This document shows positions 1 to 64,000 of a DNA stretch of 64,000 nt, piece after piece (the first letter of the stretch is position 1; every line of letters starts with the position of its first letter). The translations under genes were made by a program, and so were the position numbers. The stretch lies in contig VXYL01000091.1 in assembly GCA_009846005.1 (NCBI GenBank), forward strand, positions 1-64,000, given 5' to 3'. The notes under the pieces were generated by a model, which had not been told where the DNA came from, ran no database searches, and saw only the letters and a program-made list of their open reading frames with translations. Source of the stretch: Gammaproteobacteria bacterium. GTDB taxonomy: Bacteria; Pseudomonadota; Gammaproteobacteria; Pseudomonadales; Azotimanducaceae.

Positions 1-113
1 AGGTGGCGGCGGCGCGGACGTGGCTGCTGGAGACGGGCTGGCGGCGGATCGGGCTCGTCGATCCGGCGGAGGTGCCTGGCAGGTGGCCGCGCCGAAGGAC
101 GGCGGCGGCCTAG
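1..113 (+). CDS. 3' end of an unidentified protein (partial)
   Basis: An open frame entering from the left edge (read from base 3) ends at a TAG at 111-113. It encodes about 36 residues, VAAARTWLLETGWRRIGLV at the start and an Arg/Ala-rich tail. Third codon positions are almost all G or C, as in the real genes nearby, which is the only support. No family can be recognised from so short a piece. Another frame across the same bases is also open but gives Gly/Arg-rich low-complexity protein and is less convincing. About 100 bases without an evident gene separate it from apbE. Confidence 0.35.
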   Translation, partial: VAAARTWLLETGWRRIGLVDPAEVPGRWPRRRTAAA

Positions 114-210
114 CCCCGTTCGGCAGGTCAAGGCGCTTGGGTCGAGACTCTGAATCCGGTCGTCCTGCCGCAGGTATCTCAGCCCGACGCCTCGGTCGTA
201 CACTCGGTCC

Positions 211-1218
211 ATGATCGGATGGACCCGCGAGGCAAAGCATCTCGCCACAACCGCGCTGTGGGCGACGGCGATTGCGCTGGCGTCCGTGGGCTGTGGCTTC
301 GAGCGCGCTACCGGGAACGCCATGGGAACGACCTACTCGATCCAGGCGGACTGCCCGGGACCGCTGCCCCGCGACCGGATCGATGCGGAGCTGGACCGGT
401 TGAACGCGCTGTTGTCCACCTACGATCCGCACTCCGAGCTTTCTCGCTTCAACCGCAGTCCGTCGGGTGTTGCACTACCGGTTTCGCCAGAGCTTGTCGC
501 GGTCGTGGATGCGGCGTTCGTAGTCGCCGAGCAGACGCGCGGTGCCTTTGATGCGACGGTCGCGCCGTTGGTGGCGCTATGGGGTTTCGGCGCGGACGCT
601 GCGCAACGGGCTCCCCTGGACAGTGAGGTGGCACAAGCTCTGCGTTCGGTGGATTACCGCCGCGTCGCGCACGGCCGCGATCCGCCGACGCTCGAGAAAC
701 TCCTGCCGGCGACGCTCGACCTCTCGGGCATCGCCAAGGGTTTCGCGGTGGATCGTATTGCCGGTGTGCTGGACGATGCGGGTTGCGGGTCGTATCTGAT
801 CGAGTTCGGCGGCGAAATCCGGGCCTCGGGCAACCCGACCGGTGGTGGCCCATGGCGCCTCGGGGTGGAGTCGCCATCAGGGGCGGACTACGTGAGAACG
901 CTGCTCCTCGAAAACGGCGCCTTGGCGACCTCCGGCGACTATCGACAGTACCGAGAGTCCGATGGGGTGCGGGTGTCCCATATCATCGATCCGCGCACGG
1001 GGTACCCGGTGCGGCACCGGCTGGCGTCCGTCACCGTCGTCGCGGATACCGCCATGATGGCTGACGCGATGGCAACGGCGCTGCTGGTGATGGGCGCGAC
1101 CGAGGCTACCCGGTTCGCTGGCGACTCGGGTGTCGCGGCGTTGTTCGTTGTTCGCGTGGACGACGGCTTCGAGGTGTTCCATAGCGCGGCCATGGCCGCC
1201 TATTTGGGGCGGGGCTAG
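211..1218 (+). CDS. apbE: FAD:protein FMN transferase (ApbE family lipoprotein)
   Basis: ApbE enzymes attach FMN from FAD to a threonine of target flavoproteins such as NqrB, NqrC and RnfG on the periplasmic side. The 335-residue protein has a signal peptide ending in a lipobox-like SVGC (Cys28). It then shows the family blocks: GNAMGTTYSI, LSTYDPHSELSRFN, the LDLSGIAKGFAVD segment, YLIEFGGEIRASG, and the C-terminal ATSGDYRQY and HIIDPRTGYPV motifs followed by AMMADAMATALLVMG, which carries the Mg/FAD-site residues of the family. Length is normal for a mature lipoprotein of about 310 residues. No nqr or rnf genes lie beside it, so its targets must be encoded elsewhere. The ATG at 211 gives a correct signal peptide. 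Confidence 0.93.
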   Translation: MIGWTREAKHLATTALWATAIALASVGCGFERATGNAMGTTYSIQADCPGPLPRDRIDAELDRLNALLSTYDPHSELSRFNRSPSGVALPVSPELVAVVDAAFVVAEQTRGAFDATVAPLVALWGFGADAAQRAPLDSEVAQALRSVDYRRVAHGRDPPTLEKLLPATLDLSGIAKGFAVDRIAGVLDDAGCGSYLIEFGGEIRASGNPTGGGPWRLGVESPSGADYVRTLLLENGALATSGDYRQYRESDGVRVSHIIDPRTGYPVRHRLASVTVVADTAMMADAMATALLVMGATEATRFAGDSGVAALFVVRVDDGFEVFHSAAMAAYLGRG

Positions 1219-1236
1219 CGGGGTCTGGTTCCCCGC
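1218..1236 (+). terminator. GC hairpin after apbE, no T-run
   Basis: GCGGGG and CCCCGC form a perfect 6-bp stem around a 7-base loop, starting at the last base of the apbE stop codon. No run of T follows, so it is at best a weak terminator or an mRNA 3'-end stabiliser. Confidence 0.3.
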
Positions 1237-1354
1237 CGCATCGTGACCGCCTATTTAGCGTATCCCGTACACTTGCCGCGTTCGGTCAACTTGCTGGAGT
1301 CCTGGAGCGGGGCTTGTGTTTACGGTCAGGTTGCATTTGCGAAGGCATCGCAGC

Positions 1355-1373
1355 GGCGAGGCTTGTCCTCGCC
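1355..1373. repeat. REP-like palindrome with CTTGT loop, copy 1
   Basis: GGCGAGG and CCTCGCC pair perfectly around the pentaloop CTTGT in the gap between apbE and lolC. The same loop in different stems recurs at 19302-19322 and 40848-40867, both just after genes. The stems differ but the loop is constant, which suggests a dispersed repeat family rather than chance. Confidence 0.5.
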
Positions 1374-1416
1374 CCGACGGCATGGCTCGTCGGTCTGGAC
1401 CGCAGCGTCGCTAGCC

Positions 1417-2649
1417 GTGTTCCGCCCGCTGGCCGTGAACATCGGTATCCGCTACGCGCGCTCGAGGCGTAGTTTCATCTCGTTCGTCAGCGCGTTGGCT
1501 CTCGGCGGATTGGCGTTGTCGGTGGCGATCCTCGTTTTCGTGCAGGCCGTGGTGGCGGGTTTCGAGCGCGAGATGAACGAACGGATCCTGGGTGTGGTGC
1601 CGCACGTTAGAGTTGGTGCGCGCGAGCCCATCGATGACCGCGCCGTGATCCTCGACACGATTCGGACGGTCGAGGGCGTGTCCGGTGCGGCGGCGGTCGT
1701 GCAGGGTCGCGGCCTCGTGGAGAAGACGGGTCGCGTTGTCGGCGTCAACCTGATCGGTTTCGACCCGGCGACCTATTCCGAGGTGTCGAGGATCGAGGAA
1801 TTCGTCGTGGGTCGGGACGCCCGCTTGCCGGTGGCGGGTGGGTTCGAGATTCTGCTCGGGGAACAGGTGGCGGCTCGGCTTGGGGCGCACCCCGGGGACC
1901 ACGTCACCGTTGTTCTGCCGACCACGACGGTGACGCCGCTGGGCGCTTTCGTTAGACAGAGAAAGCACCGTGTGGTCGGCATGGTCGATACCGGCTCGCA
2001 ACTCGACCGGACGTCTGCCTATCTTCACCGGGAAGACGCCGCCAAACTCTTGCGAGCCGGCGCGCCGGAGTTCGAACTGCACGTCAAGGCAACCAACGCC
2101 CTGGATGCGGAGACCGTCAAGGCACGGATCATCGGCGCCCTCGCGGGCCAACGGTTCGGTGCGGCGAGCTGGATGGCCACGTACGGCAATCTCTACGCCG
2201 CAATCCGCTACACCAAGAACATGCTGTTCCTCCTGCTGTCGCTGTTGGTTGCCGTCGCGGCATTCAATCTCGTGTCGAGCCTTGTGATGATTGTCAACGA
2301 GCGTCGCGGCGACATTGCCATCCTGCGCACCATGGGGAGTCCTTCCGGCCTGGTAGTCGGGGCATTCCTTGTGGTCGGTACCCTGATCGCGGTGGTCGGT
2401 ATCGGGTTGGGCGTGGGCGCTGGGATGGGGCTCGGGGTCGTCGCCGAGACCGGTTTCCCTTGGCTTGAGGATTTGCTCGGCACTCCACTGATGGGTGAGT
2501 ACATCATCACTGCGTTGCCGGTGCAGTTCGCCGCCGCTGACGTGGCCCGGGTGGCGGCAACTGCCTTTGCGCTGGGTATTGCGGCGACGTTCTTCCCCGC
2601 TTGGCGGGCGGCCCGTTTGAACCCCGCGGACCTCCTGCAGCATGAGTAG
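1417..2649 (+). CDS. lolC: Lipoprotein-releasing ABC transporter permease LolC
   Basis: Inner-membrane permease subunit of the LolCDE complex, which extracts mature lipoproteins from the inner membrane and passes them to LolA. The predicted protein has one N-terminal membrane helix (about 25-50), a large periplasmic domain, and three C-terminal helices. Family hallmarks are FRPLAVNIGIRYARSRR near the start, FERE after the first helix and the FtsX-like ERRGDIAILRTMG block. The frame is open back to 1243, but homologues start just before FRPLA. I therefore place the start at the GTG at 1417, giving 410 residues; no strong ribosome-binding site decides it. The stop overlaps lolD by 8 bases, so translation is coupled. 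Confidence 0.9.
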   Translation: MFRPLAVNIGIRYARSRRSFISFVSALALGGLALSVAILVFVQAVVAGFEREMNERILGVVPHVRVGAREPIDDRAVILDTIRTVEGVSGAAAVVQGRGLVEKTGRVVGVNLIGFDPATYSEVSRIEEFVVGRDARLPVAGGFEILLGEQVAARLGAHPGDHVTVVLPTTTVTPLGAFVRQRKHRVVGMVDTGSQLDRTSAYLHREDAAKLLRAGAPEFELHVKATNALDAETVKARIIGALAGQRFGAASWMATYGNLYAAIRYTKNMLFLLLSLLVAVAAFNLVSSLVMIVNERRGDIAILRTMGSPSGLVVGAFLVVGTLIAVVGIGLGVGAGMGLGVVAETGFPWLEDLLGTPLMGEYIITALPVQFAAADVARVAATAFALGIAATFFPAWRAARLNPADLLQHE

Positions 2650-3340
2650 CGCCGAACCTGTCCTCGCCGCCACGGGGTTGAGCAAGGCATTCTCGCAGGG
2701 TGGCCAGCGCCTGGTCGTGCTTCGCAGTGTCGACCTGGAAGTGGCACGAGGCGAGTGGGTCGGAGTCGTAGGTCGCTCGGGCGCCGGGAAGAGCACGCTG
2801 CTGCACATTCTTGCGGGACTGACCGATCCGGACGACGGTTCGGTGGAGGTCATGGGCCAAGCGCTCACGGGGGCAGGCCCGGCCGTGCGTGCGCGGATCC
2901 GCAACGCCCGCATGGGATTCGTCTACCAACTACATCATCTGCTTCCGGAGTTCTCCGCGTTGGAGAACGTCGCGGTGCCCTTGTTGCTCGGCGGCACACG
3001 CTTCGCGCAGGCGGCGGCCAGGGCGCGTGATCTGCTCGCGGAGGTCGGGTTGGCGGAGCGCTTCGAGCATCGACCCCACCAACTGTCCGGTGGAGAACGG
3101 CAGCGCGTCGCGGTGGCGCGCGCGTTGGCAACGGCACCGGCGATCGTGCTCGCCGACGAACCGACGGGCAACTTGGATCGGGAGAGCGCCGAGGGCGTCG
3201 TGGCGGTGATGTCGGACCTCATCAGGGCCACGGGCACGTCGTTCGTCGTGGTCACCCACGATACCGATCTGGCCGGGCGAGGCGACAAGACCCTTGCCTT
3301 GCTGGATGGCGTGCTCACGCCGGTGGACAAGTCCGCGTAG
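2642..3340 (+). CDS. lolD: Lipoprotein-releasing ABC transporter ATP-binding protein LolD
   Basis: Cytoplasmic ATPase that powers lipoprotein release by LolCE. The 232-residue protein has all ABC motifs in order: Walker A GRSGAGKST (44-52), Q-loop region FVYQLHHLLPEFSALENV, signature LSGGERQRVAVARAL, Walker B IVLADEPTGNLD and the switch histidine in VVTHD. The FVYQ.H.LLPEF.A.ENV stretch is characteristic of LolD within the ABC superfamily. It begins inside the end of lolC and is followed after 8 bases by the second permease, giving the classical C-D-E order. Confidence 0.95.
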   Translation: MSSAEPVLAATGLSKAFSQGGQRLVVLRSVDLEVARGEWVGVVGRSGAGKSTLLHILAGLTDPDDGSVEVMGQALTGAGPAVRARIRNARMGFVYQLHHLLPEFSALENVAVPLLLGGTRFAQAAARARDLLAEVGLAERFEHRPHQLSGGERQRVAVARALATAPAIVLADEPTGNLDRESAEGVVAVMSDLIRATGTSFVVVTHDTDLAGRGDKTLALLDGVLTPVDKSA

Positions 3341-3348
3341 CAATCCCG

Positions 3349-4554
3349 ATGCGCGAGATCCGAACAGCGTTGTGGATCGTCAGGCGCTACCTCCTGTCGC
3401 GCAGCCACGGCTACGCGACGTTCATCAATTGGGTGTCGTTCTTCGGTCTTGTTCTAGGCGTCATGATCCTGACCGTGGTGCTGAGCATCATGAACGGTTT
3501 CGACCGCGAGATGACCGGTCGCATCCTGAGTGCTGTCCCGCACGGGTTTTTCGAATTCGACGGCGATCCGCCGATTGCGGACCTTACCCGCATCGAGGGC
3601 GTCAGCAGCGTGACACCGCTCTTCCAGGGGGAGGCGATGGCGACGCGCCACGGCGGCGTCGCGTTCGTCGCCCTGGCCGGGATCGACGAGGCGGGTGCAC
3701 GGGCGATGCCCCGAGTGCTATCGGGACAGGCGCTCGAAAACCTGTTCTCGTCCCGGGGCAGCATCATCCTCGGTGCCTCCCTCGCCCGGGATCTGCGGCT
3801 CAGCGTCGGCGATAGCGTGCGTTTGGTGTTCCCGGTGCCATCAAACGTCGGCGTGCGGCCTCGGATCGAGCTCTTCACCCTGGCGGGGATCTTCGAGCTT
3901 CGCGCACAACCGGATGCGGCGCTCGGAATCGTGCGGCGTCAGGACATCGTTGCTCGCGGCCTTGCCGGTGCGGGATTGGACGGGTGGCGGTTGCAGCTCT
4001 CCGACCCGCTTGATGCGCCGCGGCTAGCCGAGTCGATTCGGCGCCTACTCGGAGGCGCGACCAGCATACGTTTCTGGACGGAAGACTATGGCGAGCTGTT
4101 CCGCGCCGTGCGGATCGAGAAGGCGATCATGTTCGCGCTCTTGGCATTGATCGTCGCGGTCGCTTCCCTGAACATCGTTTCGGGACAGGCGATGCTGGTC
4201 AACGACAAGCGCGGTGACATCGCAATGCTGGCCACCATGGGAGCGTCCCGGCATCTCATCGTAGGCGTGTTCTTCATGCAGGGGTTTGCTGTCGCGGTTC
4301 TCGGCGTGGCGGCGGGTCTGGCGTTGGGGATTGGCGTGGCCGCCAACGCCGATGCCGTCGTGTCGTTCTTTGAAGGTCTCGTCGGCGCGAGCGTGATCGA
4401 GGGGACCTACTTCGACCGGATTCACTCGTACCTCGTGCTGCCGGACCTGATGGCCGTTGTCGGGGTTTCGCTGGGACTCAGCGCGGCGGCCGTCCTGCGG
4501 CCCGCGTTCAAGGCGGCTGCCGAGAACCCCGCAGAGGCTCTGCACGCAGCGTAG
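3349..4554 (+). CDS. lolE: Lipoprotein-releasing ABC transporter permease LolE
   Basis: Second permease of LolCDE, 401 residues, paralogous to the upstream LolC. It shows one N-terminal helix (about 24-50) with GFDREMTGRIL directly after it, a periplasmic domain, the KRGDIAMLATMGAS block and three C-terminal helices. Having two distinct permeases around LolD means the heterodimeric LolC/LolE system of enteric and pseudomonad type, rather than the single LolF-type permease of some proteobacteria. Which of the two is functionally LolC and which LolE is assigned here by gene order only. Confidence 0.9.
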   Translation: MREIRTALWIVRRYLLSRSHGYATFINWVSFFGLVLGVMILTVVLSIMNGFDREMTGRILSAVPHGFFEFDGDPPIADLTRIEGVSSVTPLFQGEAMATRHGGVAFVALAGIDEAGARAMPRVLSGQALENLFSSRGSIILGASLARDLRLSVGDSVRLVFPVPSNVGVRPRIELFTLAGIFELRAQPDAALGIVRRQDIVARGLAGAGLDGWRLQLSDPLDAPRLAESIRRLLGGATSIRFWTEDYGELFRAVRIEKAIMFALLALIVAVASLNIVSGQAMLVNDKRGDIAMLATMGASRHLIVGVFFMQGFAVAVLGVAAGLALGIGVAANADAVVSFFEGLVGASVIEGTYFDRIHSYLVLPDLMAVVGVSLGLSAAAVLRPAFKAAAENPAEALHAA

Positions 4555-4622
4555 GGGAGCGGCGTGTCCGGTCCCGTTTTCCAGCACCCGGCGTTTCCGC
4601 CAGGGCGACGGCAGGCGCCGCC

Positions 4623-5198
4623 CTAAGGGTCCACGGGGCCATTCGTTCCGGCCGCGGTGCCCGCGTCGGATTCGACGCGTCTCGGTGCGCGTCGGGCACG
4701 ACGCTGACGCCAGCGGCGGATGACATGGAACCGCCAGAGCAGGCGCGACACGACGGTACCCGTAAGGCCGCTTACCCACCCGCACACGAGGCATCCGGCG
4801 GTGAGCGGCCACCAGATGGCAGCGAACTGCGAACCGAACCACTGCCAGGACAGCTCCCAAGGTCCGCTGACCAGTTCGACACCGAGTAGCCAGGCCCCGA
4901 GCTTGTAGGCGAAATAGAACATCGGGCCCATGGTCAGCGGGTTGCTGATCCAAACCAGTGCCACGGCGATGGGCAGATTGCAGCGCGAGGCGATGGCCAA
5001 GAGGGCCGCCAAGACCATCTGCGAAGGCACCGGCATGAACGCGCAGAACAGGCCGATGAAGAACGCACCACCGACCGAGCGCCGATGCAGGTGCCACAGC
5101 TCGGGATGGTGGAGCAGATGTCGCACAGGCCAGAGGGCTTTTTGCGTACGAATGGACTCCCGCGTCGGCAGATACTTGGTAATCCAGTGGTTTCGCAT
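4623..5198 (-). CDS. DUF2062 domain membrane protein
   Basis: A 191-residue inner-membrane protein with the DUF2062 pattern: an N-terminal basic segment containing TRESIRTQKALWPV, followed by SVGGAFFIGLFCAFMPVPSQ, two further hydrophobic segments with ISNPLTMGPMFYFAYKLG, and a last helix before a very basic Arg-rich tail. Function is not established; homologues are common in gammaproteobacteria. It is divergent from comEC and converges on lolE, with only 68 bases between the stops. Confidence 0.85.
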   Translation of the reverse strand: MRNHWITKYLPTRESIRTQKALWPVRHLLHHPELWHLHRRSVGGAFFIGLFCAFMPVPSQMVLAALLAIASRCNLPIAVALVWISNPLTMGPMFYFAYKLGAWLLGVELVSGPWELSWQWFGSQFAAIWWPLTAGCLVCGWVSGLTGTVVSRLLWRFHVIRRWRQRRARRAPRRVESDAGTAAGTNGPVDP

Positions 5199-5251
5199 GG
5201 GGCGCGAACGTGGTGGCGAAGGGTGCCATTATGCCGGGTACCAGGGGATCG

Positions 5252-7522
5252 ATGGTTGTCCGAAACGCGGCGCTCGCGTTTTCGTTCGGCGCAGTGGCCG
5301 CGCATTGGCTGCCCGCCGCGCAAGCCTTGTGGGCATGTTGGATGTGCGGCGGTGTCGCCATCGCGCTCGCGCCCCGGGTTCGCGTCCTCGGGGCCGTGTT
5401 GATTGGACTTGGTTGGGGCGCCTGGCACGGACTCGACGCGCTCGACCGCCGCATCGAGCCCGCGTGCGCGGAAGCCTCGGTGACCGGACGCATCGCCGGA
5501 CTACCATCCGAATCCCATGGCCGAGGCACGATTGCGCGGCGTTTCGTATTCGTGCCCGAGTCAGCGAGTTGCGAGCTCCGTGGCCCGCTCCGGTTGATGT
5601 GGCTGGACGGACCGCCGCTACGCAGCGACGAACATTGGTCGCTCCGGGTGCGCCTGAAGTCGCCCCGGGCCGGCGCCAACGCCCAGGGATTCGATGCCGA
5701 GGCGTGGTTCGTGCGCGACAAGCTGGCCGCAACCGGCTATGTGGTCCGCGGGCGGCGGCTCGAAACGCCCGCCGCGGCTGGCGGCGGTCATTCCGTTGGC
5801 GCGCTCCGGCAGGGGATACGCGATCGCATGGCCGAGCTGCCCCTCGTCCACGGTGGCGTTCTCGCGGCGTTGACCCTCGGCGACAAGAGCGCGATTCCAC
5901 GGGACAAGGTCGATCTCTATCGACGCACGGGTACCATGCATCTGCTCGTCATCTCGGGCCTGCATGTCGGCATCGTCACGGCGTTCGGCTTCCTGGCCGG
6001 GCGAGCGTTGGGGCTGGTCACGGCGCTGGCGCCTCGGGCCACGGGTGTTGGCACGGCGTTGGCGTTGACGAGCGCGTACGTGGTGCTTGCCGGTGCCGGA
6101 CTGTCGCTGCTGCGGGCTTTCGCCATGTCCGTTGCGGCAATGGTCGCTGTGCTCTCCGGTCGTACGTCGGCCCCGTCGGCGGCGTTCGCCTATGCCCTTG
6201 CGGTGGTTCTCGTGATCGATCCCATGGCCCCGCTCAGCTCCGGTTTCTGGTTGTCGTTCGGCGCGGTCGCCGTGCTGCTCGGTTTCTTCGTGCCGCGACC
6301 CCGGCGCCTTTCCTGGCTGATTTCGGCGGTGGTCGCGCAACTCGCCATCGCCACGGTGTTCGTACCGGCCACTACGGGTATCACCGGGTTGGTCCATCCG
6401 TTGGGAATCGGCGTGAATCTTGTCGCCGTACCCACGGTGACCCTGCTCCTCGTACCGCTGGCTCTGTCGGGTGTCGCGATGATCGCGACGCCGTTGGGAG
6501 CGTGGCTGCTCACGGCTGCGGACTTCGTCGTGCATCTACTCGAAACGGTCCTCGCGTTTGCGGATCGGATCGCACCGATCTACGTGGCGTCCCATGACGG
6601 CTGGCTGGTGTGGATCGTCGTGGCGGCGGCGGTGAGCCTGTTGCCGACGTCGAGGCTGGCGCGCACCCTGCTTATGGCCACCGCAACGATGGTCCTGCTA
6701 CTGCCCCGTCCGGCGTTGCCGTGGGGACACGTCGACGTCACCGTGCTCGACGTGGGCCAGGGGACGGCCGTTCTGGTGGAAACGGCCAGTCACACGCTGG
6801 TGTACGACACGGGACCCCTGTTCCCGTCCGGGCGCGACACCGGCGCCGGGGTGGTCTTGCCGGCCGTCCGCGGACGTGGCTGGGCGCGGATCGACCGCTT
6901 GCTGCTCAGCCACGGCGACATCGATCACGTCGGCGGCGCAAGGTCCGTGCTTGCGGGAATGCCTGTTGGCGACGTGCTCGCCGGGGAGAGCGTCCCGGGA
7001 ATCGGTACGCAGCCTTGCCAGGCTGGTTTGTCTTGGCATTGGGACGGCGTGGCGTTTTCGGTATTGAGCCCCGATTCAGATCACCTGCTCACCGGAAACA
7101 ACGCCTCGTGCGTCGTGATGATCGAGACGGCATCGCGACGGATCCTGCTGACGGGGGACATCGAAGCCATCGTGGAACGTCGGCTTCGGGTGCCGGCGGT
7201 GGATGTGCTCCTGGTGCCCCATCACGGCAGTGCGACCTCGTCCACGGCGGCGATGGTGGCCGCGACAAGGCCGAGATTCGCGATCGTGGCGGCCGGGTTC
7301 GACAACCATTTCGGACATCCGCATCCGCATGTCGTTGCGCGGTACCGGAACCAGGGCAGCCACATCGTCTCCACCGGGGCCTCGGGTGCCGTTCGCTGGC
7401 GTAGCACGGACCCCATGACGGTAACGGTTCAACGGTGTGTTGAATCCCCGTACTGGCGCTCCGCTTCGGCGTTTCCGCGCAGCACGGCTGTGCGGTGCGA
7501 ATGGCGGACCCTAGACCATTGA
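5252..7522 (+). CDS. comEC: DNA uptake channel ComEC/Rec2
   Basis: ComEC forms the inner-membrane channel that imports single-stranded DNA during natural transformation. The protein has N-terminal membrane helices and a DUF4131-type domain. The Competence domain follows, with GTMHLLVISGLHVGIVTAFG and many helices, and a C-terminal metallo-beta-lactamase domain shows DVGQGTAVLVET, YDTG, LLLSHGDIDHVGG and LLVPHHGS, probably a nuclease. I chose the ATG at 5252 because AGGGGA lies 5 bases before it; a GTG at 5210 or ATG at 5231 would add 14 or 7 residues. With about 756 residues it is full length. Other competence genes are not in the window, although the gsp operon is a distant relative of the uptake pilus. 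Confidence 0.92.
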   Translation: MVVRNAALAFSFGAVAAHWLPAAQALWACWMCGGVAIALAPRVRVLGAVLIGLGWGAWHGLDALDRRIEPACAEASVTGRIAGLPSESHGRGTIARRFVFVPESASCELRGPLRLMWLDGPPLRSDEHWSLRVRLKSPRAGANAQGFDAEAWFVRDKLAATGYVVRGRRLETPAAAGGGHSVGALRQGIRDRMAELPLVHGGVLAALTLGDKSAIPRDKVDLYRRTGTMHLLVISGLHVGIVTAFGFLAGRALGLVTALAPRATGVGTALALTSAYVVLAGAGLSLLRAFAMSVAAMVAVLSGRTSAPSAAFAYALAVVLVIDPMAPLSSGFWLSFGAVAVLLGFFVPRPRRLSWLISAVVAQLAIATVFVPATTGITGLVHPLGIGVNLVAVPTVTLLLVPLALSGVAMIATPLGAWLLTAADFVVHLLETVLAFADRIAPIYVASHDGWLVWIVVAAAVSLLPTSRLARTLLMATATMVLLLPRPALPWGHVDVTVLDVGQGTAVLVETASHTLVYDTGPLFPSGRDTGAGVVLPAVRGRGWARIDRLLLSHGDIDHVGGARSVLAGMPVGDVLAGESVPGIGTQPCQAGLSWHWDGVAFSVLSPDSDHLLTGNNASCVVMIETASRRILLTGDIEAIVERRLRVPAVDVLLVPHHGSATSSTAAMVAATRPRFAIVAAGFDNHFGHPHPHVVARYRNQGSHIVSTGASGAVRWRSTDPMTVTVQRCVESPYWRSASAFPRSTAVRCEWRTLDH

Positions 7523-7583
7523 ACTTGGGCGGTGTGGACGCATTTTATGAGGTGACGATTGAGAAAAGCGCGCAGCAATCATG

Positions 7584-7610
7584 TTTGAACGCGAAAAAGG
7601 GTCCCCACTC
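7584..7610 (+). promoter_or_regulatory. Probable sigma-32 (heat-shock) promoter of clpB
   Basis: TTTGAAC (7584-7590) and CCCCACTC (7603-7610) are separated by 12 bases. The E. coli sigma-32 consensus is CTTGAAA, 11-14 bases, CCCCATNT. Both boxes fit well and the spacing is right. Transcription would start near 7617, about 55 bases before the clpB ATG. An RpoH promoter in front of clpB is expected from other gammaproteobacteria. Confidence 0.6.
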
Positions 7611-7670
7611 GAATCGGGCTTCGATGCCGTATTGTCACGATCACTCGTCGGGCCGGAGTGCCACCTTTAA

Positions 7671-10256
7671 ATGCGAAACGACCGAATCACGACACGCCTG
7701 CAGACGGCACTCGGCCAGGCCCAGTCCTTGGCCGTTGGGCGCGATCACGCCGCAGTGGAACCGCTGCACCTGCTATCCGCCCTGCTGGAAGATGGTGGCA
7801 GCGCCGCAATGCTCCGTGTTGCCGGCGTCGATGTCCAGGCCCTGGCGATGGACGTCCGGCGTCGAATCGACAACCTGCCTCGTATTGGTCGGCCGACAGG
7901 CGAGGTGACCGTGTCTCAGGAGCTCGCCAATATCCTGAACCTTGCCGACCGTGAGGCGCAGCGGCGCGGCGACGACTTCGTCTCCGCGGAAGTCGTTGTG
8001 GGGGCGCTTGGCGCCAATGCCGGAAGTGCTGGGGATGCCCTTCGGGCTGCAGGCTTCGATGCTGCCCGGTTCACCGCGGCCATCGACGCCGCCCGAGGCG
8101 GAGAGGCGGTTCGTGATGCCAACGCCGAGGAAAACCGGGAAGCGCTCGACCGCTACACCGTGGATCTCACGGCTCGCGCGGAGTCCGGCAAGCTTGACCC
8201 CGTTATCGGCCGCGACGACGAGATCCGCCGGACCATCCAGGTCCTGCAACGGCGGACCAAGAACAATCCGGCGCTTATCGGCGAGCCCGGCGTGGGAAAG
8301 ACAGCCATCGTCGAGGGTCTCGCGCAGCGCATTCTGGATGGCGAGGTGCCGGAGGGGCTCAAGAACAAACGCATCCTGTCGCTCGACATGGGCGCATTGA
8401 TCGCCGGCGCGAAGTTCCGGGGTGAATTCGAGGAACGCTTGAAGGCCGTCCTCACGGAACTCGGCAAGCAGGAAGGCAACGTCATCCTGTTCATCGACGA
8501 ACTGCACACCGTCGTCGGCGCCGGCAAGGCAGAGGGCTCCATGGATGCCGGCAACATGCTGAAGCCCGCTTTGGCGCGCGGTGAGCTGCACTGCGTCGGC
8601 GCTACGACGCTCGACGAGTACCGCCTCCACATCGAGAAGGATGCGGCCTTGGAGCGACGTTTCCAGCAAGTCCAGGTGGACGAACCCAGCGTCGAGGACA
8701 CGGTGGCGATCCTGCGCGGGTTGAAGGAGCGCTACGAACTGCACCACGGCGTCGACATCACCGATCCGGCGATCGTCGCGGCCGCCCGACTATCCCATCG
8801 ATACATCAGCGGCCGGCAGCTACCGGACAAGGCGATTGATCTGGTGGACGAAGCGGCGAGCCGAATCCGCGTCGAGATGGACTCGAAGCCCGAGCCGATG
8901 GACCGCCTCGAACGCCGGCTGATCCAACACAAGATCGAACTCGAAGCCTTGAAGGACGAATCCGACGATGCGTCGACCCAGCGTCGCCAGGGACTCGAGG
9001 AGACCATTGCCGAACTGGAGCGGGAATACGCGGATCTCGAGGAGGTCTGGACCGCCGAGAAGGCCAGCGTCAGCGATTCGCAGCAGGTGAAGGAGTCGCT
9101 GGATGCGGCCCGATTGGAGTTCGAGGCGGCGCGCCGGGCGGGCGATCTTGCCAAGATGGCGGAACTGCAGAACGGACGCATCCCCGCCTTGGAGAAGCGA
9201 CTCGCCAACGCGGCCGAGAGCGATGGGCGCGACAACGTGTTGCTCCGCAACCGGGTAACCGACGCGGAGGTCGCACAGATCGTCTGCAAGTGGACGGGCG
9301 TGCCGGTCACCAAGTTACTCGGCGGCGAGCGCGACAAGCTCCTCAAGCTCGAAGGCGCGCTGCACGACCGCGTAGTCGGCCAGGACGAGGCTGTCACGGC
9401 CGTCGCGAACGCCGTTCGCCGGGCCCGCGCCGGGATCGCGGACCCCAATCGGCCGAACGGTAGCTTCCTGTTTCTTGGACCCACGGGGGTTGGCAAGACG
9501 GAGCTGTGCCGCGCCCTCGCCGAGGCGCTGTTCGACAGCGAAGACGCTATGGTTCGCGTCGACATGTCGGAGTACATGGAAAAGCACACGGTGGCGCGGT
9601 TGATCGGTGCGCCGCCGGGCTACGTGGGGTACGAGGAAGGCGGCCAGTTGACGGAGCGGCTGCGACGGCGTCCCTATTCGCTGATCCTTCTCGACGAGAT
9701 CGAGAAGGCGCATCCGGACGTCTTCAACATCCTCCTTCAGGTTCTTGATGACGGCCGCCTCACCGACGGGCACGGGCGCACGGTGGATTTTCGCAACGCG
9801 GTGCTCGTGATGACCTCCAATCTCGGTTCTACCCGGGTGCAGTCGCTGACCAGCGCCGGCCTTGAAGACGACATCCGCGGTGCCGTGATGGAGGAAGTCG
9901 AACGCCAGTTCCGTCCAGAGTTCATCAACCGCATTGATGACGTCGTGGTCTTTGCCCCGTTGAAGAAGCGCGACATGGCGGCGATCGCCGAGATCCAACT
10001 CGAACGTCTACGCGCCCGCTTGGATGAACAGGATCTAGGCCTTGAGATCGAACCGGAAGCGATTGCGTCGTTGGTCGAGCAGGGGTACGACCCGGTGTTC
10101 GGCGCACGACCCCTGAAACGGGCGATACAGCGCAGCCTGGAAAACCCGCTGTCGGCGGCGTTGCTCGAGGGTCGGTTCGTACCCGGCGAGACCATCGGCG
10201 TTAGCCACGATGGCGAGGCCATGCGCTTCGCTGCCGTTGATGGAGTACCGGCGTGA
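7671..10256 (+). CDS. clpB: ATP-dependent disaggregase ClpB
   Basis: Hexameric AAA+ chaperone that, with DnaK, pulls proteins out of aggregates after heat stress. The 861-residue protein has an N domain (1-145), the first AAA module with GEPGVGKT and [13 protein letters not shown], and a long charged coiled-coil M domain (about 400-530), which distinguishes ClpB from ClpA. The second AAA module has [36 protein letters not shown] and [13 protein letters not shown]. The C-terminal D2 domain ends in the ARPLKRAIQ region. The ATG is preceded by GGCCGGAG at 7651-7658. A heat-shock-type promoter lies upstream, and the gene appears monocistronic, with tRNA genes following. Confidence 0.97.
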
Positions 10257-10266
10257 CGAGTATGAT
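10237..10266 (+). promoter_or_regulatory. Predicted sigma-70 promoter for tRNA-Pro/tRNA-Arg
   Basis: TTGATG (10237-10242) and TATGAT (10261-10266) with an 18-base spacer. The -35 box lies inside the end of clpB. The start would be about 8 bases before the first tRNA, as is usual for stable RNA genes. Confidence 0.5.
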
Positions 10267-10280
10267 CGCCGCGCTTTTCT

Positions 10281-10357
<77 letters not shown>

Positions 10358-10386
10358 GGTATGCGAATCGCCTATGTCCTGTCGAC

Positions 10387-10463
10387 GCGCCCGTAGCTCA
10401 ACTGGACAGAGCATCGGCCTTCTAAGCCGGCGGTTGAAGGTTCGAGTCCTTCCGGGCGCGCCA
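10387..10463 (+). tRNA. tRNA-Arg (UCU)
   Basis: Acceptor GCGCCCG pairs with CGGGCGC. The anticodon stem CGGC/GCCG carries the loop CTTCTAA with anticodon TCT. GTTCGAGTC is the T loop, followed by discriminator G and an encoded CCA. It reads the rare AGA/AGG codons and lies 29 bases after tRNA-Pro, probably in the same transcript. Confidence 0.95.
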
Positions 10464-10464
10464 G

Positions 10465-10493
10465 CCGACCGCTATGCGGTCGGTTCGGATTTA
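10465..10493 (+). terminator. Predicted terminator after tRNA-Arg
   Basis: CCGACCGC and GCGGTCGG form a perfect 8-bp stem around a TAT loop immediately after the tRNA-Arg CCA. The following bases are TTCGGATTT, a weak T-tract. It would separate the Pro-Arg transcript from tRNA-His. Confidence 0.5.
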
Positions 10494-10552
10494 CCGCGGA
10501 AGCCGGTGGTTGGACCGAGGTCCGTCGGGCGGTCGCGATGTAGGTCGTGTGC

Positions 10553-10583
10553 TTGGCGTTTGTGCCGGTGGAAGCGGTAGAAT
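10553..10583 (+). promoter_or_regulatory. Possible sigma-70 promoter for tRNA-His
   Basis: TTGGCG (10553-10558) and TAGAAT (10578-10583), spacer 19 bases, which is longer than ideal. The start would be about 16 bases before tRNA-His. Confidence 0.4.
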
Positions 10584-10606
10584 GCGCGCCCTTGACGTCG
10601 TCCAGT

Positions 10607-10683
10607 GGTGGATGTAGCTCAGTTGGTAGAGCCCCGGATTGTGGATCCGGTGGTCGCGGGTTCAAACCCCGTCATCCACCCCA
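10607..10683 (+). tRNA. tRNA-His (GUG)
   Basis: Acceptor GTGGATG pairs with CATCCAC. The anticodon stem CCGGA/TCCGG carries the loop TTGTGGA with anticodon GTG. A G at 10607 faces the discriminator C at 10680, giving the extra G-1:C73 pair that is the identity element of histidine tRNA. The CCA is encoded. It lies 47 bases before tig. Confidence 0.95.
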
Positions 10684-10730
10684 ATCGGCAACGGTGAGAA
10701 TCCACTTCTAACGATTTCTAGCGATCGACC

Positions 10731-12299
10731 ATGCAGGTATCCGTAGAGACGACGGGTTCGCTCACCCGCAAGATGACCATTGCCGTTCCGGCAGGGGAGT
10801 TCGAAGGTCGAATCGCGGACCGGGTCAGGAGCACGGCCAAGACCGTCTCGCTGCCTGGATTCCGGCGTGGCAGGGTACCGCTCAAAGAGGTTGAGCGCCG
10901 TTTCGGGGACGCACTGCGCAGCGAGGTAGCTTCCGACCTCGTGAAGTCCAGCCTCGAAGACGCCCTACGACAAGAGGAACTTCCCATGGTCGGTGCGCCG
11001 TCCGTGGAATTGGTGAACCTCGACCCCGGCGCCGATCTCGAGTTCACGGCCACGTTCGAGGTTCTTCCGGAAGTGGACCTGGTTGACCTGTCGACGCTCC
11101 ACGTGAGGAGGCCGTTCGCCGAGATTGGCGAAACGGACATCGACGAGATGGTGGAGTCGTTGCGCAAGCAACGCACGGAATGGAATCCCGTCGAACGGGC
11201 CGTTGCCGCCGATGACCGCGTTGTCGTCGATTACTCGGTCACGGTCGATGGCGAAGTCGTGGGCGAACCGCAGGCGGATTTCACTTTTGTCGTGGGTAGT
11301 TCGCAGGTGGCGACCGAGCTCGACACCGCCGTGGTTGGCATGACCGTCGGTGAAACACGGGCGTTTCCGTTGACGATACAACGGAATATCGATGAAACTT
11401 CAGGTGATGTGGAAGCCATAGGCGAAGTCGCGCTGAAGTCGTTGGAAGCGCCGTCGCTGCCGGAACTCGATGGGGATTTCTTCGAATCGTTTGGCGTCGT
11501 CGAGAAAACCGGCTTGTCGGACGATGACGCTCCGACCGGCGACGGTGCGGGTTCGCCCGACGATGGCGGTCCCGACGGGCCGGTGGATGGAGAGAATGGC
11601 GTGCCGCCCGGCACATTCGCGCAGTTCCGGGCGAACGTCCGGGAACGGATGGCGGCCGAACTCGAGGCCGCGGCGCGAAACGAGACCCGGCGCCAGGTCA
11701 TGGCATCCCTGGCAAGGGCGCACCGCTTCGAGTTACCGCGCGTGCTGGTGGAAGAGGAACTCGAACAGGAACGCGAGCGCGCGGTTCGGTTGATGGGCGT
11801 CCAGATCGAACACGCCGGCTTGGGCGACATCGTCGAACAGCGTGTCCGGGAACGCGTTAGGACGCGGCTGGTCGTGCGCGAAGTCGTACGGCGGGAGGGC
11901 CTGCAGGTGGACGACGAGCGGATTCGGGCGAGGATCGAAGAGATCGTGGCGCCGTACGAGCAACCCGACGACGTCCGCAACTGGATCTACGGGGACGAGG
12001 AGCAGCTGCAGCGGGTCGAACTCGATGTCCTAGAGGATCAGCTCGTCGAGCACGTCCTCGCCAAGGCCACCGTGGAAACGGTTGCAGCCACATACAAGGA
12101 TGTCGTGACCGGCAACTCGATCCCGGCGCTCCCGGTCGAGGCGGGGACATCCGCGGACGTGGACCTCGGGGGGTCGCCGCTCGAACGTGACGATGCCGGG
12201 CACGCCGAGGCGGCTTCCGGCGGGGATGCAGCCGTTGGCGAAGCGGACAAACCGGCAAAGGGCCGGCTGCGTCGGTGGTTCGGCGGCAAGCGCGCATAG
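10731..12299 (+). CDS. tig: Trigger factor (ribosome-associated chaperone and prolyl isomerase)
   Basis: Binds ribosomal protein L23 at the exit tunnel and shields nascent chains. The N-terminal ribosome-binding domain contains GFRRGRVP (43-50; family signature GFRxGxxP). A FKBP-type isomerase domain spans about 150-245, and the rest is the helical C-terminal chaperone domain. At 522 residues it is some 85 longer than the usual 430-440. An Asp/Gly/Pro-rich insertion sits at about 258-295, between the isomerase and C-terminal domains, and a low-complexity tail of about 50 residues ends in [11 protein letters not shown]. Both lie between conserved blocks in a continuous frame, so they are not a frameshift artefact. 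It begins the conserved tig-clpP-clpX-lon set. Confidence 0.95.
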
Positions 12300-12340
12300 T
12301 CCAGAACACTACGAATACACTGCAACAGGCGAGGGGAATC

Positions 12341-12970
12341 ATGTACAGCAATCAGCCGCCACCGGCCACGAATCTCAACCTGGTCCCGATGGTGCTCGAT
12401 CAGAATGCCCGCGGCGAACGCGCCTACGACATCTATTCCCGGCTGCTGAAGGATCGGATCATTTTCCTCGTCGGCCCGGTTGAAGACTCGGTCGCGAGCG
12501 TGGTCATCGCGCAACTCCTCTATCTGCAGCAGGAGAACCCCGAAAAGGACATTCACATGTACATCAACTCGCCGGGCGGTGCCGTGACATCGGGATTGTC
12601 GATCTACGACACGATGCAATTCGTCACCTGTGACGTCGCCACCTACTGCATCGGCCAGGCCGCCAGCATGGGAGCGTTCCTGTTGGCCGCAGGGGCGAAG
12701 GGAAAACGGCTCGCCCTGCCCAACTCCCGCATCATGCTGCACCAGCCATCGGGAGGTTCCCAGGGGGTCGCCGCCGACATAGAGATCCAGGCCCGGGAAA
12801 TACTCGCCATGCGTGAACGCCTGAACGAAATACTCGCCCGGCACACCGGACAGGGCATCGAACGGATTGCCGAGGACACCGACCGGGACTTCTGGATGAG
12901 CCCGGAAGACGCGGTGGATTACGGTCTGGTCGACATGATCAAGCACCCGGAAACCACGGGCGCAGGTTGA
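12341..12970 (+). CDS. clpP: ATP-dependent Clp protease proteolytic subunit
   Basis: Serine peptidase that forms the two-ring barrel fed by ClpX or ClpA. The catalytic triad is visible at Ser109 (GQAASMGA), His134 (IMLHQPSGG) and Asp183, exactly 12 residues later than in processed E. coli ClpP, which matches a short N-terminal propeptide. The ATG at 12341 is chosen over an upstream in-frame start at 12275 because AGGGGA lies just before it and the 209-residue length fits the family. It sits 41 bases after tig and 159 bases before clpX. Confidence 0.97.
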
Positions 12971-13067
12971 TTGCCGGGCATCGCTAGCACGGCCGGTGGG
13001 CCTCGCCAGGGCCCGTCCGGAGGCCGCGATGGCGTACAGGGTTGAGCGACGTTGGGGCGTCGCGGGG

Positions 13068-13094
13068 TTGCAAAATGACCCCTGAGCCCTCATC
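13068..13094 (+). promoter_or_regulatory. Possible sigma-32-like promoter before clpX
   Basis: TTGCAA (13068-13073), a 13-base spacer and CCCTCATC (13087-13094) resemble the heat-shock consensus less well than the clpB promoter does. The start would be about 30 bases before the clpX ATG. Confidence 0.3.
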
Positions 13095-13129
13095 GTTTGG
13101 CATCGGCGGAGCCGACACGAAGGGGCCCC

Positions 13130-14422
<1,293 letters not shown>

Positions 14423-14446
14423 CGGTCTCGAGTTAGCGTCATCCCG

Positions 14447-16891
14447 ATGTCGTCGACCGCCATGCTCACCGAACTCGCCGTACTGCCGTTACGCAAGATG
14501 GTGATCTACCCGCACGGGATCCACCCCTTGTTCGTGGGCACCAAACGCTCGATTCAGGCGCTTGAGTCGAGCATGGCCGGAGACCAGCAGATTCTCCTGG
14601 CCACCAAGCGCGACGCGACCATCGACGACCCGGGACCGGACGACCTCTACGATGTCGGTACCGTCGCGACGATCCTGCAGTTGCTGCCGCTCCCGGACGG
14701 CAAGGTCAAGGTTCTGGTGGAGGGTGGCCAGCGGGCCAAGGTCGACAGTTTCTACGTCGATGGACCGGTGATCGTCGCGGATGTGATTCCGTTCGAAGAG
14801 GTCCCATTGCCCGCCAGGGCGGCACAAGCTGTGCTGCGTTCCCTCATGGGTCGCTTCGAGACACTGGCCAAGTCGTCCAAGGAGATTCGTCAGGACGTCG
14901 TTGCGTCGTTGTCGAGCATCGACGATCCGGCGCGCCTCGTCGACACCATTGCCGCCCAGGCACCGCTCAAGCTGGAGGCCAAGCAGTCCGTGTTGGCGAC
15001 TTTCGATCTCAAGCAACGCGTGCAGCGCATCGAGGCGTACCTGGATGCGGAGATCGAAGCACGCCAGATGGACAAGCGCATCCGCGGGCGGGTCAAAAAA
15101 CAGCTGGAGAAGACTCAGCGCGAGTACTACCTGAACGAGCAGATCAAGGCGATCAACAAGGAACTCGGCGATCTGTCCGACGCGCCGAGCGAATTGGACA
15201 CCCTAAAGGAGCGGATCGACTCCGCGGGAATGCCCAAGGAAGCACGCAAGAAGGCTGCGAACGAACTGGCCAAGCTCCGGATGATGGCGCCCATGTCCGC
15301 AGAAGCCACGGTCGTTCGCAGCTACCTGGACTGGATGCTCTCGATTCCCTGGAAAAAGCGGCGACGCGTGCGGCGCGACCTGCGTGCGGCGCAGCAGATC
15401 CTCGACGATGACCACTACGGTCTCGAAGAGGTCAAGGAGCGGGTTCTGGAGTACCTCGCCGTGCAGGGAAGGGTGAAGAAGCTCAAGGGCCCCGTATTGT
15501 GCCTGGTGGGCGCACCGGGCGTGGGAAAGACTTCCCTCGGCGAGTCGATTGCCCGCGCCACCAACCGCAAGTACGTCCGCATGGCCTTGGGCGGCGTCCG
15601 CGACGAGGCCGAAATCCGCGGCCACCGGCGTACCTACATCGGCTCGATGCCCGGCAAGATACTGCAACGCATGGCGAAGGCCGGGGTGCGCAATCCGCTG
15701 TTTCTCTTGGACGAGATCGACAAGATGGGCATGGACGTTCGTGGCGACCCCGCGTCGGCATTGCTCGAAGTGCTGGATCCCGAGCAGAACCACGCCTTCA
15801 ACGATCACTATCTCGAGGTTGACTACGACCTGTCGGACGTGTTCTTCGTGTGCACGTCCAACTCGATGAACATCCCGCCCGCGCTGCTTGACCGGATGGA
15901 GGTGATCCGGCTGGCTGGCTACACCGAGGAGGAGAAACGCAGCATTGCCTCCCGGTTCCTGATCCCGAAGCAGAAGGGTCTGAACGGTCTCGGCGAAGAC
16001 GACTTCACGGTGAGCGACGATGCGCTGACCCACATGATCCGCTACTACACCAAGGAGGCGGGCGTGCGCGGCCTGGAACGCGAGATCGCCAAGCTCTGCC
16101 GCAAGGTCGTTACCGAACAGTCGCTGGCGGACGATGGCGGCCGCGGGGAGGACGGGAAAGTCGCGTCGAAGGAGATCGACGTCGGCGCCGTTGAGTCGTA
16201 CAACGGCGTGAGAAAGTACACCTACGGCAGGGCTGAGAAGAAAAACCAGGTCGGCGTCGTCACCGGGCTTGCCTGGACCCAGGCGGGCGGCGAGCTTCTC
16301 AATATCGAGGCCTTGGCGGTGGCGGGCAAGGGCCAGCAGATCAAGACCGGCTCATTGGGCGACGTCATGCAGGAGTCGATACAGGCAGCGCTGACGTTCG
16401 TACGAAGCCGAGCGCCGGCGCTTGGCATCCCAGGAGACTTCCACGAACGCTACGACCTCCACATTCACGTGCCGGAGGGGGCGACACGCAAGGACGGTCC
16501 GAGCGCCGGCATCGGGATGTGTACGGCGCTGGTGAGCGTGCTGACTGGAATCGCGGTCTCTGCGGATTTGGCGATGACCGGCGAGATTACTCTGCGCGGC
16601 CAGGTGTTGCCGATCGGCGGACTCAAGGAGAAGCTGCTCGCGGCCCACAGAGGGGGCGTAGCTCGGGTCGTGATTCCGGCGGAGAACGCGCGCGATCTGA
16701 AAGAGGTTCCCGACAACATCAAGGACGACCTCGAGATCCTCCCGGTCGAATGGATGGACGACGTGATCGAGGCCGCGCTCGAGCGTCGACCCGAACCTTG
16801 CACGGCCGAATCCGGCGACACCGAGGCTGTCGTGGGTCCACCGGAACCCGAGGCGCAACCCGGGGAAGGGCTGCCCATCAGCGCCCACTGA
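14447..16891 (+). CDS. lon: ATP-dependent protease Lon
   Basis: Cytoplasmic AAA+ serine protease that degrades misfolded and regulatory proteins. The 814 residues hold the N-terminal substrate-binding domain (LAVLPLRKMVIYPHG), a coiled-coil region (RVKKQLEKTQREYYLNEQ), and the ATPase with GAPGVGKTS and FLLDEIDKMG. The C-terminal protease has catalytic Ser in KDGPSAGIGM and catalytic Lys in GGLKEKLLAA. No strong ribosome-binding site precedes the ATG at 14447; a second ATG five codons later is possible. Only 24 bases separate it from clpX, so co-transcription is likely. Confidence 0.97.
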   Translation: MSSTAMLTELAVLPLRKMVIYPHGIHPLFVGTKRSIQALESSMAGDQQILLATKRDATIDDPGPDDLYDVGTVATILQLLPLPDGKVKVLVEGGQRAKVDSFYVDGPVIVADVIPFEEVPLPARAAQAVLRSLMGRFETLAKSSKEIRQDVVASLSSIDDPARLVDTIAAQAPLKLEAKQSVLATFDLKQRVQRIEAYLDAEIEARQMDKRIRGRVKKQLEKTQREYYLNEQIKAINKELGDLSDAPSELDTLKERIDSAGMPKEARKKAANELAKLRMMAPMSAEATVVRSYLDWMLSIPWKKRRRVRRDLRAAQQILDDDHYGLEEVKERVLEYLAVQGRVKKLKGPVLCLVGAPGVGKTSLGESIARATNRKYVRMALGGVRDEAEIRGHRRTYIGSMPGKILQRMAKAGVRNPLFLLDEIDKMGMDVRGDPASALLEVLDPEQNHAFNDHYLEVDYDLSDVFFVCTSNSMNIPPALLDRMEVIRLAGYTEEEKRSIASRFLIPKQKGLNGLGEDDFTVSDDALTHMIRYYTKEAGVRGLEREIAKLCRKVVTEQSLADDGGRGEDGKVASKEIDVGAVESYNGVRKYTYGRAEKKNQVGVVTGLAWTQAGGELLNIEALAVAGKGQQIKTGSLGDVMQESIQAALTFVRSRAPALGIPGDFHERYDLHIHVPEGATRKDGPSAGIGMCTALVSVLTGIAVSADLAMTGEITLRGQVLPIGGLKEKLLAAHRGGVARVVIPAENARDLKEVPDNIKDDLEILPVEWMDDVIEAALERRPEPCTAESGDTEAVVGPPEPEAQPGEGLPISAH

Positions 16892-16946
16892 ATCCTCGGA
16901 GACACGTCGTGATTCGCGAAATATGACACCGGTGTGCGGTATCCAA

Positions 16947-16975
16947 TTGACGCTATTTCGGTCGGCTGATATAAA
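16947..16975 (+). promoter_or_regulatory. Strong sigma-70 promoter of hupB
   Basis: TTGACG (16947-16952), a 17-base spacer and TATAAA (16970-16975) are close to consensus with ideal spacing. This is the best sigma-70 promoter I see in the window. Transcription would start near 16982, leaving a leader of about 85 bases before hupB. Confidence 0.75.
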
Positions 16976-17067
16976 CGCCGTGATCTCGGCTGGCACTGCC
17001 CGCGCGGGGCCGGTTTGTACGAGATGCACGCTGGTCTAAAGCCACCCACCTTGAGGGACAAGTCCAA

Positions 17068-17340
17068 ATGAACAAATCAGAACTCACCGACGCGATCGCC
17101 GACGAGGCGGACATCTCCAGGGCTTCTGCGGCACGCGCATTGGATGCCGCACTCAACGCGATCCAGGGATCGTTGCAGAACGGCGAACCCGTTGCCCTTG
17201 TGGGATTCGGGACCTTCTCCGTCCGCGAGCGCGGGGCGCGGACCGGTCGCAATCCACGTACGGGGGAGGAGATCGAAATCGCGGCGGCCAAGCTGCCGGC
17301 GTTCAAGCCGGGCAAGGCTCTGAAGGACGCACTCAACTAG
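17068..17340 (+). CDS. hupB: DNA-binding protein HU-beta
   Basis: Small histone-like protein that bends DNA and organises the nucleoid. The 90-residue sequence has the HU fold pattern: [19 protein letters not shown] at the start, [20 protein letters not shown], and the DNA-intercalating arm with [11 protein letters not shown], ending [12 protein letters not shown]. It has its own strong promoter and a GAGGG ribosome-binding site. Placement between lon and ppiD is the conserved gammaproteobacterial order. Confidence 0.97.
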
Positions 17341-17405
17341 AAGGCCATAGCCGACAGGCGTCGAGATCCCGGCCGGGTTAGGGAAGTCGGCGGGGAGCGC
17401 AATCC

Positions 17406-19301
17406 ATGGTACTGCAGAAGATGCGCGCAGGCGCGCAAGGGATCTTCGCGAAGGTCCTTGTCGCCGTGATCGTGTTCGTGTTGGCGGTGACCGGCTTCGG
17501 CGCGATCCAGCTCTTTTCGGGTGGCGAACCCATCGCCGCGACGGTGAATGGCGACGACATCACCCAGCGCGCGCTGGAGTTGGAGACGCAACGCCAGCGA
17601 GCGATTCAACGCAGTCGCTTGGGAGGCGAGATTTCGGACGAGTTGCTTGATCGCCTTATCGACCGCGGTGCCGTGCTCGATTCCCTCATTGTCAACACGC
17701 TCGTGCGGCAATTCGCGGGTGAACTGGACCTCTCGGTCAGCGAGGGCGCGGTTCAGCGGAACATCCGGGAATCCTTTGCGGGCGTCGAGGGCTTCAACGA
17801 TGCGATGTACCGCAACTGGCTCGCCGGGCTGGGTCACACGCCGACCTCGTACCAGGCCGAACAGGCGGATCTGCTGCTTCGCAACCAAGTCAACGCCAGT
17901 TTGGCGGAGACGAGTTTCGTCACTCCACGGGAGCTGAGGCACAATGCCCGGATCCTGGATCAGGGTCGGGACATCGCCTACCTGCTTTTCGACGTCGAGT
18001 CCTTCGCGGCCCAGGTTGCGGTGACCGAGGAAGAGATCGAGGAGCACTACGGCAACTTCCTGGACGACTACCTGACCCCGGAGAAGCACGACTTCGACTA
18101 CGTGCGAATCCCGCGGGGACCTCTCGAAGCGGAGGTCGTCGTCGAGCAAGCCGAGATCGAGCTTGCCTACCAAGACGAGATCGCGGCCATGCCGGAACCC
18201 CGACGGCATGCGGCGCACATTCTGCTCGAGGTCAACGACGAACGTACTGTCGGGGACGCCATAGCCGTGTTGTCGGAGGTCCGCACCGCCATCGAGGAGG
18301 GTGCAACCTTCGAGGAACGGGCCCGGGCGATCTCGGAGGATCCCTCAGCCGAACAAGGCGGCGACTTGGGCAGCGTTGGCAGAGATGTCTTGCCCGCCGC
18401 TCTCGAGACCGCCCTGTGGTCGCTTTTGCCCGGAGAGATCTCGGCGCCGGTCGAGACCGAGTTCGGCGTCCACCTGATCAAGCTCGTGGATGTCGAGGAT
18501 ATGGACGTCCCAACGTTGGCCGAGCGCGCTCCCGACATCGAGAATGAACTGCGTCGGCAAGAGGCGGACAAGCGCTTCGAGGAGTTGCTGCGGGATGTCG
18601 ATGAACTCGCGTTCGAAGAAGGCGACACGCTTGACGGGTTGGCGGAGCGTTACGGAGTTGAGATCGAGGCGTTGGACGGCGTCACGCGGTCTTCGAGCAC
18701 GGGCATCTTCACGGATGCGGGTGTTCGCCAGGCGGCATATGGGGACGAGGTCCTTGTCGAGGGCTTCAACAGTGCCGCGGTGGCAACCGCGGAGGCAGCG
18801 GTGGTTATTCGGCTGCGGCAACGCCATCCGCCAACCGAACGACTCCTTGACGACGTGCGTGAAGAGATCCGCGGGCGGCTGGCATTGGAGAGCGCGCGTC
18901 GTCAGACGGAGGATGCCGCGTTCGGTGCGTTGACCCAACTCGCCGACGGCGCCACGCCTGCCGAACTCGCCGATGCGACGGGGATCGCATGGCAACGCGC
19001 GGACGGTATGGCGCGCACGGATCAGTCGGTGCCGGCGGAGATCCGCGCCACGGCGTTCGAGATGGGGGCGCCGGAGTCCGGCGAACGGACCTTTGAGATT
19101 GCTGTCATGGGCAATGGATCTCGCGCGTTGGTGGTCCTGTCGAACGTAGCGCTCGGTGACTACGCTGCGACTAGCGAGGCCGACCGCAACGTTCTTGCAC
19201 GTTCGCTTGATCAATTGGTGGCCAACCGGGAGATCGATGCCTTGGTTCGTACCCTGCGCGGCGATGCGTCGATCAGCGCAATCGAGTTCGCGGCCCCGTA
19301 G
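17406..19301 (+). CDS. ppiD: Periplasmic chaperone / peptidyl-prolyl isomerase PpiD
   Basis: Membrane-anchored periplasmic folding factor working near the Sec translocon. One N-terminal membrane helix (about 15-36, VLVAVIVFVLAVTGFGAIQL) is followed by a SurA-like N-terminal domain. A parvulin domain, about residues 260-360, contains RHAAHILLEV, ARAISEDPSAEQGGDLG and FGVHLIKLVDVE. The rest is a less conserved C-terminal region. Length 631 is normal for PpiD. It starts 65 bases after hupB, and a CTTGT palindrome follows its stop codon directly. Confidence 0.93.
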   Translation: MVLQKMRAGAQGIFAKVLVAVIVFVLAVTGFGAIQLFSGGEPIAATVNGDDITQRALELETQRQRAIQRSRLGGEISDELLDRLIDRGAVLDSLIVNTLVRQFAGELDLSVSEGAVQRNIRESFAGVEGFNDAMYRNWLAGLGHTPTSYQAEQADLLLRNQVNASLAETSFVTPRELRHNARILDQGRDIAYLLFDVESFAAQVAVTEEEIEEHYGNFLDDYLTPEKHDFDYVRIPRGPLEAEVVVEQAEIELAYQDEIAAMPEPRRHAAHILLEVNDERTVGDAIAVLSEVRTAIEEGATFEERARAISEDPSAEQGGDLGSVGRDVLPAALETALWSLLPGEISAPVETEFGVHLIKLVDVEDMDVPTLAERAPDIENELRRQEADKRFEELLRDVDELAFEEGDTLDGLAERYGVEIEALDGVTRSSSTGIFTDAGVRQAAYGDEVLVEGFNSAAVATAEAAVVIRLRQRHPPTERLLDDVREEIRGRLALESARRQTEDAAFGALTQLADGATPAELADATGIAWQRADGMARTDQSVPAEIRATAFEMGAPESGERTFEIAVMGNGSRALVVLSNVALGDYAATSEADRNVLARSLDQLVANREIDALVRTLRGDASISAIEFAAP

Positions 19302-19322
19302 GGGACGGGCTTGTCCCGTCCC
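19302..19322. repeat. REP-like palindrome with CTTGT loop, copy 2 (possible ppiD terminator)
   Basis: GGGACGGG and CCCGTCCC form a perfect 8-bp stem around CTTGT, starting on the base after the ppiD stop codon and followed by GTTGCATT. It shares its loop with the palindromes at 1355 and 40848. Its position suggests transcription termination or mRNA 3'-end protection. Confidence 0.6.
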
Positions 19323-19401
19323 GTTGCATTGGAAGACCTCCAGATCCGGCACGCTCGGGCCGGCGCATCGGGCGTCGCTCCTCCCATGATCGACGGCGGC
19401 G

Positions 19402-20943
19402 CTACGGGAACGGAATCGACAGACGCTGTCCGATTCTCAGGATGTCCTTGGGTCCGATCTGGTTGGCGGCCATGAGTGCTCGCCGTTTCAGGCCGAGCGC
19501 CCGGGCGATGTCCCAGATCGTGTCGCCGGCCTTGACCACGTAGACCCCGGCAGAACGGCCCGCTGCGGGGCGTGAATACCGTGCGTACTGCTCAAGTGGT
19601 CGGTGCGACGTGGGGACCAACAGGTAATCCCCGGCCCGGATGAGGGTGCTTGGCAAGCGGTTCGCGTGCCGGAGCGTCTCCACGCTGGAGCGGTAGGCGA
19701 GGGCAATCTCGCTGAGCGTCTCTCCCTCGACGACGAGATGTCGTTCCCAGGTCAGCCGGTCCTTTTCAGGGATCTCGGCCAACGCCTTGGCGGCGGTCGA
19801 CTCGCTAGCCGCACTGACGAGGAGTCGGTGCGGTCCTTTCGGGTGAGTCGCCCAGCGATTCAGAGCCGGGTTGCGCCGGTAGATCTCGTCGAGGTCGCAA
19901 CCCAAGGCTTCGGCCGCCCGGGCCAAGTCGACCTGGCCCCCGGTTTCGACCACGGCGAAGGCTAGCGGTGTTGCCGCCAGGTCCGATAGGGCGTGTTCGA
20001 CCCCGAATTTCGCCGGATCGGCGAAGATAGCGGAGTACGCCAGTAGACGATCGACGTAACGGGAAGTCTCTCGCGGCACCTTGATGTCGAAGAAGCCGGC
20101 GTCGGGCCCCGCCCGGCGCAATGCTCGACTAACCCTGCCTTCACCCCAATTGTACCCGGCAAGAGCCAGCAGCCAGTCGCCGAAGCGGTCGTGCAATTCC
20201 TCCAGGTAGTCCAGTGCCGCATCGGTGGCGAGTACGACGTCTCGTCTTTCGTCCACCCACCAGTCGATCTTCAAGCCAAAGCGCCTTGCGGTGGCCGGTA
20301 TGAACTGCCATATCCCCACTGCGCCCCCGGGCGAGAATGCGAACGGGTCGAGTCGACTTTCGACGATGGGCAAGAGGCATATTTCGCCGGGCATGCCGCG
20401 ATCGGCGACCTTCTCGCACACGTACGGGAGATACTCAAGCAAGCGGTCGCGCCGGGCAAGGCGGTCCGGTCGTCGTGACACCCAGGCAATCTCCCTGGCG
20501 ACGCTCTTGCGATCCACCGAGTGATCCAGTCGAAAGCTGTCCTGCAGCCCTTCGAGGAATCCGATCGTTGCCGGTTCCTGAAACGCGGTTGAATCATCAA
20601 GCTCGACGGGCGCCGACTCGGGCGCGCCCGAGGACGATCCCACCGTCTCTACCAGCTGCGGATCGGAGGTAGGCGCGGCGGGGGCATCCGTCGTGGTCGA
20701 TGCCTCATCGACCGGCATTGCATCGGCTCTTGCCTCGCCGCGCGTATTGTCGGGGACGGGTTCGCCGATCGGTGCGCTCTCCGCGTGAACATCCGCTGGC
20801 GCTTCGACGGTCAACGTCCCGCAACCCGCGACGCCGAGGATCAGCGCGCAGAGGGCCAATAGTGTTGTTGTCGATATCCCGGCATCGGCGCGGGCTCGGT
20901 CGAACCCGCGGGGCAGGGCCGGGCTTGGGCGGTTGCAGAACAC
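19402..20943 (-). CDS. mltD: Membrane-bound lytic murein transglycosylase D with LysM repeats
   Basis: Cleaves peptidoglycan glycan strands to 1,6-anhydro products. The protein is a predicted lipoprotein (lipobox GVAGC). The SLT domain has the catalytic Glu in PIVESRLDPFAFSPGGAVG, followed by GIWQFIPATARRFGL and LALAGYNWGEGRV. Two C-terminal LysM modules follow, VVEGETLSEIALAYRSSVET and YVVKAGDTIWDIARALG. The frame is open to 21087, but that would put about 80 residues before the lipobox. I chose the GTG at 20943, which gives a normal basic n-region; the exact start is uncertain. It is divergent from the methyltransferase gene, as in Pseudomonas. Confidence 0.93.
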   Translation of the reverse strand: MFCNRPSPALPRGFDRARADAGISTTTLLALCALILGVAGCGTLTVEAPADVHAESAPIGEPVPDNTRGEARADAMPVDEASTTTDAPAAPTSDPQLVETVGSSSGAPESAPVELDDSTAFQEPATIGFLEGLQDSFRLDHSVDRKSVAREIAWVSRRPDRLARRDRLLEYLPYVCEKVADRGMPGEICLLPIVESRLDPFAFSPGGAVGIWQFIPATARRFGLKIDWWVDERRDVVLATDAALDYLEELHDRFGDWLLALAGYNWGEGRVSRALRRAGPDAGFFDIKVPRETSRYVDRLLAYSAIFADPAKFGVEHALSDLAATPLAFAVVETGGQVDLARAAEALGCDLDEIYRRNPALNRWATHPKGPHRLLVSAASESTAAKALAEIPEKDRLTWERHLVVEGETLSEIALAYRSSVETLRHANRLPSTLIRAGDYLLVPTSHRPLEQYARYSRPAAGRSAGVYVVKAGDTIWDIARALGLKRRALMAANQIGPKDILRIGQRLSIPFP

Positions 20944-21002
20944 GGTGGCGGTAGTCAGAATCCCCTTACCAAGCACAAGTACTTTGCGGGAAAGCGGAAT
21001 AC

Positions 21003-21854
21003 TTGGCAAACGCAGGTAGCAACGATGGCGGGACGGAACCCCGCCGCCCACCCCGGTCCGCCGGTCGGCGGACCGACGCCGACGCAAGGCGGCACCGGTT
21101 GGCGCAATGGCTGGCCACGCCGGCAGGAATCCGGTTTCTCGACCAGGAACGCCCGGTGTTGCAGGAAACCGTACGCAAGTTCCACGGCGACTCGCTGCTA
21201 TGGATCGGTGCCACGGACGACTTGGTGGATATCACGGCGCAGTGCTTGGTCCGCGCGCGGATCTGCGCTGCGTACGGCACCATGCACCGGTGTGGTTTGT
21301 CGGTGCCGAACCGCGAGCATGCAAGGATGTCGGACGTCGATCTGGTGGTCACCGATACTGGAGAACTACCTTTCGCGGGAGCTAGCATCGACGGCATCGT
21401 GCTGCATCACGCGCTCGATGTCGTCCCGGATCGAAGAGGAACGCTGCGCGAAGCGGCGCGGGTTCTTAGGTCCGGGGGCAGGTTGGTCGTGGTGGGATTC
21501 AACCCGCTTAGCCTGTGGCTCGCGATCAAGCCGCTACCGGCGTTTCGCGACTTGCGCCCCTTAAGCGTCCCCCGGCTCGGTGAGTGGCTCACCGTCCTTG
21601 GAATGACCCGGGATGCCCGAGCGGTCTACCTGAACTACCGCTCGGCCCTGCCGCTGCGCCTTAAGGGCGAGGGGTGGCGAACTGCCAGTGCCTGGGTGAA
21701 CCGCCTTCAGGCACCGCTGGGGGGTGCCTATGTACTGGCGGCCACCAAGCAGGGACACGGTTATGTTCAGCAACCCCGCATCCAGGCCCGTGAAGGCCGC
21801 AAGCTCGCAACGGCAGTCCTAGGGAATGCAACGCGCGAGGCCAATTGGCTATGA
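21003..21854 (+). CDS. Class I SAM-dependent methyltransferase (mltD-rnhA cluster type)
   Basis: A 283-residue putative methyltransferase of the family found next to gloB/mltD and rnhA in many gammaproteobacteria; its substrate is unknown to me. The SAM-fold motifs are a degenerate motif I around [10 protein letters not shown], then [20 protein letters not shown] and [20 protein letters not shown]. The start is uncertain. The frame begins with a TTG at 21003 and the first 30 residues are poorly conserved low-complexity sequence, so a downstream TTG near [11 protein letters not shown] is possible. It overlaps rnhA by 4 bases (ATGA). The glyoxalase gene gloB that often accompanies it is absent here. 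Confidence 0.8.
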
Positions 21855-22321
21855 CCGACCGGGTCGAGATATTCACGGACGGCGCCTGCCGGGGCAATCC
21901 CGGGCCGGGTGGTTGGGCGGCCTTGTTGCGATACGCCGATACGCAGAGGTCCATTCGCGGTGCCGAAGCTCACACCACGAACAACCGGATGGAACTCATG
22001 GCCGCTATCGAAGGGCTTGCGGCCCTGAGGCGGCCGTGCAAAGTCACGTTGACCACCGACTCGGAATACGTGAGGCAAGGAATCACCCGCTGGATCGTCG
22101 GCTGGAAGCGGCGCGGGTGGACCCGGGCGGGCAACCGACCCGTCCTGAACGTCGATCTCTGGCAACGGCTCGACGCGTTGAACGAAGGCCACGAGGTTTC
22201 CTGGCGGTGGGTCAAGGGCCATAGCGGACATGCCGAAAACGAAGCAGTGGACCGTGCCGCGAACGAGGCCATCGACGAGATGCTCTTGAAGTCGAACAAA
22301 GGCGGGGGGAAAAAGCCATGA
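21851..22321 (+). CDS. rnhA: Ribonuclease HI
   Basis: Degrades the RNA strand of RNA-DNA hybrids. Catalytic residues fall exactly on E. coli numbering: Asp10 ([11 protein letters not shown]), Glu48 (NNRMEL), Asp70 (TTDSEYV), His124 (GHSG) and Asp134 ([10 protein letters not shown]). The basic handle with WKRRGW is present. The protein has 156 residues and a short Lys/Gly tail. The ATG at 21851 overlaps the upstream stop. It overlaps dnaQ by 4 bases, making a translationally coupled triplet. Confidence 0.97.
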
Positions 22322-23061
22322 GGCAGGTCGTTCTCGACACCGAAACCACGGGCCTCGAACCGGAACAGGGCGGACACCGCGTGATCGAGCTAGGCGCCGT
22401 GGAGATCGTCGACCGCAAGATCACCGGTCGCCACCTGCAGCACTATGTGGACCCGGAACGGGAGATCGACGACGCCGCCTTCGACGTGCACGGCCTCGAT
22501 GCCGAATTCCTTGCCGGGAAACCAAAGTTCCGTGAGATCGCGGACGAGTTCCTGGCATTCGTCGAAGATGCGGAGGTGATCATCCACAACGCTCCCTTCG
22601 ATCTCGCGTTCCTTGACTACGAACTCTCGTTGCTGGAACGCCGGGGCACATCCAAGCTCACCGATGTCTGTACCGTGACGGACTCCCTAGCGCTGGCGAG
22701 GCGCAAACATCCTGGCCAAAAGAACGGCTTGAATGCTCTCTGCCGACGCTACGAGGTGGACAACTCGAGGCGTGATTTGCACGGGGCGCTGTTGGACGCG
22801 GAGATTCTCGCCGATGTATATCTGCGCATGACCGGCGGCCAGATGTCCCTGTTCGGTAATGACGAGGATGCCTTGACGGAAACCCTAGGGGCGCGCGAAA
22901 TCACGCGCTTGCCCGCGGACCGACCTGCCATTGCCGTTGTGATGGCGTCAGCGGAGGAAATCGCCGTCCACGAGGCGTATCTGGACACCCTCGATGCCAG
23001 TACGGAGACCGGCGCCGTCTGGCGCCGGGCCGGGAACGCGCTGCGGGCACGGACGCCCTAG
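22318..23061 (+). CDS. dnaQ: DNA polymerase III epsilon subunit (proofreading exonuclease)
   Basis: 3'-5' exonuclease of the replicative polymerase. It has the DEDDh motifs: Asp7 and Glu9 in LDTETTG, the third Asp in [11 protein letters not shown], and His/Asp in [16 protein letters not shown]. After the nuclease domain, GGQMSLFG contains the QxxLF-type beta-clamp binding motif. The 247-residue length matches the family, including the C-terminal segment that binds the alpha subunit. rnhA and dnaQ adjacency is conserved in proteobacteria. Confidence 0.96.
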
Positions 23062-23132
23062 GGGGCGAATCGAGAGGGGTTCGCAAATCTCGGGCAGGCG
23101 GGATCCCGGCTCGAGGCGCGGCCTGATGTCCC

Positions 23133-24635
23133 CTAGAGGCCCCAGGTCACGAAAATCCAGCCCGTGATTCCCATCGTGAACGTGTACGGCACCGCCATGA
23201 TGACCATGCGGCCATAGGACAGCCGGATCAGCGGGGCCAGCGACGACGTGAGCAGGAACAGGAACGCCGCCTGGCCGTTGGGCGTGGCCACGCTCGGGAT
23301 GTTGGTGCCGGTATTGATTGCCACGGCCAGAAGGTCGAACTGGTCACGGTTGATGACGCCCGCGTTGAAAGCCCGTTCCACCTCGCCGATGTAGACGGTC
23401 GCCACGAACACGTTGTCGCTGATCATCGACAGGACGCCGTTGGCGATGTAGAACACGCCGGGCTGCTGACTGGCGGGTAGGGTCAGGACGTAGTCGATCA
23501 CCGGCTGGAACAGTCCCTGGTCCGATATCACCGCGACGATGGCGAAGAACACGCAGAGGAGCGCGGTAAAGGGCAGCGCCTCCTCGAAGGCGCGGCCGAG
23601 GCGGTGCTCCTCGACGATGCCGTTGAAGGCGGTCTGCAGCACGATGATCGAGAGGCCGATCAAACCGACCTCGGCGACGTGGCGAGCCAGCGCGACCACC
23701 AGGAACGCCGCCGCGATCGCCTGCACCACGAGGCGGGCATTCTCCCGCCGGGTGCGCTTCGTGGATTCCTCCGAATCGTATTCCTGGAGTACCGCCAGCA
23801 CGGCAGGGGGGATGGTGGCTCCGTACCCGAACCACTTGACGCGCTCCAACAGGAGGCAGGTGACGAGCCCCACGGCGAGTACCGGCATGGTGACGGGCGC
23901 CATGCGGTAGAAGAACTCCATGAACTCCCATCCCATCTTGTCGGCGATCAGGATGTTCTGGGGCTCGCCGACGATGGTCGTGACGCCGCCAAGGGCCGTC
24001 CCGACCGCCGCGTGCATGACGAGGTTGCGCAGGAACGCGCGGAACTGATCGAGATCTTCGCGATGCAACTCCGGGACATCGGCATCGAGATGGACCCCGC
24101 CCGAGGCGATGCGGTGGTAGACACCGTAGAAACCGACGGCGACGCTGATCACCACCGCTGTCACCGTCAGGGCGTCGAGAAACGCCGACAGGACCGCTGC
24201 GACAAAGCAGAACAGAACCGACAACAGGGTCTTGCTCCTGATGTGCACCAGAAGCTTCGTGAACGTGAACAGCAGCAGTTCCTTCATGAAGAAGATGCCC
24301 GCCACCATGAAGACCAAGAGCAGGATCACCTTCAGGTTGACGTCGACCTCATGGTAGACATGCTCCGGCGAGGTCATGCCAAGTGCCAGCGCTTCGATGG
24401 CGAGCAGTCCCCCGGGTTGAAGCGGGTAGCACTTGAGCGCCATGGCCAGCGTGAAGATGAACTGCAGGACCAGCACCCAGCCGGCGATGTAGGGGTCGAC
24501 CAGCAGATACAGTACGGGATTGACGGCCAGGAAGCCGATGATCGTCCACTTGTACCAAAGCGGTGCCTCGCCGAGGAAGTTCGTCCAATAAGCTGCCCAC
24601 CAGGCCGAGTCGCGGGAACCTATTGACTGCGCCAT
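23133..24635 (-). CDS. nhaB: Sodium/proton antiporter NhaB
   Basis: Electrogenic Na+/H+ antiporter of the inner membrane. About 500 residues with many hydrophobic helices and NhaB-type sequence: [58 protein letters not shown] and [20 protein letters not shown]. The ATG at 24635 is preceded by AGGAG. It lies next to the dnaQ and nudC genes and points the opposite way. Sodium handling would fit a marine or saline habitat, but that is inference. Confidence 0.92.
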
Positions 24636-24713
24636 ATGCACTCCTATTGTCGACCGGGCACGCCAACACCTTGGACTTGCCGCTCGAGCGACCAATCCGA
24701 CACACTCGTGGGG

Positions 24714-25634
24714 ATGAGCCTTAAACGGCGCGAGTATAGCAACACGCAGGTACCGCTTTTGTCTGAAGCCTTCGAAGCATTTGATGCACGCCCCTCCAAG
24801 TTCATCTCCGAAACCGAACCGCCGTCAGGTCTCGACGTCGCGGATGCCTTGTATTTCGTCTGCCTCGGCGACGACATGCTTTCCATCAGCGAGCAGGGCA
24901 TTCCCCGGCCGGTAACCGCCGACGAGTTCCGGTGGGTCGACCTCGAGGTCGACTACAAGCACTACCTGGGGCGCTGGGAGGGACGGGCGTGCTACGCCCT
25001 CCAAGCCACGGGCATTGTCCCGGAGGGATTCGCCGTGGCGGGTCTGCGAGCCTGGCTGGGACGGGTGGAACCGGATTTCTTCGCCCTGGCCGGACGCGCC
25101 AAGCAGATTGTCGAGTGGCACCGGGACCACCGGCATTGCGGACGCTGCGGTGCCGCCAACCAGGACCATGCCACCGATCGGGCCAAACTGTGCCCATCGT
25201 GCGGCTTGACGACCTATCCACGCCTTTCCCCAAGCATCATCGTCCTCGTGCGTCGGGGAGAGGAAATGCTCCTCGCCCGCAACGCCGCCTGGCCGAGGCG
25301 CATGTTCTCGACCTTGGCTGGCTTCGTGGAACCGGGCGAATCGATCGAACAGACCGTGCACCGCGAGGTTGGCGAGGAGGTGGGACTAACCGTCGAGAAC
25401 CTGCGCTACATGGGCAGCCAATCCTGGCCTTTCCCCAATTCACTGATGCTGGGTTTCCATGCCGACTACCGGGCCGGCGAGATTGTCTACCAGGATGGCG
25501 AAATAGCCGAGGCGCGCTGGTTCCACTTTTCCCAGCTACCCAATGTCCCGGGCGGCACGGCGATTTCGCGCTGGTTGATCGATGCGTTCGTGAAGGAGAT
25601 GTCGAGAACCGAACGGGACGATGACATCGCGTAG
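24714..25634 (+). CDS. nudC: NAD(+)/NADH pyrophosphatase (RNA de-NADding enzyme)
   Basis: Nudix hydrolase that cleaves NADH and removes NAD caps from RNA. The 306-residue protein has a zinc ribbon (Cys142, Cys145, Cys160, Cys163), a Nudix box ([20 protein letters not shown], about 203-222), and the NudC-specific array as SQSWPFPNS (235-243; usual form SQPWPFPxS). The ATG at 24714 is chosen because the sequence upstream in frame is unlike the family; a G-rich stretch precedes it. It is divergent from nhaB and converges on the SCP2-like gene with 7 bases between them. Confidence 0.94.
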
Positions 25635-25641
25635 CGATCGA

Positions 25642-25974
25642 TCAGGGCGGTGCCGTGGCGTCTACGCCAGGCCGGAAAAGGCCGAGCAGGACGAAAGCCA
25701 GCGGAAGGTGGCCGTCGGATCGGAATCGACCGTCGAGGAAAGCCGCCATGGGATCCTCCCTTCCGGTTAGGACGGCGAGCGCCGTTTCCGCGGTGTCGAA
25801 AACGAACGTCACGTCGGCTTCCAGGGCCGAATCGAAGGTGACGCCCTGATCGGTGACCCCCAAGGCGGTGAGGCGGGTGTTGCCGGTTGCGATCGCCATC
25901 GTTGCGTCTAACCCGAGACGGATTGTCGAGGGCGCTCGGCGGGCTAGATGGGTTTCGAGATCTACGCGGGTCAA
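25642..25974 (-). CDS. SCP2 sterol-binding domain-like protein
   Basis: A 110-residue single-domain protein resembling bacterial SCP2-type lipid-binding proteins. The core pattern is ADVTFVFDTAETALAVLTGR, then DPMAAFLDGRFRSDGHLPLA with a hydrophobic C-terminal helix. Such proteins bind acyl or sterol-like ligands, but the physiological role is not known. It is divergent from the DUF1214 gene, which could indicate shared regulation. Confidence 0.65.
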   Translation of the reverse strand: MTRVDLETHLARRAPSTIRLGLDATMAIATGNTRLTALGVTDQGVTFDSALEADVTFVFDTAETALAVLTGREDPMAAFLDGRFRSDGHLPLAFVLLGLFRPGVDATAPP

Positions 25975-26027
25975 AACGGAGCTTGCCGACCAGGCCGTCG
26001 AATGGCGATTCGGTGATATGCCTACGC

Positions 26028-26033
26028 TATAGT
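26028..26033 (+). promoter_or_regulatory. Candidate -10 box upstream of the DUF1214 operon
   Basis: TATAGT matches the -10 consensus at 5 of 6 positions, 38 bases before the ATG. No good -35 box lies at the right distance, so this is tentative. Confidence 0.3.
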
Positions 26034-26070
26034 GCCAACGTCGAGATCGCCAGCCCGGTGTCGATTCGCC

Positions 26071-27267
26071 ATGCCCATCTTCTTCGTTCGCCTACTGAAC
26101 CTGTTCCGACGCGTCGTCCTCGCAACCCGAAAACTGCGCGGCAAGTCGGCTGACGATGTCGCGCAGGAGCGACTGTTGAGCGGCAGGGCATGGGACGACT
26201 TCTGCGACACGCTCAAGGCAGCCGGAGCATCCCTGAGTTTTCCGGGTGCGCCGAGGGATGCCTTCAACCAGGCCGAGGGATACCGATACCTCAGCCGGCT
26301 TGTGCGCGCTGGCTTGATGGCCTTCGTCGAACACGCCGATCCCAAGGTCCCGGTATTGCATCGCGTCGCCGACGAGACGGTCAAGCTCGGTGCCGACAAC
26401 CCGGACAACCACTACCTGACGGCAGCGGTGTCCGGGAAGTGGGACTACCGCATCCGCGGCCAGCGCAACACCGTGAAGTACTTGGGCTTCGGCACGCAGG
26501 CTGGACACTACGGAGAAGGGGGCGGGATGCCGCCGACGGGCTACCTCGAAGCCTCTGAACTCGAGATCGACGACGACGGCCGGTTCGAAGTCACCCTGAG
26601 CGCCAAAGCGCAGCCAGGCAACTGGCTGCCGATGGCGCCCGATACCGGCACCTTGATCGTACGCCAGACGTTTCTCGACCGAGACGCCGAGCAACCCGCT
26701 GATCTTCTTATCGAGCGTATCGATCCTGACGGGAGCGTTCCGCCGACCGCTCTAACGGCGGCCCGCATGGATGCCGGCCTGCGTGCCACGAGTACCCTGG
26801 TGGCGGGCGCTTCGCTGCTGTTCGCGAAGTGGGCAAGGGACTTCCAGAAGCACTCCAACACGTTGCCGCGGTTCGACCAGGATGTATCGAATGCGGCGGG
26901 TGGTGACCCCAACATCGCCTACTACCACAGCCATTGGGCCTTGGCCGAGGACGAGGCCTTGGTCGTCGAAACCACGCCGCCGCACTGCGAGTACTGGAAC
27001 TTCCAGCTCAACAACTACTGGATGGAGTCGCTGGACTATCGGTATCACCGCATCCATACCAACAAGCACCTGGCACGCTACGAGCATGACGGATCCGTGC
27101 GGCTGGTGGTCGCGCATCGCGATCCGGGACTGCCGAACTGGATCGAGACCGCAGGCCACGGGTCGGGGACAATGTGCTTTCGGTGGGTGAAAGCCACGTC
27201 ACATCCCACGCCCAGTACGCGGGTCGTGAAATTCGGGGACCTCGCTGCCTTGCGGAAGGCGACGTGA
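26071..27267 (+). CDS. DUF1214 domain-containing protein
   Basis: A 398-residue protein whose C-terminal part carries the DUF1214 pattern: PPHCEYWNFQLNNYWMES, a YRYHRIHTNKH stretch and GTMCFRWVKA. The N-terminal half has a possible amphipathic or membrane-proximal segment (MPIFFVRLLNLFRRVVLA) and GQRNTVKYLGFGTQ. The family has no settled biochemical function to my knowledge; members often sit beside sulfotransferases and dehydrogenases of aromatic or steroid metabolism. The ATG at 26071 gives a plausible start. Its stop overlaps the sulfotransferase start (GTGA), so the two are translated together. Confidence 0.75.
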   Translation: MPIFFVRLLNLFRRVVLATRKLRGKSADDVAQERLLSGRAWDDFCDTLKAAGASLSFPGAPRDAFNQAEGYRYLSRLVRAGLMAFVEHADPKVPVLHRVADETVKLGADNPDNHYLTAAVSGKWDYRIRGQRNTVKYLGFGTQAGHYGEGGGMPPTGYLEASELEIDDDGRFEVTLSAKAQPGNWLPMAPDTGTLIVRQTFLDRDAEQPADLLIERIDPDGSVPPTALTAARMDAGLRATSTLVAGASLLFAKWARDFQKHSNTLPRFDQDVSNAAGGDPNIAYYHSHWALAEDEALVVETTPPHCEYWNFQLNNYWMESLDYRYHRIHTNKHLARYEHDGSVRLVVAHRDPGLPNWIETAGHGSGTMCFRWVKATSHPTPSTRVVKFGDLAALRKAT

Positions 27268-28532
27268 CCGGCGGCGTGTTTCCAGACCAAGGGCGTCGGC
27301 CACGGGCCATCGTTGCCCTGAATGCCCTCGGGCGCGGGCTCAGGCGGTTTGGCATCGGGGACGCGCTCGACGCGGACCAAATGGTCGCGGCTGCGAGGAA
27401 ACGAACGGGACTCGAAGACTTTGGCGACAGCTATTTCGACTCTGCGTTTCGCGTTCTCGTCGAATCGATTAACGAAGAGGCCCGCCTCAGCACAGTCGGC
27501 CGGCTCGTGCAACGTCAACAGATCGTCGGCCTCCTGGCCAATCGGCTTCGCGTCGAGGACCTCCTGCGTCGGCATCCCGAGATCCATGAGCTGGACGTCG
27601 GCCGGATCATTCTGATCGCGGGTATGCAGCGCACCGGCACGACCCTGATGCAGCGACTGCTCGCGTCCAACCCCGCCGTACGCAGCCTATCGGCCTGGGA
27701 GGCCCTCAATCCCGTGCCGCTGCCGGGCGAGGGCAGGGCGGACTGCCATCGGCGCGTGCGCCTCGCCAAGGCCTCCGAGCGCACCCTCGCGTACCTTGCG
27801 CCGACGTTGTTCCCCATTCACCCCATCGAGCACGACGCGCCGGAGGAGGACATCCTTCTGCTCGACTTGACCTTCATGAGCCAGACCTTCGAGGCCACGA
27901 TGCACGTGCCCTCGTATGCGCGCTGGCTTGAGCAGCAGGATCAGTCGAAGACGTACGAGTACCTGCGCACGCTAATGAAGATACTGGTTTGGCAGCGCCC
28001 GGGTGATGTCTGGGTCTTGAAGACGCCCCAGCACCTCGAACATCTTGATGTAGTGCTCGAGGTCCTTCCCAAGACGACCATCGTCCAGACGCACCGCGAC
28101 CCGGTCATCGCGGTGGCATCGTTCTGCAGCATGGTGGCTCACGCTCGCGGCATGATGAGCGAGCATGTGGACCCGGGGGAGATATCGGCGCATTGGATTC
28201 CAAAGGTACGCCGAGCGCTAGCACTGGCCATGGAAGTTCGGGCAACGGTGCCCCCGTCCCGATTCGTCGACGTGTCGTACTACGACTTGCTCGATGACCC
28301 CTTGACCGTTCTGAGAAGGGTCTACAAGGCACTGCGCCTCGATTTCGGTCCGGCCGCCGAAGCCGCGCTCGCGGCAGCGCGCGCGAGCAATCGGCAACAC
28401 CGGTACGGAAGGCATGCCTACGACGCCGCCGACTTCGGAATCTCGTGCCGGCGCATTGAGGACTGCTTCGCCTGGTACCGTGCGCGGTTCGGAATTCCGA
28501 CCGAGCCGGCGCGCGACGGCTCGCGGTCGTAA
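27264..28532 (+). CDS. PAPS-dependent sulfotransferase family protein
   Basis: Predicted to transfer sulfonate from PAPS to an unknown acceptor. The 422-residue protein has the 5'-phosphosulfate loop IAGMQRTGTTLMQRLL (motif at 120-127) and the 3'-phosphate site around THRDPVIAVASFCSM. It also has WVLKTPQHLEHLD, typical of the large bacterial Sulfotransfer_3-like group. The start is the GTG at 27264, overlapping the DUF1214 stop with GGAAGG just upstream. The frame is open further left, but that sequence overlaps conserved DUF1214 coding. Its stop overlaps the SDR start by one base. Confidence 0.82.
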   Translation: MTGGVFPDQGRRPRAIVALNALGRGLRRFGIGDALDADQMVAAARKRTGLEDFGDSYFDSAFRVLVESINEEARLSTVGRLVQRQQIVGLLANRLRVEDLLRRHPEIHELDVGRIILIAGMQRTGTTLMQRLLASNPAVRSLSAWEALNPVPLPGEGRADCHRRVRLAKASERTLAYLAPTLFPIHPIEHDAPEEDILLLDLTFMSQTFEATMHVPSYARWLEQQDQSKTYEYLRTLMKILVWQRPGDVWVLKTPQHLEHLDVVLEVLPKTTIVQTHRDPVIAVASFCSMVAHARGMMSEHVDPGEISAHWIPKVRRALALAMEVRATVPPSRFVDVSYYDLLDDPLTVLRRVYKALRLDFGPAAEAALAAARASNRQHRYGRHAYDAADFGISCRRIEDCFAWYRARFGIPTEPARDGSRS

Positions 28533-29530
28533 TGCCGTATCGGCGGATTGGCGGTGCGGTGCGGGCTGCCGTATACGACAGCCTCACTGCCCGGGACGCG
28601 ATTCCGGTGCTGTCCCCCACGGCCCGAATCGACGGCCGGTTGTGCTTGGTCACGGGCGCGAACAGCGGTTTGGGAATGGCTGTCGCGACAGACCTTGCGG
28701 CTCGGGGAGGTCGCGTGCTCATGGCCTGCCGCAGTGGCCATCACGAGGCTCGGGACGACGTCAGGAGGGCATCGGGTTCGGATGATGTGGCGATGTTCGG
28801 CGTCGACCTCGCCGATCTCGACAGCGTGCATCGATTCTGCGACGAACTCCGTGAACGCCGACTCGTGATCGATGTCGCCGTGCTGAATGCGGGACTGATG
28901 ACACGGACCGCGCGGCGTTCCCGGCAAGGCTACGAACTGATGTTCGCCGTTCACTTCCTTGCCAACCGGATCATGGTTGATCGCTGGCTCCGCGACGGGG
29001 TTCTGCAACCGGGAAGGGGCCGCGGCGGCGTCCCCCGCATCGTACAGGTAACCTCCGAAACGCATCGCTCGGCGGACCCTATCGACTTCGACCGCTTCGG
29101 GGAGTTCGTCGACTTCGGAATGCGGGACGGACTGAAGTACTACGGCCAGAGCAAGCTGCATTCCTGCACGTTCGCACAGGAACTCGATCGTCGACTGAAC
29201 CCGGACGGCAACGTGCGGGCGGCGGTCCATGCGGTGTGTCCCGGCCCCGTCGCCTCGAACATCGCGAGGGAAGCGCCTGTCGCGCTGAAAGTTGCGCTGC
29301 GTCCGCTGATGGCGGTTTTCTTCTCGTCGCCAGTGAAGGCGGCGAGACCGGTCAGCTACCTTTGCTGTGGTCCAGACGCGGGATCACGCAGCGGAATCTA
29401 CCTCCACATGATGCGTGAAACACAACCTTCGGCGCCGGCACGCGATCCCGCCCAAGGGGACCGCCTGTGGCGGGCGAGCCAAAAGCTCGTGGACCAATAT
29501 GACCCTTCGAATCCGGCGCTTGGCAGGTGA
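28532..29530 (+). CDS. Short-chain dehydrogenase/reductase
   Basis: NAD(P)-dependent oxidoreductase of 332 residues, similar in layout to the retinol-dehydrogenase/WW-domain oxidoreductase SDR branch. Cofactor motif TGANSGLG (41-48), VLNAG, catalytic Ser in QVTSETH and the YxxxK pair in YYGQSK are all present. An N-terminal extension of about 30 residues precedes the Rossmann fold. It is the last gene of the overlapping DUF1214-sulfotransferase-SDR unit (TAATG junction), which suggests three steps on one hydroxylated or keto substrate. The substrate cannot be told from sequence. Confidence 0.85.
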   Translation: MPYRRIGGAVRAAVYDSLTARDAIPVLSPTARIDGRLCLVTGANSGLGMAVATDLAARGGRVLMACRSGHHEARDDVRRASGSDDVAMFGVDLADLDSVHRFCDELRERRLVIDVAVLNAGLMTRTARRSRQGYELMFAVHFLANRIMVDRWLRDGVLQPGRGRGGVPRIVQVTSETHRSADPIDFDRFGEFVDFGMRDGLKYYGQSKLHSCTFAQELDRRLNPDGNVRAAVHAVCPGPVASNIAREAPVALKVALRPLMAVFFSSPVKAARPVSYLCCGPDAGSRSGIYLHMMRETQPSAPARDPAQGDRLWRASQKLVDQYDPSNPALGR

Positions 29531-29654
29531 ACGGCGCGTCGCGAGACTGCATGGGCCGAATGACACTGCCGTGTCCGCACCGGCCCGGGCGCTCGCCATC
29601 GACATGACCGGTGAGTCAGTCGTCGTCAGCGGTGCGTTTCACCACTTGATCGGC

Positions 29655-29660
29655 TATACA
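29655..29660 (+). promoter_or_regulatory. Candidate -10 box before the MoaD-like gene
   Basis: TATACA, continuing as TATACAAT, lies 36 bases before the ATG in a locally AT-rich stretch. The region 17 bases upstream has no clear -35 box. Confidence 0.3.
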
Positions 29661-29695
29661 ATCACCTCGGTTTGGCCCGCGCTACCGGAGAAAGC

Positions 29696-29944
29696 ATGCA
29701 GACGGTCAAGGTCGTGTTTCCGGATCACCTGACGTCGAACACCGGAGGCGTTCGCGAGATCGACGTCGAATGCCGCAACTATCGTGGCCTCGTGCGCGTG
29801 CTCGAGGAGAAGTGGCCGGGTATCGAGGAGGTGCTGACCAAGACTGCTGTGGCGATCAACGGGCAGATCTACCAGGACGCCTGGCTTGAGCCGATCCCAC
29901 CCGGCAGCGAAGTGTTCTTCATGGAACGAATCGAGGGGGGATGA
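29696..29944 (+). CDS. MoaD/ThiS family ubiquitin-like sulfur carrier
   Basis: An 82-residue beta-grasp protein ending in Gly-Gly (MERIEGG), the feature that is adenylated and thiocarboxylated in MoaD- and ThiS-type carriers. The pattern VAINGQIYQDAWLEPIPPG followed by SEVFFME is typical of the fold. GGAG lies before the ATG at 29696. No moaE, moeB or thi genes are adjacent, and moaA is 11 kb away. Whether it serves molybdopterin synthesis or another sulfur-transfer pathway is therefore open. Confidence 0.8.
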   Translation: MQTVKVVFPDHLTSNTGGVREIDVECRNYRGLVRVLEEKWPGIEEVLTKTAVAINGQIYQDAWLEPIPPGSEVFFMERIEGG

Positions 29945-29991
29945 ACAACCGCCGATTCGACGGATCCCGGATCGACGAGCTCGCGACGGTG

Positions 29992-31458
29992 CTAGTCGGG
30001 TGGCCCCAACTTGGCGAGTGCCGCCGTGGCCCGTTTGCGCCAGGACTCGTCCGGGTGCCAGTACGCGGTCTTCCTGAAGTGCATACGCGCACGTTCCTTG
30101 ACGCCGGTACGTCCATACGCCTCGCCGAGGTAGAAGTTGATCTGCGGGGACCACGGCGCCCTGGCGTGCGCGGCTAGCAGGTACTCGAGTGCATCCGCAG
30201 GACGCTGCACGTACAAGCTGATGATGCCTAGGCCGTAGGCGGCGGCGACGCCGTGGCTGTCGGAGTTCAACGCCCGCGTATAGAGGGCTATGGCCTCGGG
30301 TAGTGCGTCGCCGCACGGCGTGCGGCCGCCCTGGCAATCGAAGACCTTCAACTCCGCCATGCGGATGGCGGCGGCAGGGTGGTTGGGGTCGATGTCGTAC
30401 GCTCGACGGACGAGTCGCGAGGCGCGGCTGCCGGTGTTGATCCGCGACAGGGCGATCAACGCCTCGATGTGGTTGGGTTCGCGGCGCAGGATGTCGTCGT
30501 AGAGGGCCGTGGCAAGCTGCGGATGGTGAAACGACGCCACGTCGGCGAGATGGTAACGGGTGTCGACGGCGCCTAGGCAGTCGCGTCGGAATGACAACCG
30601 GTCCCTGAGTTCCGTCCGAAACTGGTAAACCGGCAACTCGTGGTTTTCGAAGTATCTCCTCAAGCGTGCCTTCAATGTCGACACCTCGAGCCCTAGTACG
30701 GACTCCATGGCGCGGCTGCTGCTGGCGCCGTTGTCGATTGCGGCAAGCATCGCGCCGAGCTTGGTCGCGTAGCGCCCGCCGCTTGGATCCTCGGCGTGGT
30801 GCAGAAACCGCACGATGGCCCACGCCAGCCCGTAGACCTCCGATAGGTCATGGCGTTCAGGGTCGAGTTCGAAACGCTCGCCGACGACGTCGGCGATGCT
30901 CAAGCCCGGGGGTACGAGAACGCTGCGCAGGTAGGTGTAGGGCACGCGGCCGACGGTGACCAACCCGGTGGGGTCGACGCCGAGCGTTGCCAGGTAGGAC
31001 GCGAAGCCCTCCTCGTACCAGATGGGCAGATTGAGCGCCGCGCGGCTGCGCAGGAGGAAGTGCACATACTCGTGGAAGATATTGCGGTTGAGGTGCTTGC
31101 CGTCCAGACCCGGCCCCGATGCCAAGAGGCTCTGGTCGAGCGAAGGTCGCGTGAACCCGGCTACGTGGGCGCCGTTGAAGACGGTTGCGAAGTCCTGCGC
31201 TCGCGCGAAGGCTACGAGCTTGAGCGGCGGTGCGGGCGAACTCGGCTCACCGGGCAACAGGGCACCCGCCGCGGACCGAAAACGGTCCAGGTGCGCGACG
31301 AGGTCCAATGCCTGCGCCCGGGGCAGATCCGACACGACCTCGAAGTGCTCGGTGTAGGTGATGCACCAGTCGCGATCCTCGACATCGGCGCAGACGAACA
31401 CCGACGCTGCGACGGCCGCAATCGCCGCGCCGAGCCGGGTCGTTGACCGTAGGATCAT
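29992..31458 (-). CDS. Secreted gluzincin-type zinc peptidase with C-terminal TPR repeats
   Basis: A 488-residue exported protein. Residues 1-24 form a signal peptide. HEYVH (129-133) is an HExxH zinc motif, and [11 protein letters not shown] 15-20 residues later supplies the third glutamate (about Glu150), the arrangement of the peptidase-MA/DUF1570-like gluzincins. From about 320 onward, helical repeats ([60 protein letters not shown]) look like TPRs. Its start overlaps the ugd stop by 4 bases (ATGA), so it is translationally coupled to UDP-glucose dehydrogenase. The substrate is unknown. Confidence 0.75.
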
Positions 31459-32813
31459 GCGGACGACGCCTGTCCCGGGCCTGCCGCGAGACGTCCCCGG
31501 CCGATGCCGATGTGGGTGAATCCGAGCGACTCCAGTACATCGGGATCGTAGAGGTTTCGACCGTCGAAGATCACCGGTTGTCTAAGAGCGGCCTTGACGG
31601 CCGCGAAATCGGGACTCCTGAACTCATTCCACTCGGTGACGACCACGAGCGCGTCGGCCCCTGTCAACGCATCGTCGCGGTGCCGACACAGCACAAGATC
31701 TTCGCGCGGACCATACAGACGCATCGCTTCGTTGAGCGCACCCGGATCATAGGCTCGCACGGTTGCGCCGGCCGCCCATGCGGACTCCATGACCACGCGG
31801 CTCGGCGCGTCCCGCATGTCGTCGGTTTTGGGCTTGAAGGCGAGGCCCCAAAGCGCCAGCGTACGGCGTTTGAGATCGCCACCGAAATAGTCCTTGATTC
31901 GGTTGAGGAGAACGCGCTTCTGGCGCTCGTTGACGGCCTCTACGCTACGGGCGATCTCGGCCTCGAATCCGGCTTGGCGAGCCATGTGCGCCATGGCCCG
32001 CACATCCTTGGGGAAGCACGAGCCGCCGTAGCCGCAGCCCGCGTAGATGAACTGATAGCCGATCCGGGGATCCGAGCCGATGCCATGGCGCACGGCCTCG
32101 ATATCCGCCCCGACGTGGTCCGCGAAGGTGGCAAACTCGTTCATTAGGCTGATCCGCGCGGCCAGCATGACGTTGGCAGCGTACTTGGTCAGTTCGGCGG
32201 ACCGAACATCCATGTGCAGGATCTTGTCGTGATTGCGGTTGAACGGTGCATACAGGCGATCGAGCAACCGCTTGGCGTGCTCGTCGTCGCTGCCAATGAC
32301 CACGCGGTCGGGTTTCATGAAATCCGCGACCGCAGCGCCTTCCTTCAGGAACTCGGGGTTCGAGACCACGGCAAAGCGAAGGTCGACGCCGCGTTGACGC
32401 AGCTTGGCCTGGATGATCGCCCGCACCGTTTCGGCGGTCCCCACCGGAACGGTGGATTTGCTCGCCACGACGGTGGGGCGTTGCAGATGATCGCCGATCG
32501 CTTCGGCGACCGACCGCACGTCCCGCAAGTCCACCAAACCGTCATCGCCGGGGGGTGTCCCCACTGCCACGAATATGACGTCCGCGTGGACTACGCCCCG
32601 TCCCGGGTCCGTGGTAAACGTCAAACGGCCCGCTGCCGTGTTTTCGTGCACCAAGTTCGGGAGTCCGGGCTCGAAGATTGGAATCCGCCCTTCGTTGAGA
32701 GAAGCAACCTTGCCTTCGTCGACATCGACGCAGATGACTTGGTTGCCCATCTCCGCGAAACAGGCGCCGGTAACCAAGCCCACATAGCCTGTACCGAAGA
32801 TCGTGATATTCAT
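31455..32813 (-). CDS. ugd: UDP-glucose 6-dehydrogenase
   Basis: Oxidises UDP-glucose to UDP-glucuronate for surface polysaccharide or lipid modification. The 452-residue protein has the NAD motif [10 protein letters not shown] near the N-terminus, [24 protein letters not shown], and the catalytic cysteine Cys266 in GGSCFPKD, followed by [17 protein letters not shown]. Length and motifs are typical. It is transcribed toward the peptidase/TPR gene and diverges from glutathione reductase. No other capsule or exopolysaccharide genes are nearby. Confidence 0.95.
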
Positions 32814-32888
32814 GGATCTCGCACCAAGGACGTCACCCGGCGTGCATGACCGGGGCCCTCGGCGATGCTAACGGAATACGCGATGAGC

Positions 32889-32894
32889 TACTAT
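32889..32894 (+). promoter_or_regulatory. Candidate -10 box in the ugd/gor intergenic region
   Basis: TACTAT with a poor upstream partner (TGCTAA at 32866-32871, 17-base spacer). The 217-base gap between the divergent ugd and gor genes must carry both promoters; this is the best gor candidate I see. Confidence 0.25.
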
Positions 32895-33030
32895 CTTGCG
32901 CCGGCCTAGCGCCGACGTGTCGACGACATCGTTCGCGCGACGCCGAGTCGGTGTGCATAGCCCCTTGCTCCGCAGCAACTCCAACGGTGGGCTTGTAACG
33001 GTGACCTGCGGGATTGGAGGAATTCCAAAG

Positions 33031-34398
33031 TTGGCGGATTACGACTACGACCTCTTTGTCATCGGGGCCGGCTCCGGTGGTGTTCGGGCGGCTCGAGTGG
33101 CGGCCGGCTTCGGCGCGCGGGTGGGCATTGCGGAAGAGCGTTACCTCGGCGGCACCTGCGTGAATGTTGGTTGCGTTCCCAAAAAGCTGTTCGTGTACGG
33201 CTCGCACTTCGCGGAGGACTTCGATGACGCCCGGGCATACGGCTGGCAGGCAGGCGCTCCCGACTTCCATTGGCCGACCCTGCGCGACAACAAGACCCGT
33301 GAGATCGAACGACTGAACGGAATCTACCGATCGCTGCTCGACGATGCGGGCGTCGAAGTAATCACCGAACGCGCGATTCTGGCCGGACCCCGGCAAGTGC
33401 GCGTCGGCAAACGCACTGCGACGACAGAGAACATCCTCATCGCGACCGGCAGTTGGCCTGTCGTACCGCCGTTCCCGGGGAACGAGCACGCGATCACGTC
33501 CAACGAAGCGTTCTACCTCGATGAGTTTCCCGAGCGTGTCCTGATCATCGGCGGCGGCTACATCGCCGTGGAGTTCGCCGGCATCTTTGCCGGGCTGGGT
33601 GCCAGCGTGACGCTAACCTATCGGGGGGAACTGTTCCTGCGCGGCTTCGATGAAGGCATCCGCCGTTTCGTGACCGATGAAATCCGATCCAAGGGCGTGG
33701 ACGTTCGGTTCGAAACGCGAATCGAGTCGGTGGAACGCCGCGGCGGCGATCTGCGCTGCCGGTTCAGGGACGGCTCGAGTTGCGTGGTCGACCTGGTCAT
33801 GGTGGCGACCGGGCGGGCGCCTGCCAGCAGCGGGCTCGGACTTGAGGCGGCGGGGGTGGCCGTCGCCGAGGGCGGTGCCATACCGGTCGATCGTTGGCAT
33901 CGCACCAACATCGCGCACATATACGCGATTGGCGACGTCATCGACCGGTTGCAGTTGACGCCCGTGGCCATCGCCGAAGGGATGTGCATCGCGCACAACC
34001 TGTTCAACGGCGAATCCCGGGTCGTGGACTACGAGCGCGTGCCCACCGCGATCTTCTGCCAGCCGAACATCGGTACGGTGGGGCCCACGGAGGAGGAAGC
34101 ACGCAGGCATCATCCGAACCTGGTCGTCTACGAGTCGAGCTTCAAACCCATGAAGCACACCCTGACGGGACGCGGTGAACGAACGATGATGAAACTCCTG
34201 GTTGACGGCGAAGATGATCGGGTTCTGGCCGCCCACATGTGTGGCCCGGAAGCAGGCGAAATCATCCAGGGCCTGGGCGTGGCCATAACCGCGGGAGCCA
34301 CGAAAGGGGATTTCGACGCCACGATTGGCATCCATCCAACGGCAGCAGAAGAGTTCGTTACGATGCGAGAACCTGTTCGACGGCTAGGTAGTCCGTAG
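33031..34398 (+). CDS. gor: Glutathione-disulfide reductase
   Basis: NADPH-dependent flavoenzyme that keeps glutathione reduced. The protein has the FAD motif VIGAGSGGVRAAR, the redox disulfide Cys43/Cys48 in GGTCVNVGCVPKK, the NADPH-binding GGGYIAVEFAGIFAGLG, and the C-terminal active-site HPTAAEEFVT. The start is the TTG at 33031: GGAGGA lies about a dozen bases before it and 455 residues match the family. The frame is open 135 bases further up, but that part is unlike any reductase. It is 3 bases from the phosphatase gene. Confidence 0.93.
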   Translation: MADYDYDLFVIGAGSGGVRAARVAAGFGARVGIAEERYLGGTCVNVGCVPKKLFVYGSHFAEDFDDARAYGWQAGAPDFHWPTLRDNKTREIERLNGIYRSLLDDAGVEVITERAILAGPRQVRVGKRTATTENILIATGSWPVVPPFPGNEHAITSNEAFYLDEFPERVLIIGGGYIAVEFAGIFAGLGASVTLTYRGELFLRGFDEGIRRFVTDEIRSKGVDVRFETRIESVERRGGDLRCRFRDGSSCVVDLVMVATGRAPASSGLGLEAAGVAVAEGGAIPVDRWHRTNIAHIYAIGDVIDRLQLTPVAIAEGMCIAHNLFNGESRVVDYERVPTAIFCQPNIGTVGPTEEEARRHHPNLVVYESSFKPMKHTLTGRGERTMMKLLVDGEDDRVLAAHMCGPEAGEIIQGLGVAITAGATKGDFDATIGIHPTAAEEFVTMREPVRRLGSP

Positions 34399-34401
34399 AG
34401 A

Positions 34402-35790
34402 ATGTCACAAATCAATATGTTAAGGGCCTTATCGAACCTGATTCCTTTCCTATTGACCGCCGCGACGATGGCGGGCGAGGGCGAACGCAAACGCGGCGTG
34501 ATCCTATTCGTGGGGGACGGAATGGGGGTCTCCACAGTCACGGCAGCGCGCATTCTCGATGGCCAGAACAAGGGATTGGCCGGCGAGGAGAACCTGCTGG
34601 CGTTCGAACACTTCCCGCATCTTGCGCTGGTGAAGACCTACAACGTCGACGCCCAGGTTTCGGACTCCGCCGGGACGATGACGGCGCTTGTCACCGGGCA
34701 CCGGACGCGGGCGGGGGTGCTGAGCGTGGGACCCGAAGCTGCGCGTGGGGATTGCACAACTTCCAAGCAGCACGAACTCGTCACCCTGCTCGAGGAAGCG
34801 GAACAACGGGGTTACCGAACCGGCGTCGTTTCCACCGCGCGGATCACCCACGCCACGCCGGCGGCCACCTACGCGCACTCCCCGGACCGGAACTGGGAAC
34901 TGCCTGGCAGCGTCCCGGAAGCAGATCGCTCGCTGTGCACGGACATCGCCCGCCAACTCGTGGAGTTCGCCCACGGAGACGGCGTGGATGTCGTACTTGG
35001 CGGCGGGCGTGCGATGTTCCTGCGAATTGACAGCCCCGACCCGGAGGACGCAACGATGAGGGGAAGGCGCCGGGACGGGCGGAATCTCGCTGAGGAGTGG
35101 GTCGCGGCTGCTGAGAGCCGGCGGTTCGTGTTCGACCAAGCGGGTTTCGACGAACTCCCCGCAACCGGCCAGGTGCTCGGCCTATTCGACCCGTCGCACA
35201 TGGAATTCGAAGCGGACCGCGAAGGCGACGCCGGCGGCGAGCCCAGCCTTGCCGAGATGACGGCCTATGCCATCGAGAACCTAACGTCGGCGCAAGGGTT
35301 CTTTCTCGTCGTCGAAGGGGGGCGGATTGACCATGCCCACCACGCCGGAAACGCCTACCGTGCGCTCGTGGATGCCATCGCCTTCTCCGAAGCGGTGGCC
35401 GTGGCCGCGGAGATGACCGACCCCAACGAGACCCTTATCGTCGTGACCGCCGATCACAGCCACACGCTGACTATCGCGGGGTATTCGGCGCGCGGCAACC
35501 CGATCCTGGGCTTTGCAGCCGGGATGGACGGCATACCGCTAACGGACACGGCGGGCGTCGCCTACACGACGCTTGGCTATGCCAATGGCCCAGGGGCAGG
35601 GCGTCCGGAGGCCGAACTTGCGCCCACCGATCCCAACTACCGGCAGCGCGCGACTCATCCGATGCTTGCGGAGACCCACGCCGGCGAAGACGTGCCGGCC
35701 TACGCGACCGGTCCCGGGTCAGATGGCGTCGGCGGGGTCATGGATCAGCATGAACTGTACGCCGTGATGCGTACAGTTCTGTTCGACTAG
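34402..35790 (+). CDS. Alkaline phosphatase (PhoA family)
   Basis: Secreted metal-dependent phosphomonoesterase. A short signal peptide (about 1-24) is followed by the zinc-ligand Asp39 in LFVGDGMG and the nucleophile Ser89 in [43 protein letters not shown] and [11 protein letters not shown] supply further metal ligands, and [14 protein letters not shown] the last histidine. The 462-residue length is normal. Four bases between the gor stop and its ATG suggest an operon with gor and the following symporter, an odd functional mix. No pho box was recognised. Confidence 0.92.
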
Positions 35791-35798
35791 CAGTTCCC

Positions 35799-37496
35799 AT
35801 GGACGCATTCACCATCGCCGTGGAGAACGTCCTTCTCGCCCTCGACAACCTGCTGGGCAGTGCGCTCTATTTTCCATACGTGCTGCTCGGTGTCGGCTGC
35901 TTTTTCACGATCTACCTGGGCTTTCCGCAGGTGCGCTACTTCAAGCGAGCTTGGGGCGTGCTGCTTGGCCGCCACACGCGGCCCGATGCCGAAGGCGACA
36001 CCTCGCACCTGCAGGCGCTCTCCACGGCTTTGTCCGGAACCGTCGGTACGGGCAACATCGGTGGGGTTGCCTTGGCGATCTTCCTTGGCGGCCCGGCCGC
36101 CCTGTTCTGGATGTGGGCGACCGCATTCGTTGGCATGACCACGAAGTTCGTGGAAGTGACCATCTCCCACAAGTACCGGGTCAAGGACGACAAGGGCGAA
36201 ATCGCGGGCGGTCCGATGTACTTCATGGAGCGCGGGCTGAACATGAAGTGGCTCGCCGTGTTCTTCGCCGCCGCCACGGTGTTGAGCACGATCGGCTCCG
36301 GAAACATGCCCCAAAGCAACAACATGGCGGAAGGGCTTTACGCATCATTTGACATACCAACGTGGGCAAGCGGTGTCGTGCTTGCTGGGCTTCTCGCCTT
36401 GGTGATCATCGGCGGCATCAAGCGTATCGCCCGGGTGGCGACGGCCATCGTACCGGCGATGGGCATCCTCTATGCGGTGGGTGCCTTCGCGGTGTTGGCG
36501 ACGAACTACCACGAGGTCGGTCCGGCGTTCCTGGCCGTTTTCGAGGACGCGTTCACGGGGTCTGCCGCGAGCGGGGGGTTCCTGGGCGCGACCTTCGCGT
36601 ATGCGTTCAACCGGGGCGTCAACCGGGGTCTCTTTTCAAACGAGGCCGGGCAGGGATCCGCACCCATTGCGCACGCCTCCGCGCGGGCTGACGAACCGGT
36701 GTCCGAGGGCCTGGTATCCATTCTCGAACCATTCCTCGACACCCTGGTGATCTGCACGTTGACAGGTATCGTCATCCTGTCGTCCGGGGCATGGAAGGAC
36801 AAATTCGACAACGAGTTCGACGGCTTCGACACTGTCTTCGTCGCCGGGGCGTATACCGACTCCGAGCCGCAACACGTTGCCAGCCTGCATGCCTACTTGA
36901 ATGGTGTTGACGCCGAGACGGTGACGCTTGACGGGGTCGCCTACGAAGTTGGGCAAGTCGAACGCGCAACGGGCGCGTTCGCGGTGGTCGACGGGCGCAT
37001 CGAAGAAGACACCGTGACGATCCTGCACAAGCGGTCGGTCGCGGAGGACGTGCGCTTTCTTATGGCAGGGGGCTCGCCTTTCAGCGGAACGGTCGACGTG
37101 GAAAACGGTGCGCTGGCCACGCCAGGCGTGACGTTGCGTGGCAAATCCCTCGTGCACTCGGTGCGCTTGACGTCAGAGGCGTTCAAACGGAGTTTCTTCG
37201 GGGACTACGGCCAGTACGCCGTGACCATCGGTCTGGTGCTGTTCGCGTTCAGCACCGCCATAGCGTGGTCGTATTATGGCGACCGGGCGATTACGTACCT
37301 GTTCGGAACCCGCTGGGTGATGCCCTACCGGGCTGCCTATGTGCTCGCGTTTTTCCTGGCGACGGTGCTGGATACGTCGCTGGTCTGGCTGGTGTCCGCG
37401 GTCACCCTTGCCTTGATGGCATTGCCCAACCTCTTGGGCATCGTTCTCCTCGCCAGGGAGATGAAGGCCGCCGTGCGCGACTACTGGCAGGATTAG
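35799..37496 (+). CDS. Alanine/glycine:cation symporter family protein with extra soluble domain
   Basis: Sodium-coupled amino-acid importer of the AGCS family. Signatures are [51 protein letters not shown] and the AGCS motif [20 protein letters not shown]. At 565 residues it is about 100 longer than common members. Roughly residues 332-455, between two late membrane helices, form an added hydrophilic region with several beta-like segments. The membrane part resumes with [20 protein letters not shown]. Its stop codon overlaps that of the convergent sppA. Confidence 0.9.
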
Positions 37497-39301
37497 TAGG
37501 TCGCGGTGGGACAGGCCTCGCAAAGGGCGTAGAGATGCCGGGGGTCGTTCAAGGACCCAAGCAAGCCCAGTTCCCGAACGAGAGCCCCGCCGAGAGCGCG
37601 TCGCGGCCACCGTGTCGTCGGTTCGATTCCGATGCCGTCGAGGAACTGCCGCATGAGTAGCTCCTGCGTGGACAACGGTTCCTGCACGTAGCGGACCTGG
37701 TACCGATCGAGACTGGCGAGTGCGGCCGCGCTGGCGACCGCGTCGTCCAGATGGCCGAGTTTGTCAATGAGCCCATGCTCCTTGGCTTCCACGCCGAGCC
37801 ACACGCGGCCTTGGGCGATGGCTTCCACATCCTCGGGCGCCAGGCTGCGACCTTCGGCGACGAGATCGACAAACCGTCGATAGCCGTATTCCACGCTCGA
37901 CTGCAGGGTGCGAGCCATCGCTTCGCCGATGCCCGCCATGGGATCGAGAGCCCCGACAAACGGGCCCGTGGCTACGCCGTCGCGGTTGACGCCGATATGC
38001 CCCAAGGTCTCCTCGAAGGTCGGAACTATGGCGAATATGCCGATGGACCCTGTCAGCGTGGTTGGCGCGGCCCAGATTTCGTCCGCCGTCGCAGCGATCC
38101 AGTAGCCGCCCGATGCTGCCGTCCCCGCCATGGAGACCACCACGGGGGTGCCGCTGTTCTGGATCCGGGCAACCTCGGCCCGGATCATCTCGGCGGCGAA
38201 GGCACTGCCGCCCCCGGAATCGATCCGCAGCACGACCGCGCCGACTTGGCGATCCTCCCGGATGTCCTTTAGGAGCCCGGCGACCGTGCCTGCCCCGATG
38301 AACCCGCGCGGTGCATCACCCATGACGATCGTGCCGCTCAAAGGGACGACGGCGACCGACTTGCCGAACAGCGGCGGCAGATCGACGTCCACGTAGTCGC
38401 CGAGGGTGACGTGCGCGAACGTGTCCGTGCCACCGGTTAGGTCCTTGAGACGGCTCGACAGGGCCTCCGCGTCGAGCAGGTGGTCGACCAGCCCGTACTC
38501 CAAGGCCAGGCGCGCCGTGTCGCCCCGGGTCCCGCGAAGCAGTTCGTCGTACTGGTTGGCGTAGGCGACAAGCTCGGCGCCTTCGAGGTTCCGGTTTTGC
38601 GCCACGCGTTCAACGAAGCTGCCCCATAACCGATCGACCATCGCTTGGTTCGCCTGCCGCGCTGCCTCCGACATGCCCGTGCGGGTATACGGTTCGACGA
38701 ACGCCTTGTAGGTGCCCACGCGGAAGACGTGGATATTGACCTTGAGCCTGTCCAGGAGACCGCCGTAGTAGGTCCGGTAGGCGCCATAGCCCGTCAACGC
38801 GACCTCGCCCAGCGGATGCATTGCGATCTCGTCGGCGAAACTGGCGAGGTAGTATTGATCGCGGTCGTAGAAGTCGCTCTTCGCAAGGATCGTCTTGCCT
38901 CCGGCGCGGAAGGACTCCAAGGCATCGCCGATGACCTCAAGCTGGGCAGGAGCGACGTAGCCAAGCGAAGAAGTGTCGAGAACCAGTGCCTCCACGAGGT
39001 CGTCCGCAAGGGCCTTGTCGATGGCCGAGAGGATGTCCTTGAGCGCCGTCTCGCGGATGGATGCGCCGCCCAAGAAGGCCAGGGGATCCTGGCCGCCAAC
39101 CTGTTCGACAATGGCGCCATCGGTCTCGAGCAGCAGTGCCGATCCTTGGGTGATCTCCACCCGACCCGTACCCGACGCGAAGATCATGATCACGACCAAG
39201 ACGACGAGGACGACCAGCAGGTTGGCGAGGGTGACGCGCGCGAACGCAAAGGCGCGGGAAACGCCGGAGAACAGCTTGCCGACGACGCTCGCGATGGACA
39301 T
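37493..39301 (-). CDS. sppA: Signal peptide peptidase SppA, 67K type
   Basis: Inner-membrane serine protease that digests cleaved signal peptides in the periplasm. The 602-residue tandem-domain protein has one N-terminal helix (about 25-43). The general base Lys199 is in [14 protein letters not shown] of the first half, and the nucleophile Ser397 in [14 protein letters not shown] of the second, the known two-domain Ser/Lys dyad. Length matches the E. coli-type enzyme. It converges on the AGCS gene with stop codons overlapping and is divergent from murF. Confidence 0.95.
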
Positions 39302-39448
39302 GTCGAGTTCCCGCTGTGGCTGAATGGGGCATTGTCGTTGGCCCGGGCGCTTGAGCGCAAGCCGAGCCTATGTTCAAGTATCGATTCGCCCACTGTGCAT
39401 TTGCCCGCCCATGACCAACAAAAACATGAAGTTGCAGGGCACACTTGC

Positions 39449-40813
39449 ATGACTCGGCGGCTATGGTCATACCAAGCGCTGGCGAATGCCGTGAACGCAG
39501 GGAGTGCGGAAGGACCGGACGTTTTCGGTATCGGCATCGACTCGCGGTTGACCGAGCCTGGCGACCTTTTCGTGGCGTTGACTGGCGATCCGGGGCCGCG
39601 TTTCCAGCCGAGCACGCGTTCCGAACGAGACGGACACGACTACGCCAGGAACGCGGTCGAGAAGGGCGCGGTGGCGGTCCTAGCGCACCGCAACGGCGAC
39701 TACGGGGCGCCGACACTGTTGGTCAAGGACACCCTTGACGGGCTGTGGGATATCGGTCGCGCCGCGCGCCGACGCTTGGACGGTCCGGCGGTTGCGGTGA
39801 CCGGTAGTAGCGGCAAGACCACCTTCAAGTCGTTCGCCGCGGCTGCGCTCGGTGCGTTCGCGACGTCGGGAAGCCTCAACAACCACATCGGCGTGCCGTT
39901 GTCGCTGGGGAGAACGCCGCGTGACGCCGATGCGGCGGTGTTCGAGATCGGAACCAACCATCCCGGTGAAATCGAACCCCTGGCCCGGCTTGTGGAACCC
40001 GATGTCGCCGTCCTTTTGAACGTCCACCCGGCTCATATCGAGAACTTCGGTAGCTTGGAAGCCATTCGTCGCGAAAAGGTCTCGATCGCCAAGGGCCTGC
40101 GTTCCGGCGGCGTATTCGTCCATCCTGCAGCCCTGGTGCCCGACCACGATGGACGCTGCCTGACGTTCGGGGCGGAACACGCAGCGGACGTTCGGCTCGT
40201 CGACGTGGACGGGGAGCGTGCCGAGATCGAGACGTCCGCCGGTCGGCTGCGCGTTCCCGTCCCCGGCGGCGGCGCGCATCGCGCGTTATCCGTGTGTGCG
40301 GTTGCCGCCGTGCTCGTCGCGCTCGAGGTGCCGCCCAAGTTGATGGACCGGCTGGGCCGCCTTACCGTCCCGCGCGGTCGCGGAAACCGCATCGAGGTGG
40401 ACGGCGTGACCATCATCGACGAGAGCTACAACGCGAATCCCGCGAGCATGGCGGCGACGCTCGACGCCTTCTCTGCCGAGCCGCGGCGCCGTTTGGCCAT
40501 CCTCGGCGACATGCGGGAACTGGGTCCGGATACGCCGCGCTATCACGCGCAGCTTGCGGAACACTGCAACGCTTTGGAGGGCGTCTTCTGTGTGGGTCGG
40601 GCGATTGAAGCGCTGTACAACGCCTTGCCCGTAGGACGGCGACTAGGCCTGACCGAGCAGGCGGACGCGGAATTCGCCTCGTATTGCGCCAGGCGGTTGC
40701 AGCCTGGCGACCGCGTGCTCGTCAAGGGATCGAACACGGTTTTCTGGACCAAGCGCTTCGTGGCGATGCTTGCGCGGGAGATCGAGGGCCGCGGCGGTGG
40801 AGGTGCGCAATAG
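39449..40813 (+). CDS. murF: Mur ligase family protein, MurF-like (UDP-MurNAc-tripeptide D-Ala-D-Ala ligase)
   Basis: ATP-dependent ligase that would add D-Ala-D-Ala to the UDP-MurNAc tripeptide. The 454-residue protein has the MurF-type N-terminal domain (SRLTEPGDLFVAL), the P-loop GSSGKTT (119-125), NNHIGVPLSLGRTP, FEIGTNHPGEIEPL, NVHPAHIENFGS and the MurF signature DESYNANPASM. The ATG at 39449 gives a normal length, although the frame is open far upstream over sppA. True murF genes usually sit in the dcw cluster. This one stands alone, so it may be the sole MurF in an unusual place or a diverged paralogue with another substrate. Confidence 0.85.
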   Translation: MTRRLWSYQALANAVNAGSAEGPDVFGIGIDSRLTEPGDLFVALTGDPGPRFQPSTRSERDGHDYARNAVEKGAVAVLAHRNGDYGAPTLLVKDTLDGLWDIGRAARRRLDGPAVAVTGSSGKTTFKSFAAAALGAFATSGSLNNHIGVPLSLGRTPRDADAAVFEIGTNHPGEIEPLARLVEPDVAVLLNVHPAHIENFGSLEAIRREKVSIAKGLRSGGVFVHPAALVPDHDGRCLTFGAEHAADVRLVDVDGERAEIETSAGRLRVPVPGGGAHRALSVCAVAAVLVALEVPPKLMDRLGRLTVPRGRGNRIEVDGVTIIDESYNANPASMAATLDAFSAEPRRRLAILGDMRELGPDTPRYHAQLAEHCNALEGVFCVGRAIEALYNALPVGRRLGLTEQADAEFASYCARRLQPGDRVLVKGSNTVFWTKRFVAMLAREIEGRGGGGAQ

Positions 40814-40847
40814 GCCTACCGCGAATCCTCGTCGCGGGCGCCGTCGG

Positions 40848-40867
40848 GGCCGGGCTTGTCCCGTGCC
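40848..40867. repeat. REP-like palindrome with CTTGT loop, copy 3
   Basis: GGCCGGG pairs with CCCG-GCC (one bulged T) around the pentaloop CTTGT, 34 bases after the murF stop. It is less perfect than the copies at 1355 and 19302 but has the identical loop. Confidence 0.45.
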
Positions 40868-40945
40868 GCGGCCGCGGTCGCGTTCACGCGCGGCTGTCGA
40901 GTATGATCCCGGCTCAATCCGCTTGAAGGTCGAGCGTTCATTGGC

Positions 40946-41911
40946 ATGATCGTTGACGCCCAGGGACGACGATTCCGCAACTTGCGCGTCAGTCTGACGG
41001 CGGCGTGCAACTACGCCTGCACATATTGTGTTCCGGACGGAAAGCGCCTCCAGGCCGCAGTGGCCGAGTTGAGCGCTGCGGAGCTCCTGCGAGCCGTTCG
41101 TCTGCTTGTGGAGTCGGCGGGGATCGACAAGCTCCGCATCACCGGCGGCGAACCGCTGCTGTCGCCGAAGTTCGACGAGTTCCTGCCGGCGGTCATGAAG
41201 CTGCCCCTGAAGGACGTTTCGGTGACGACGAACGGCCAGTTCCTACCGAGGAAGGCAGACTTGATCGCTGCGTCCGGCTTGAGGCGCATCAACGTGAGCC
41301 TCGACACGTTGAACGCTCTGAAATTCCGCAGCATTGCGAAAAGCGGCGACTTGGGGACGGTTCTTTCCGGCATCGACCGAATGCTCGCCGCCAACCTCAG
41401 GGTGAAGGTGAACATGGTGCCGATGAAGTCGGCGAACGTCGACCAGATACTGCCGATGCTGGAGTACTGCCTCGAGCGGGGCATTGAACTGCGCTTCATC
41501 GAACTGATGAACATGGGCCACCTCAAGTACAGCGCCACCTACCAGCGCGATTTCTTCGGCATGGACGACATCCTTGCCCTGATCGGACAACGCTACGAGT
41601 TTGCCCGTACCGATGCCGCGTACGACTCCACGTCCGTGCGCTACGAGATTCCAGGACGGGGCGTGTTCGGCATCATCGCGAACGAGTCCGAGCCGTTCTG
41701 CGCGTCCTGCACGCGCCTGCGCCTGTCCTCCAACGGCTATCTCTACGGTTGCCTGTCCAGCACGAAGCGGCACCCGATCGCCGATCTGCTTCAACTGCCT
41801 GACGAGGCGGCCAAGACGCTCCTGCAGACGCGCTTGATGGGTGCCCTTGGCGACAAGCAGACGGTGCAGTTCAAGGGCGAAGTGACGGTCATGAAATTCA
41901 TCGGCGGCTAA
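40946..41911 (+). CDS. moaA: GTP 3',8-cyclase (molybdenum cofactor biosynthesis protein A)
   Basis: Radical-SAM enzyme for the first step of molybdopterin synthesis. The N-terminal cluster motif is CNYACTYC (Cys21, Cys25, Cys28). The second, C-terminal cluster ligands appear as CASCTRLRLSSNGYLYGC, and the protein ends in Gly-Gly, as MoaA does for catalysis. LRITGGEPLL, INVSLDTLNALKF and FIELMNMGH are conserved MoaA blocks. Length 321 is typical. No moaC, moaB or moaE follows; a MoaD-like gene lies 11 kb upstream. The next gene, DUF1285, starts 9 bases after its stop. Confidence 0.9.
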   Translation: MIVDAQGRRFRNLRVSLTAACNYACTYCVPDGKRLQAAVAELSAAELLRAVRLLVESAGIDKLRITGGEPLLSPKFDEFLPAVMKLPLKDVSVTTNGQFLPRKADLIAASGLRRINVSLDTLNALKFRSIAKSGDLGTVLSGIDRMLAANLRVKVNMVPMKSANVDQILPMLEYCLERGIELRFIELMNMGHLKYSATYQRDFFGMDDILALIGQRYEFARTDAAYDSTSVRYEIPGRGVFGIIANESEPFCASCTRLRLSSNGYLYGCLSSTKRHPIADLLQLPDEAAKTLLQTRLMGALGDKQTVQFKGEVTVMKFIGG

Positions 41912-41919
41912 CGCACCGC

Positions 41920-42456
41920 GTGCCCGCGAGCGTACTCCAAACACTGCTCGACGCCGCGCAAGATCGTAGCCTGCCTCCGGTGGAGCGGTGGAACCCGCCC
42001 CGGGAAGGAGAGATCGACATACGGATCGCCGCCAACGGCGACTGGTACCACGAAGGCGGACTGATCCGGCGCTTCGCGATCGCGAAGCTCTTCGCGACCA
42101 TCCTGCGCATCGACGACGGCGAGCACTTTCTCGTGACGCCGGCGGAGAAGCTCAGGATTCGGGTGGATGATGCGCCATTCGTGGCCACCGACATGGATAC
42201 CGACGGCGAAGGCAAGGGGCGTCGCATCCTGTTCACGACCAACGTCGAAGACGTCGTCCTCGCCGATGCCGACCACCCGATCATTGTCGAGGATCGCAAC
42301 GGCGAGCCGCGTCCCTATGTCGAGGTGCGGCGAGGATTGCGGGCGTTGATTGCACGAAGCGTGTTCTATCGTCTGGCGGACCTGGCCTGCGAAGGACCCG
42401 ACGGGGAGTTTGGCGTCTGGAGCAGCGGCACGCGATTCGCACTAGGCCGGTGCTAG
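41920..42456 (+). CDS. DUF1285 domain-containing protein
   Basis: A 178-residue cytoplasmic protein of the DUF1285 family, with PPVERWNPPREGEIDIRI, ANGDWYHEGGLIRR, KLFATILRIDDGEHFLVTP, KLRIRVDDAPFV and a C-terminal VRRGLRALIARSVFYRLADL. Members are widespread in proteobacteria; biochemical function is unknown. The start is a GTG 8 bases downstream of moaA, suggesting one transcript. Confidence 0.85.
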   Translation: MPASVLQTLLDAAQDRSLPPVERWNPPREGEIDIRIAANGDWYHEGGLIRRFAIAKLFATILRIDDGEHFLVTPAEKLRIRVDDAPFVATDMDTDGEGKGRRILFTTNVEDVVLADADHPIIVEDRNGEPRPYVEVRRGLRALIARSVFYRLADLACEGPDGEFGVWSSGTRFALGRC

Positions 42457-42554
42457 TCCGTTACCTCCGGTTACGGCGCGTTACATCGCTGGCGTTGTGC
42501 GGGCGGATCGCGAAGCGTAGGGTGCCGATGGGCGCGAACCGAGACATTTAGATA

Positions 42555-43010
42555 GTGCAGGGCGTGGGCGTTCAGACGATATCCGGGTCCCCAATCCGTC
42601 GTTGGCACAGCTTGGTCGCGTGGCTTGTCGCCGCTGCCGTGTTGAGCGCAGGGTGCACCACCTTGAAGGCGAAGCGACTGCCGCCCGAGGCGTTGCAGGC
42701 GCAAATCCGCGACGGGTCAATCCTCCAAGCCGGCGACGAGGCCAGCATTGTCACCGAGGACGGCAAGGAGCATGTCATCAAGGTGTCCGCCGTGGGACCG
42801 GACGAAATCGCGGGGACGGGGGACGGTGGCGAAAGCGTGACGGTCCTCATTGACGACGTCCTCGCATTGCGGACTCGGGAAGTCTCCGTCGGACGCACTG
42901 CGGCGGTTGGCGTGGGCGTCTACCTGCTGGTCGCCGTCGTCCTACTCGCGCTCGCATTGGACGATTTGACTGAGGACATTGTGGATGCCCTATTGGGCAC
43001 ATCCGATTAG
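42555..43010 (+). CDS. Small putative lipoprotein with C-terminal membrane helix (paralogue 1)
   Basis: A 151-residue protein not assigned to a known family. It has a basic n-region, hydrophobic core and lipobox-like LSAGC (Cys34). A compact region of about 70 residues follows, with a beta-rich pattern (LQAGDEASIVTEDGKEHVIK, VLIDDVLALRTREVS), then a C-terminal helix (GVGVYLLVAVVLLALAL). The GTG at 42555 is the likely start. The next gene encodes a similar protein, so the pair arose by tandem duplication. A lipid anchor plus a C-terminal helix suggests an envelope location. Confidence 0.6.
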   Translation: MQGVGVQTISGSPIRRWHSLVAWLVAAAVLSAGCTTLKAKRLPPEALQAQIRDGSILQAGDEASIVTEDGKEHVIKVSAVGPDEIAGTGDGGESVTVLIDDVLALRTREVSVGRTAAVGVGVYLLVAVVLLALALDDLTEDIVDALLGTSD

Positions 43011-43416
43011 TCGTCCTGCGCGTGTTCCTCAACCGTGGCGCCGGAACCGCGTTCCGCGCCTCGGTTCCGCCTCCGCCCGTGTCGTCATTCTGTTCGGGTT
43101 CTTCTCATTGGCGGGTTGCGTCAGCATCCAGAAGTTCGAGCAACCACCGCCCCTCCTCCGGGACGCTCTTCGCAACGGCGAACTCGTGACGCCGGGTCAG
43201 CACGTGTCGGTTGTCACGGCAAGCCGTGGCGAGCTGGAGTTCAGGGTCACCGAAGTCGACCGGAACGTAATCCGGGGCAGGGAGGTGGAAGTCCCGATCG
43301 ATGATATCGTCGCGTTGCAGACCCGCAGGATCGACTTCTTGGCATCGGCGAGCGTGGCTGCCGGCTGGTACGTCCTGATGGTCGCCACGGCATACCTGGC
43401 ATTGGCGTTGCACTAG
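42985..43416 (+). CDS. Small putative lipoprotein with C-terminal membrane helix (paralogue 2)
   Basis: A 143-residue homologue of the preceding gene, sharing LRxGxLxxxG, VSVVTASRGELEFRVTEVD, the VPIDDIVALQTRRID block and a C-terminal hydrophobic helix (AAGWYVLMVATAYLALAL). The lipobox SLAGC at Cys45 is better than that of its neighbour. The ATG at 42985 lies inside the end of the upstream gene (26-base overlap) and gives a long n-region; no better start exists in frame. Function is unknown. Confidence 0.55.
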   Translation: MPYWAHPISRPARVPQPWRRNRVPRLGSASARVVILFGFFSLAGCVSIQKFEQPPPLLRDALRNGELVTPGQHVSVVTASRGELEFRVTEVDRNVIRGREVEVPIDDIVALQTRRIDFLASASVAAGWYVLMVATAYLALALH

Positions 43417-43427
43417 GAACGCTGCGG

Positions 43428-45089
43428 CTACATGTTCCCGTAGTTGGGTCCGCCAGCCCCCTCCGGCGTTACCCAATTGATGTTCTGCGCCGGATCCTTG
43501 ATGTCACAGGTCTTGCAGTGCACGCAGTTCTGGGCGTTGATCTGGAAACGGGGACCGTCGGCCTCCTCGATGACCTCGTAGACGCCTGCGGGGCAGTAGC
43601 GCTGGGCCGGTTCGTCGTACAGCGGCAGATTGTCGCGGATGGGCAGGTCGGCATCGGCGAGGTTGAGATGGCAGGGCTGGTCCTCCTCGTGGTTCGTGTT
43701 CGACAGGAACACGGACGAGAGCTTGTCGAAGGACAATACGCCATCGGGTTTCGGGTAGTGGATTCGCGGCGCCTTGGCAGCCGGTTTGAGGCTCGCGTGA
43801 TCGGGCACGGTATCGCGCAGCGTGAACGGCATGCGGCCCCGCGCGACCTTCTGATCGACAACGGTATAGGCCATGCCGAACAAGGTGCCGAATTTGTGCA
43901 GGGCGGGACCCACGTTGCGCACTTGGCGCAGTTCCTTGCCTAGCCAGGAGTCGTCGACGCGGCCCCGGAAATCGTCGAGTGCGGTATGGGCCTCGCCCCG
44001 CGTAAGGGCGTCGAATACGGACTCGGCGGCCAGCATGCCGGACTTCATCGCGGTGTGGGTACCCTTTATCTTGAGCATGTTCAGGAACCCGGCGTCGTCG
44101 CCAACGATCACTGCGCCGGGCACGGTGAGCTTGGGCAGTGCCTGCAATCCGCCCTTGACGACCGCTCTCGCGCCGTAGGCAACCCGGCGCCCGCCCCGCA
44201 GCACGTCGGCGAACAGCGGGTGGTGCTTCAAGCGCTGCAGCTCGTCGAACGGCGAGAGGTGCGGGTTTTGGTAGGAAAGGTCGACGATGATGCCGAGCGC
44301 CACCTGGTTGTTCTCCTGGTGGTAGAGGAACGACCCCATGCCGGGGCTTGTCACCCGGCCGAGCGGCCAGCCGACGTTGTGCAGGATCCTGCCCGGCACG
44401 TGGTGTTCCGGATCCACATCCCAGAGCTCCTTCAAGCCGATGCCGTAGTGTTGCGGCCCGGCGTGCGCAGCGAGGTTGAACTTGGCGATGAGCTGCTTGC
44501 CGAGATGGCCGCGGCAGCCTTCGGCGAACACGGTGTACTTGGCGTGCAGTTCGTAGCCCGGCTCGAATGTCGGCTTGGGCTCGCCGCCGGCGCCGACGCC
44601 CATGTCGGAGGTGGCGACTCCCTTGACGCTGCCGTCGTCGGCGAAGAGGATCTCGCTGGCGGCGAAGCCCGGGAAGACGTTGACACCCATGTTCTCGGCT
44701 TGTTCGCCTAGCCAGCGGCAGAAATTGCCAAGGGACAAGGTGTAGTTGCCCTTGTTCTTGGTTTCCTTCGGCGGCAACCAGGACGGCAGCAGGATGCGGT
44801 TGGTGTCGTTGACCAGGTAGTAGAACAGATCGTCGGTGACCGGGACCCCCAAGGGTGCGCCTTGCTCGACGGCATCGGGGAATAGCTCGTTCAGCGCCCT
44901 AGGGTGGAGCACCGCCCCGGAAAGAATGTGGGCGCCGATCTCGGAGCCCTTTTCGACGAGACAGACATTGAGCTCGCTCCCGGCCTCGGCCCCGAGTTGC
45001 ATCAGGCGGCAAGCCGTGGCAAGGCCCGAGGGGCCTCCGCCGACGATCACGACGTCGAATTCCATCGACTCACGGGCTTGTTCGGGCAC
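43428..45089 (-). CDS. Electron transfer flavoprotein-ubiquinone oxidoreductase
   Basis: Passes electrons from reduced ETF to ubiquinone. The 553-residue protein has the N-terminal FAD motif IVGGGPSGLATACRL, LVEKGSEIGAHILSGAV, GRVTSPGMGSFLYHQENN for the quinone-site region, and the C-terminal 4Fe-4S ligands in YCPAGVYEV and NCVHCKTCDIKDP. It is a full-length single-chain enzyme of the mitochondrial/proteobacterial type. It lies near etfB and etfA but points the other way, with an MDR dehydrogenase gene in between and in the same direction. Confidence 0.96.
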   Translation of the reverse strand: MPEQARESMEFDVVIVGGGPSGLATACRLMQLGAEAGSELNVCLVEKGSEIGAHILSGAVLHPRALNELFPDAVEQGAPLGVPVTDDLFYYLVNDTNRILLPSWLPPKETKNKGNYTLSLGNFCRWLGEQAENMGVNVFPGFAASEILFADDGSVKGVATSDMGVGAGGEPKPTFEPGYELHAKYTVFAEGCRGHLGKQLIAKFNLAAHAGPQHYGIGLKELWDVDPEHHVPGRILHNVGWPLGRVTSPGMGSFLYHQENNQVALGIIVDLSYQNPHLSPFDELQRLKHHPLFADVLRGGRRVAYGARAVVKGGLQALPKLTVPGAVIVGDDAGFLNMLKIKGTHTAMKSGMLAAESVFDALTRGEAHTALDDFRGRVDDSWLGKELRQVRNVGPALHKFGTLFGMAYTVVDQKVARGRMPFTLRDTVPDHASLKPAAKAPRIHYPKPDGVLSFDKLSSVFLSNTNHEEDQPCHLNLADADLPIRDNLPLYDEPAQRYCPAGVYEVIEEADGPRFQINAQNCVHCKTCDIKDPAQNINWVTPEGAGGPNYGNM

Positions 45090-45186
45090 GGACCCTCCGT
45101 GGCAGAGCGGGTGATGCCCGATTATACGGTGGTCGCCATCGGGACATGCGGCGGGTCGGGTTGGACGTGTCGCTCTCGCAATGGCG

Positions 45187-46116
45187 TCAAGCGGTGGTCA
45201 CGACACCCTTGATGTAGCCGTCCACCTCGCCGGTGGTCACGCCGCGCATGAAGTCGGGAAACTCGTCGATGGACACGACGTGCGTGACCAGGGGCTTCAA
45301 GTCGATCACGCCGTTCTGGATGAGCCGGATCGCCGCCGGGAACGGATCCCTAACGCGTGCGGATGGCGACGAGTTGACGATGGTGATGCCCTTGCCGTGC
45401 CAGGTAGAGGGGTTGAACGTCGCTTCGGTCCCCTTGATCCACCCGAACAGGTTGATCCGCCCCCCGCGCTTCACGATGTCCGTTGCGAGGTCGAGTCCCT
45501 GCTGCGATCCGCTCGTGTCCGCGACGACATCGATGCCGCGGGAGAAGAGGTCGCGCTTGATGTCGTCGAACCCCGGTTCGGTCACGTTGTAGGCCTCGGT
45601 CGCCCCGAACTGCCGGGCGAGTTCGAGCTTGGCGTCGTCGATGTCCAGCGCGATCAGTTGGTCCGCGCCCATCCCGGCCAGCCCCTGAACCATCATCAGG
45701 CCCATGAACCCGCAACCCACCATGGCGAGTCGCTGCCCGGCCTTGAGTTCGCAGTGATCCATGCCGGTGACCACGCACGACACCGGTTCCACGATCCAGT
45801 GCTGGTCCGCCATGTTGGAGTCGGGAATCTTGTAGACGCTGCGTGCTGGCGCGTTGCGCAGTCGCCCGAAGCCGCCGCCGCAGACCCGCTGGCCGATCTC
45901 GATGCCCTCGACGCCGGGGCCGAGCTTGGTGACGTAGCCGACGCCTTCGTGGCCCGGAGGCGCGAAACCGCCCGCGCGGAATGTCTGCAGATCCCAGGAG
46001 CATATTCCGCAGGCGGAGTTCTCGACCTGGATCTCGCCGGGCCCGGGTTCGCCGATTTCCTGCTGGACGATCTCGGCGCCCCCGCCTTCGGTATAGCGGA
46101 CGTTCTTGAATTTCAT
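45187..46116 (-). CDS. Zinc-type medium-chain dehydrogenase/reductase lacking the structural zinc loop
   Basis: Predicted NAD(P)-dependent alcohol dehydrogenase, 309 residues. Catalytic-zinc ligands are likely Cys39 (ACGICSWD), His56-Glu57 (PPGHEGVGYV) and the Glu in WIVEPVSCVV. The nucleotide motif is VGCGFMGLMMVQGLAGMGA. Where related enzymes have a four-Cys structural zinc lobe, this one has only IGQRVCGGGFGRLRNAP, so that lobe is deleted, explaining the short length. The start is taken at the ATG at 46116 (MKFKNVRYTEGG); in-frame starts 21 or more bases upstream cannot be excluded. Its place beside the ETF genes may link it to acyl or alcohol oxidation; the substrate is unknown. Confidence 0.85.
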   Translation of the reverse strand: MKFKNVRYTEGGGAEIVQQEIGEPGPGEIQVENSACGICSWDLQTFRAGGFAPPGHEGVGYVTKLGPGVEGIEIGQRVCGGGFGRLRNAPARSVYKIPDSNMADQHWIVEPVSCVVTGMDHCELKAGQRLAMVGCGFMGLMMVQGLAGMGADQLIALDIDDAKLELARQFGATEAYNVTEPGFDDIKRDLFSRGIDVVADTSGSQQGLDLATDIVKRGGRINLFGWIKGTEATFNPSTWHGKGITIVNSSPSARVRDPFPAAIRLIQNGVIDLKPLVTHVVSIDEFPDFMRGVTTGEVDGYIKGVVTTA

Positions 46117-46301
46117 GGCTGGCCCGGTAAGCGACATTGTCGACATGATGGCACGAGGAGCCGTCGACATTCGAGAGCAGGGGCGTACGGACACTGCCGC
46201 CGCTTCCCTCGAATGGACGGATATAGGAAAATGCCGCGCTTCCGCCAGCGTCGCCGGTCGGTCGCATTGGCAACTTTGGGCGTCGAGAAGATCAGCACGT
46301 T

Positions 46302-47060
46302 ATGAAGGTATTGGTTCCCGTCAAGCGCGTCGTGGACGCCAACGTCAAGGTTCGGGTCAAACCCGACGGCACCGGCATCGACCTCGCCAACGTCAAGATG
46401 GCCGTCAATCCGTTCTGCGAGATCGCCATCGAGGAAGCCGTCCGGCTGCGCGAGGCCGACCTCGCGACCGAGGTCATCGCCGTCGCGGTGGGCGAGTCCA
46501 ACTGCCAAGAGCAGCTTCGCACCTGTTTGGCGTTGGGCGCGGACCGGGCGATCCTCGTGGAGACGGAACCGGACCTGGAGCCGCTCGCCATCGCCAAGCT
46601 GCTGAAGGCCATCTACGACCAGGAGCAGCCCGGGATCGTCATCCTCGGCAAGCAGAGCATCGACGGCGACAACAGCCAGACCGGCCCAATGTTCGCGGCG
46701 CTCACGGGGCTGCCGCAGGGAACCTTCGCATCGAACCTGGCGGTGAACGGCGATACTGCCGAGGTGGTTCGAGAAGTGGATGGTGGATTGCAGACGGTTT
46801 CGCTCAAGATGCCCATCGTGGTTACCACCGACCTGCGCCTGAACGAGCCGCGCTACGCATCGCTCCCCAACATCATGAAGGCGAAACGAAAGCCGCTGGA
46901 CGTGACGACGCCGGACGCGCTCGGCGTGGACGTCGCCCGGCGCACCGAAGTGGTCGATGTCGCCCCACCGCCGGAGCGTCAGGCGGGCATCAAGGTCGAG
47001 AACGTCGACGACCTCGTCGACAAGCTCACCAATGAAGCCAAGGTGATCGGACAGGGTTGA
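46302..47060 (+). CDS. etfB: Electron transfer flavoprotein beta subunit
   Basis: Forms with EtfA the AMP/FAD heterodimer that collects electrons from acyl-CoA and other dehydrogenases. The 252-residue sequence has [12 protein letters not shown] at the start, [46 protein letters not shown] and the ETF-beta signature [20 protein letters not shown]. The gene is divergent from the MDR dehydrogenase gene across 185 bases and is followed after 76 bases by etfA. Confidence 0.96.
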
Positions 47061-47136
47061 TCGAATCCCGTCTGGGCGTACGTCACGTACAACACGACGA
47101 GCACGCGTCTTCACGCAGAACGATGAGGAAGTCCGA

Positions 47137-48069
47137 ATGACGACATTGGTAGTAGCGGAACATGACAACGCCGCGTTGCGTCCGGTGACGTTGAACGTCG
47201 TCGCGGCGGCACAAGCCATCGGGGGCGAGTTCGACATCCTGGTCGCCGGCAGCGGCTGCGCGTCGGTGGCGGAGGAGGCCGCGGCGATCGACGGCGTTGG
47301 CAAGGTGATCCTCGCCGACGCGCCCGCCTACGAGCACGCCTTGGCCGAGAACGTCGGGAACCTGGTTGCCGGGCTCGCGGATGGATACGATCACCTCCTG
47401 GCTGCGCACACCACGACCGGCAAGAACTTCCTGCCGCGCACCGCCGCGCTGCTGGATTCGCAGATGGTCTCCGACATCATCGGCGTGGAGTCTGCGGATA
47501 CCTTCCTACGTCCGATCTACGCGGGCAACGCCATTGCAACGGTGCGGTCCAGCGATGCCAAGAAGGTCGTTTCGGTGCGCGGTACGGGATTCGATCCTGC
47601 TCCCGCGGGTGGCGGTTCGGGAACCATCGAAGCGGTTGATGCCGTGCACGATGCCGGCGTTTCCGACTTCGTGGGCGAAGAGATCGCCAAGTCCGAACGG
47701 CCTGAACTGACGTCGGCGACCATCGTCATCTCAGGGGGCCGGGGTATGCAGAGTGGCGACAACTTCGCGTTGCTCGAAGGGATCGCCGACAAGCTCGGTG
47801 CCGCGATTGGGGCGTCGCGGGCCGCAGTGGACGCGGGTTTCGTGCCCAACGACATGCAGGTCGGGCAGACTGGCAAGATCGTCGCCCCGGAACTCTACAT
47901 CGCAGTTGGCATCTCCGGCGCCATACAGCACCTCGCAGGGATGAAAGACTCGAAGGTGATCGTCGCCATCAACAAGGACGAGGACGCGCCGATCTTCCAG
48001 GTGGCCGACTACGGGCTAGTGGCCGACTTGTTCCAGGCATTGCCGGAGCTCGAAGCCGCGTTGGACTGA
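47137..48069 (+). CDS. etfA: Electron transfer flavoprotein alpha subunit
   Basis: FAD-carrying partner of EtfB. The 310-residue protein shows [20 protein letters not shown], the C-terminal FAD domain with [20 protein letters not shown] and [20 protein letters not shown], and [20 protein letters not shown], the ETF-alpha signature. With ETF-QO nearby, the complete electron path from flavin dehydrogenases to quinone is encoded within 5 kb. It converges on pyrB with 21 bases between the stops and no obvious terminator. Confidence 0.96.
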
Positions 48070-48090
48070 CGCTGGGCCGTAGCGGACGCT

Positions 48091-49116
48091 CTAATTTGGG
48101 GGTGGTGTCCGTTTGGCGGTGTACCAGGTTACGGATCGGGCGTGGTCGTTAACTTGGTCGACGACATCGAGCACCATCGCGAATAGCGCCATGCGCACGA
48201 CGACGCCGTTGTCGGTCTGCCGGAAGATCGCCAAATTCGGGTTCGCGTTGAGATCGTCGTCGAGTTCCTGGGCTTGGGCGCGGGAATCCCTCGGCAAGGG
48301 GTGCATGATCACCGTGTTCGGCTCGCAGTTCTCGGTGTAGATCGCCTGGTTGACGCGGAATAGCCCCCGATACCGGTCGGCTTCCTCGGGGCTCGTGAAC
48401 CGCTCTTCCTGGGTGCGGGTAACGTAGAGGATGTCGACATGGTGAATGCCTTCGCCGAGGTCGTGGTAAACCTTGACGGCATGTCCGCCGTCTTCTAGGA
48501 CAGCGATCACATCCTCGGGGGCCTCTAGCCCCGGGGGCGATACGAGGTGAACCGACACTTGATCGAACAACGCCAGGAGCTTCAGGAGCGAATGGACGGC
48601 CCGACCGTAGCGGAGGTCGCCCACCACGGCGATACGCAGGCCGTCGATGCCCTGTCCGCGCGCAGCGAGTTCCCGGCGTACTGTGTAGAGATCGAGCAAT
48701 GCCTGGCTCGGATGTTCGTTGGCACCGTCGCCGGCGTTGATTACGGGCACCCGGGACGCCGTCGCGAACTCCGCCACGGACCCTTCCTCGGGGTGACGCA
48801 TGACGATCACATCGCTGTAGCCGGAGAGCACACGGGCCGTGTCGTGCAACGACTCGCCCTTGGCGAGCGCCGAGGCCTTGACCTCGGTGGTCTCGCGGAC
48901 GTCTCCGCCCAGCAGATTGAAGGCCGAACCGAAGGATACCCGCGTCCGCGTGCTGGGCTCGAAGAACATATTGGAAAGGATGGCACCCTGGAGAACCCGG
49001 GTGATCCGCTCGCGCTGGGCAAAGGGCGCGAGACCGTCGGCGACGTCGAAGAGCCGGTCGATATCGCCGCGTTCAAACTGGTCGACCGAGAGAATGTGAC
49101 TGCCGACGAAATCCAA
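48091..49116 (-). CDS. pyrB: Aspartate carbamoyltransferase catalytic subunit
   Basis: Makes carbamoyl-aspartate in pyrimidine synthesis. Motifs are FFEPSTRTRVSF (carbamoyl-phosphate site), AKGESLHDTARVLSGY (the 80s loop), EHPSQALLDLYT and MHPLPR. The start is most likely the TTG at 49116, because GGAGG precedes it by 5 bases and MDFVGSHILSVDQF matches the family N-terminus. The frame is open to 49305, but over unrelated sequence. With 341 residues it carries some 25 extra C-terminal residues. Neither pyrI nor a pyrC-like gene is adjacent. Divergent from gspE. Confidence 0.94.
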   Translation of the reverse strand: MDFVGSHILSVDQFERGDIDRLFDVADGLAPFAQRERITRVLQGAILSNMFFEPSTRTRVSFGSAFNLLGGDVRETTEVKASALAKGESLHDTARVLSGYSDVIVMRHPEEGSVAEFATASRVPVINAGDGANEHPSQALLDLYTVRRELAARGQGIDGLRIAVVGDLRYGRAVHSLLKLLALFDQVSVHLVSPPGLEAPEDVIAVLEDGGHAVKVYHDLGEGIHHVDILYVTRTQEERFTSPEEADRYRGLFRVNQAIYTENCEPNTVIMHPLPRDSRAQAQELDDDLNANPNLAIFRQTDNGVVVRMALFAMVLDVVDQVNDHARSVTWYTAKRTPPPN

Positions 49117-49187
49117 GGCGGCCTCCGCGATACATGGCGGGATCCTTGGAAACGGAATTGTAGCGCAACGTTGGCCACACGCGGGAC

Positions 49188-49196
49188 TGGTATCAT
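49188..49196 (+). promoter_or_regulatory. Candidate extended -10 promoter of the gsp operon
   Basis: TGG followed by TATCAT (49191-49196) is an extended -10 element, 34 bases before the gspE ATG. TTGGCC upstream is only 14 bases away, too close for a standard -35 box. Confidence 0.4.
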
Positions 49197-49229
49197 CCCG
49201 TCTACGCGAAGCAGAAGAGCTTTCTCGGT

Positions 49230-50756
49230 ATGGCTGCGGACTTGAGCCCTCCAGATCGCGCCGCCGAAGCGGACACCGCGTCGCCGCTTCCCTTCGCGTT
49301 CGCACGCCGGTTCGGCGTGGTCGTTACCAACGGCGGGGCATCGGGGGATGCCGTGACGGTTGCATGCCGTTCGCATCCGACCCTCACCGTACTCGCCGAG
49401 ATCAAGCGCGTTACGAAGCGGCCGATGGCGATCGAGATCGTCTCGGAGGACGAGTTCGAACAACGACTCACCGCAGCCTACGTGCGCGATGCATCGGAAG
49501 CCAAGCAGATGGTCGCCGACCTCGGCGAGCATCCCGACTTGGCGAGCCTCGCGCAGTCCGTGCCGGAGGGGGAGGGCGAGGATCTGCTCGATCAGCGCAA
49601 CGACGCGCCGATCGTTCAGCTGATCACCGCGGTGCTTGCGGAGGCGATCCGCGAAGGCGCCTCGGATGTCCACATCGAGACCTTCGAGAAGTCGCTTCAG
49701 GTGAGATTCCGGATCGACGGCGTCATGCGCGAAATGGTCCAACCGAAGCGGGCCCTCGCGCCGCTCCTGGTATCGCGCGTCAAGGTCATGGCGAAGCTCG
49801 ACATCGCCGAGAAGCGGATACCCCAGGACGGCCGCATCACGCTGAAGATCGGCGGCCGGGAGGTGGATGTCCGGGTCTCGACACTGCCCACGGCGAACGG
49901 GGAGCGCGTGGTGCTGCGCCTGCTCGACAAGCAGACCGCAGCGCTCGCATTGGCGAACCTGGGAATGGATGCCGAGACCCTTGCACGGGTGCGCGGCGTG
50001 GTCGCAAAGCCCCACGGCATCTTCCTCGTGACGGGTCCCACGGGGCACGGCAAGACAACAACCCTTTATGGGGCGATGAGCGAGTTGAACCGCGAGTCGA
50101 TCAACATCCTCACCATCGAGAACCCCATCGAGTACAGCATTGCCGGCATCGGCCAGACCCAGGTCAACGAAAAGGCCGACATGACATTCGCCCGCGGTCT
50201 TCGGGCGATCCTGCGCCAGGATCCGGACGTGGTGATGGTTGGCGAGATCCGTGACCTCGAGACCGCCCAGACGGCGGTGCACGCCAGCCTCACCGGACAC
50301 CTCGTGATGTCCACGGTGCACACGAATACGGCCGTGGGCGCCGTCACGCGTCTGGTCGATATCGGCGTGGAGCCGTTCCTGATCGCCTCCAGCGTGGTCG
50401 GCATCCTCGCCCAGCGTTTGGTCCGGGTGCTATGCGACGCGTGCAAGTCGGCCGGCGAGCCGAATGCGCTGGAGCGCATGTTCCTCGGCGAGCACGCCGA
50501 CGGCGCCACGGTCTATCGACCTTCGGGCTGCGAGGAATGCAGTTGGTCCGGCTTCCGGGGCCGCACGGGAATCTACGAGTTGGTCACGGTGGACGACCAT
50601 GCGCGAACGCTCATCCACGACCAGGTCTCCGAGCAGGCGATCACGGACTATGTGCGCAATGACTGCCCGAGCATCTCCGATGACGGTCGTCGCAAGGTGC
50701 TCGACGGCGTGACCTCGGTAAACGAAGTGATGCGGGCGGTCGTCCTTACCGACTAG
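49230..50756 (+). CDS. gspE: Type II secretion ATPase GspE
   Basis: Cytoplasmic hexameric ATPase that drives pseudopilus assembly in the type II secretion system. The 508-residue protein has an N-terminal domain that binds GspL, then ASDVHIETFEKSLQVRFRID, Walker A GPTGHGKTTT (269-278; most homologues have Ser where this has His), the Asp box LTIENPIEYSIAGIGQTQVN, Walker B RAILRQDPDVVMVGEIRD and the His box. A zinc-binding CM domain follows, with Cys pairs in CDACKS and GCEEC. It is the first gene of an operon running to gspM. Confidence 0.95.
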   Translation: MAADLSPPDRAAEADTASPLPFAFARRFGVVVTNGGASGDAVTVACRSHPTLTVLAEIKRVTKRPMAIEIVSEDEFEQRLTAAYVRDASEAKQMVADLGEHPDLASLAQSVPEGEGEDLLDQRNDAPIVQLITAVLAEAIREGASDVHIETFEKSLQVRFRIDGVMREMVQPKRALAPLLVSRVKVMAKLDIAEKRIPQDGRITLKIGGREVDVRVSTLPTANGERVVLRLLDKQTAALALANLGMDAETLARVRGVVAKPHGIFLVTGPTGHGKTTTLYGAMSELNRESINILTIENPIEYSIAGIGQTQVNEKADMTFARGLRAILRQDPDVVMVGEIRDLETAQTAVHASLTGHLVMSTVHTNTAVGAVTRLVDIGVEPFLIASSVVGILAQRLVRVLCDACKSAGEPNALERMFLGEHADGATVYRPSGCEECSWSGFRGRTGIYELVTVDDHARTLIHDQVSEQAITDYVRNDCPSISDDGRRKVLDGVTSVNEVMRAVVLTD

Positions 50757-50773
50757 AGCCACGCGGTTGGGTC

Positions 50774-52006
50774 ATGGCGGCTTTCGAATACACGGCCATC
50801 GACGCCCGGGGCCGGCACAAGAAGGGCATCGAAGAAGGTGACAGTACCCGCCAGGTTCGCCAAACGCTGCGCGACAAGGGGCTGGCACCGACATCCGTCG
50901 TTCACGCCGCCAACGCCTCGGACGGCGAGTCCCGGGGAGGCGGGCCCGGAGTCAATTTGGGGTTGCGGCGCTCGATGGCGCCCTTGGAGTTGGCGCTGTT
51001 TACGCGTCAGCTTGCCACCCTGGTTGCCGCGGGGCTGCCGGTCGAGGAATCCCTGCACACCATCGCCCGACAATCCGACAAGCGCCGCGTGTCGGCCCTG
51101 GTGATGAATGTTCGTGCCCAGGTGCTCGAAGGTCACTCGCTCGCGGCGGCACTCACGGCGTATCCAAGCGCGTTCGGTCCGATGTACCGGTCCACCGTCG
51201 CCGCAGGCGAGCAGTCGGGATACCTGCATGCCGTTCTGGACAATCTGGCCGATCACACCGAGCAGCGCTTCGAGTCGGTACGCAGTGTGCAGATGGCGCT
51301 TTTCTATCCCGTTCTGCTGTTCGTCGTTTCGATCGGGATCATCTCCGGGTTGATGATCTACGTGGTGCCGAAGATCGTCGGCGTCTTCGAGCGCACCGGT
51401 AACGAACTGCCATTCCTCACGGCAGCCCTCATCGAAATCAGCGGTTTCCTGCGCGGCAATTGGTGGATCATCGCGATCCTCGGCGTCGCCATCGTGCTAC
51501 TCGTGCGGTGGCTCCTCGCCCAGGGCGACTTTCGGTTGGGGTGGGATCATCGCAAACTCTCCCTGCCGATCGTGGGCAAGGTGGTGAGAAGCGGGAATGC
51601 GAGTCGCTACGCCAGCACCCTGGCAATACTCTCGTCCAGCGGTGTTCCCTTGGTGGACGCCATGCACATTGCCACCGAGGTCGTCACGAACAGTTGGCTG
51701 AAGCGACGGCTCACGGACGCGGTCCAGTCGGTCAGCGAAGGATCGAGCCTGCGGTCAGCCTTGGAAGGCGTGCGGTATTTCCCGCCGATGTTGCTGCACA
51801 TGGTGGCCAGCGGCGAGGCGAGCGGGCAGTTGGACGCCATGTTGGCCAAGGTGGCGGACTACCAGCAGAAGGAGTTGACGCGGCTGGTCGGTACGCTGGT
51901 GCAGTTGTTTCAGCCTTTGATGCTGCTCGTTATGGCAGGCCTGGTCCTCATGATCGTACTGGCGATACTCGTGCCGATACTCAGCATGAACCAGCTAGTC
52001 GCCTAG
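50774..52006 (+). CDS. gspF: Type II secretion inner-membrane platform protein GspF
   Basis: Polytopic platform protein that couples the ATPase to pseudopilin assembly. The 410-residue sequence starts MAAFEYTAIDARGRHKKG and has the two duplicated cytoplasmic domains with LALFTRQLATLVAAGLPVEE and ASRYASTLAILSSSGVPLVD. Three hydrophobic helices are evident, including FYPVLLFVVSIGIISGLMIY and the last LMLLVMAGLVLMIVLAILVP. It begins 17 bases after gspE. Confidence 0.96.
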   Translation: MAAFEYTAIDARGRHKKGIEEGDSTRQVRQTLRDKGLAPTSVVHAANASDGESRGGGPGVNLGLRRSMAPLELALFTRQLATLVAAGLPVEESLHTIARQSDKRRVSALVMNVRAQVLEGHSLAAALTAYPSAFGPMYRSTVAAGEQSGYLHAVLDNLADHTEQRFESVRSVQMALFYPVLLFVVSIGIISGLMIYVVPKIVGVFERTGNELPFLTAALIEISGFLRGNWWIIAILGVAIVLLVRWLLAQGDFRLGWDHRKLSLPIVGKVVRSGNASRYASTLAILSSSGVPLVDAMHIATEVVTNSWLKRRLTDAVQSVSEGSSLRSALEGVRYFPPMLLHMVASGEASGQLDAMLAKVADYQQKELTRLVGTLVQLFQPLMLLVMAGLVLMIVLAILVPILSMNQLVA

Positions 52007-52066
52007 GCGGCTCACGGTGCGTGCTGGCCAATCCCCCCAACGTGGCGAAGGAGCGAAGGGAATCCG

Positions 52067-52501
52067 ATGAACAGACGAACGAGCCCCCGAAACGAGAGAG
52101 GGATGACGCTGATCGAGATCATGATGGTTGTTGCGATCCTTGGCATCCTGATTGCCGTGGTGGTACCGACCCTGATCGGGCGCGACCAGGACGCCCGGCT
52201 GACGGCCCAGAAGGCCGACATCCGCAGCATCGGCCAAGCCCTCGATATCTATCACATGCAGAACGGCCACTACCCGTCGACGGACCAAGGTCTCGAGGCG
52301 TTGGTCACCAAGCCCACTGGACATCCCGAACCGAAGTCGTGGGGACCAGCGCCGTACCTTCGCAAGTACCCCCTGGATCAATGGGGCAACGACTACGTCT
52401 ACTTGGAAGAGGGTCATACATTCGAGCTGATGTCGCTTGGGGCCGACGGCGTGGAAGGCGGCGACGACTACGATGCGGATGTCCGCTACGCCGACTTGTA
52501 G
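52067..52501 (+). CDS. gspG: Major type II pseudopilin GspG
   Basis: Main building block of the secretion pseudopilus. A 12-residue basic leader ends in Gly, followed by MTLIEIMMVVAILGILIAVV, with the conserved Glu at mature position 5. Cleavage by the prepilin peptidase would leave Met as the first residue, where most pseudopilins have Phe. The C-terminal domain holds the GspG signature YHMQNGHYPSTDQGLEALV, and calcium-site-like acidic residues follow near DGVEGGDDYDADVRYADL. The 144-residue length is typical. Confidence 0.95.
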   Translation: MNRRTSPRNERGMTLIEIMMVVAILGILIAVVVPTLIGRDQDARLTAQKADIRSIGQALDIYHMQNGHYPSTDQGLEALVTKPTGHPEPKSWGPAPYLRKYPLDQWGNDYVYLEEGHTFELMSLGADGVEGGDDYDADVRYADL

Positions 52502-52520
52502 CCAGCCGTGTCCGGACGCC

Positions 52521-53153
52521 GTGGGGACCAATCACCGGGCCGTCGGATTCACGCTGCTCGAGATTCTGCTCGTGGTCACCATCATCGGCATCCTGGCCTC
52601 GGTCGTGGTCCTCGGCGCGACCGATGTTGGAAGGCAGCGCACGGTGCGCGCCGAGGCGGAGCGGTTGGCGCTGGCCGTGGAACTCGCGCGCGACGAAGCG
52701 AGGTTGCGCAACGCGGTTTGGGGCCTGCTGGTCGACCGCGGCAGCTACCGGTTCCAGGAGTACGACGACGCCGGGGGCGAATGGCACGACGTCGAGCGTC
52801 GGGAGTTCAGCGCCGACGCCACCGGGAACAATATCGAGTTCGTGGTGGGAGTCCTCGACAACGTCGAACCCGCGTCCGTGGATGCGCCTTGGTCCTCGAA
52901 GGCTGGGGCAGGCGAATCGCCGGCTAGGGCAACCGGATTGGACGACGACGAGGCGCGTCCGCCGGACGTGGTCATCTATCCGGGCGGCGAGATGACGCCG
53001 TTCAAGATCACCGTATCCGGCGGCGAGGGCTACGCGGCCTGGATCGCCCGCTCCGACGGCATCCAGCGGGCCCGTGCCAGGGCGGAGACGGCAGTCGATG
53101 CGGTGGACGATGGTCTCCGGGAGTGGCTCCATCAGGAAGGATTCGTTCAATGA
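52521..53153 (+). CDS. gspH: Minor type II pseudopilin GspH
   Basis: Minor pseudopilin of about 210 residues. The leader ends in Gly before FTLLEILLVVTIIGILASVV, and the pattern RAEAERLALAVELARDEARL is typical of GspH. The frame is open to 52437 inside gspG, but the GTG at 52521 gives a normal 9-residue leader. The globular part is longer than usual and includes an acidic, Ala/Gly-rich stretch around WSSKAGAGESPARATGLDD. It overlaps gspI by 4 bases (ATGA). Confidence 0.88.
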   Translation: MGTNHRAVGFTLLEILLVVTIIGILASVVVLGATDVGRQRTVRAEAERLALAVELARDEARLRNAVWGLLVDRGSYRFQEYDDAGGEWHDVERREFSADATGNNIEFVVGVLDNVEPASVDAPWSSKAGAGESPARATGLDDDEARPPDVVIYPGGEMTPFKITVSGGEGYAAWIARSDGIQRARARAETAVDAVDDGLREWLHQEGFVQ

Positions 53154-53557
53154 CCAGCCTGGCGTCCGGTACCTGCCCGCGCATCGGCGGGTTCACGCTG
53201 CTGGAGTTGCTGATCGCCCTAGCGATCCTCGCCATCGTATCCATCGCCGTTTTCAACCAGGGCGGCGACACGGCGCGTCAACTCGGCGACCTTGAGCAGA
53301 AGACCTTCGCCCGGTGGGTGGCCGAGAACGAGGTCGCCAAGTTGCGCTTGAAACGCCGCCTCGACGACGAGCCCCCGCGTGTCGGTAGCAGCCGGGATCA
53401 AGTGTCCTACGGCGATCGGCATTGGCAGGTGGTCAAGGACATAAGCAATACCGAACACCCTTGGTTGTACCGGGTGCAAATCTCGGTCCATGCGCTCGCG
53501 GAGGGGCGGGAGGTCGGCAAGGTCGATACGTTGGTTGCATTCGTCGGGTTGCATTGA
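53150..53557 (+). CDS. gspI: Minor type II pseudopilin GspI
   Basis: A 135-residue minor pseudopilin; the leader ends in GG before FTLLELLIALAILAIVSIAV. The downstream pattern WVAENEVAKLRLKRRL is the GspI hallmark (family: AxxxAENxLAxLRL). GspI is the core around which the GspI-J-K tip forms. AGGAAGG precedes the ATG, which overlaps the gspH stop. Its TGA shares one base with the gspJ ATG. Confidence 0.93.
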   Translation: MTSLASGTCPRIGGFTLLELLIALAILAIVSIAVFNQGGDTARQLGDLEQKTFARWVAENEVAKLRLKRRLDDEPPRVGSSRDQVSYGDRHWQVVKDISNTEHPWLYRVQISVHALAEGREVGKVDTLVAFVGLH

Positions 53558-54288
53558 TGTCGCATGGCTCGGTCATCAACGGCGCAACCGCCGCGGGGCG
53601 CACCCGATCCGTCAAGACGGTTGCGAGTCGAGCCGGGTTCACCCTGATGGAGATGATGACGGCGCTGGCGGTGTTCGGTGTCATTGGGCTGATGGCGACG
53701 CAGATTCTCGCGGGCACGATCCGTCTCGGGGAGACGACGCGCGACCGGGGCGAAGCGCTCTCGGATGTGCAACGCGCCATGGAGATCATCGCTCGCGACA
53801 TCACGCAGTTGACGCGGCGTACGGTGAAGGACGAACTCGGCGAGTCAACGAGTCCGGTGACCATGTCCGGGACGAGCCTCCTGGAACTGACGCGCCTGGG
53901 GTGGCAAAACCCCCTTGGGAAGCCGCGCAGCGAACTCCAGCGCGTCGCCTACGCGCACAGGGACGACACCCTGATTCGCCTGTTCTGGCCGGTCCTGGAT
54001 CGCGCACCGGGGTCCGAGCCGATCGCCCAGATTCTGCTAAAGGGTGTTGCGGAGGCAAGCTTCACCGCCCACGACGACCAAGGCGAGCAGCACGGCTTCT
54101 GGCCCCTGGTCGCGGCGGAGGACGAGGTGGCGCCGAAACTTGCCGCAATCGCCATGGCGCTGCGACTCGAACGGCATGGCCACATCGAACGCCTATGGCT
54201 GGTACCGTCCGGGCCAGTGCCAGTGCCCGATGCCGGGCCGGGCATACCCGATGGCCGCGACGTCGAACCCGGCCGGGTCCGATCATGA
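53557..54288 (+). CDS. gspJ: Minor type II pseudopilin GspJ
   Basis: A 243-residue tip pseudopilin. A basic leader ends in AG before FTLMEMMTALAVFGVIGLMA. The family pattern DVQRAMEIIARDITQLTRR and SLLELTRLGWQNPLGKPRSE, followed by LQRVAYAHRDDTLIRLFWPV, identifies GspJ. The ATG at 53557 overlaps the gspI stop by one base. A Pro/Gly-rich tail follows the globular domain. It overlaps gspK by 4 bases (ATGA). Confidence 0.93.
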   Translation: MSHGSVINGATAAGRTRSVKTVASRAGFTLMEMMTALAVFGVIGLMATQILAGTIRLGETTRDRGEALSDVQRAMEIIARDITQLTRRTVKDELGESTSPVTMSGTSLLELTRLGWQNPLGKPRSELQRVAYAHRDDTLIRLFWPVLDRAPGSEPIAQILLKGVAEASFTAHDDQGEQHGFWPLVAAEDEVAPKLAAIAMALRLERHGHIERLWLVPSGPVPVPDAGPGIPDGRDVEPGRVRS

Positions 54289-55262
54289 TGGCTGACCGTC
54301 AACGTCGTCGAGGCCCGCGCGGGCTGGCGCTGGTGAGTGTCCTGCTGATCGTGGCCGTCACAACCGCACTGGCCTACGAGATCGCCAACCGGCATGCGTT
54401 CGGGGTCGCGGTCAGCCGTCAGACGCTGGCTGGCTCGCAGGCCCGCGAGTACGCCCTCGCAGGCGAGCAGTACGTGCGACAACTGCTCTATGCCGATTGG
54501 GAGGACGAGGGGACGCGGTCCAAGGACACGTTGCTCGAAGACTGGGCAACAACAGGAGCTCTCGAGGTCGATGACGGCGAGATCGAAATACGTGTCGCGG
54601 ATCTCTCGTCGCGGTTCAACCTGAACAGCGTGGTTGGTGGCGAGGGTCCCCAAAATACGGCGCGACTCAAACGGTTGTTCACGCACTTGGAGTTGGATCC
54701 CGGCACGGTGGACGCGTGGGTCGATTGGATCGATGGGGACCAGGAGGTGCAACCCTACGGGGCCGAGGACGCGGACTACCTACTGCGCGAACCGCCGCAT
54801 CGGGCGGCCGACCAACCCGCCGTCGACCGATCGGAACTTCGCCTCGCCGTACCGTTCGAGTCGCGTGATGACTATGCTCGCCTGGAACCCCATGTCACGG
54901 TTCTGCCCACGGACCGGTTGGCAATCAATGTCAATACCGTCAGCGACGCTGTGCTCGCGAGCCTGGCACCGAACTTCCCGGCCGCCGACGCTCAACTGCT
55001 GGTTGAACAAGTACGCGACTTCGACGACGTGGAAGGCGTCATCGCCAGCTACGCACCGCTCGGCGCAAGCGCTGCCGCGCTCAGGGTGGGCAGCGAGTTC
55101 TTCGAGGTACAGGTAAAGGCGCACCATGGGGTCACGCGGTCGGAGCTTACATCGATTCTGCACCGCGACTCCGAAAACGGGATGCTGACGGTGGTGTCGC
55201 GGACGTTCGGGCGGCGGTTCGAGTCCGCCGCCGACGGGGCCGCTGCGGGTACGGAGTCATAG
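54285..55262 (+). CDS. gspK: Type II secretion pseudopilin GspK
   Basis: Largest minor pseudopilin, capping the pseudopilus. The 325-residue protein has the basic leader MMADRQRRRGPRG followed by LALVSVLLIVAVTTALAYEI. It lacks the Glu at mature position 5, as GspK normally does. DLSSRFNLNSVV, VDAWVDWIDGDQEVQPYGAE, DYLLREPPHRAADQP and LAINVNTVSDAVLASLAPN are GspK-typical. The start overlaps the gspJ stop. The same frame is open far upstream, but that part is only the shadow of gspI and gspJ. Confidence 0.93.
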   Translation: MMADRQRRRGPRGLALVSVLLIVAVTTALAYEIANRHAFGVAVSRQTLAGSQAREYALAGEQYVRQLLYADWEDEGTRSKDTLLEDWATTGALEVDDGEIEIRVADLSSRFNLNSVVGGEGPQNTARLKRLFTHLELDPGTVDAWVDWIDGDQEVQPYGAEDADYLLREPPHRAADQPAVDRSELRLAVPFESRDDYARLEPHVTVLPTDRLAINVNTVSDAVLASLAPNFPAADAQLLVEQVRDFDDVEGVIASYAPLGASAAALRVGSEFFEVQVKAHHGVTRSELTSILHRDSENGMLTVVSRTFGRRFESAADGAAAGTES

Positions 55263-55266
55263 CGGT

Positions 55267-56514
55267 ATGCGTTTGTACGTGCGGATCAGGACGCCGGTCG
55301 TGCGCACGGAGGAGGGCATCGACGCCGCCGTCGACTACCTCGTTCGCGACGAGGACGGGATGACCGAAGCGGCAGGGCGGACCGATGCCCGGGGCCTCGC
55401 CCAAATCGTGGGGACCCTCGGGCCGTGGGCGGAGGATCCGGCAAAGGTGGTGATCCTGGTGCCCGTGAGCGACGTCCTGTCGGCCAGTTGCGAGGTTCCC
55501 GGCCGCAGTGCCTCCCAAATGCGGCGGGCAGTGCCCTATGCCGTCGAAGAGTTCGTTGCGGATGACATCGACACGATGCAGGTGGCCTGTGCGGAGGTGG
55601 TGCGCAACGAGCCGGTCCGTTGCCTGGTCGCACCGCGCAGCAGCGTCGAGGATTGGTTGGCGCTATTGGCCGAAGCTGGCATCGAGCCGGGTTTCATGAC
55701 CGCTGATGCCATGGCCCTCGTGGACCACGGTAGCGTCATCAGCGTGCTATTCGAGGACGACCACGCGCTGGTCCGCGCATCGGAACAGATGGCGTCGGTT
55801 GACCTGCCCAACCTCGGCGAAGTGATCGATGGCGTTGCCGACGCGATCATGGATCCGGGCGATCGGCCCGTGCTTCGATTGATCAACGGAACGCTAGGCG
55901 ATCTGCCCGGATTGCGGATCGACCGCTTCGAGGTCGAGGAAGTGCCCGTCGAGACATCGGTACTCGGGTTTCTCGCCGGCGAATCCGACGGCCAAGCGGT
56001 CAACCTGTTGCAGGGCGACTATGCGGTTCGGCGGCGCCCGACGGGCGCCTGGTCCCGTTGGCGACCCGTGGCCGCGGCGGCGGGTGTCTGGCTGGCGGTC
56101 GGTTTGGCCGCGCTGGCAGCGCAAGGGTTTTGGGCCGACTACCAGGCGAACCGGTTCCGCGAACAGGCCGTCGACCTCTACCGGTCGCTCTACGGTGTCG
56201 ACCGCGTCGCCGGGAACCCGGCTGCACGTATGCGGCGGTTACTCGGCCAGACCACCGGCACCGACGAGAGTTTCCATGGCCTGGTCGGCCAACTCGGGAT
56301 GGGCCTCTCGGACATTTCGGGTCAATACGAATTGCGGGGCGTGACCTATTCGCCGCGTCGGGGTCTCGATGCGGACCTGTTGGTGGCCGACGACGGGGTA
56401 CTGGAGCGACTCGGCGCGTCGCTTAGGCGCCAGGGGTTGGACATGGAAGTCATCTCGACGGACTCGGCGCAGTCCGGCGCGAGGATCGGGGCGCGACTGC
56501 GCGTCTCAGGCTGA
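55267..56514 (+). CDS. gspL: Type II secretion protein GspL
   Basis: Bitopic inner-membrane protein that recruits GspE. The 415-residue protein has an N-terminal cytoplasmic actin-like domain (VVILVPVSDVLSASCEVPGR; MRRAVPYAVEEFVADDIDTM is typical GspL). A single helix lies at about 272-290 (PVAAAAGVWLAVGLAALAAQ), and a periplasmic ferredoxin-like domain ends GARIGARLRVSG. It starts 4 bases after the gspK stop. Sequence is divergent, as is usual for GspL; operon position supports the call. Confidence 0.9.
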   Translation: MRLYVRIRTPVVRTEEGIDAAVDYLVRDEDGMTEAAGRTDARGLAQIVGTLGPWAEDPAKVVILVPVSDVLSASCEVPGRSASQMRRAVPYAVEEFVADDIDTMQVACAEVVRNEPVRCLVAPRSSVEDWLALLAEAGIEPGFMTADAMALVDHGSVISVLFEDDHALVRASEQMASVDLPNLGEVIDGVADAIMDPGDRPVLRLINGTLGDLPGLRIDRFEVEEVPVETSVLGFLAGESDGQAVNLLQGDYAVRRRPTGAWSRWRPVAAAAGVWLAVGLAALAAQGFWADYQANRFREQAVDLYRSLYGVDRVAGNPAARMRRLLGQTTGTDESFHGLVGQLGMGLSDISGQYELRGVTYSPRRGLDADLLVADDGVLERLGASLRRQGLDMEVISTDSAQSGARIGARLRVSG

Positions 56515-56519
56515 CTGCA

Positions 56520-57011
56520 ATGGCCGTGTTCGAGTCCATCAATACTGCCTGGGGCCGATCCGGCCTACGGCGGCGCTACGAGTCGCTAGCCGCGCGCGAA
56601 CGCCTGCTGGTGCGGATTTGTCTCGGGCTGCTTCTCGGGCTGGCTCTCTATGCAACCATCGACGCGTTGCTCGGGTTCCGCGGCGAAGCCGTCACCCGCT
56701 ACTTGAACGAGCAACGCGACCTGGAATGGATGAAACGCAACCAGCACCGGGTTTCCCGGGGCGACAACGCGGGGGGCACCGGCGAGTTGCTCTCGACGGT
56801 GGTCAACAGTACGGCCGCTCAGGTCGGTTTTCGGCCACGACGCACGCAAACCGAAACCGACGGTGTCAGTGCGCGGATCGAAGCCGAACAGTTCGAGATG
56901 GTGTTGCGCTGGGCGTACGCGCTGGAGACGCGTCACGGCGTCGAGGTTACACGGGCGGATATTGACCTCAACGAGGCGGGCAGGGTCGACGCCCGCTTCA
57001 GCCTACGTTGA
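56520..57011 (+). CDS. gspM: Type II secretion protein GspM
   Basis: A 163-residue bitopic partner of GspL. Short cytoplasmic N-terminus with RRRYESLAARERLLVRICLG, one helix (about 32-50), a coiled-coil-like segment (YLNEQRDLEWMKRNQHRV) and a small periplasmic domain. It is recognised mainly from the ERLLV motif before the helix, the size and its place after gspL. It ends the operon; gspN, gspC and gspD are not present. The stop codon lies 22 bases before the dif site. Confidence 0.85.
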   Translation: MAVFESINTAWGRSGLRRRYESLAARERLLVRICLGLLLGLALYATIDALLGFRGEAVTRYLNEQRDLEWMKRNQHRVSRGDNAGGTGELLSTVVNSTAAQVGFRPRRTQTETDGVSARIEAEQFEMVLRWAYALETRHGVEVTRADIDLNEAGRVDARFSLR

Positions 57012-57032
57012 GCCGCCGGATGCTCGGGCGTA

Positions 57033-57060
57033 ATTTAACATAATATACATTATGCGAAGT
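57033..57060 (-). other. dif: Chromosome dimer resolution site dif (XerCD target)
   Basis: Read on the minus strand, the 28 bases are ACTTCGCATAA (XerC arm), TGTATA (central hexamer) and TTATGTTAAAT (XerD arm). Compared with the E. coli dif arms GGTGCGCATAA and TTATGTTAAAT with TGTATA between, 25 of 28 bases agree. All three differences are in the outer part of the XerC arm, where dif sites vary. The site is an AT-rich island in GC-rich DNA, lies between genes, and FtsK-orienting motifs on both sides point toward it. This marks the replication terminus. Confidence 0.93.
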
Positions 57061-57064
57061 TATC

Positions 57065-57088
57065 GGCCGGCCTGGTGCTTTGCCGGCC
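57065..57088. terminator. Inverted repeat next to dif
   Basis: GGCCGGC and GCCGGCC form a 7-bp stem with a 10-base loop, 4 bases from dif and 54 bases after the gspM stop. No T-run follows. It may terminate the gsp operon before the recombination site, or simply be a local palindrome. Confidence 0.35.
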
Positions 57089-57239
57089 CGAGTCAGGAAT
57101 CGCGTACTCTCCGCGACCTCCTCCTGTAGCAAAGGAATGTTCTACAACCAACGGAAATGGAAGGAAAAACCTTGTCCTGCGCGCGACGTTGACGCGCCCG
57201 CGACAGACACCCGCGGGCTGGCGAGATGGGACAGGTCCC

Positions 57240-58844
57240 CTACGTGAGCAACGCCTTGCCGACGACCTTGAGGGCGAGGGTCTCTTCCGTTCCCTCGAAG
57301 ATCGACAGCACCCGGGCGTCCACGAAATACCGGCTTACGTCGGTTTCCTCGGCGTACCCCATGCCGCCGTGGATCTGCATGGCCTCCCGCGTGATCCATT
57401 CCGCGGCCTTGCAGGCGATGAGCTTCACCAGGCTTGCCTCCAACTGGCCGTTGCCCGCGTCCATGGTCCTTGCTACCGCGTACGAGAATTGCCGGCAGGC
57501 AGTTATCGTTGCCGCCATCCGGGCCAGTTTCTGCAGGGTCAGCGGGTAGTCAGCGACGGGGCGGTCGAACACCAGACGCTGCTCGGCGTACTCGAGCGCC
57601 CGGTCGAACGCCGCCCGCATCAACCCGCAAGCCCGGGCGGCCGTCTGCAGCCGCCCGCCCGCGAATCCGCTCATCGTGTAGTAGAACCCCCGACCGCGAC
57701 CTTCGGCCTCGCCCACCAGCGCGTGTGCGGGAACGACGAAACCGTCGAAGAACAGTTCGAAGGAGTGCATGCCCCTGTAGCCGATCGTGGGGATGGCACG
57801 ACCGGTCAAGCGACCGCCCATGGGACTGTCGACGCTGAACGACTGGGCGCGGCTCGGGGGCTTTTCGACGACGAAGAGGGACAGGCCCCGGTGTGGCGGC
57901 GAGGCGTCCGGTTCGGTTCGTGCCAATACCAGGATGGCGCCGGCCCTGCCCGCGAAGGTGCACCAGGTCTTGCCGCCGTTCAGGGTCCACGCCCACTGGC
58001 CGTCGACCTCGATGGGTGACGCCCGTAGTGCAACGGTTGCGACGTCCGAACCCGTACCGGGCTCGGTGACCGAGATTGCGACCAGCGGTTCGCCGGCGGC
58101 TATCCCGGGCAACCAGCGTGCCTTCTGGGCGTCGGTTCCGCCGTCTAGTACGGCGCGTGCCATGATCTCGGGCCGGGTGATTAGACTTCCCGCGGCGCCC
58201 AGCGATCCCAGGGACAGTTCCTCGGTCACGACCACCATGCCCAGGCTGTCCTCGTGGTCGTCGGGCTTCAGGCCGCCGTAACGGGCGGGTACCGACAGAC
58301 CGAAACACCCGAGTTCCCGCAGGCCATCGATGATGACGTCGGGGATCATCTGATCTCGGCGGTGGATATCCTCGGCCAATGGAACGACTCTGTCCGCTGC
58401 GAATTGGCGGAACGTGTCCCGAATCAACGCCTTTTCGTCACCTAGGTGGTCAACCGGTGGCCTGCCTTGGCGCCGCCGGATGGTCTCGCCAATTGCCACG
58501 AGGTTGGATGGAGCGAGATGTTCCTCGATGAACTGACGTGATCCGCCGTCGAAGTCCCCGGGGCGCAGGCCGAATGCGGATGGCCTCGTCTGCAATCGAC
58601 CGCGCACCGCAGCGAGCGCGTCGGCCGTGAACAGGTTTGCCAACGAACGTTTGAATGGAGCCTCGTCGGAAGGCGCGGGATGATCGGCATAGTCGAGCGC
58701 GGCGTGTGCGGCGTGGAGTTCGGCCGTCGACAGGGCGAGGTCGTAGACCTCCATCTGGACCTCGTCCACGTCCCGGCCGGCGAGATGCGCCCTCCCCCGC
58801 TTGATCAACGCCGAGGTCTCCTCAATGGCTTGTCGTGCGTCCAC
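57240..58844 (-). CDS. Acyl-CoA dehydrogenase family protein with N-terminal extension
   Basis: FAD enzyme that would oxidise an acyl-CoA and hand electrons to ETF. The core, about residues 135-534, shows ISVTEPGTGSDVATVALRAS, WTLNGGKTWCTFAGRA, EAMQIHGGMGYAEETDVSRY and the catalytic-Glu region SIFEGTEET. Residues 1-130 are an extra helical domain not found in the common 380-residue enzymes, with DEVQMEVYDLALSTAELHAA and FIEEHLAPSNLVAIGETIRR. The substrate is unknown. It is divergent from the SMP-30 gene and is the only leftward gene right of dif. Confidence 0.9.
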   Translation of the reverse strand: MDARQAIEETSALIKRGRAHLAGRDVDEVQMEVYDLALSTAELHAAHAALDYADHPAPSDEAPFKRSLANLFTADALAAVRGRLQTRPSAFGLRPGDFDGGSRQFIEEHLAPSNLVAIGETIRRRQGRPPVDHLGDEKALIRDTFRQFAADRVVPLAEDIHRRDQMIPDVIIDGLRELGCFGLSVPARYGGLKPDDHEDSLGMVVVTEELSLGSLGAAGSLITRPEIMARAVLDGGTDAQKARWLPGIAAGEPLVAISVTEPGTGSDVATVALRASPIEVDGQWAWTLNGGKTWCTFAGRAGAILVLARTEPDASPPHRGLSLFVVEKPPSRAQSFSVDSPMGGRLTGRAIPTIGYRGMHSFELFFDGFVVPAHALVGEAEGRGRGFYYTMSGFAGGRLQTAARACGLMRAAFDRALEYAEQRLVFDRPVADYPLTLQKLARMAATITACRQFSYAVARTMDAGNGQLEASLVKLIACKAAEWITREAMQIHGGMGYAEETDVSRYFVDARVLSIFEGTEETLALKVVGKALLT

Positions 58845-58932
58845 TGGTCCAAATCGCGGTGCGACGGCTAGATTCTATCGGACGCCAGTCGCCGCGACGG
58901 GCCTCCGCGCGCCTTGGGCGCGGCGTCTGGCC

Positions 58933-58961
58933 TTGTCCGCTATTAGGTGGGTATTTCTTAT
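58933..58961 (+). promoter_or_regulatory. Candidate promoter of the SMP-30/tct gene group
   Basis: TTGTCC (58933-58938), a 17-base spacer and TCTTAT (58956-58961) each match consensus at 4 of 6 positions, about 52 bases before the SMP-30 ATG, in a locally AT-rich stretch. Confidence 0.35.
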
Positions 58962-59013
58962 GCTGTAATGATCCTATTGGTTCCCGCTCCGTCCATACCG
59001 GAGGAACTGCGCA

Positions 59014-59928
59014 ATGGAAGTTGTCACAACCGGGCTCCTATTCCCCGAAGGACCCGTCGCCATGCCCGACGGATCCGTTCTCGTGGTCGAGATCGCCCGC
59101 GGCACGCTGTCAAGGGTGCTGCCGGACGGCCGCGTCGAAGTCGTTGCGGAACCGGGCGGTGGTCCCAACGGTGCGGCGATCGGACCCGACGGCAAATGCT
59201 ACATCTGCAACAACGGCGGTTTCGAATGGACCGAACGCCGCGGGCGGATCTACCCCGGCGACCAGGCGAACGACTACCGCACGGGCCGAATCGAACGGAT
59301 CGACCTCGACACCGGTGCCGTCGAGGTGCTCTACGAGGCCGCCGGCGGCGTGCGTCTGCGGGGTCCCAACGACCTCGTCTTCGACGCCAGCGGCGGGTTC
59401 TGGTTCACGGATCACGGCAAGACCCGGCCGCGCCAAAGGGATCGAACCGGCGTGTTCTATGCGAAGGCCGACGGGACGTCCATCGAGGAGGTCATATTCC
59501 CGTTGGAGGCCCCGAACGGCATTGGCCTCTCGCCCGCCGAGGACGAACTCTACGTCGCCGAAACGCCCACGGGGCGGCTCTGGGCATTTCCGCTGGCGGC
59601 GCCAGGCCGGTTGTTGGGCGAACGGGCGGACCGGCCCGACGGCGGTCGCCTAGTGCGCGGTCGAGAAGGCTATTTCCTGTTCGACTCCTTGGCGGTGGAT
59701 GCCGCAGGGAACGTATGCGTGGCCACCATCATCGACGGCGGCATTACGGTGCTATCCCCGACGGGTCGCCAGCCGGGATTCGTGCCGATGCCGGACCGGA
59801 TCACGACGAACATCTGCTTCGGCGGCGAGGGCCTTCGCACGGCCTATGTGACCCTCTCCTCCACCGGTCAACTGGTTTCGATTCCGTGGGAGACGCCGGG
59901 TTTGCCCTTGAATTTCCTGAACAAATAG
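59014..59928 (+). CDS. SMP-30/gluconolactonase-like protein
   Basis: Six-bladed beta-propeller of the SMP-30/gluconolactonase/LRE family, usually a metal-dependent lactonase. The 304-residue protein begins with the typical LLFPEGPVAMPDGSVLVVEI, where the Glu is a predicted metal ligand. It continues with GGGPNGAAIGPDGKCYICNN, GPNDLVFDASGGFWFTDHG, APNGIGLSPAEDELYVAET and SLAVDAAGNVCVATI, which carry the Asn/Asp ligands. GGAGGA precedes the ATG. It is followed after 4 bases by a tricarboxylate-transporter gene, so the two probably act on one imported organic acid or lactone. Confidence 0.88.
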   Translation: MEVVTTGLLFPEGPVAMPDGSVLVVEIARGTLSRVLPDGRVEVVAEPGGGPNGAAIGPDGKCYICNNGGFEWTERRGRIYPGDQANDYRTGRIERIDLDTGAVEVLYEAAGGVRLRGPNDLVFDASGGFWFTDHGKTRPRQRDRTGVFYAKADGTSIEEVIFPLEAPNGIGLSPAEDELYVAETPTGRLWAFPLAAPGRLLGERADRPDGGRLVRGREGYFLFDSLAVDAAGNVCVATIIDGGITVLSPTGRQPGFVPMPDRITTNICFGGEGLRTAYVTLSSTGQLVSIPWETPGLPLNFLNK

Positions 59929-59932
59929 CGCG

Positions 59933-60901
59933 ATGCCAACGCGAACGTGGATGCGATTCGCGCCTTGGCTGGCAATCGCGGCCTGCACGGCAACCGCGTC
60001 CGAACGACTGCATGTCGTGATACCCGCCGGGCCCGGCGGTGGTCTTGATGGCACGGCCCGCGCGGTTGGACGGGCGCTGGTGGAACTCGACCTCGTCGAG
60101 CGGGTGTCGTTCGAAAACGTCTCCGGGGGCGGCGGCGGCCGCGCAATGGCCTATTTTCTCGACAACGCTGATCGGTTCGAGACGCCGCTCCTGGTGAATT
60201 CGACGCCGTTGCTGGTCCGCAGTCTGCAAGGCCTTTTCCCTTACAGTTTCCGGGACTTGACTCCCGTGGCCGGGGTGGTCGCCGACTATGGCGTATTGGC
60301 GGTTCGGGCCGATGATCCGAGAACGACCTGGGAGGCTGTGGCGGCGGAACTCCGCCGGGATCCGCGCGCCTTCGCCGTGGGCGGCGGCTCAGCACGGGGC
60401 AGTCTTGACCACATCGTACTCGCGATGGCGCTCCGCCTCGTGGAGGTCGACCCTCGGGCGGTGCGCTACCTTCCCTACGACGGTGGCGGCAAGGCCATGC
60501 TCGCGTTGCTCGGCGGCGAGGTCGACGTGCTGTCCTCGGGCCTCGGCGAGACCATGGCATTCATCGAGGCCGGCGAGGTCAGGGTGTTGGCCGTCACCGC
60601 TCCGGAGCGGGTTGGCGCGATCGCCGAAGCGCCCACATTCAAGGAGTTGGGCTACCCGCTCGTGTTCGCCAATTGGCGGGGACTGTTCGGGCCTCCGGGG
60701 ATGCCGGCCGAGACGCTTGCAGGACACCTGCACCGGCTTGCGAATATGAAGGAATCAGCGCACTGGCAGGCCACTCTCGAACGCCGCGGCTGGGCCTCGT
60801 TGAACGCCGAGGGTGCTTCGTTCGTTGCCCATCTCGAGGCCCAGGAGCGGCAACTCAAGGAGGTCATGATCGACATCGGCTTCGTGCGGCCCGACGAGTG
60901 A
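59933..60901 (+). CDS. Tripartite tricarboxylate transporter substrate-binding protein (TctC family)
   Basis: Periplasmic binding protein of a TTT-type uptake system. The 322-residue precursor has a signal peptide (about 1-23). The Bug/TctC fold pattern follows: LHVVIPAGPGGGLDGTARAV, VSFENVSGGGGGRAMAYFL, PYSFRDLTPVAGVVADYGVL, RYLPYDGGGKAMLALLGGEV and a C-terminal APTFKELGYPLVFANWRGLF. It starts 4 bases after the SMP-30 stop and overlaps the next gene by 4 bases. Ligand unknown, probably a carboxylate. Confidence 0.9.
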   Translation: MPTRTWMRFAPWLAIAACTATASERLHVVIPAGPGGGLDGTARAVGRALVELDLVERVSFENVSGGGGGRAMAYFLDNADRFETPLLVNSTPLLVRSLQGLFPYSFRDLTPVAGVVADYGVLAVRADDPRTTWEAVAAELRRDPRAFAVGGGSARGSLDHIVLAMALRLVEVDPRAVRYLPYDGGGKAMLALLGGEVDVLSSGLGETMAFIEAGEVRVLAVTAPERVGAIAEAPTFKELGYPLVFANWRGLFGPPGMPAETLAGHLHRLANMKESAHWQATLERRGWASLNAEGASFVAHLEAQERQLKEVMIDIGFVRPDE

Positions 60902-61344
60902 CGCGGCTCGCACCGCTATGCCTCGCGGCCTTCGCCGTGACGTACCTCTGGCACACCTTCACCATTCCCCTCGACCCCTTCTCGGCGGCGGAAGCGATCA
61001 ACGCGCGCACCCTGCCCCTGATCTTTGGTGTGGCGTTGTTGGCGGTCTCGCTTGGGCTCGCGGCCCGGCCGTCGACGCCGGAGGCCGAGGCGGCGGAGAT
61101 TCCGTTGCAGCGTTGGCGGGTCCTGGCGTGGCACGCGGTCGCGATCATCGGCTTCGGGGTGTTGATTCCCTGGGCCGGGCTGTGGATTTCCTTGGCCGCG
61201 CTGTTGGTTGCCGGCTTGCTCATTGCCGGCGAACGCCGAGCCTGGATACTTGCAGGAGCGCCGCTCGTCACCGCGGGATTGGCGTGGTTGCTGATCGGTG
61301 TCGTGCTCGGTGTCTACATCGATCCCGGACGCTGGTTCTCCTAA
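60898..61344 (+). CDS. Tripartite tricarboxylate transporter small membrane subunit (TctB family)
   Basis: A 148-residue membrane protein with about four helices, including ALLVAGLLIAGERRAWILAG and APLVTAGLAWLLIGVVLGVY. It ends YIDPGRWFS as TctB proteins often do (usual tail ..LP.GPL/W). The GTG at 60898 overlaps the TctC stop (GTGA). The frame is open upstream only as a shadow. Size, topology and position between tctC and tctA support the call; sequence identity in this family is low. Confidence 0.85.
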   Translation: MTRLAPLCLAAFAVTYLWHTFTIPLDPFSAAEAINARTLPLIFGVALLAVSLGLAARPSTPEAEAAEIPLQRWRVLAWHAVAIIGFGVLIPWAGLWISLAALLVAGLLIAGERRAWILAGAPLVTAGLAWLLIGVVLGVYIDPGRWFS

Positions 61345-61347
61345 CCG

Positions 61348-62838
61348 ATGGGGGAAGGAATCGCGACCGGATTGGCCACGGCTTTCCAGCCCGCCAACCT
61401 CGCTTGGGTCGTCGGCGGGTGTCTGGCAGGGACCTTTATCGGGATGATGCCGGGGCTGGGTCCGATCACCGCGATCGCGCTGATGATCCCGGTGAGCTAT
61501 TCGCTGGATCCGGCCGCCGGCCTCATCATGATGGCAGGCGTCTACTACGGGGCCGTGTTCGGGGGCTCCACCTCGTCGATCTTGATCAATGCGCCTGGCG
61601 TCGCATCGACCGTCGCGACGTCGTTCGACGGCTACCCGATGGCGCGGCGCGGCCAGGCCGGACGGGCGCTGGCGCTCGCCGCTTACGCGTCCTTTGCCGG
61701 AGGGACCGTGGGTGCCGTCGCGCTGCTCCTGTTCGCCCCTACCCTTGCCTTGCTGGCAACGGAGTTCCAGTCTCCCGAGTACACGCTGACCCTGGTATTC
61801 GCGCTATCGTCCATCGCCGCCTTCGCAGAACGCGGGCAGGTTCTCAGATCATTGGCCGCGGCGCTCGTAGGTCTCATGCTCGGCACCGTGGGCACGGATC
61901 AGTCGGCCGGTGTGCAGCGCTTCACGTTCGGCCGCTTGGATCTCGCGGACGGTCTCAGTTTCGTCCTCGTCGCGATGGCGACATTCGCCTTGGCGGAGGC
62001 GTTCCGTATGGTCGTCGCGGGTGGTTCGGAACCTCCCCGGTCGGGACTTCCCCACGCCCGGCTCCACCCCGGCGATGGCAAGGCGGTCGTTCCCACGGTG
62101 GCGCGTAGTTCCGGCCTCGGCTTCCTGGTTGGCGTGTTACCGGGCGCCGGTGCGACGCTGGCAAGCTTTTTCGCCTACGAGGTCCAAAAACGCTTCCGGC
62201 GCCATGACGAGGCCGATGCCGCGCGGGGCATCGCGGCCCCGGAGGCCGCGAACAACGCTGCCTGCACGGGATCCTTCGTGCCCTTGCTGACCCTTGGGAT
62301 TCCCGGGTCGGGCACCACCGCGGTACTGCTTGGGGTGATGCTGAGCTACGGCGTGCAGCCAGGTCCACGGCTCCTTGAAGTCGAGCCCGCGATGTTCTGG
62401 GGCGTAATCGTATCCATGTACATCGGCAATCTGGTCCTACTTGGCCTCAACCTGCCGCTGATTCCCTACCTGTCGCGGATCATCTATCTGCGCCGCCGCG
62501 TGCTGGTGCCGTGCGTGATCGCCTTTTCCCTGCTGGGCGTCTATCTGACCTCCCTCAACAGCTTTGATGTATACCTGATGCTGGCCTTTGCTCTGGCCGG
62601 GTTGGCCTTGCGTCTGGCGGGATTCCCGCTCGCCCCCCTGCTTCTCGGGTTCATCCTGAGCGGCATGCTCGAGGAGAACCTACGTCGTACGGTCATGTTG
62701 GCCGATGGCTCGCTGGGTCTCCTCCTCACGCGTCCGGTGAGCCTCGTTCTGCTGGTGCTGTGCGTGGCCATTTGGGCTGCTCCGTTGCTACGCATGGCTC
62801 GCGAACGGCGCCGCAAGCAGGACCATTACGCTGCATAA
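61348..62838 (+). CDS. Tripartite tricarboxylate transporter large permease (TctA family)
   Basis: Main permease of the TTT system, 496 residues with 10-12 helices. The family signatures are present: GTFIGMMPGLGPITAIALMI, MMAGVYYGAVFGGSTSSILI, FDGYPMARRGQAGRAL, GFLVGVLPGAGATLASFFAY, APEAANNAACTGSFVPLLTL and GIPGSGTTAVLLGVMLSYGV. It begins 4 bases after tctB. A complete C-B-A set in one operon indicates a functional importer, probably sodium or proton coupled. Confidence 0.95.
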   Translation: MGEGIATGLATAFQPANLAWVVGGCLAGTFIGMMPGLGPITAIALMIPVSYSLDPAAGLIMMAGVYYGAVFGGSTSSILINAPGVASTVATSFDGYPMARRGQAGRALALAAYASFAGGTVGAVALLLFAPTLALLATEFQSPEYTLTLVFALSSIAAFAERGQVLRSLAAALVGLMLGTVGTDQSAGVQRFTFGRLDLADGLSFVLVAMATFALAEAFRMVVAGGSEPPRSGLPHARLHPGDGKAVVPTVARSSGLGFLVGVLPGAGATLASFFAYEVQKRFRRHDEADAARGIAAPEAANNAACTGSFVPLLTLGIPGSGTTAVLLGVMLSYGVQPGPRLLEVEPAMFWGVIVSMYIGNLVLLGLNLPLIPYLSRIIYLRRRVLVPCVIAFSLLGVYLTSLNSFDVYLMLAFALAGLALRLAGFPLAPLLLGFILSGMLEENLRRTVMLADGSLGLLLTRPVSLVLLVLCVAIWAAPLLRMARERRRKQDHYAA

Positions 62839-63024
62839 TTGCGCGCTTTCGCATGACGTGTGGAAACAGCGTGCCGCATCGTGAACGCGTGAATGTTGGT
62901 CGTCCGATCTCGTGCGGAAACCTACGTCCGTGCTCATGTCGGCGGCACGTCCCGCCCTAGCCGGTGGCTCTCGCGAGTCCGACCAATTGGGCAGTTCAAC
63001 GCAATTCTGACAAAGGACAACAGC

Positions 63025-64000
63025 ATGACCATCCTGCAAGGCCTTCGGGTGCTCGACTTCGGTCGCTACATCGCCGGTCCCTTCTGCGGCGCCCTGCTTG
63101 GCGACCTGGGCGCCGACGTGATTCGAATCGAGAAGGTGGACGGCAGCGAGGACCGCTACACCGCGCCCGTTACGGACGACAACCAGGGCAGCGGGTTCAT
63201 GGCGCTGAACCGCAACAAGCGGGGCATGACATTGAATCCGCGCAAACCCGGGGGTCAGGACATCCTCCGTCGGCTGGTCGCGACCGCCGATGTCGTGATC
63301 GCCAACCTGCCCCCGGACACGCTTGAATCGATGGGTCTTGACTACGCCAGTCTGGCCGCAGTGAAGCCGGACATCATCCTCACGACCACGACGGCGTTTG
63401 GCGTCGGTGGTCCCTACGGCAACCGCGTCGGCTTCGACGGTGTCGCCCAGGCCATGTCGGGCAACATGTATCTCACCGGCTACGAAGACGAGCCGATGCG
63501 CAACTATTTCCCGTACGTGGACTACACGACGGCGTCCCTGAACACGATGGCCACGCTCGCGGCCATCATCCACCGCATGAACACCGGCGAAGGTCAGCAC
63601 GTGCAAGGCTGCCTTCTGGCTTCGGCGCTCACCGTCGCCAATGGCACGCTGATCGAGCAATCCATTCTCGACAACAACCGCGTGGCGACGGGTAACCGGG
63701 GACAAACCGCAGCGCCGATCGACGTGTTCCGGACCACCGACGGCTGGATCCTGGTGCAGGTGGTCGGCAACCCGCTGTTCGAGCGCTGGGCGAAGCTCAT
63801 GGGCGAGGCGCATTGGCTGACCGACCCGCGGTACGCAACGGACGAAGCCCGGGGCGACAATGCCGTGGATATCAGCGAGCGGATGAGCCGGTGGACCGCC
63901 GAGCGGTCAACTGCCGAGGCCATGGCCCTGCTCGCCGATGCCCGGATAGCCTGCGGCGAGGTTCTGACGCCGGCCGAAGCGCTCGTCAACGAGCAGGTCG
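63025..64000 (+). CDS. Class III CoA-transferase (CaiB/BaiF family), 3' end outside the window
   Basis: Transfers CoA between carboxylic acids. The 325 visible residues show LRVLDFGRYIAGPFCGALLG, LGADVIRIEKVDG, FMALNRNKRGMTL, DVVIANLPPDTLESMGLDY, FDGVAQAMSGNMYLTG, and the catalytic Asp166 in PYVDYTTAS. AAAGGACA precedes the ATG. Family members run to about 380-410 residues, so perhaps 60-80 are missing. It lies 186 bases beyond the tct permease and may activate the acid that system imports. Confidence 0.92.
   Translation, partial: MTILQGLRVLDFGRYIAGPFCGALLGDLGADVIRIEKVDGSEDRYTAPVTDDNQGSGFMALNRNKRGMTLNPRKPGGQDILRRLVATADVVIANLPPDTLESMGLDYASLAAVKPDIILTTTTAFGVGGPYGNRVGFDGVAQAMSGNMYLTGYEDEPMRNYFPYVDYTTASLNTMATLAAIIHRMNTGEGQHVQGCLLASALTVANGTLIEQSILDNNRVATGNRGQTAAPIDVFRTTDGWILVQVVGNPLFERWAKLMGEAHWLTDPRYATDEARGDNAVDISERMSRWTAERSTAEAMALLADARIACGEVLTPAEALVNEQV

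Follow-up and report, generated by a model that had tools for sequence, protein, structure and literature searches.

Chromosomal dif sites of the Gammaproteobacteria are intergenic 28-bp sequences of low G+C content with an 11 + 6 + 11 layout, located at the switch in GC skew of chromosomes whose genomes encode both XerC and XerD. In E. coli, the gamma domain of FtsK reads orienting octamers and activates XerD. The E. coli K12 dif is tabulated as GGTGCGCATAATGTATATTATGTTAAAT, and lower conservation of the XerC arm, and of the outer portions of the arms, is described in the same source (PMC2731167). CTX phage and other integrated elements that exploit XerCD carry sites that are likewise 28 bp, dif-like and recognized by the host XerCD (PMC9966536). 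The locus reported here resembles the chromosomal sites in length, layout, intergenic placement, low G+C content, position at the skew switch and the presence of XerC and XerD in the genome, and differs from the integrated elements in being single, the genome search having returned no second copy.

The 28-bp site and its parts

The window analyzed is a stretch of 64,000 bases (bases 1-64000 of a 98,253-base contig) from a draft genome of 4,959,962 bases in 106 contigs that is 97.16% complete. A first-pass annotation had proposed a 28-mer with minus-strand arms around TGTATA, and ACTTCGCATAATGTATATTATGTTAAAT was found exactly there, at 57033-57060 on the minus strand, as the sole match in the window with three or fewer mismatches. 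Compared with the E. coli K12 dif tabulated in PMC2731167, the XerD arm and the hexamer are identical, and the 3 differences among 28 positions are confined to the four outermost XerC-arm bases, in agreement with the 25 of 28 match and perfect XerD arm and hexamer given by the annotation. The P. aeruginosa PAO1 dif in the same table matches at 26 of 28 positions, and its 2 differences again lie in the outer four XerC-arm bases.

The 28-mer is palindromic, retains the 11 + 6 + 11 layout with the conserved XerD arm, and lies between convergent genes. Its placement between a type II secretion operon and an acyl-CoA dehydrogenase gene had been read correctly, with the gspM reading frame flanking it on the left and the dehydrogenase reading frame on the right (Table 1). 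By letter count, only 6 of its 28 bases are G or C, below the G+C content of the chromosome and in surroundings of ~66% G+C. The expectation that such an AT-rich 28-mer is very unlikely to arise by chance in GC-rich DNA is borne out by dinucleotide-preserving shuffles, 0 of 100 of which held a match to it.

Table 1 Features at and around the dif site, in window coordinates.
Feature	Position	Strand	Basis or remark
dif site: XerC arm ACTTCGCATAA, hexamer TGTATA, XerD arm TTATGTTAAAT	57033..57060	-	sequence match
XerD-binding arm (predicted), gspM side	57033..57043	-	all 11 bases identical across the 16 same-genus sites
Central hexamer TGTATA	57044..57049	-	5 variants among 16 same-genus sites
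XerC-binding arm (predicted), acyl-CoA dehydrogenase side	57050..57060	-	inner 7 bases the same, outer 4 variable, in 16 same-genus sites
Nearest KOPS-like octamer on the left, GGGCAGGG, aimed at dif	56978..56985	+	motif scan
Nearest KOPS-like octamer on the right, GGGCAGGG, aimed at dif	57944..57951	-	motif scan
Type II secretion (T2SS) genes left of dif	49230..57011	+	gspE, gspF, gspK, gspL and gspM as listed below
gspE	49230-50756	+	T2SS gene
gspF	50774-52006	+	T2SS gene
gspK	53490-55262	+	T2SS gene
gspL	55267-56514	+	T2SS gene
gspM	56520-57011	+	Pfam T2SSM; reading frame flanking dif on the left
Gene of the acyl-CoA dehydrogenase family	57240..58844	-	reading frame flanking dif on the right; conserved as a neighbour

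Copy number and conservation among relatives

A genome-wide search for equally good copies, as proposed in the first-pass annotation, returned no second one. The inner 24 bases of dif match once, at up to three mismatches, in the whole 4.96 Mb draft (106 contigs), where a reversed-pattern control gave 0 matches. The search was extended to a panel of 97 genomes, comprising the window's own, 15 of the same genus, 45 of the family and 36 of the order. A match to the dif pattern was present in 70 of the 97 (own genome included) and the control pattern in none; 27 of the 97, some of them at least 95% complete, held no match within three mismatches. One copy per chromosome was found throughout the genus, with a single match in the 97.16% complete own draft and exactly one in each of the 15 other genomes. 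More than one dif-like match was seen in two genomes of the order, G067 (two) and G094 (three).

The suggested comparison with related gammaproteobacteria bore out the call. All 15 of the other same-genus sites differ from that of the window in the hexamer only, though three mismatches were allowed anywhere in the 24 bases. The 16 same-genus sites were also aligned with dif at the center; this alignment used a both-arm pattern, and arm identity within it is by construction. Mean pairwise identity was 0.78 in the hexamer, which occurs in five variants (TGTATA in 8 of 16), 0.58 in the outer four XerC bases, and 0.31 in the 40-base flanks on either side.

Degenerate second sites were sought as well. 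On the window's own contig, the best arm-only match carries 7 mismatches in 18 positions once the palindromic reverse of dif is excluded. In 200 kb of the same-genus genome G012, including a 28-kb gap between the dehydrogenase gene and dif, the best arm match has 6 of 18 mismatches; five simple shuffles gave best matches with 5-6 of 18, and the idea of a second, degenerate dif there was rejected.

These data bear directly on whether the 28-mer could be the dif-like attachment site of a XerCD-using integrated element and not the dif of the chromosome itself. Elements of this kind seem to be present in the same order (G067, below), but the window's genome has a single site only, with no second dif-like site flanking an element (7 of 18 mismatches in the best other arm match on the contig), and gspM, the dehydrogenase gene or both lie within 1.7 kb of the site in all 15 other same-genus genomes. 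We consider an attachment site very improbable.

The two sites of G067 (C81:14000-31857, locus L236, about 2986-15878) have the same orientation and lie ~12.9 kb apart; the DNA between them encodes a replication protein of the phage GPA type and a P2 coat protein (Pfam P2_N, P2_C). Judging by these genes, the element is a probable PM2-like prophage without a tail that has integrated at dif; dif-like sites have been published for tailless vibriophages and for PM2 (PMC9966536). In G094, an identical dif-like 24-mer, three mismatches from that of the window, occurs at C3:64123-64146 and at C4:105535-105558, on contigs of 137 and 122 kb, with the C3 copy close to a transposase gene and a UmuC-like gene. 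These two 24-mers are possibly plasmid sites for XerCD.

Position on the chromosome and recombination machinery

Up to dif, the window's own contig shows GC skews of +0.02 to +0.07 in six 10-kb bins, the last of which straddles the site; the four bins beyond it range from -0.03 to +0.02. The signal is weak: the skew falls to about zero past dif and is not clearly negative, and the cumulative skew flattens near dif with its maximum on a plateau 33 kb to the right. G012 and a further genome of the same genus, G013, are single contigs of 4.33 and 5.07 Mb that hold dif and dnaA together, and in these the 200-kb cumulative GC skew reaches its peak at -134 bp and -1,328 bp relative to dif, respectively. 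The published median skew-dif distance for 161 proteobacterial chromosomes is 7,277 bp (PMC2731167). The location of dif at the cumulative skew maximum is clear in G012 and G013 and weak on the own contig, and a distant GC-skew switch, which the first-pass annotation had named as grounds for doubt, was not found. Whole-genome skew in G012 was sampled in 18 of 20 stretches of 20 kb, leaving out those that hold dif or adjoin dnaA; the sign was as expected in 6 of 9 stretches of one replichore and in 8 of 9 of the other.

Distances between dif and dnaA were taken the shorter way around, as a percentage of the contig, in the four genomes with both on one contig of known length. They amount to 49.4% in G012, 46.4% in G013 and 45.8% in G053, a genome of the same family. 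The fourth, G088 of the same order, has dif at 4,230,494 on contig C1 and dnaA at the start of that contig, ~358 kb away (7.8% of its length), so dif cannot always be equated with a position opposite the origin. Of 19 G088 stretches sampled ahead of dif, 18 have positive skew, and the single stretch beyond it is negative; in the final 400 kb, the cumulative curve reaches its maximum 61 kb past dif and its minimum ~10 kb from dnaA. The site is still near the compositional switch in this genome, and the replichores are very unequal, at ~4.2 and ~0.36 Mb. SkewDB lists some 100 chromosomes whose strand lengths differ threefold or more (PMC8941118). Judged by base composition, the predicted dif marks the compositional switch.

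A dif belonging to a secondary replicon, either a chromid or a large plasmid, was weighed against these data. The draft is in 106 contigs and its dnaA is on a different contig (C5) from the window, as such a replicon would allow, but in G012 (4.33 Mb) and G013 (5.07 Mb) a single contig bears both the syntenic dif and dnaA, separated by about half its length, and the search of the window's genome turned up no further dif. In both relatives the site stands beside T2SS genes as in the window, and the first-pass concern that the contig might be a plasmid did not hold; we give a secondary replicon hardly any credence.

The window's genome encodes XerC, XerD and the FtsK gamma domain. A profile search with the XerD model returned five matches, one of them above the XerD cut-off (368.9 bits against 329.6), and a second scores best as XerC (341.6 bits against 335.15), both judged against curated cut-offs; the remaining three are weak. 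The FtsK_gamma domain was found in 4 of the 4 genomes searched, the own genome included.

For polarity counts we used GGGNAGGG, which we take to be the FtsK-orienting octamer motif (KOPS). On the own contig, 19 of 20 occurrences are directed to dif, and the best split interval, 56978-57944, contains the site. Over 200 kb, the octamer points to dif in 28 of 35 cases in G013, where the best split includes dif, and in 30 of 40 in G012, where the best split lies 2.3-3.3 kb beside dif and not across it. Away from the G012 terminus (the 18 sampled stretches), 15 of 28 point towards dif, which is no polarity. As a control, 42 of 56 arrangements of the same letters were scored, the 14 with N at an end being dropped; the median arrangement had 64% towards dif versus 81% for GGGNAGGG, which ranked 2 of 42. 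FtsK-orienting sequences thus converge on dif on the own contig with a bias partly common to composition-matched octamers, and because these octamers show part of the bias, KOPS polarity was rejected as stand-alone proof. Octamer polarity near dif is supportive, reflects general G-richness in part and, in G012, is confined to the terminus region. A scan of the own contig for the matS pattern gave no match.

Every sequence-testable defining feature of a chromosomal dif was observed: the site itself, its uniqueness, its conserved arms, a location at the switch in composition, and the presence of XerC, XerD and FtsK gamma in the genome. We place the probability that the window 28-mer is a chromosomal dif site of XerCD/FtsK dimer resolution, as its sequence suggests, at about 97%. 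The first-pass reading of the region as the replication terminus is supported by the uniqueness of the site, the skew switch and the distance from dnaA in G012 and G013. By analogy with the E. coli system, we infer that XerC and XerD would bind the 28-mer, that FtsK would activate XerD and that recombination would occur there. Recombination joining two sister chromosomes would yield a dimer; FtsK at the division septum would then pump DNA towards the terminus, with polar octamers as its guide, bring the two dif copies together and activate XerD. Strand exchange within the 28-mer by XerD, then by XerC, would leave two monomers.

Gene neighbourhood and meaning of the site

In 12 of the 15 other genomes of the genus, gspM and dif are no more than 1.0 kb apart, with gspM on the XerD side; the distance grows to 6.9 kb in G015, and electron-transfer flavoprotein genes take the place of gspM in G006 and G007. 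On the XerC side, 13 of the 14 same-genus genomes whose contig is long enough carry the acyl-CoA dehydrogenase gene at a distance of 1.7 kb or less, and in G012 it is 28 kb from dif. One or both of these neighbours are found within 1.7 kb of dif in each of the 15, and the orientation gspM - dif - acyl-CoA dehydrogenase is constant wherever seen in the genus. In G006 and G007, etfBA, which come before the T2SS genes in the window, remain no more than 1 kb from dif, and gspE is ~72 and ~82 kb from it on the same contig. Loss of the T2SS was rejected for both genomes, with gspE still on the dif contig; the gene order, etfBA near dif and gspE distant, indicates a rearrangement close to the terminus.

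Outside the genus, five loci with ~7.5 kb on each side comprise one with both neighbours (G053) and four with neither, and 30 dif loci with flanks of up to 1.5 kb include a gsp gene in 4 and the dehydrogenase in none. Conversely, 80 named loci picked by their dehydrogenase, which overlap in part with the genomes of the dif panel, hold dif in 16, with T2SS genes on the far side in 14 of those 16. The linkage of gspM, dif and dehydrogenase is a genus feature, partly common to some other genera, patchy outside and mildly unusual; dif is described in PMC2731167, in its passage on the surroundings of the site, as having no apparent specific genetic environment. It seems doubtful that the fixed neighbourhood reflects selection on terminus position for the T2SS or dehydrogenase genes or an unusual protection from rearrangement.

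Elsewhere in the window, a tRNA cluster of three genes (Pro, Arg, His) spans 10281-10683. A MAG contig titled Klebsiella pneumoniae (L200), a record name that may be wrong, carries a dehydrogenase 58% identical to that of the window. Scanning 56000-58000 against Rfam returned nothing at the gathering score, and a promoter and terminator scan of 56950-57300 found neither. That the site is a chance AT-rich palindrome or a terminator has negligible probability: it is palindromic and sits between convergent genes, but none of the 100 shuffles held a match, that interval yielded no terminator-like site, and 16 genomes with near-random flanking sequence share its arms.

The finding is ordinary biology, one more well-supported member of a thoroughly known class of sites. 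The catalogue of known dif sites gains one entry, and the known mechanism is unchallenged. For the organism, dif anchors the window on the chromosome map, with the DNA to the left of 57033 predicted to belong to one replichore and that to the right of 57060 to the other, and the direction in which the window is replicated would follow from the site.
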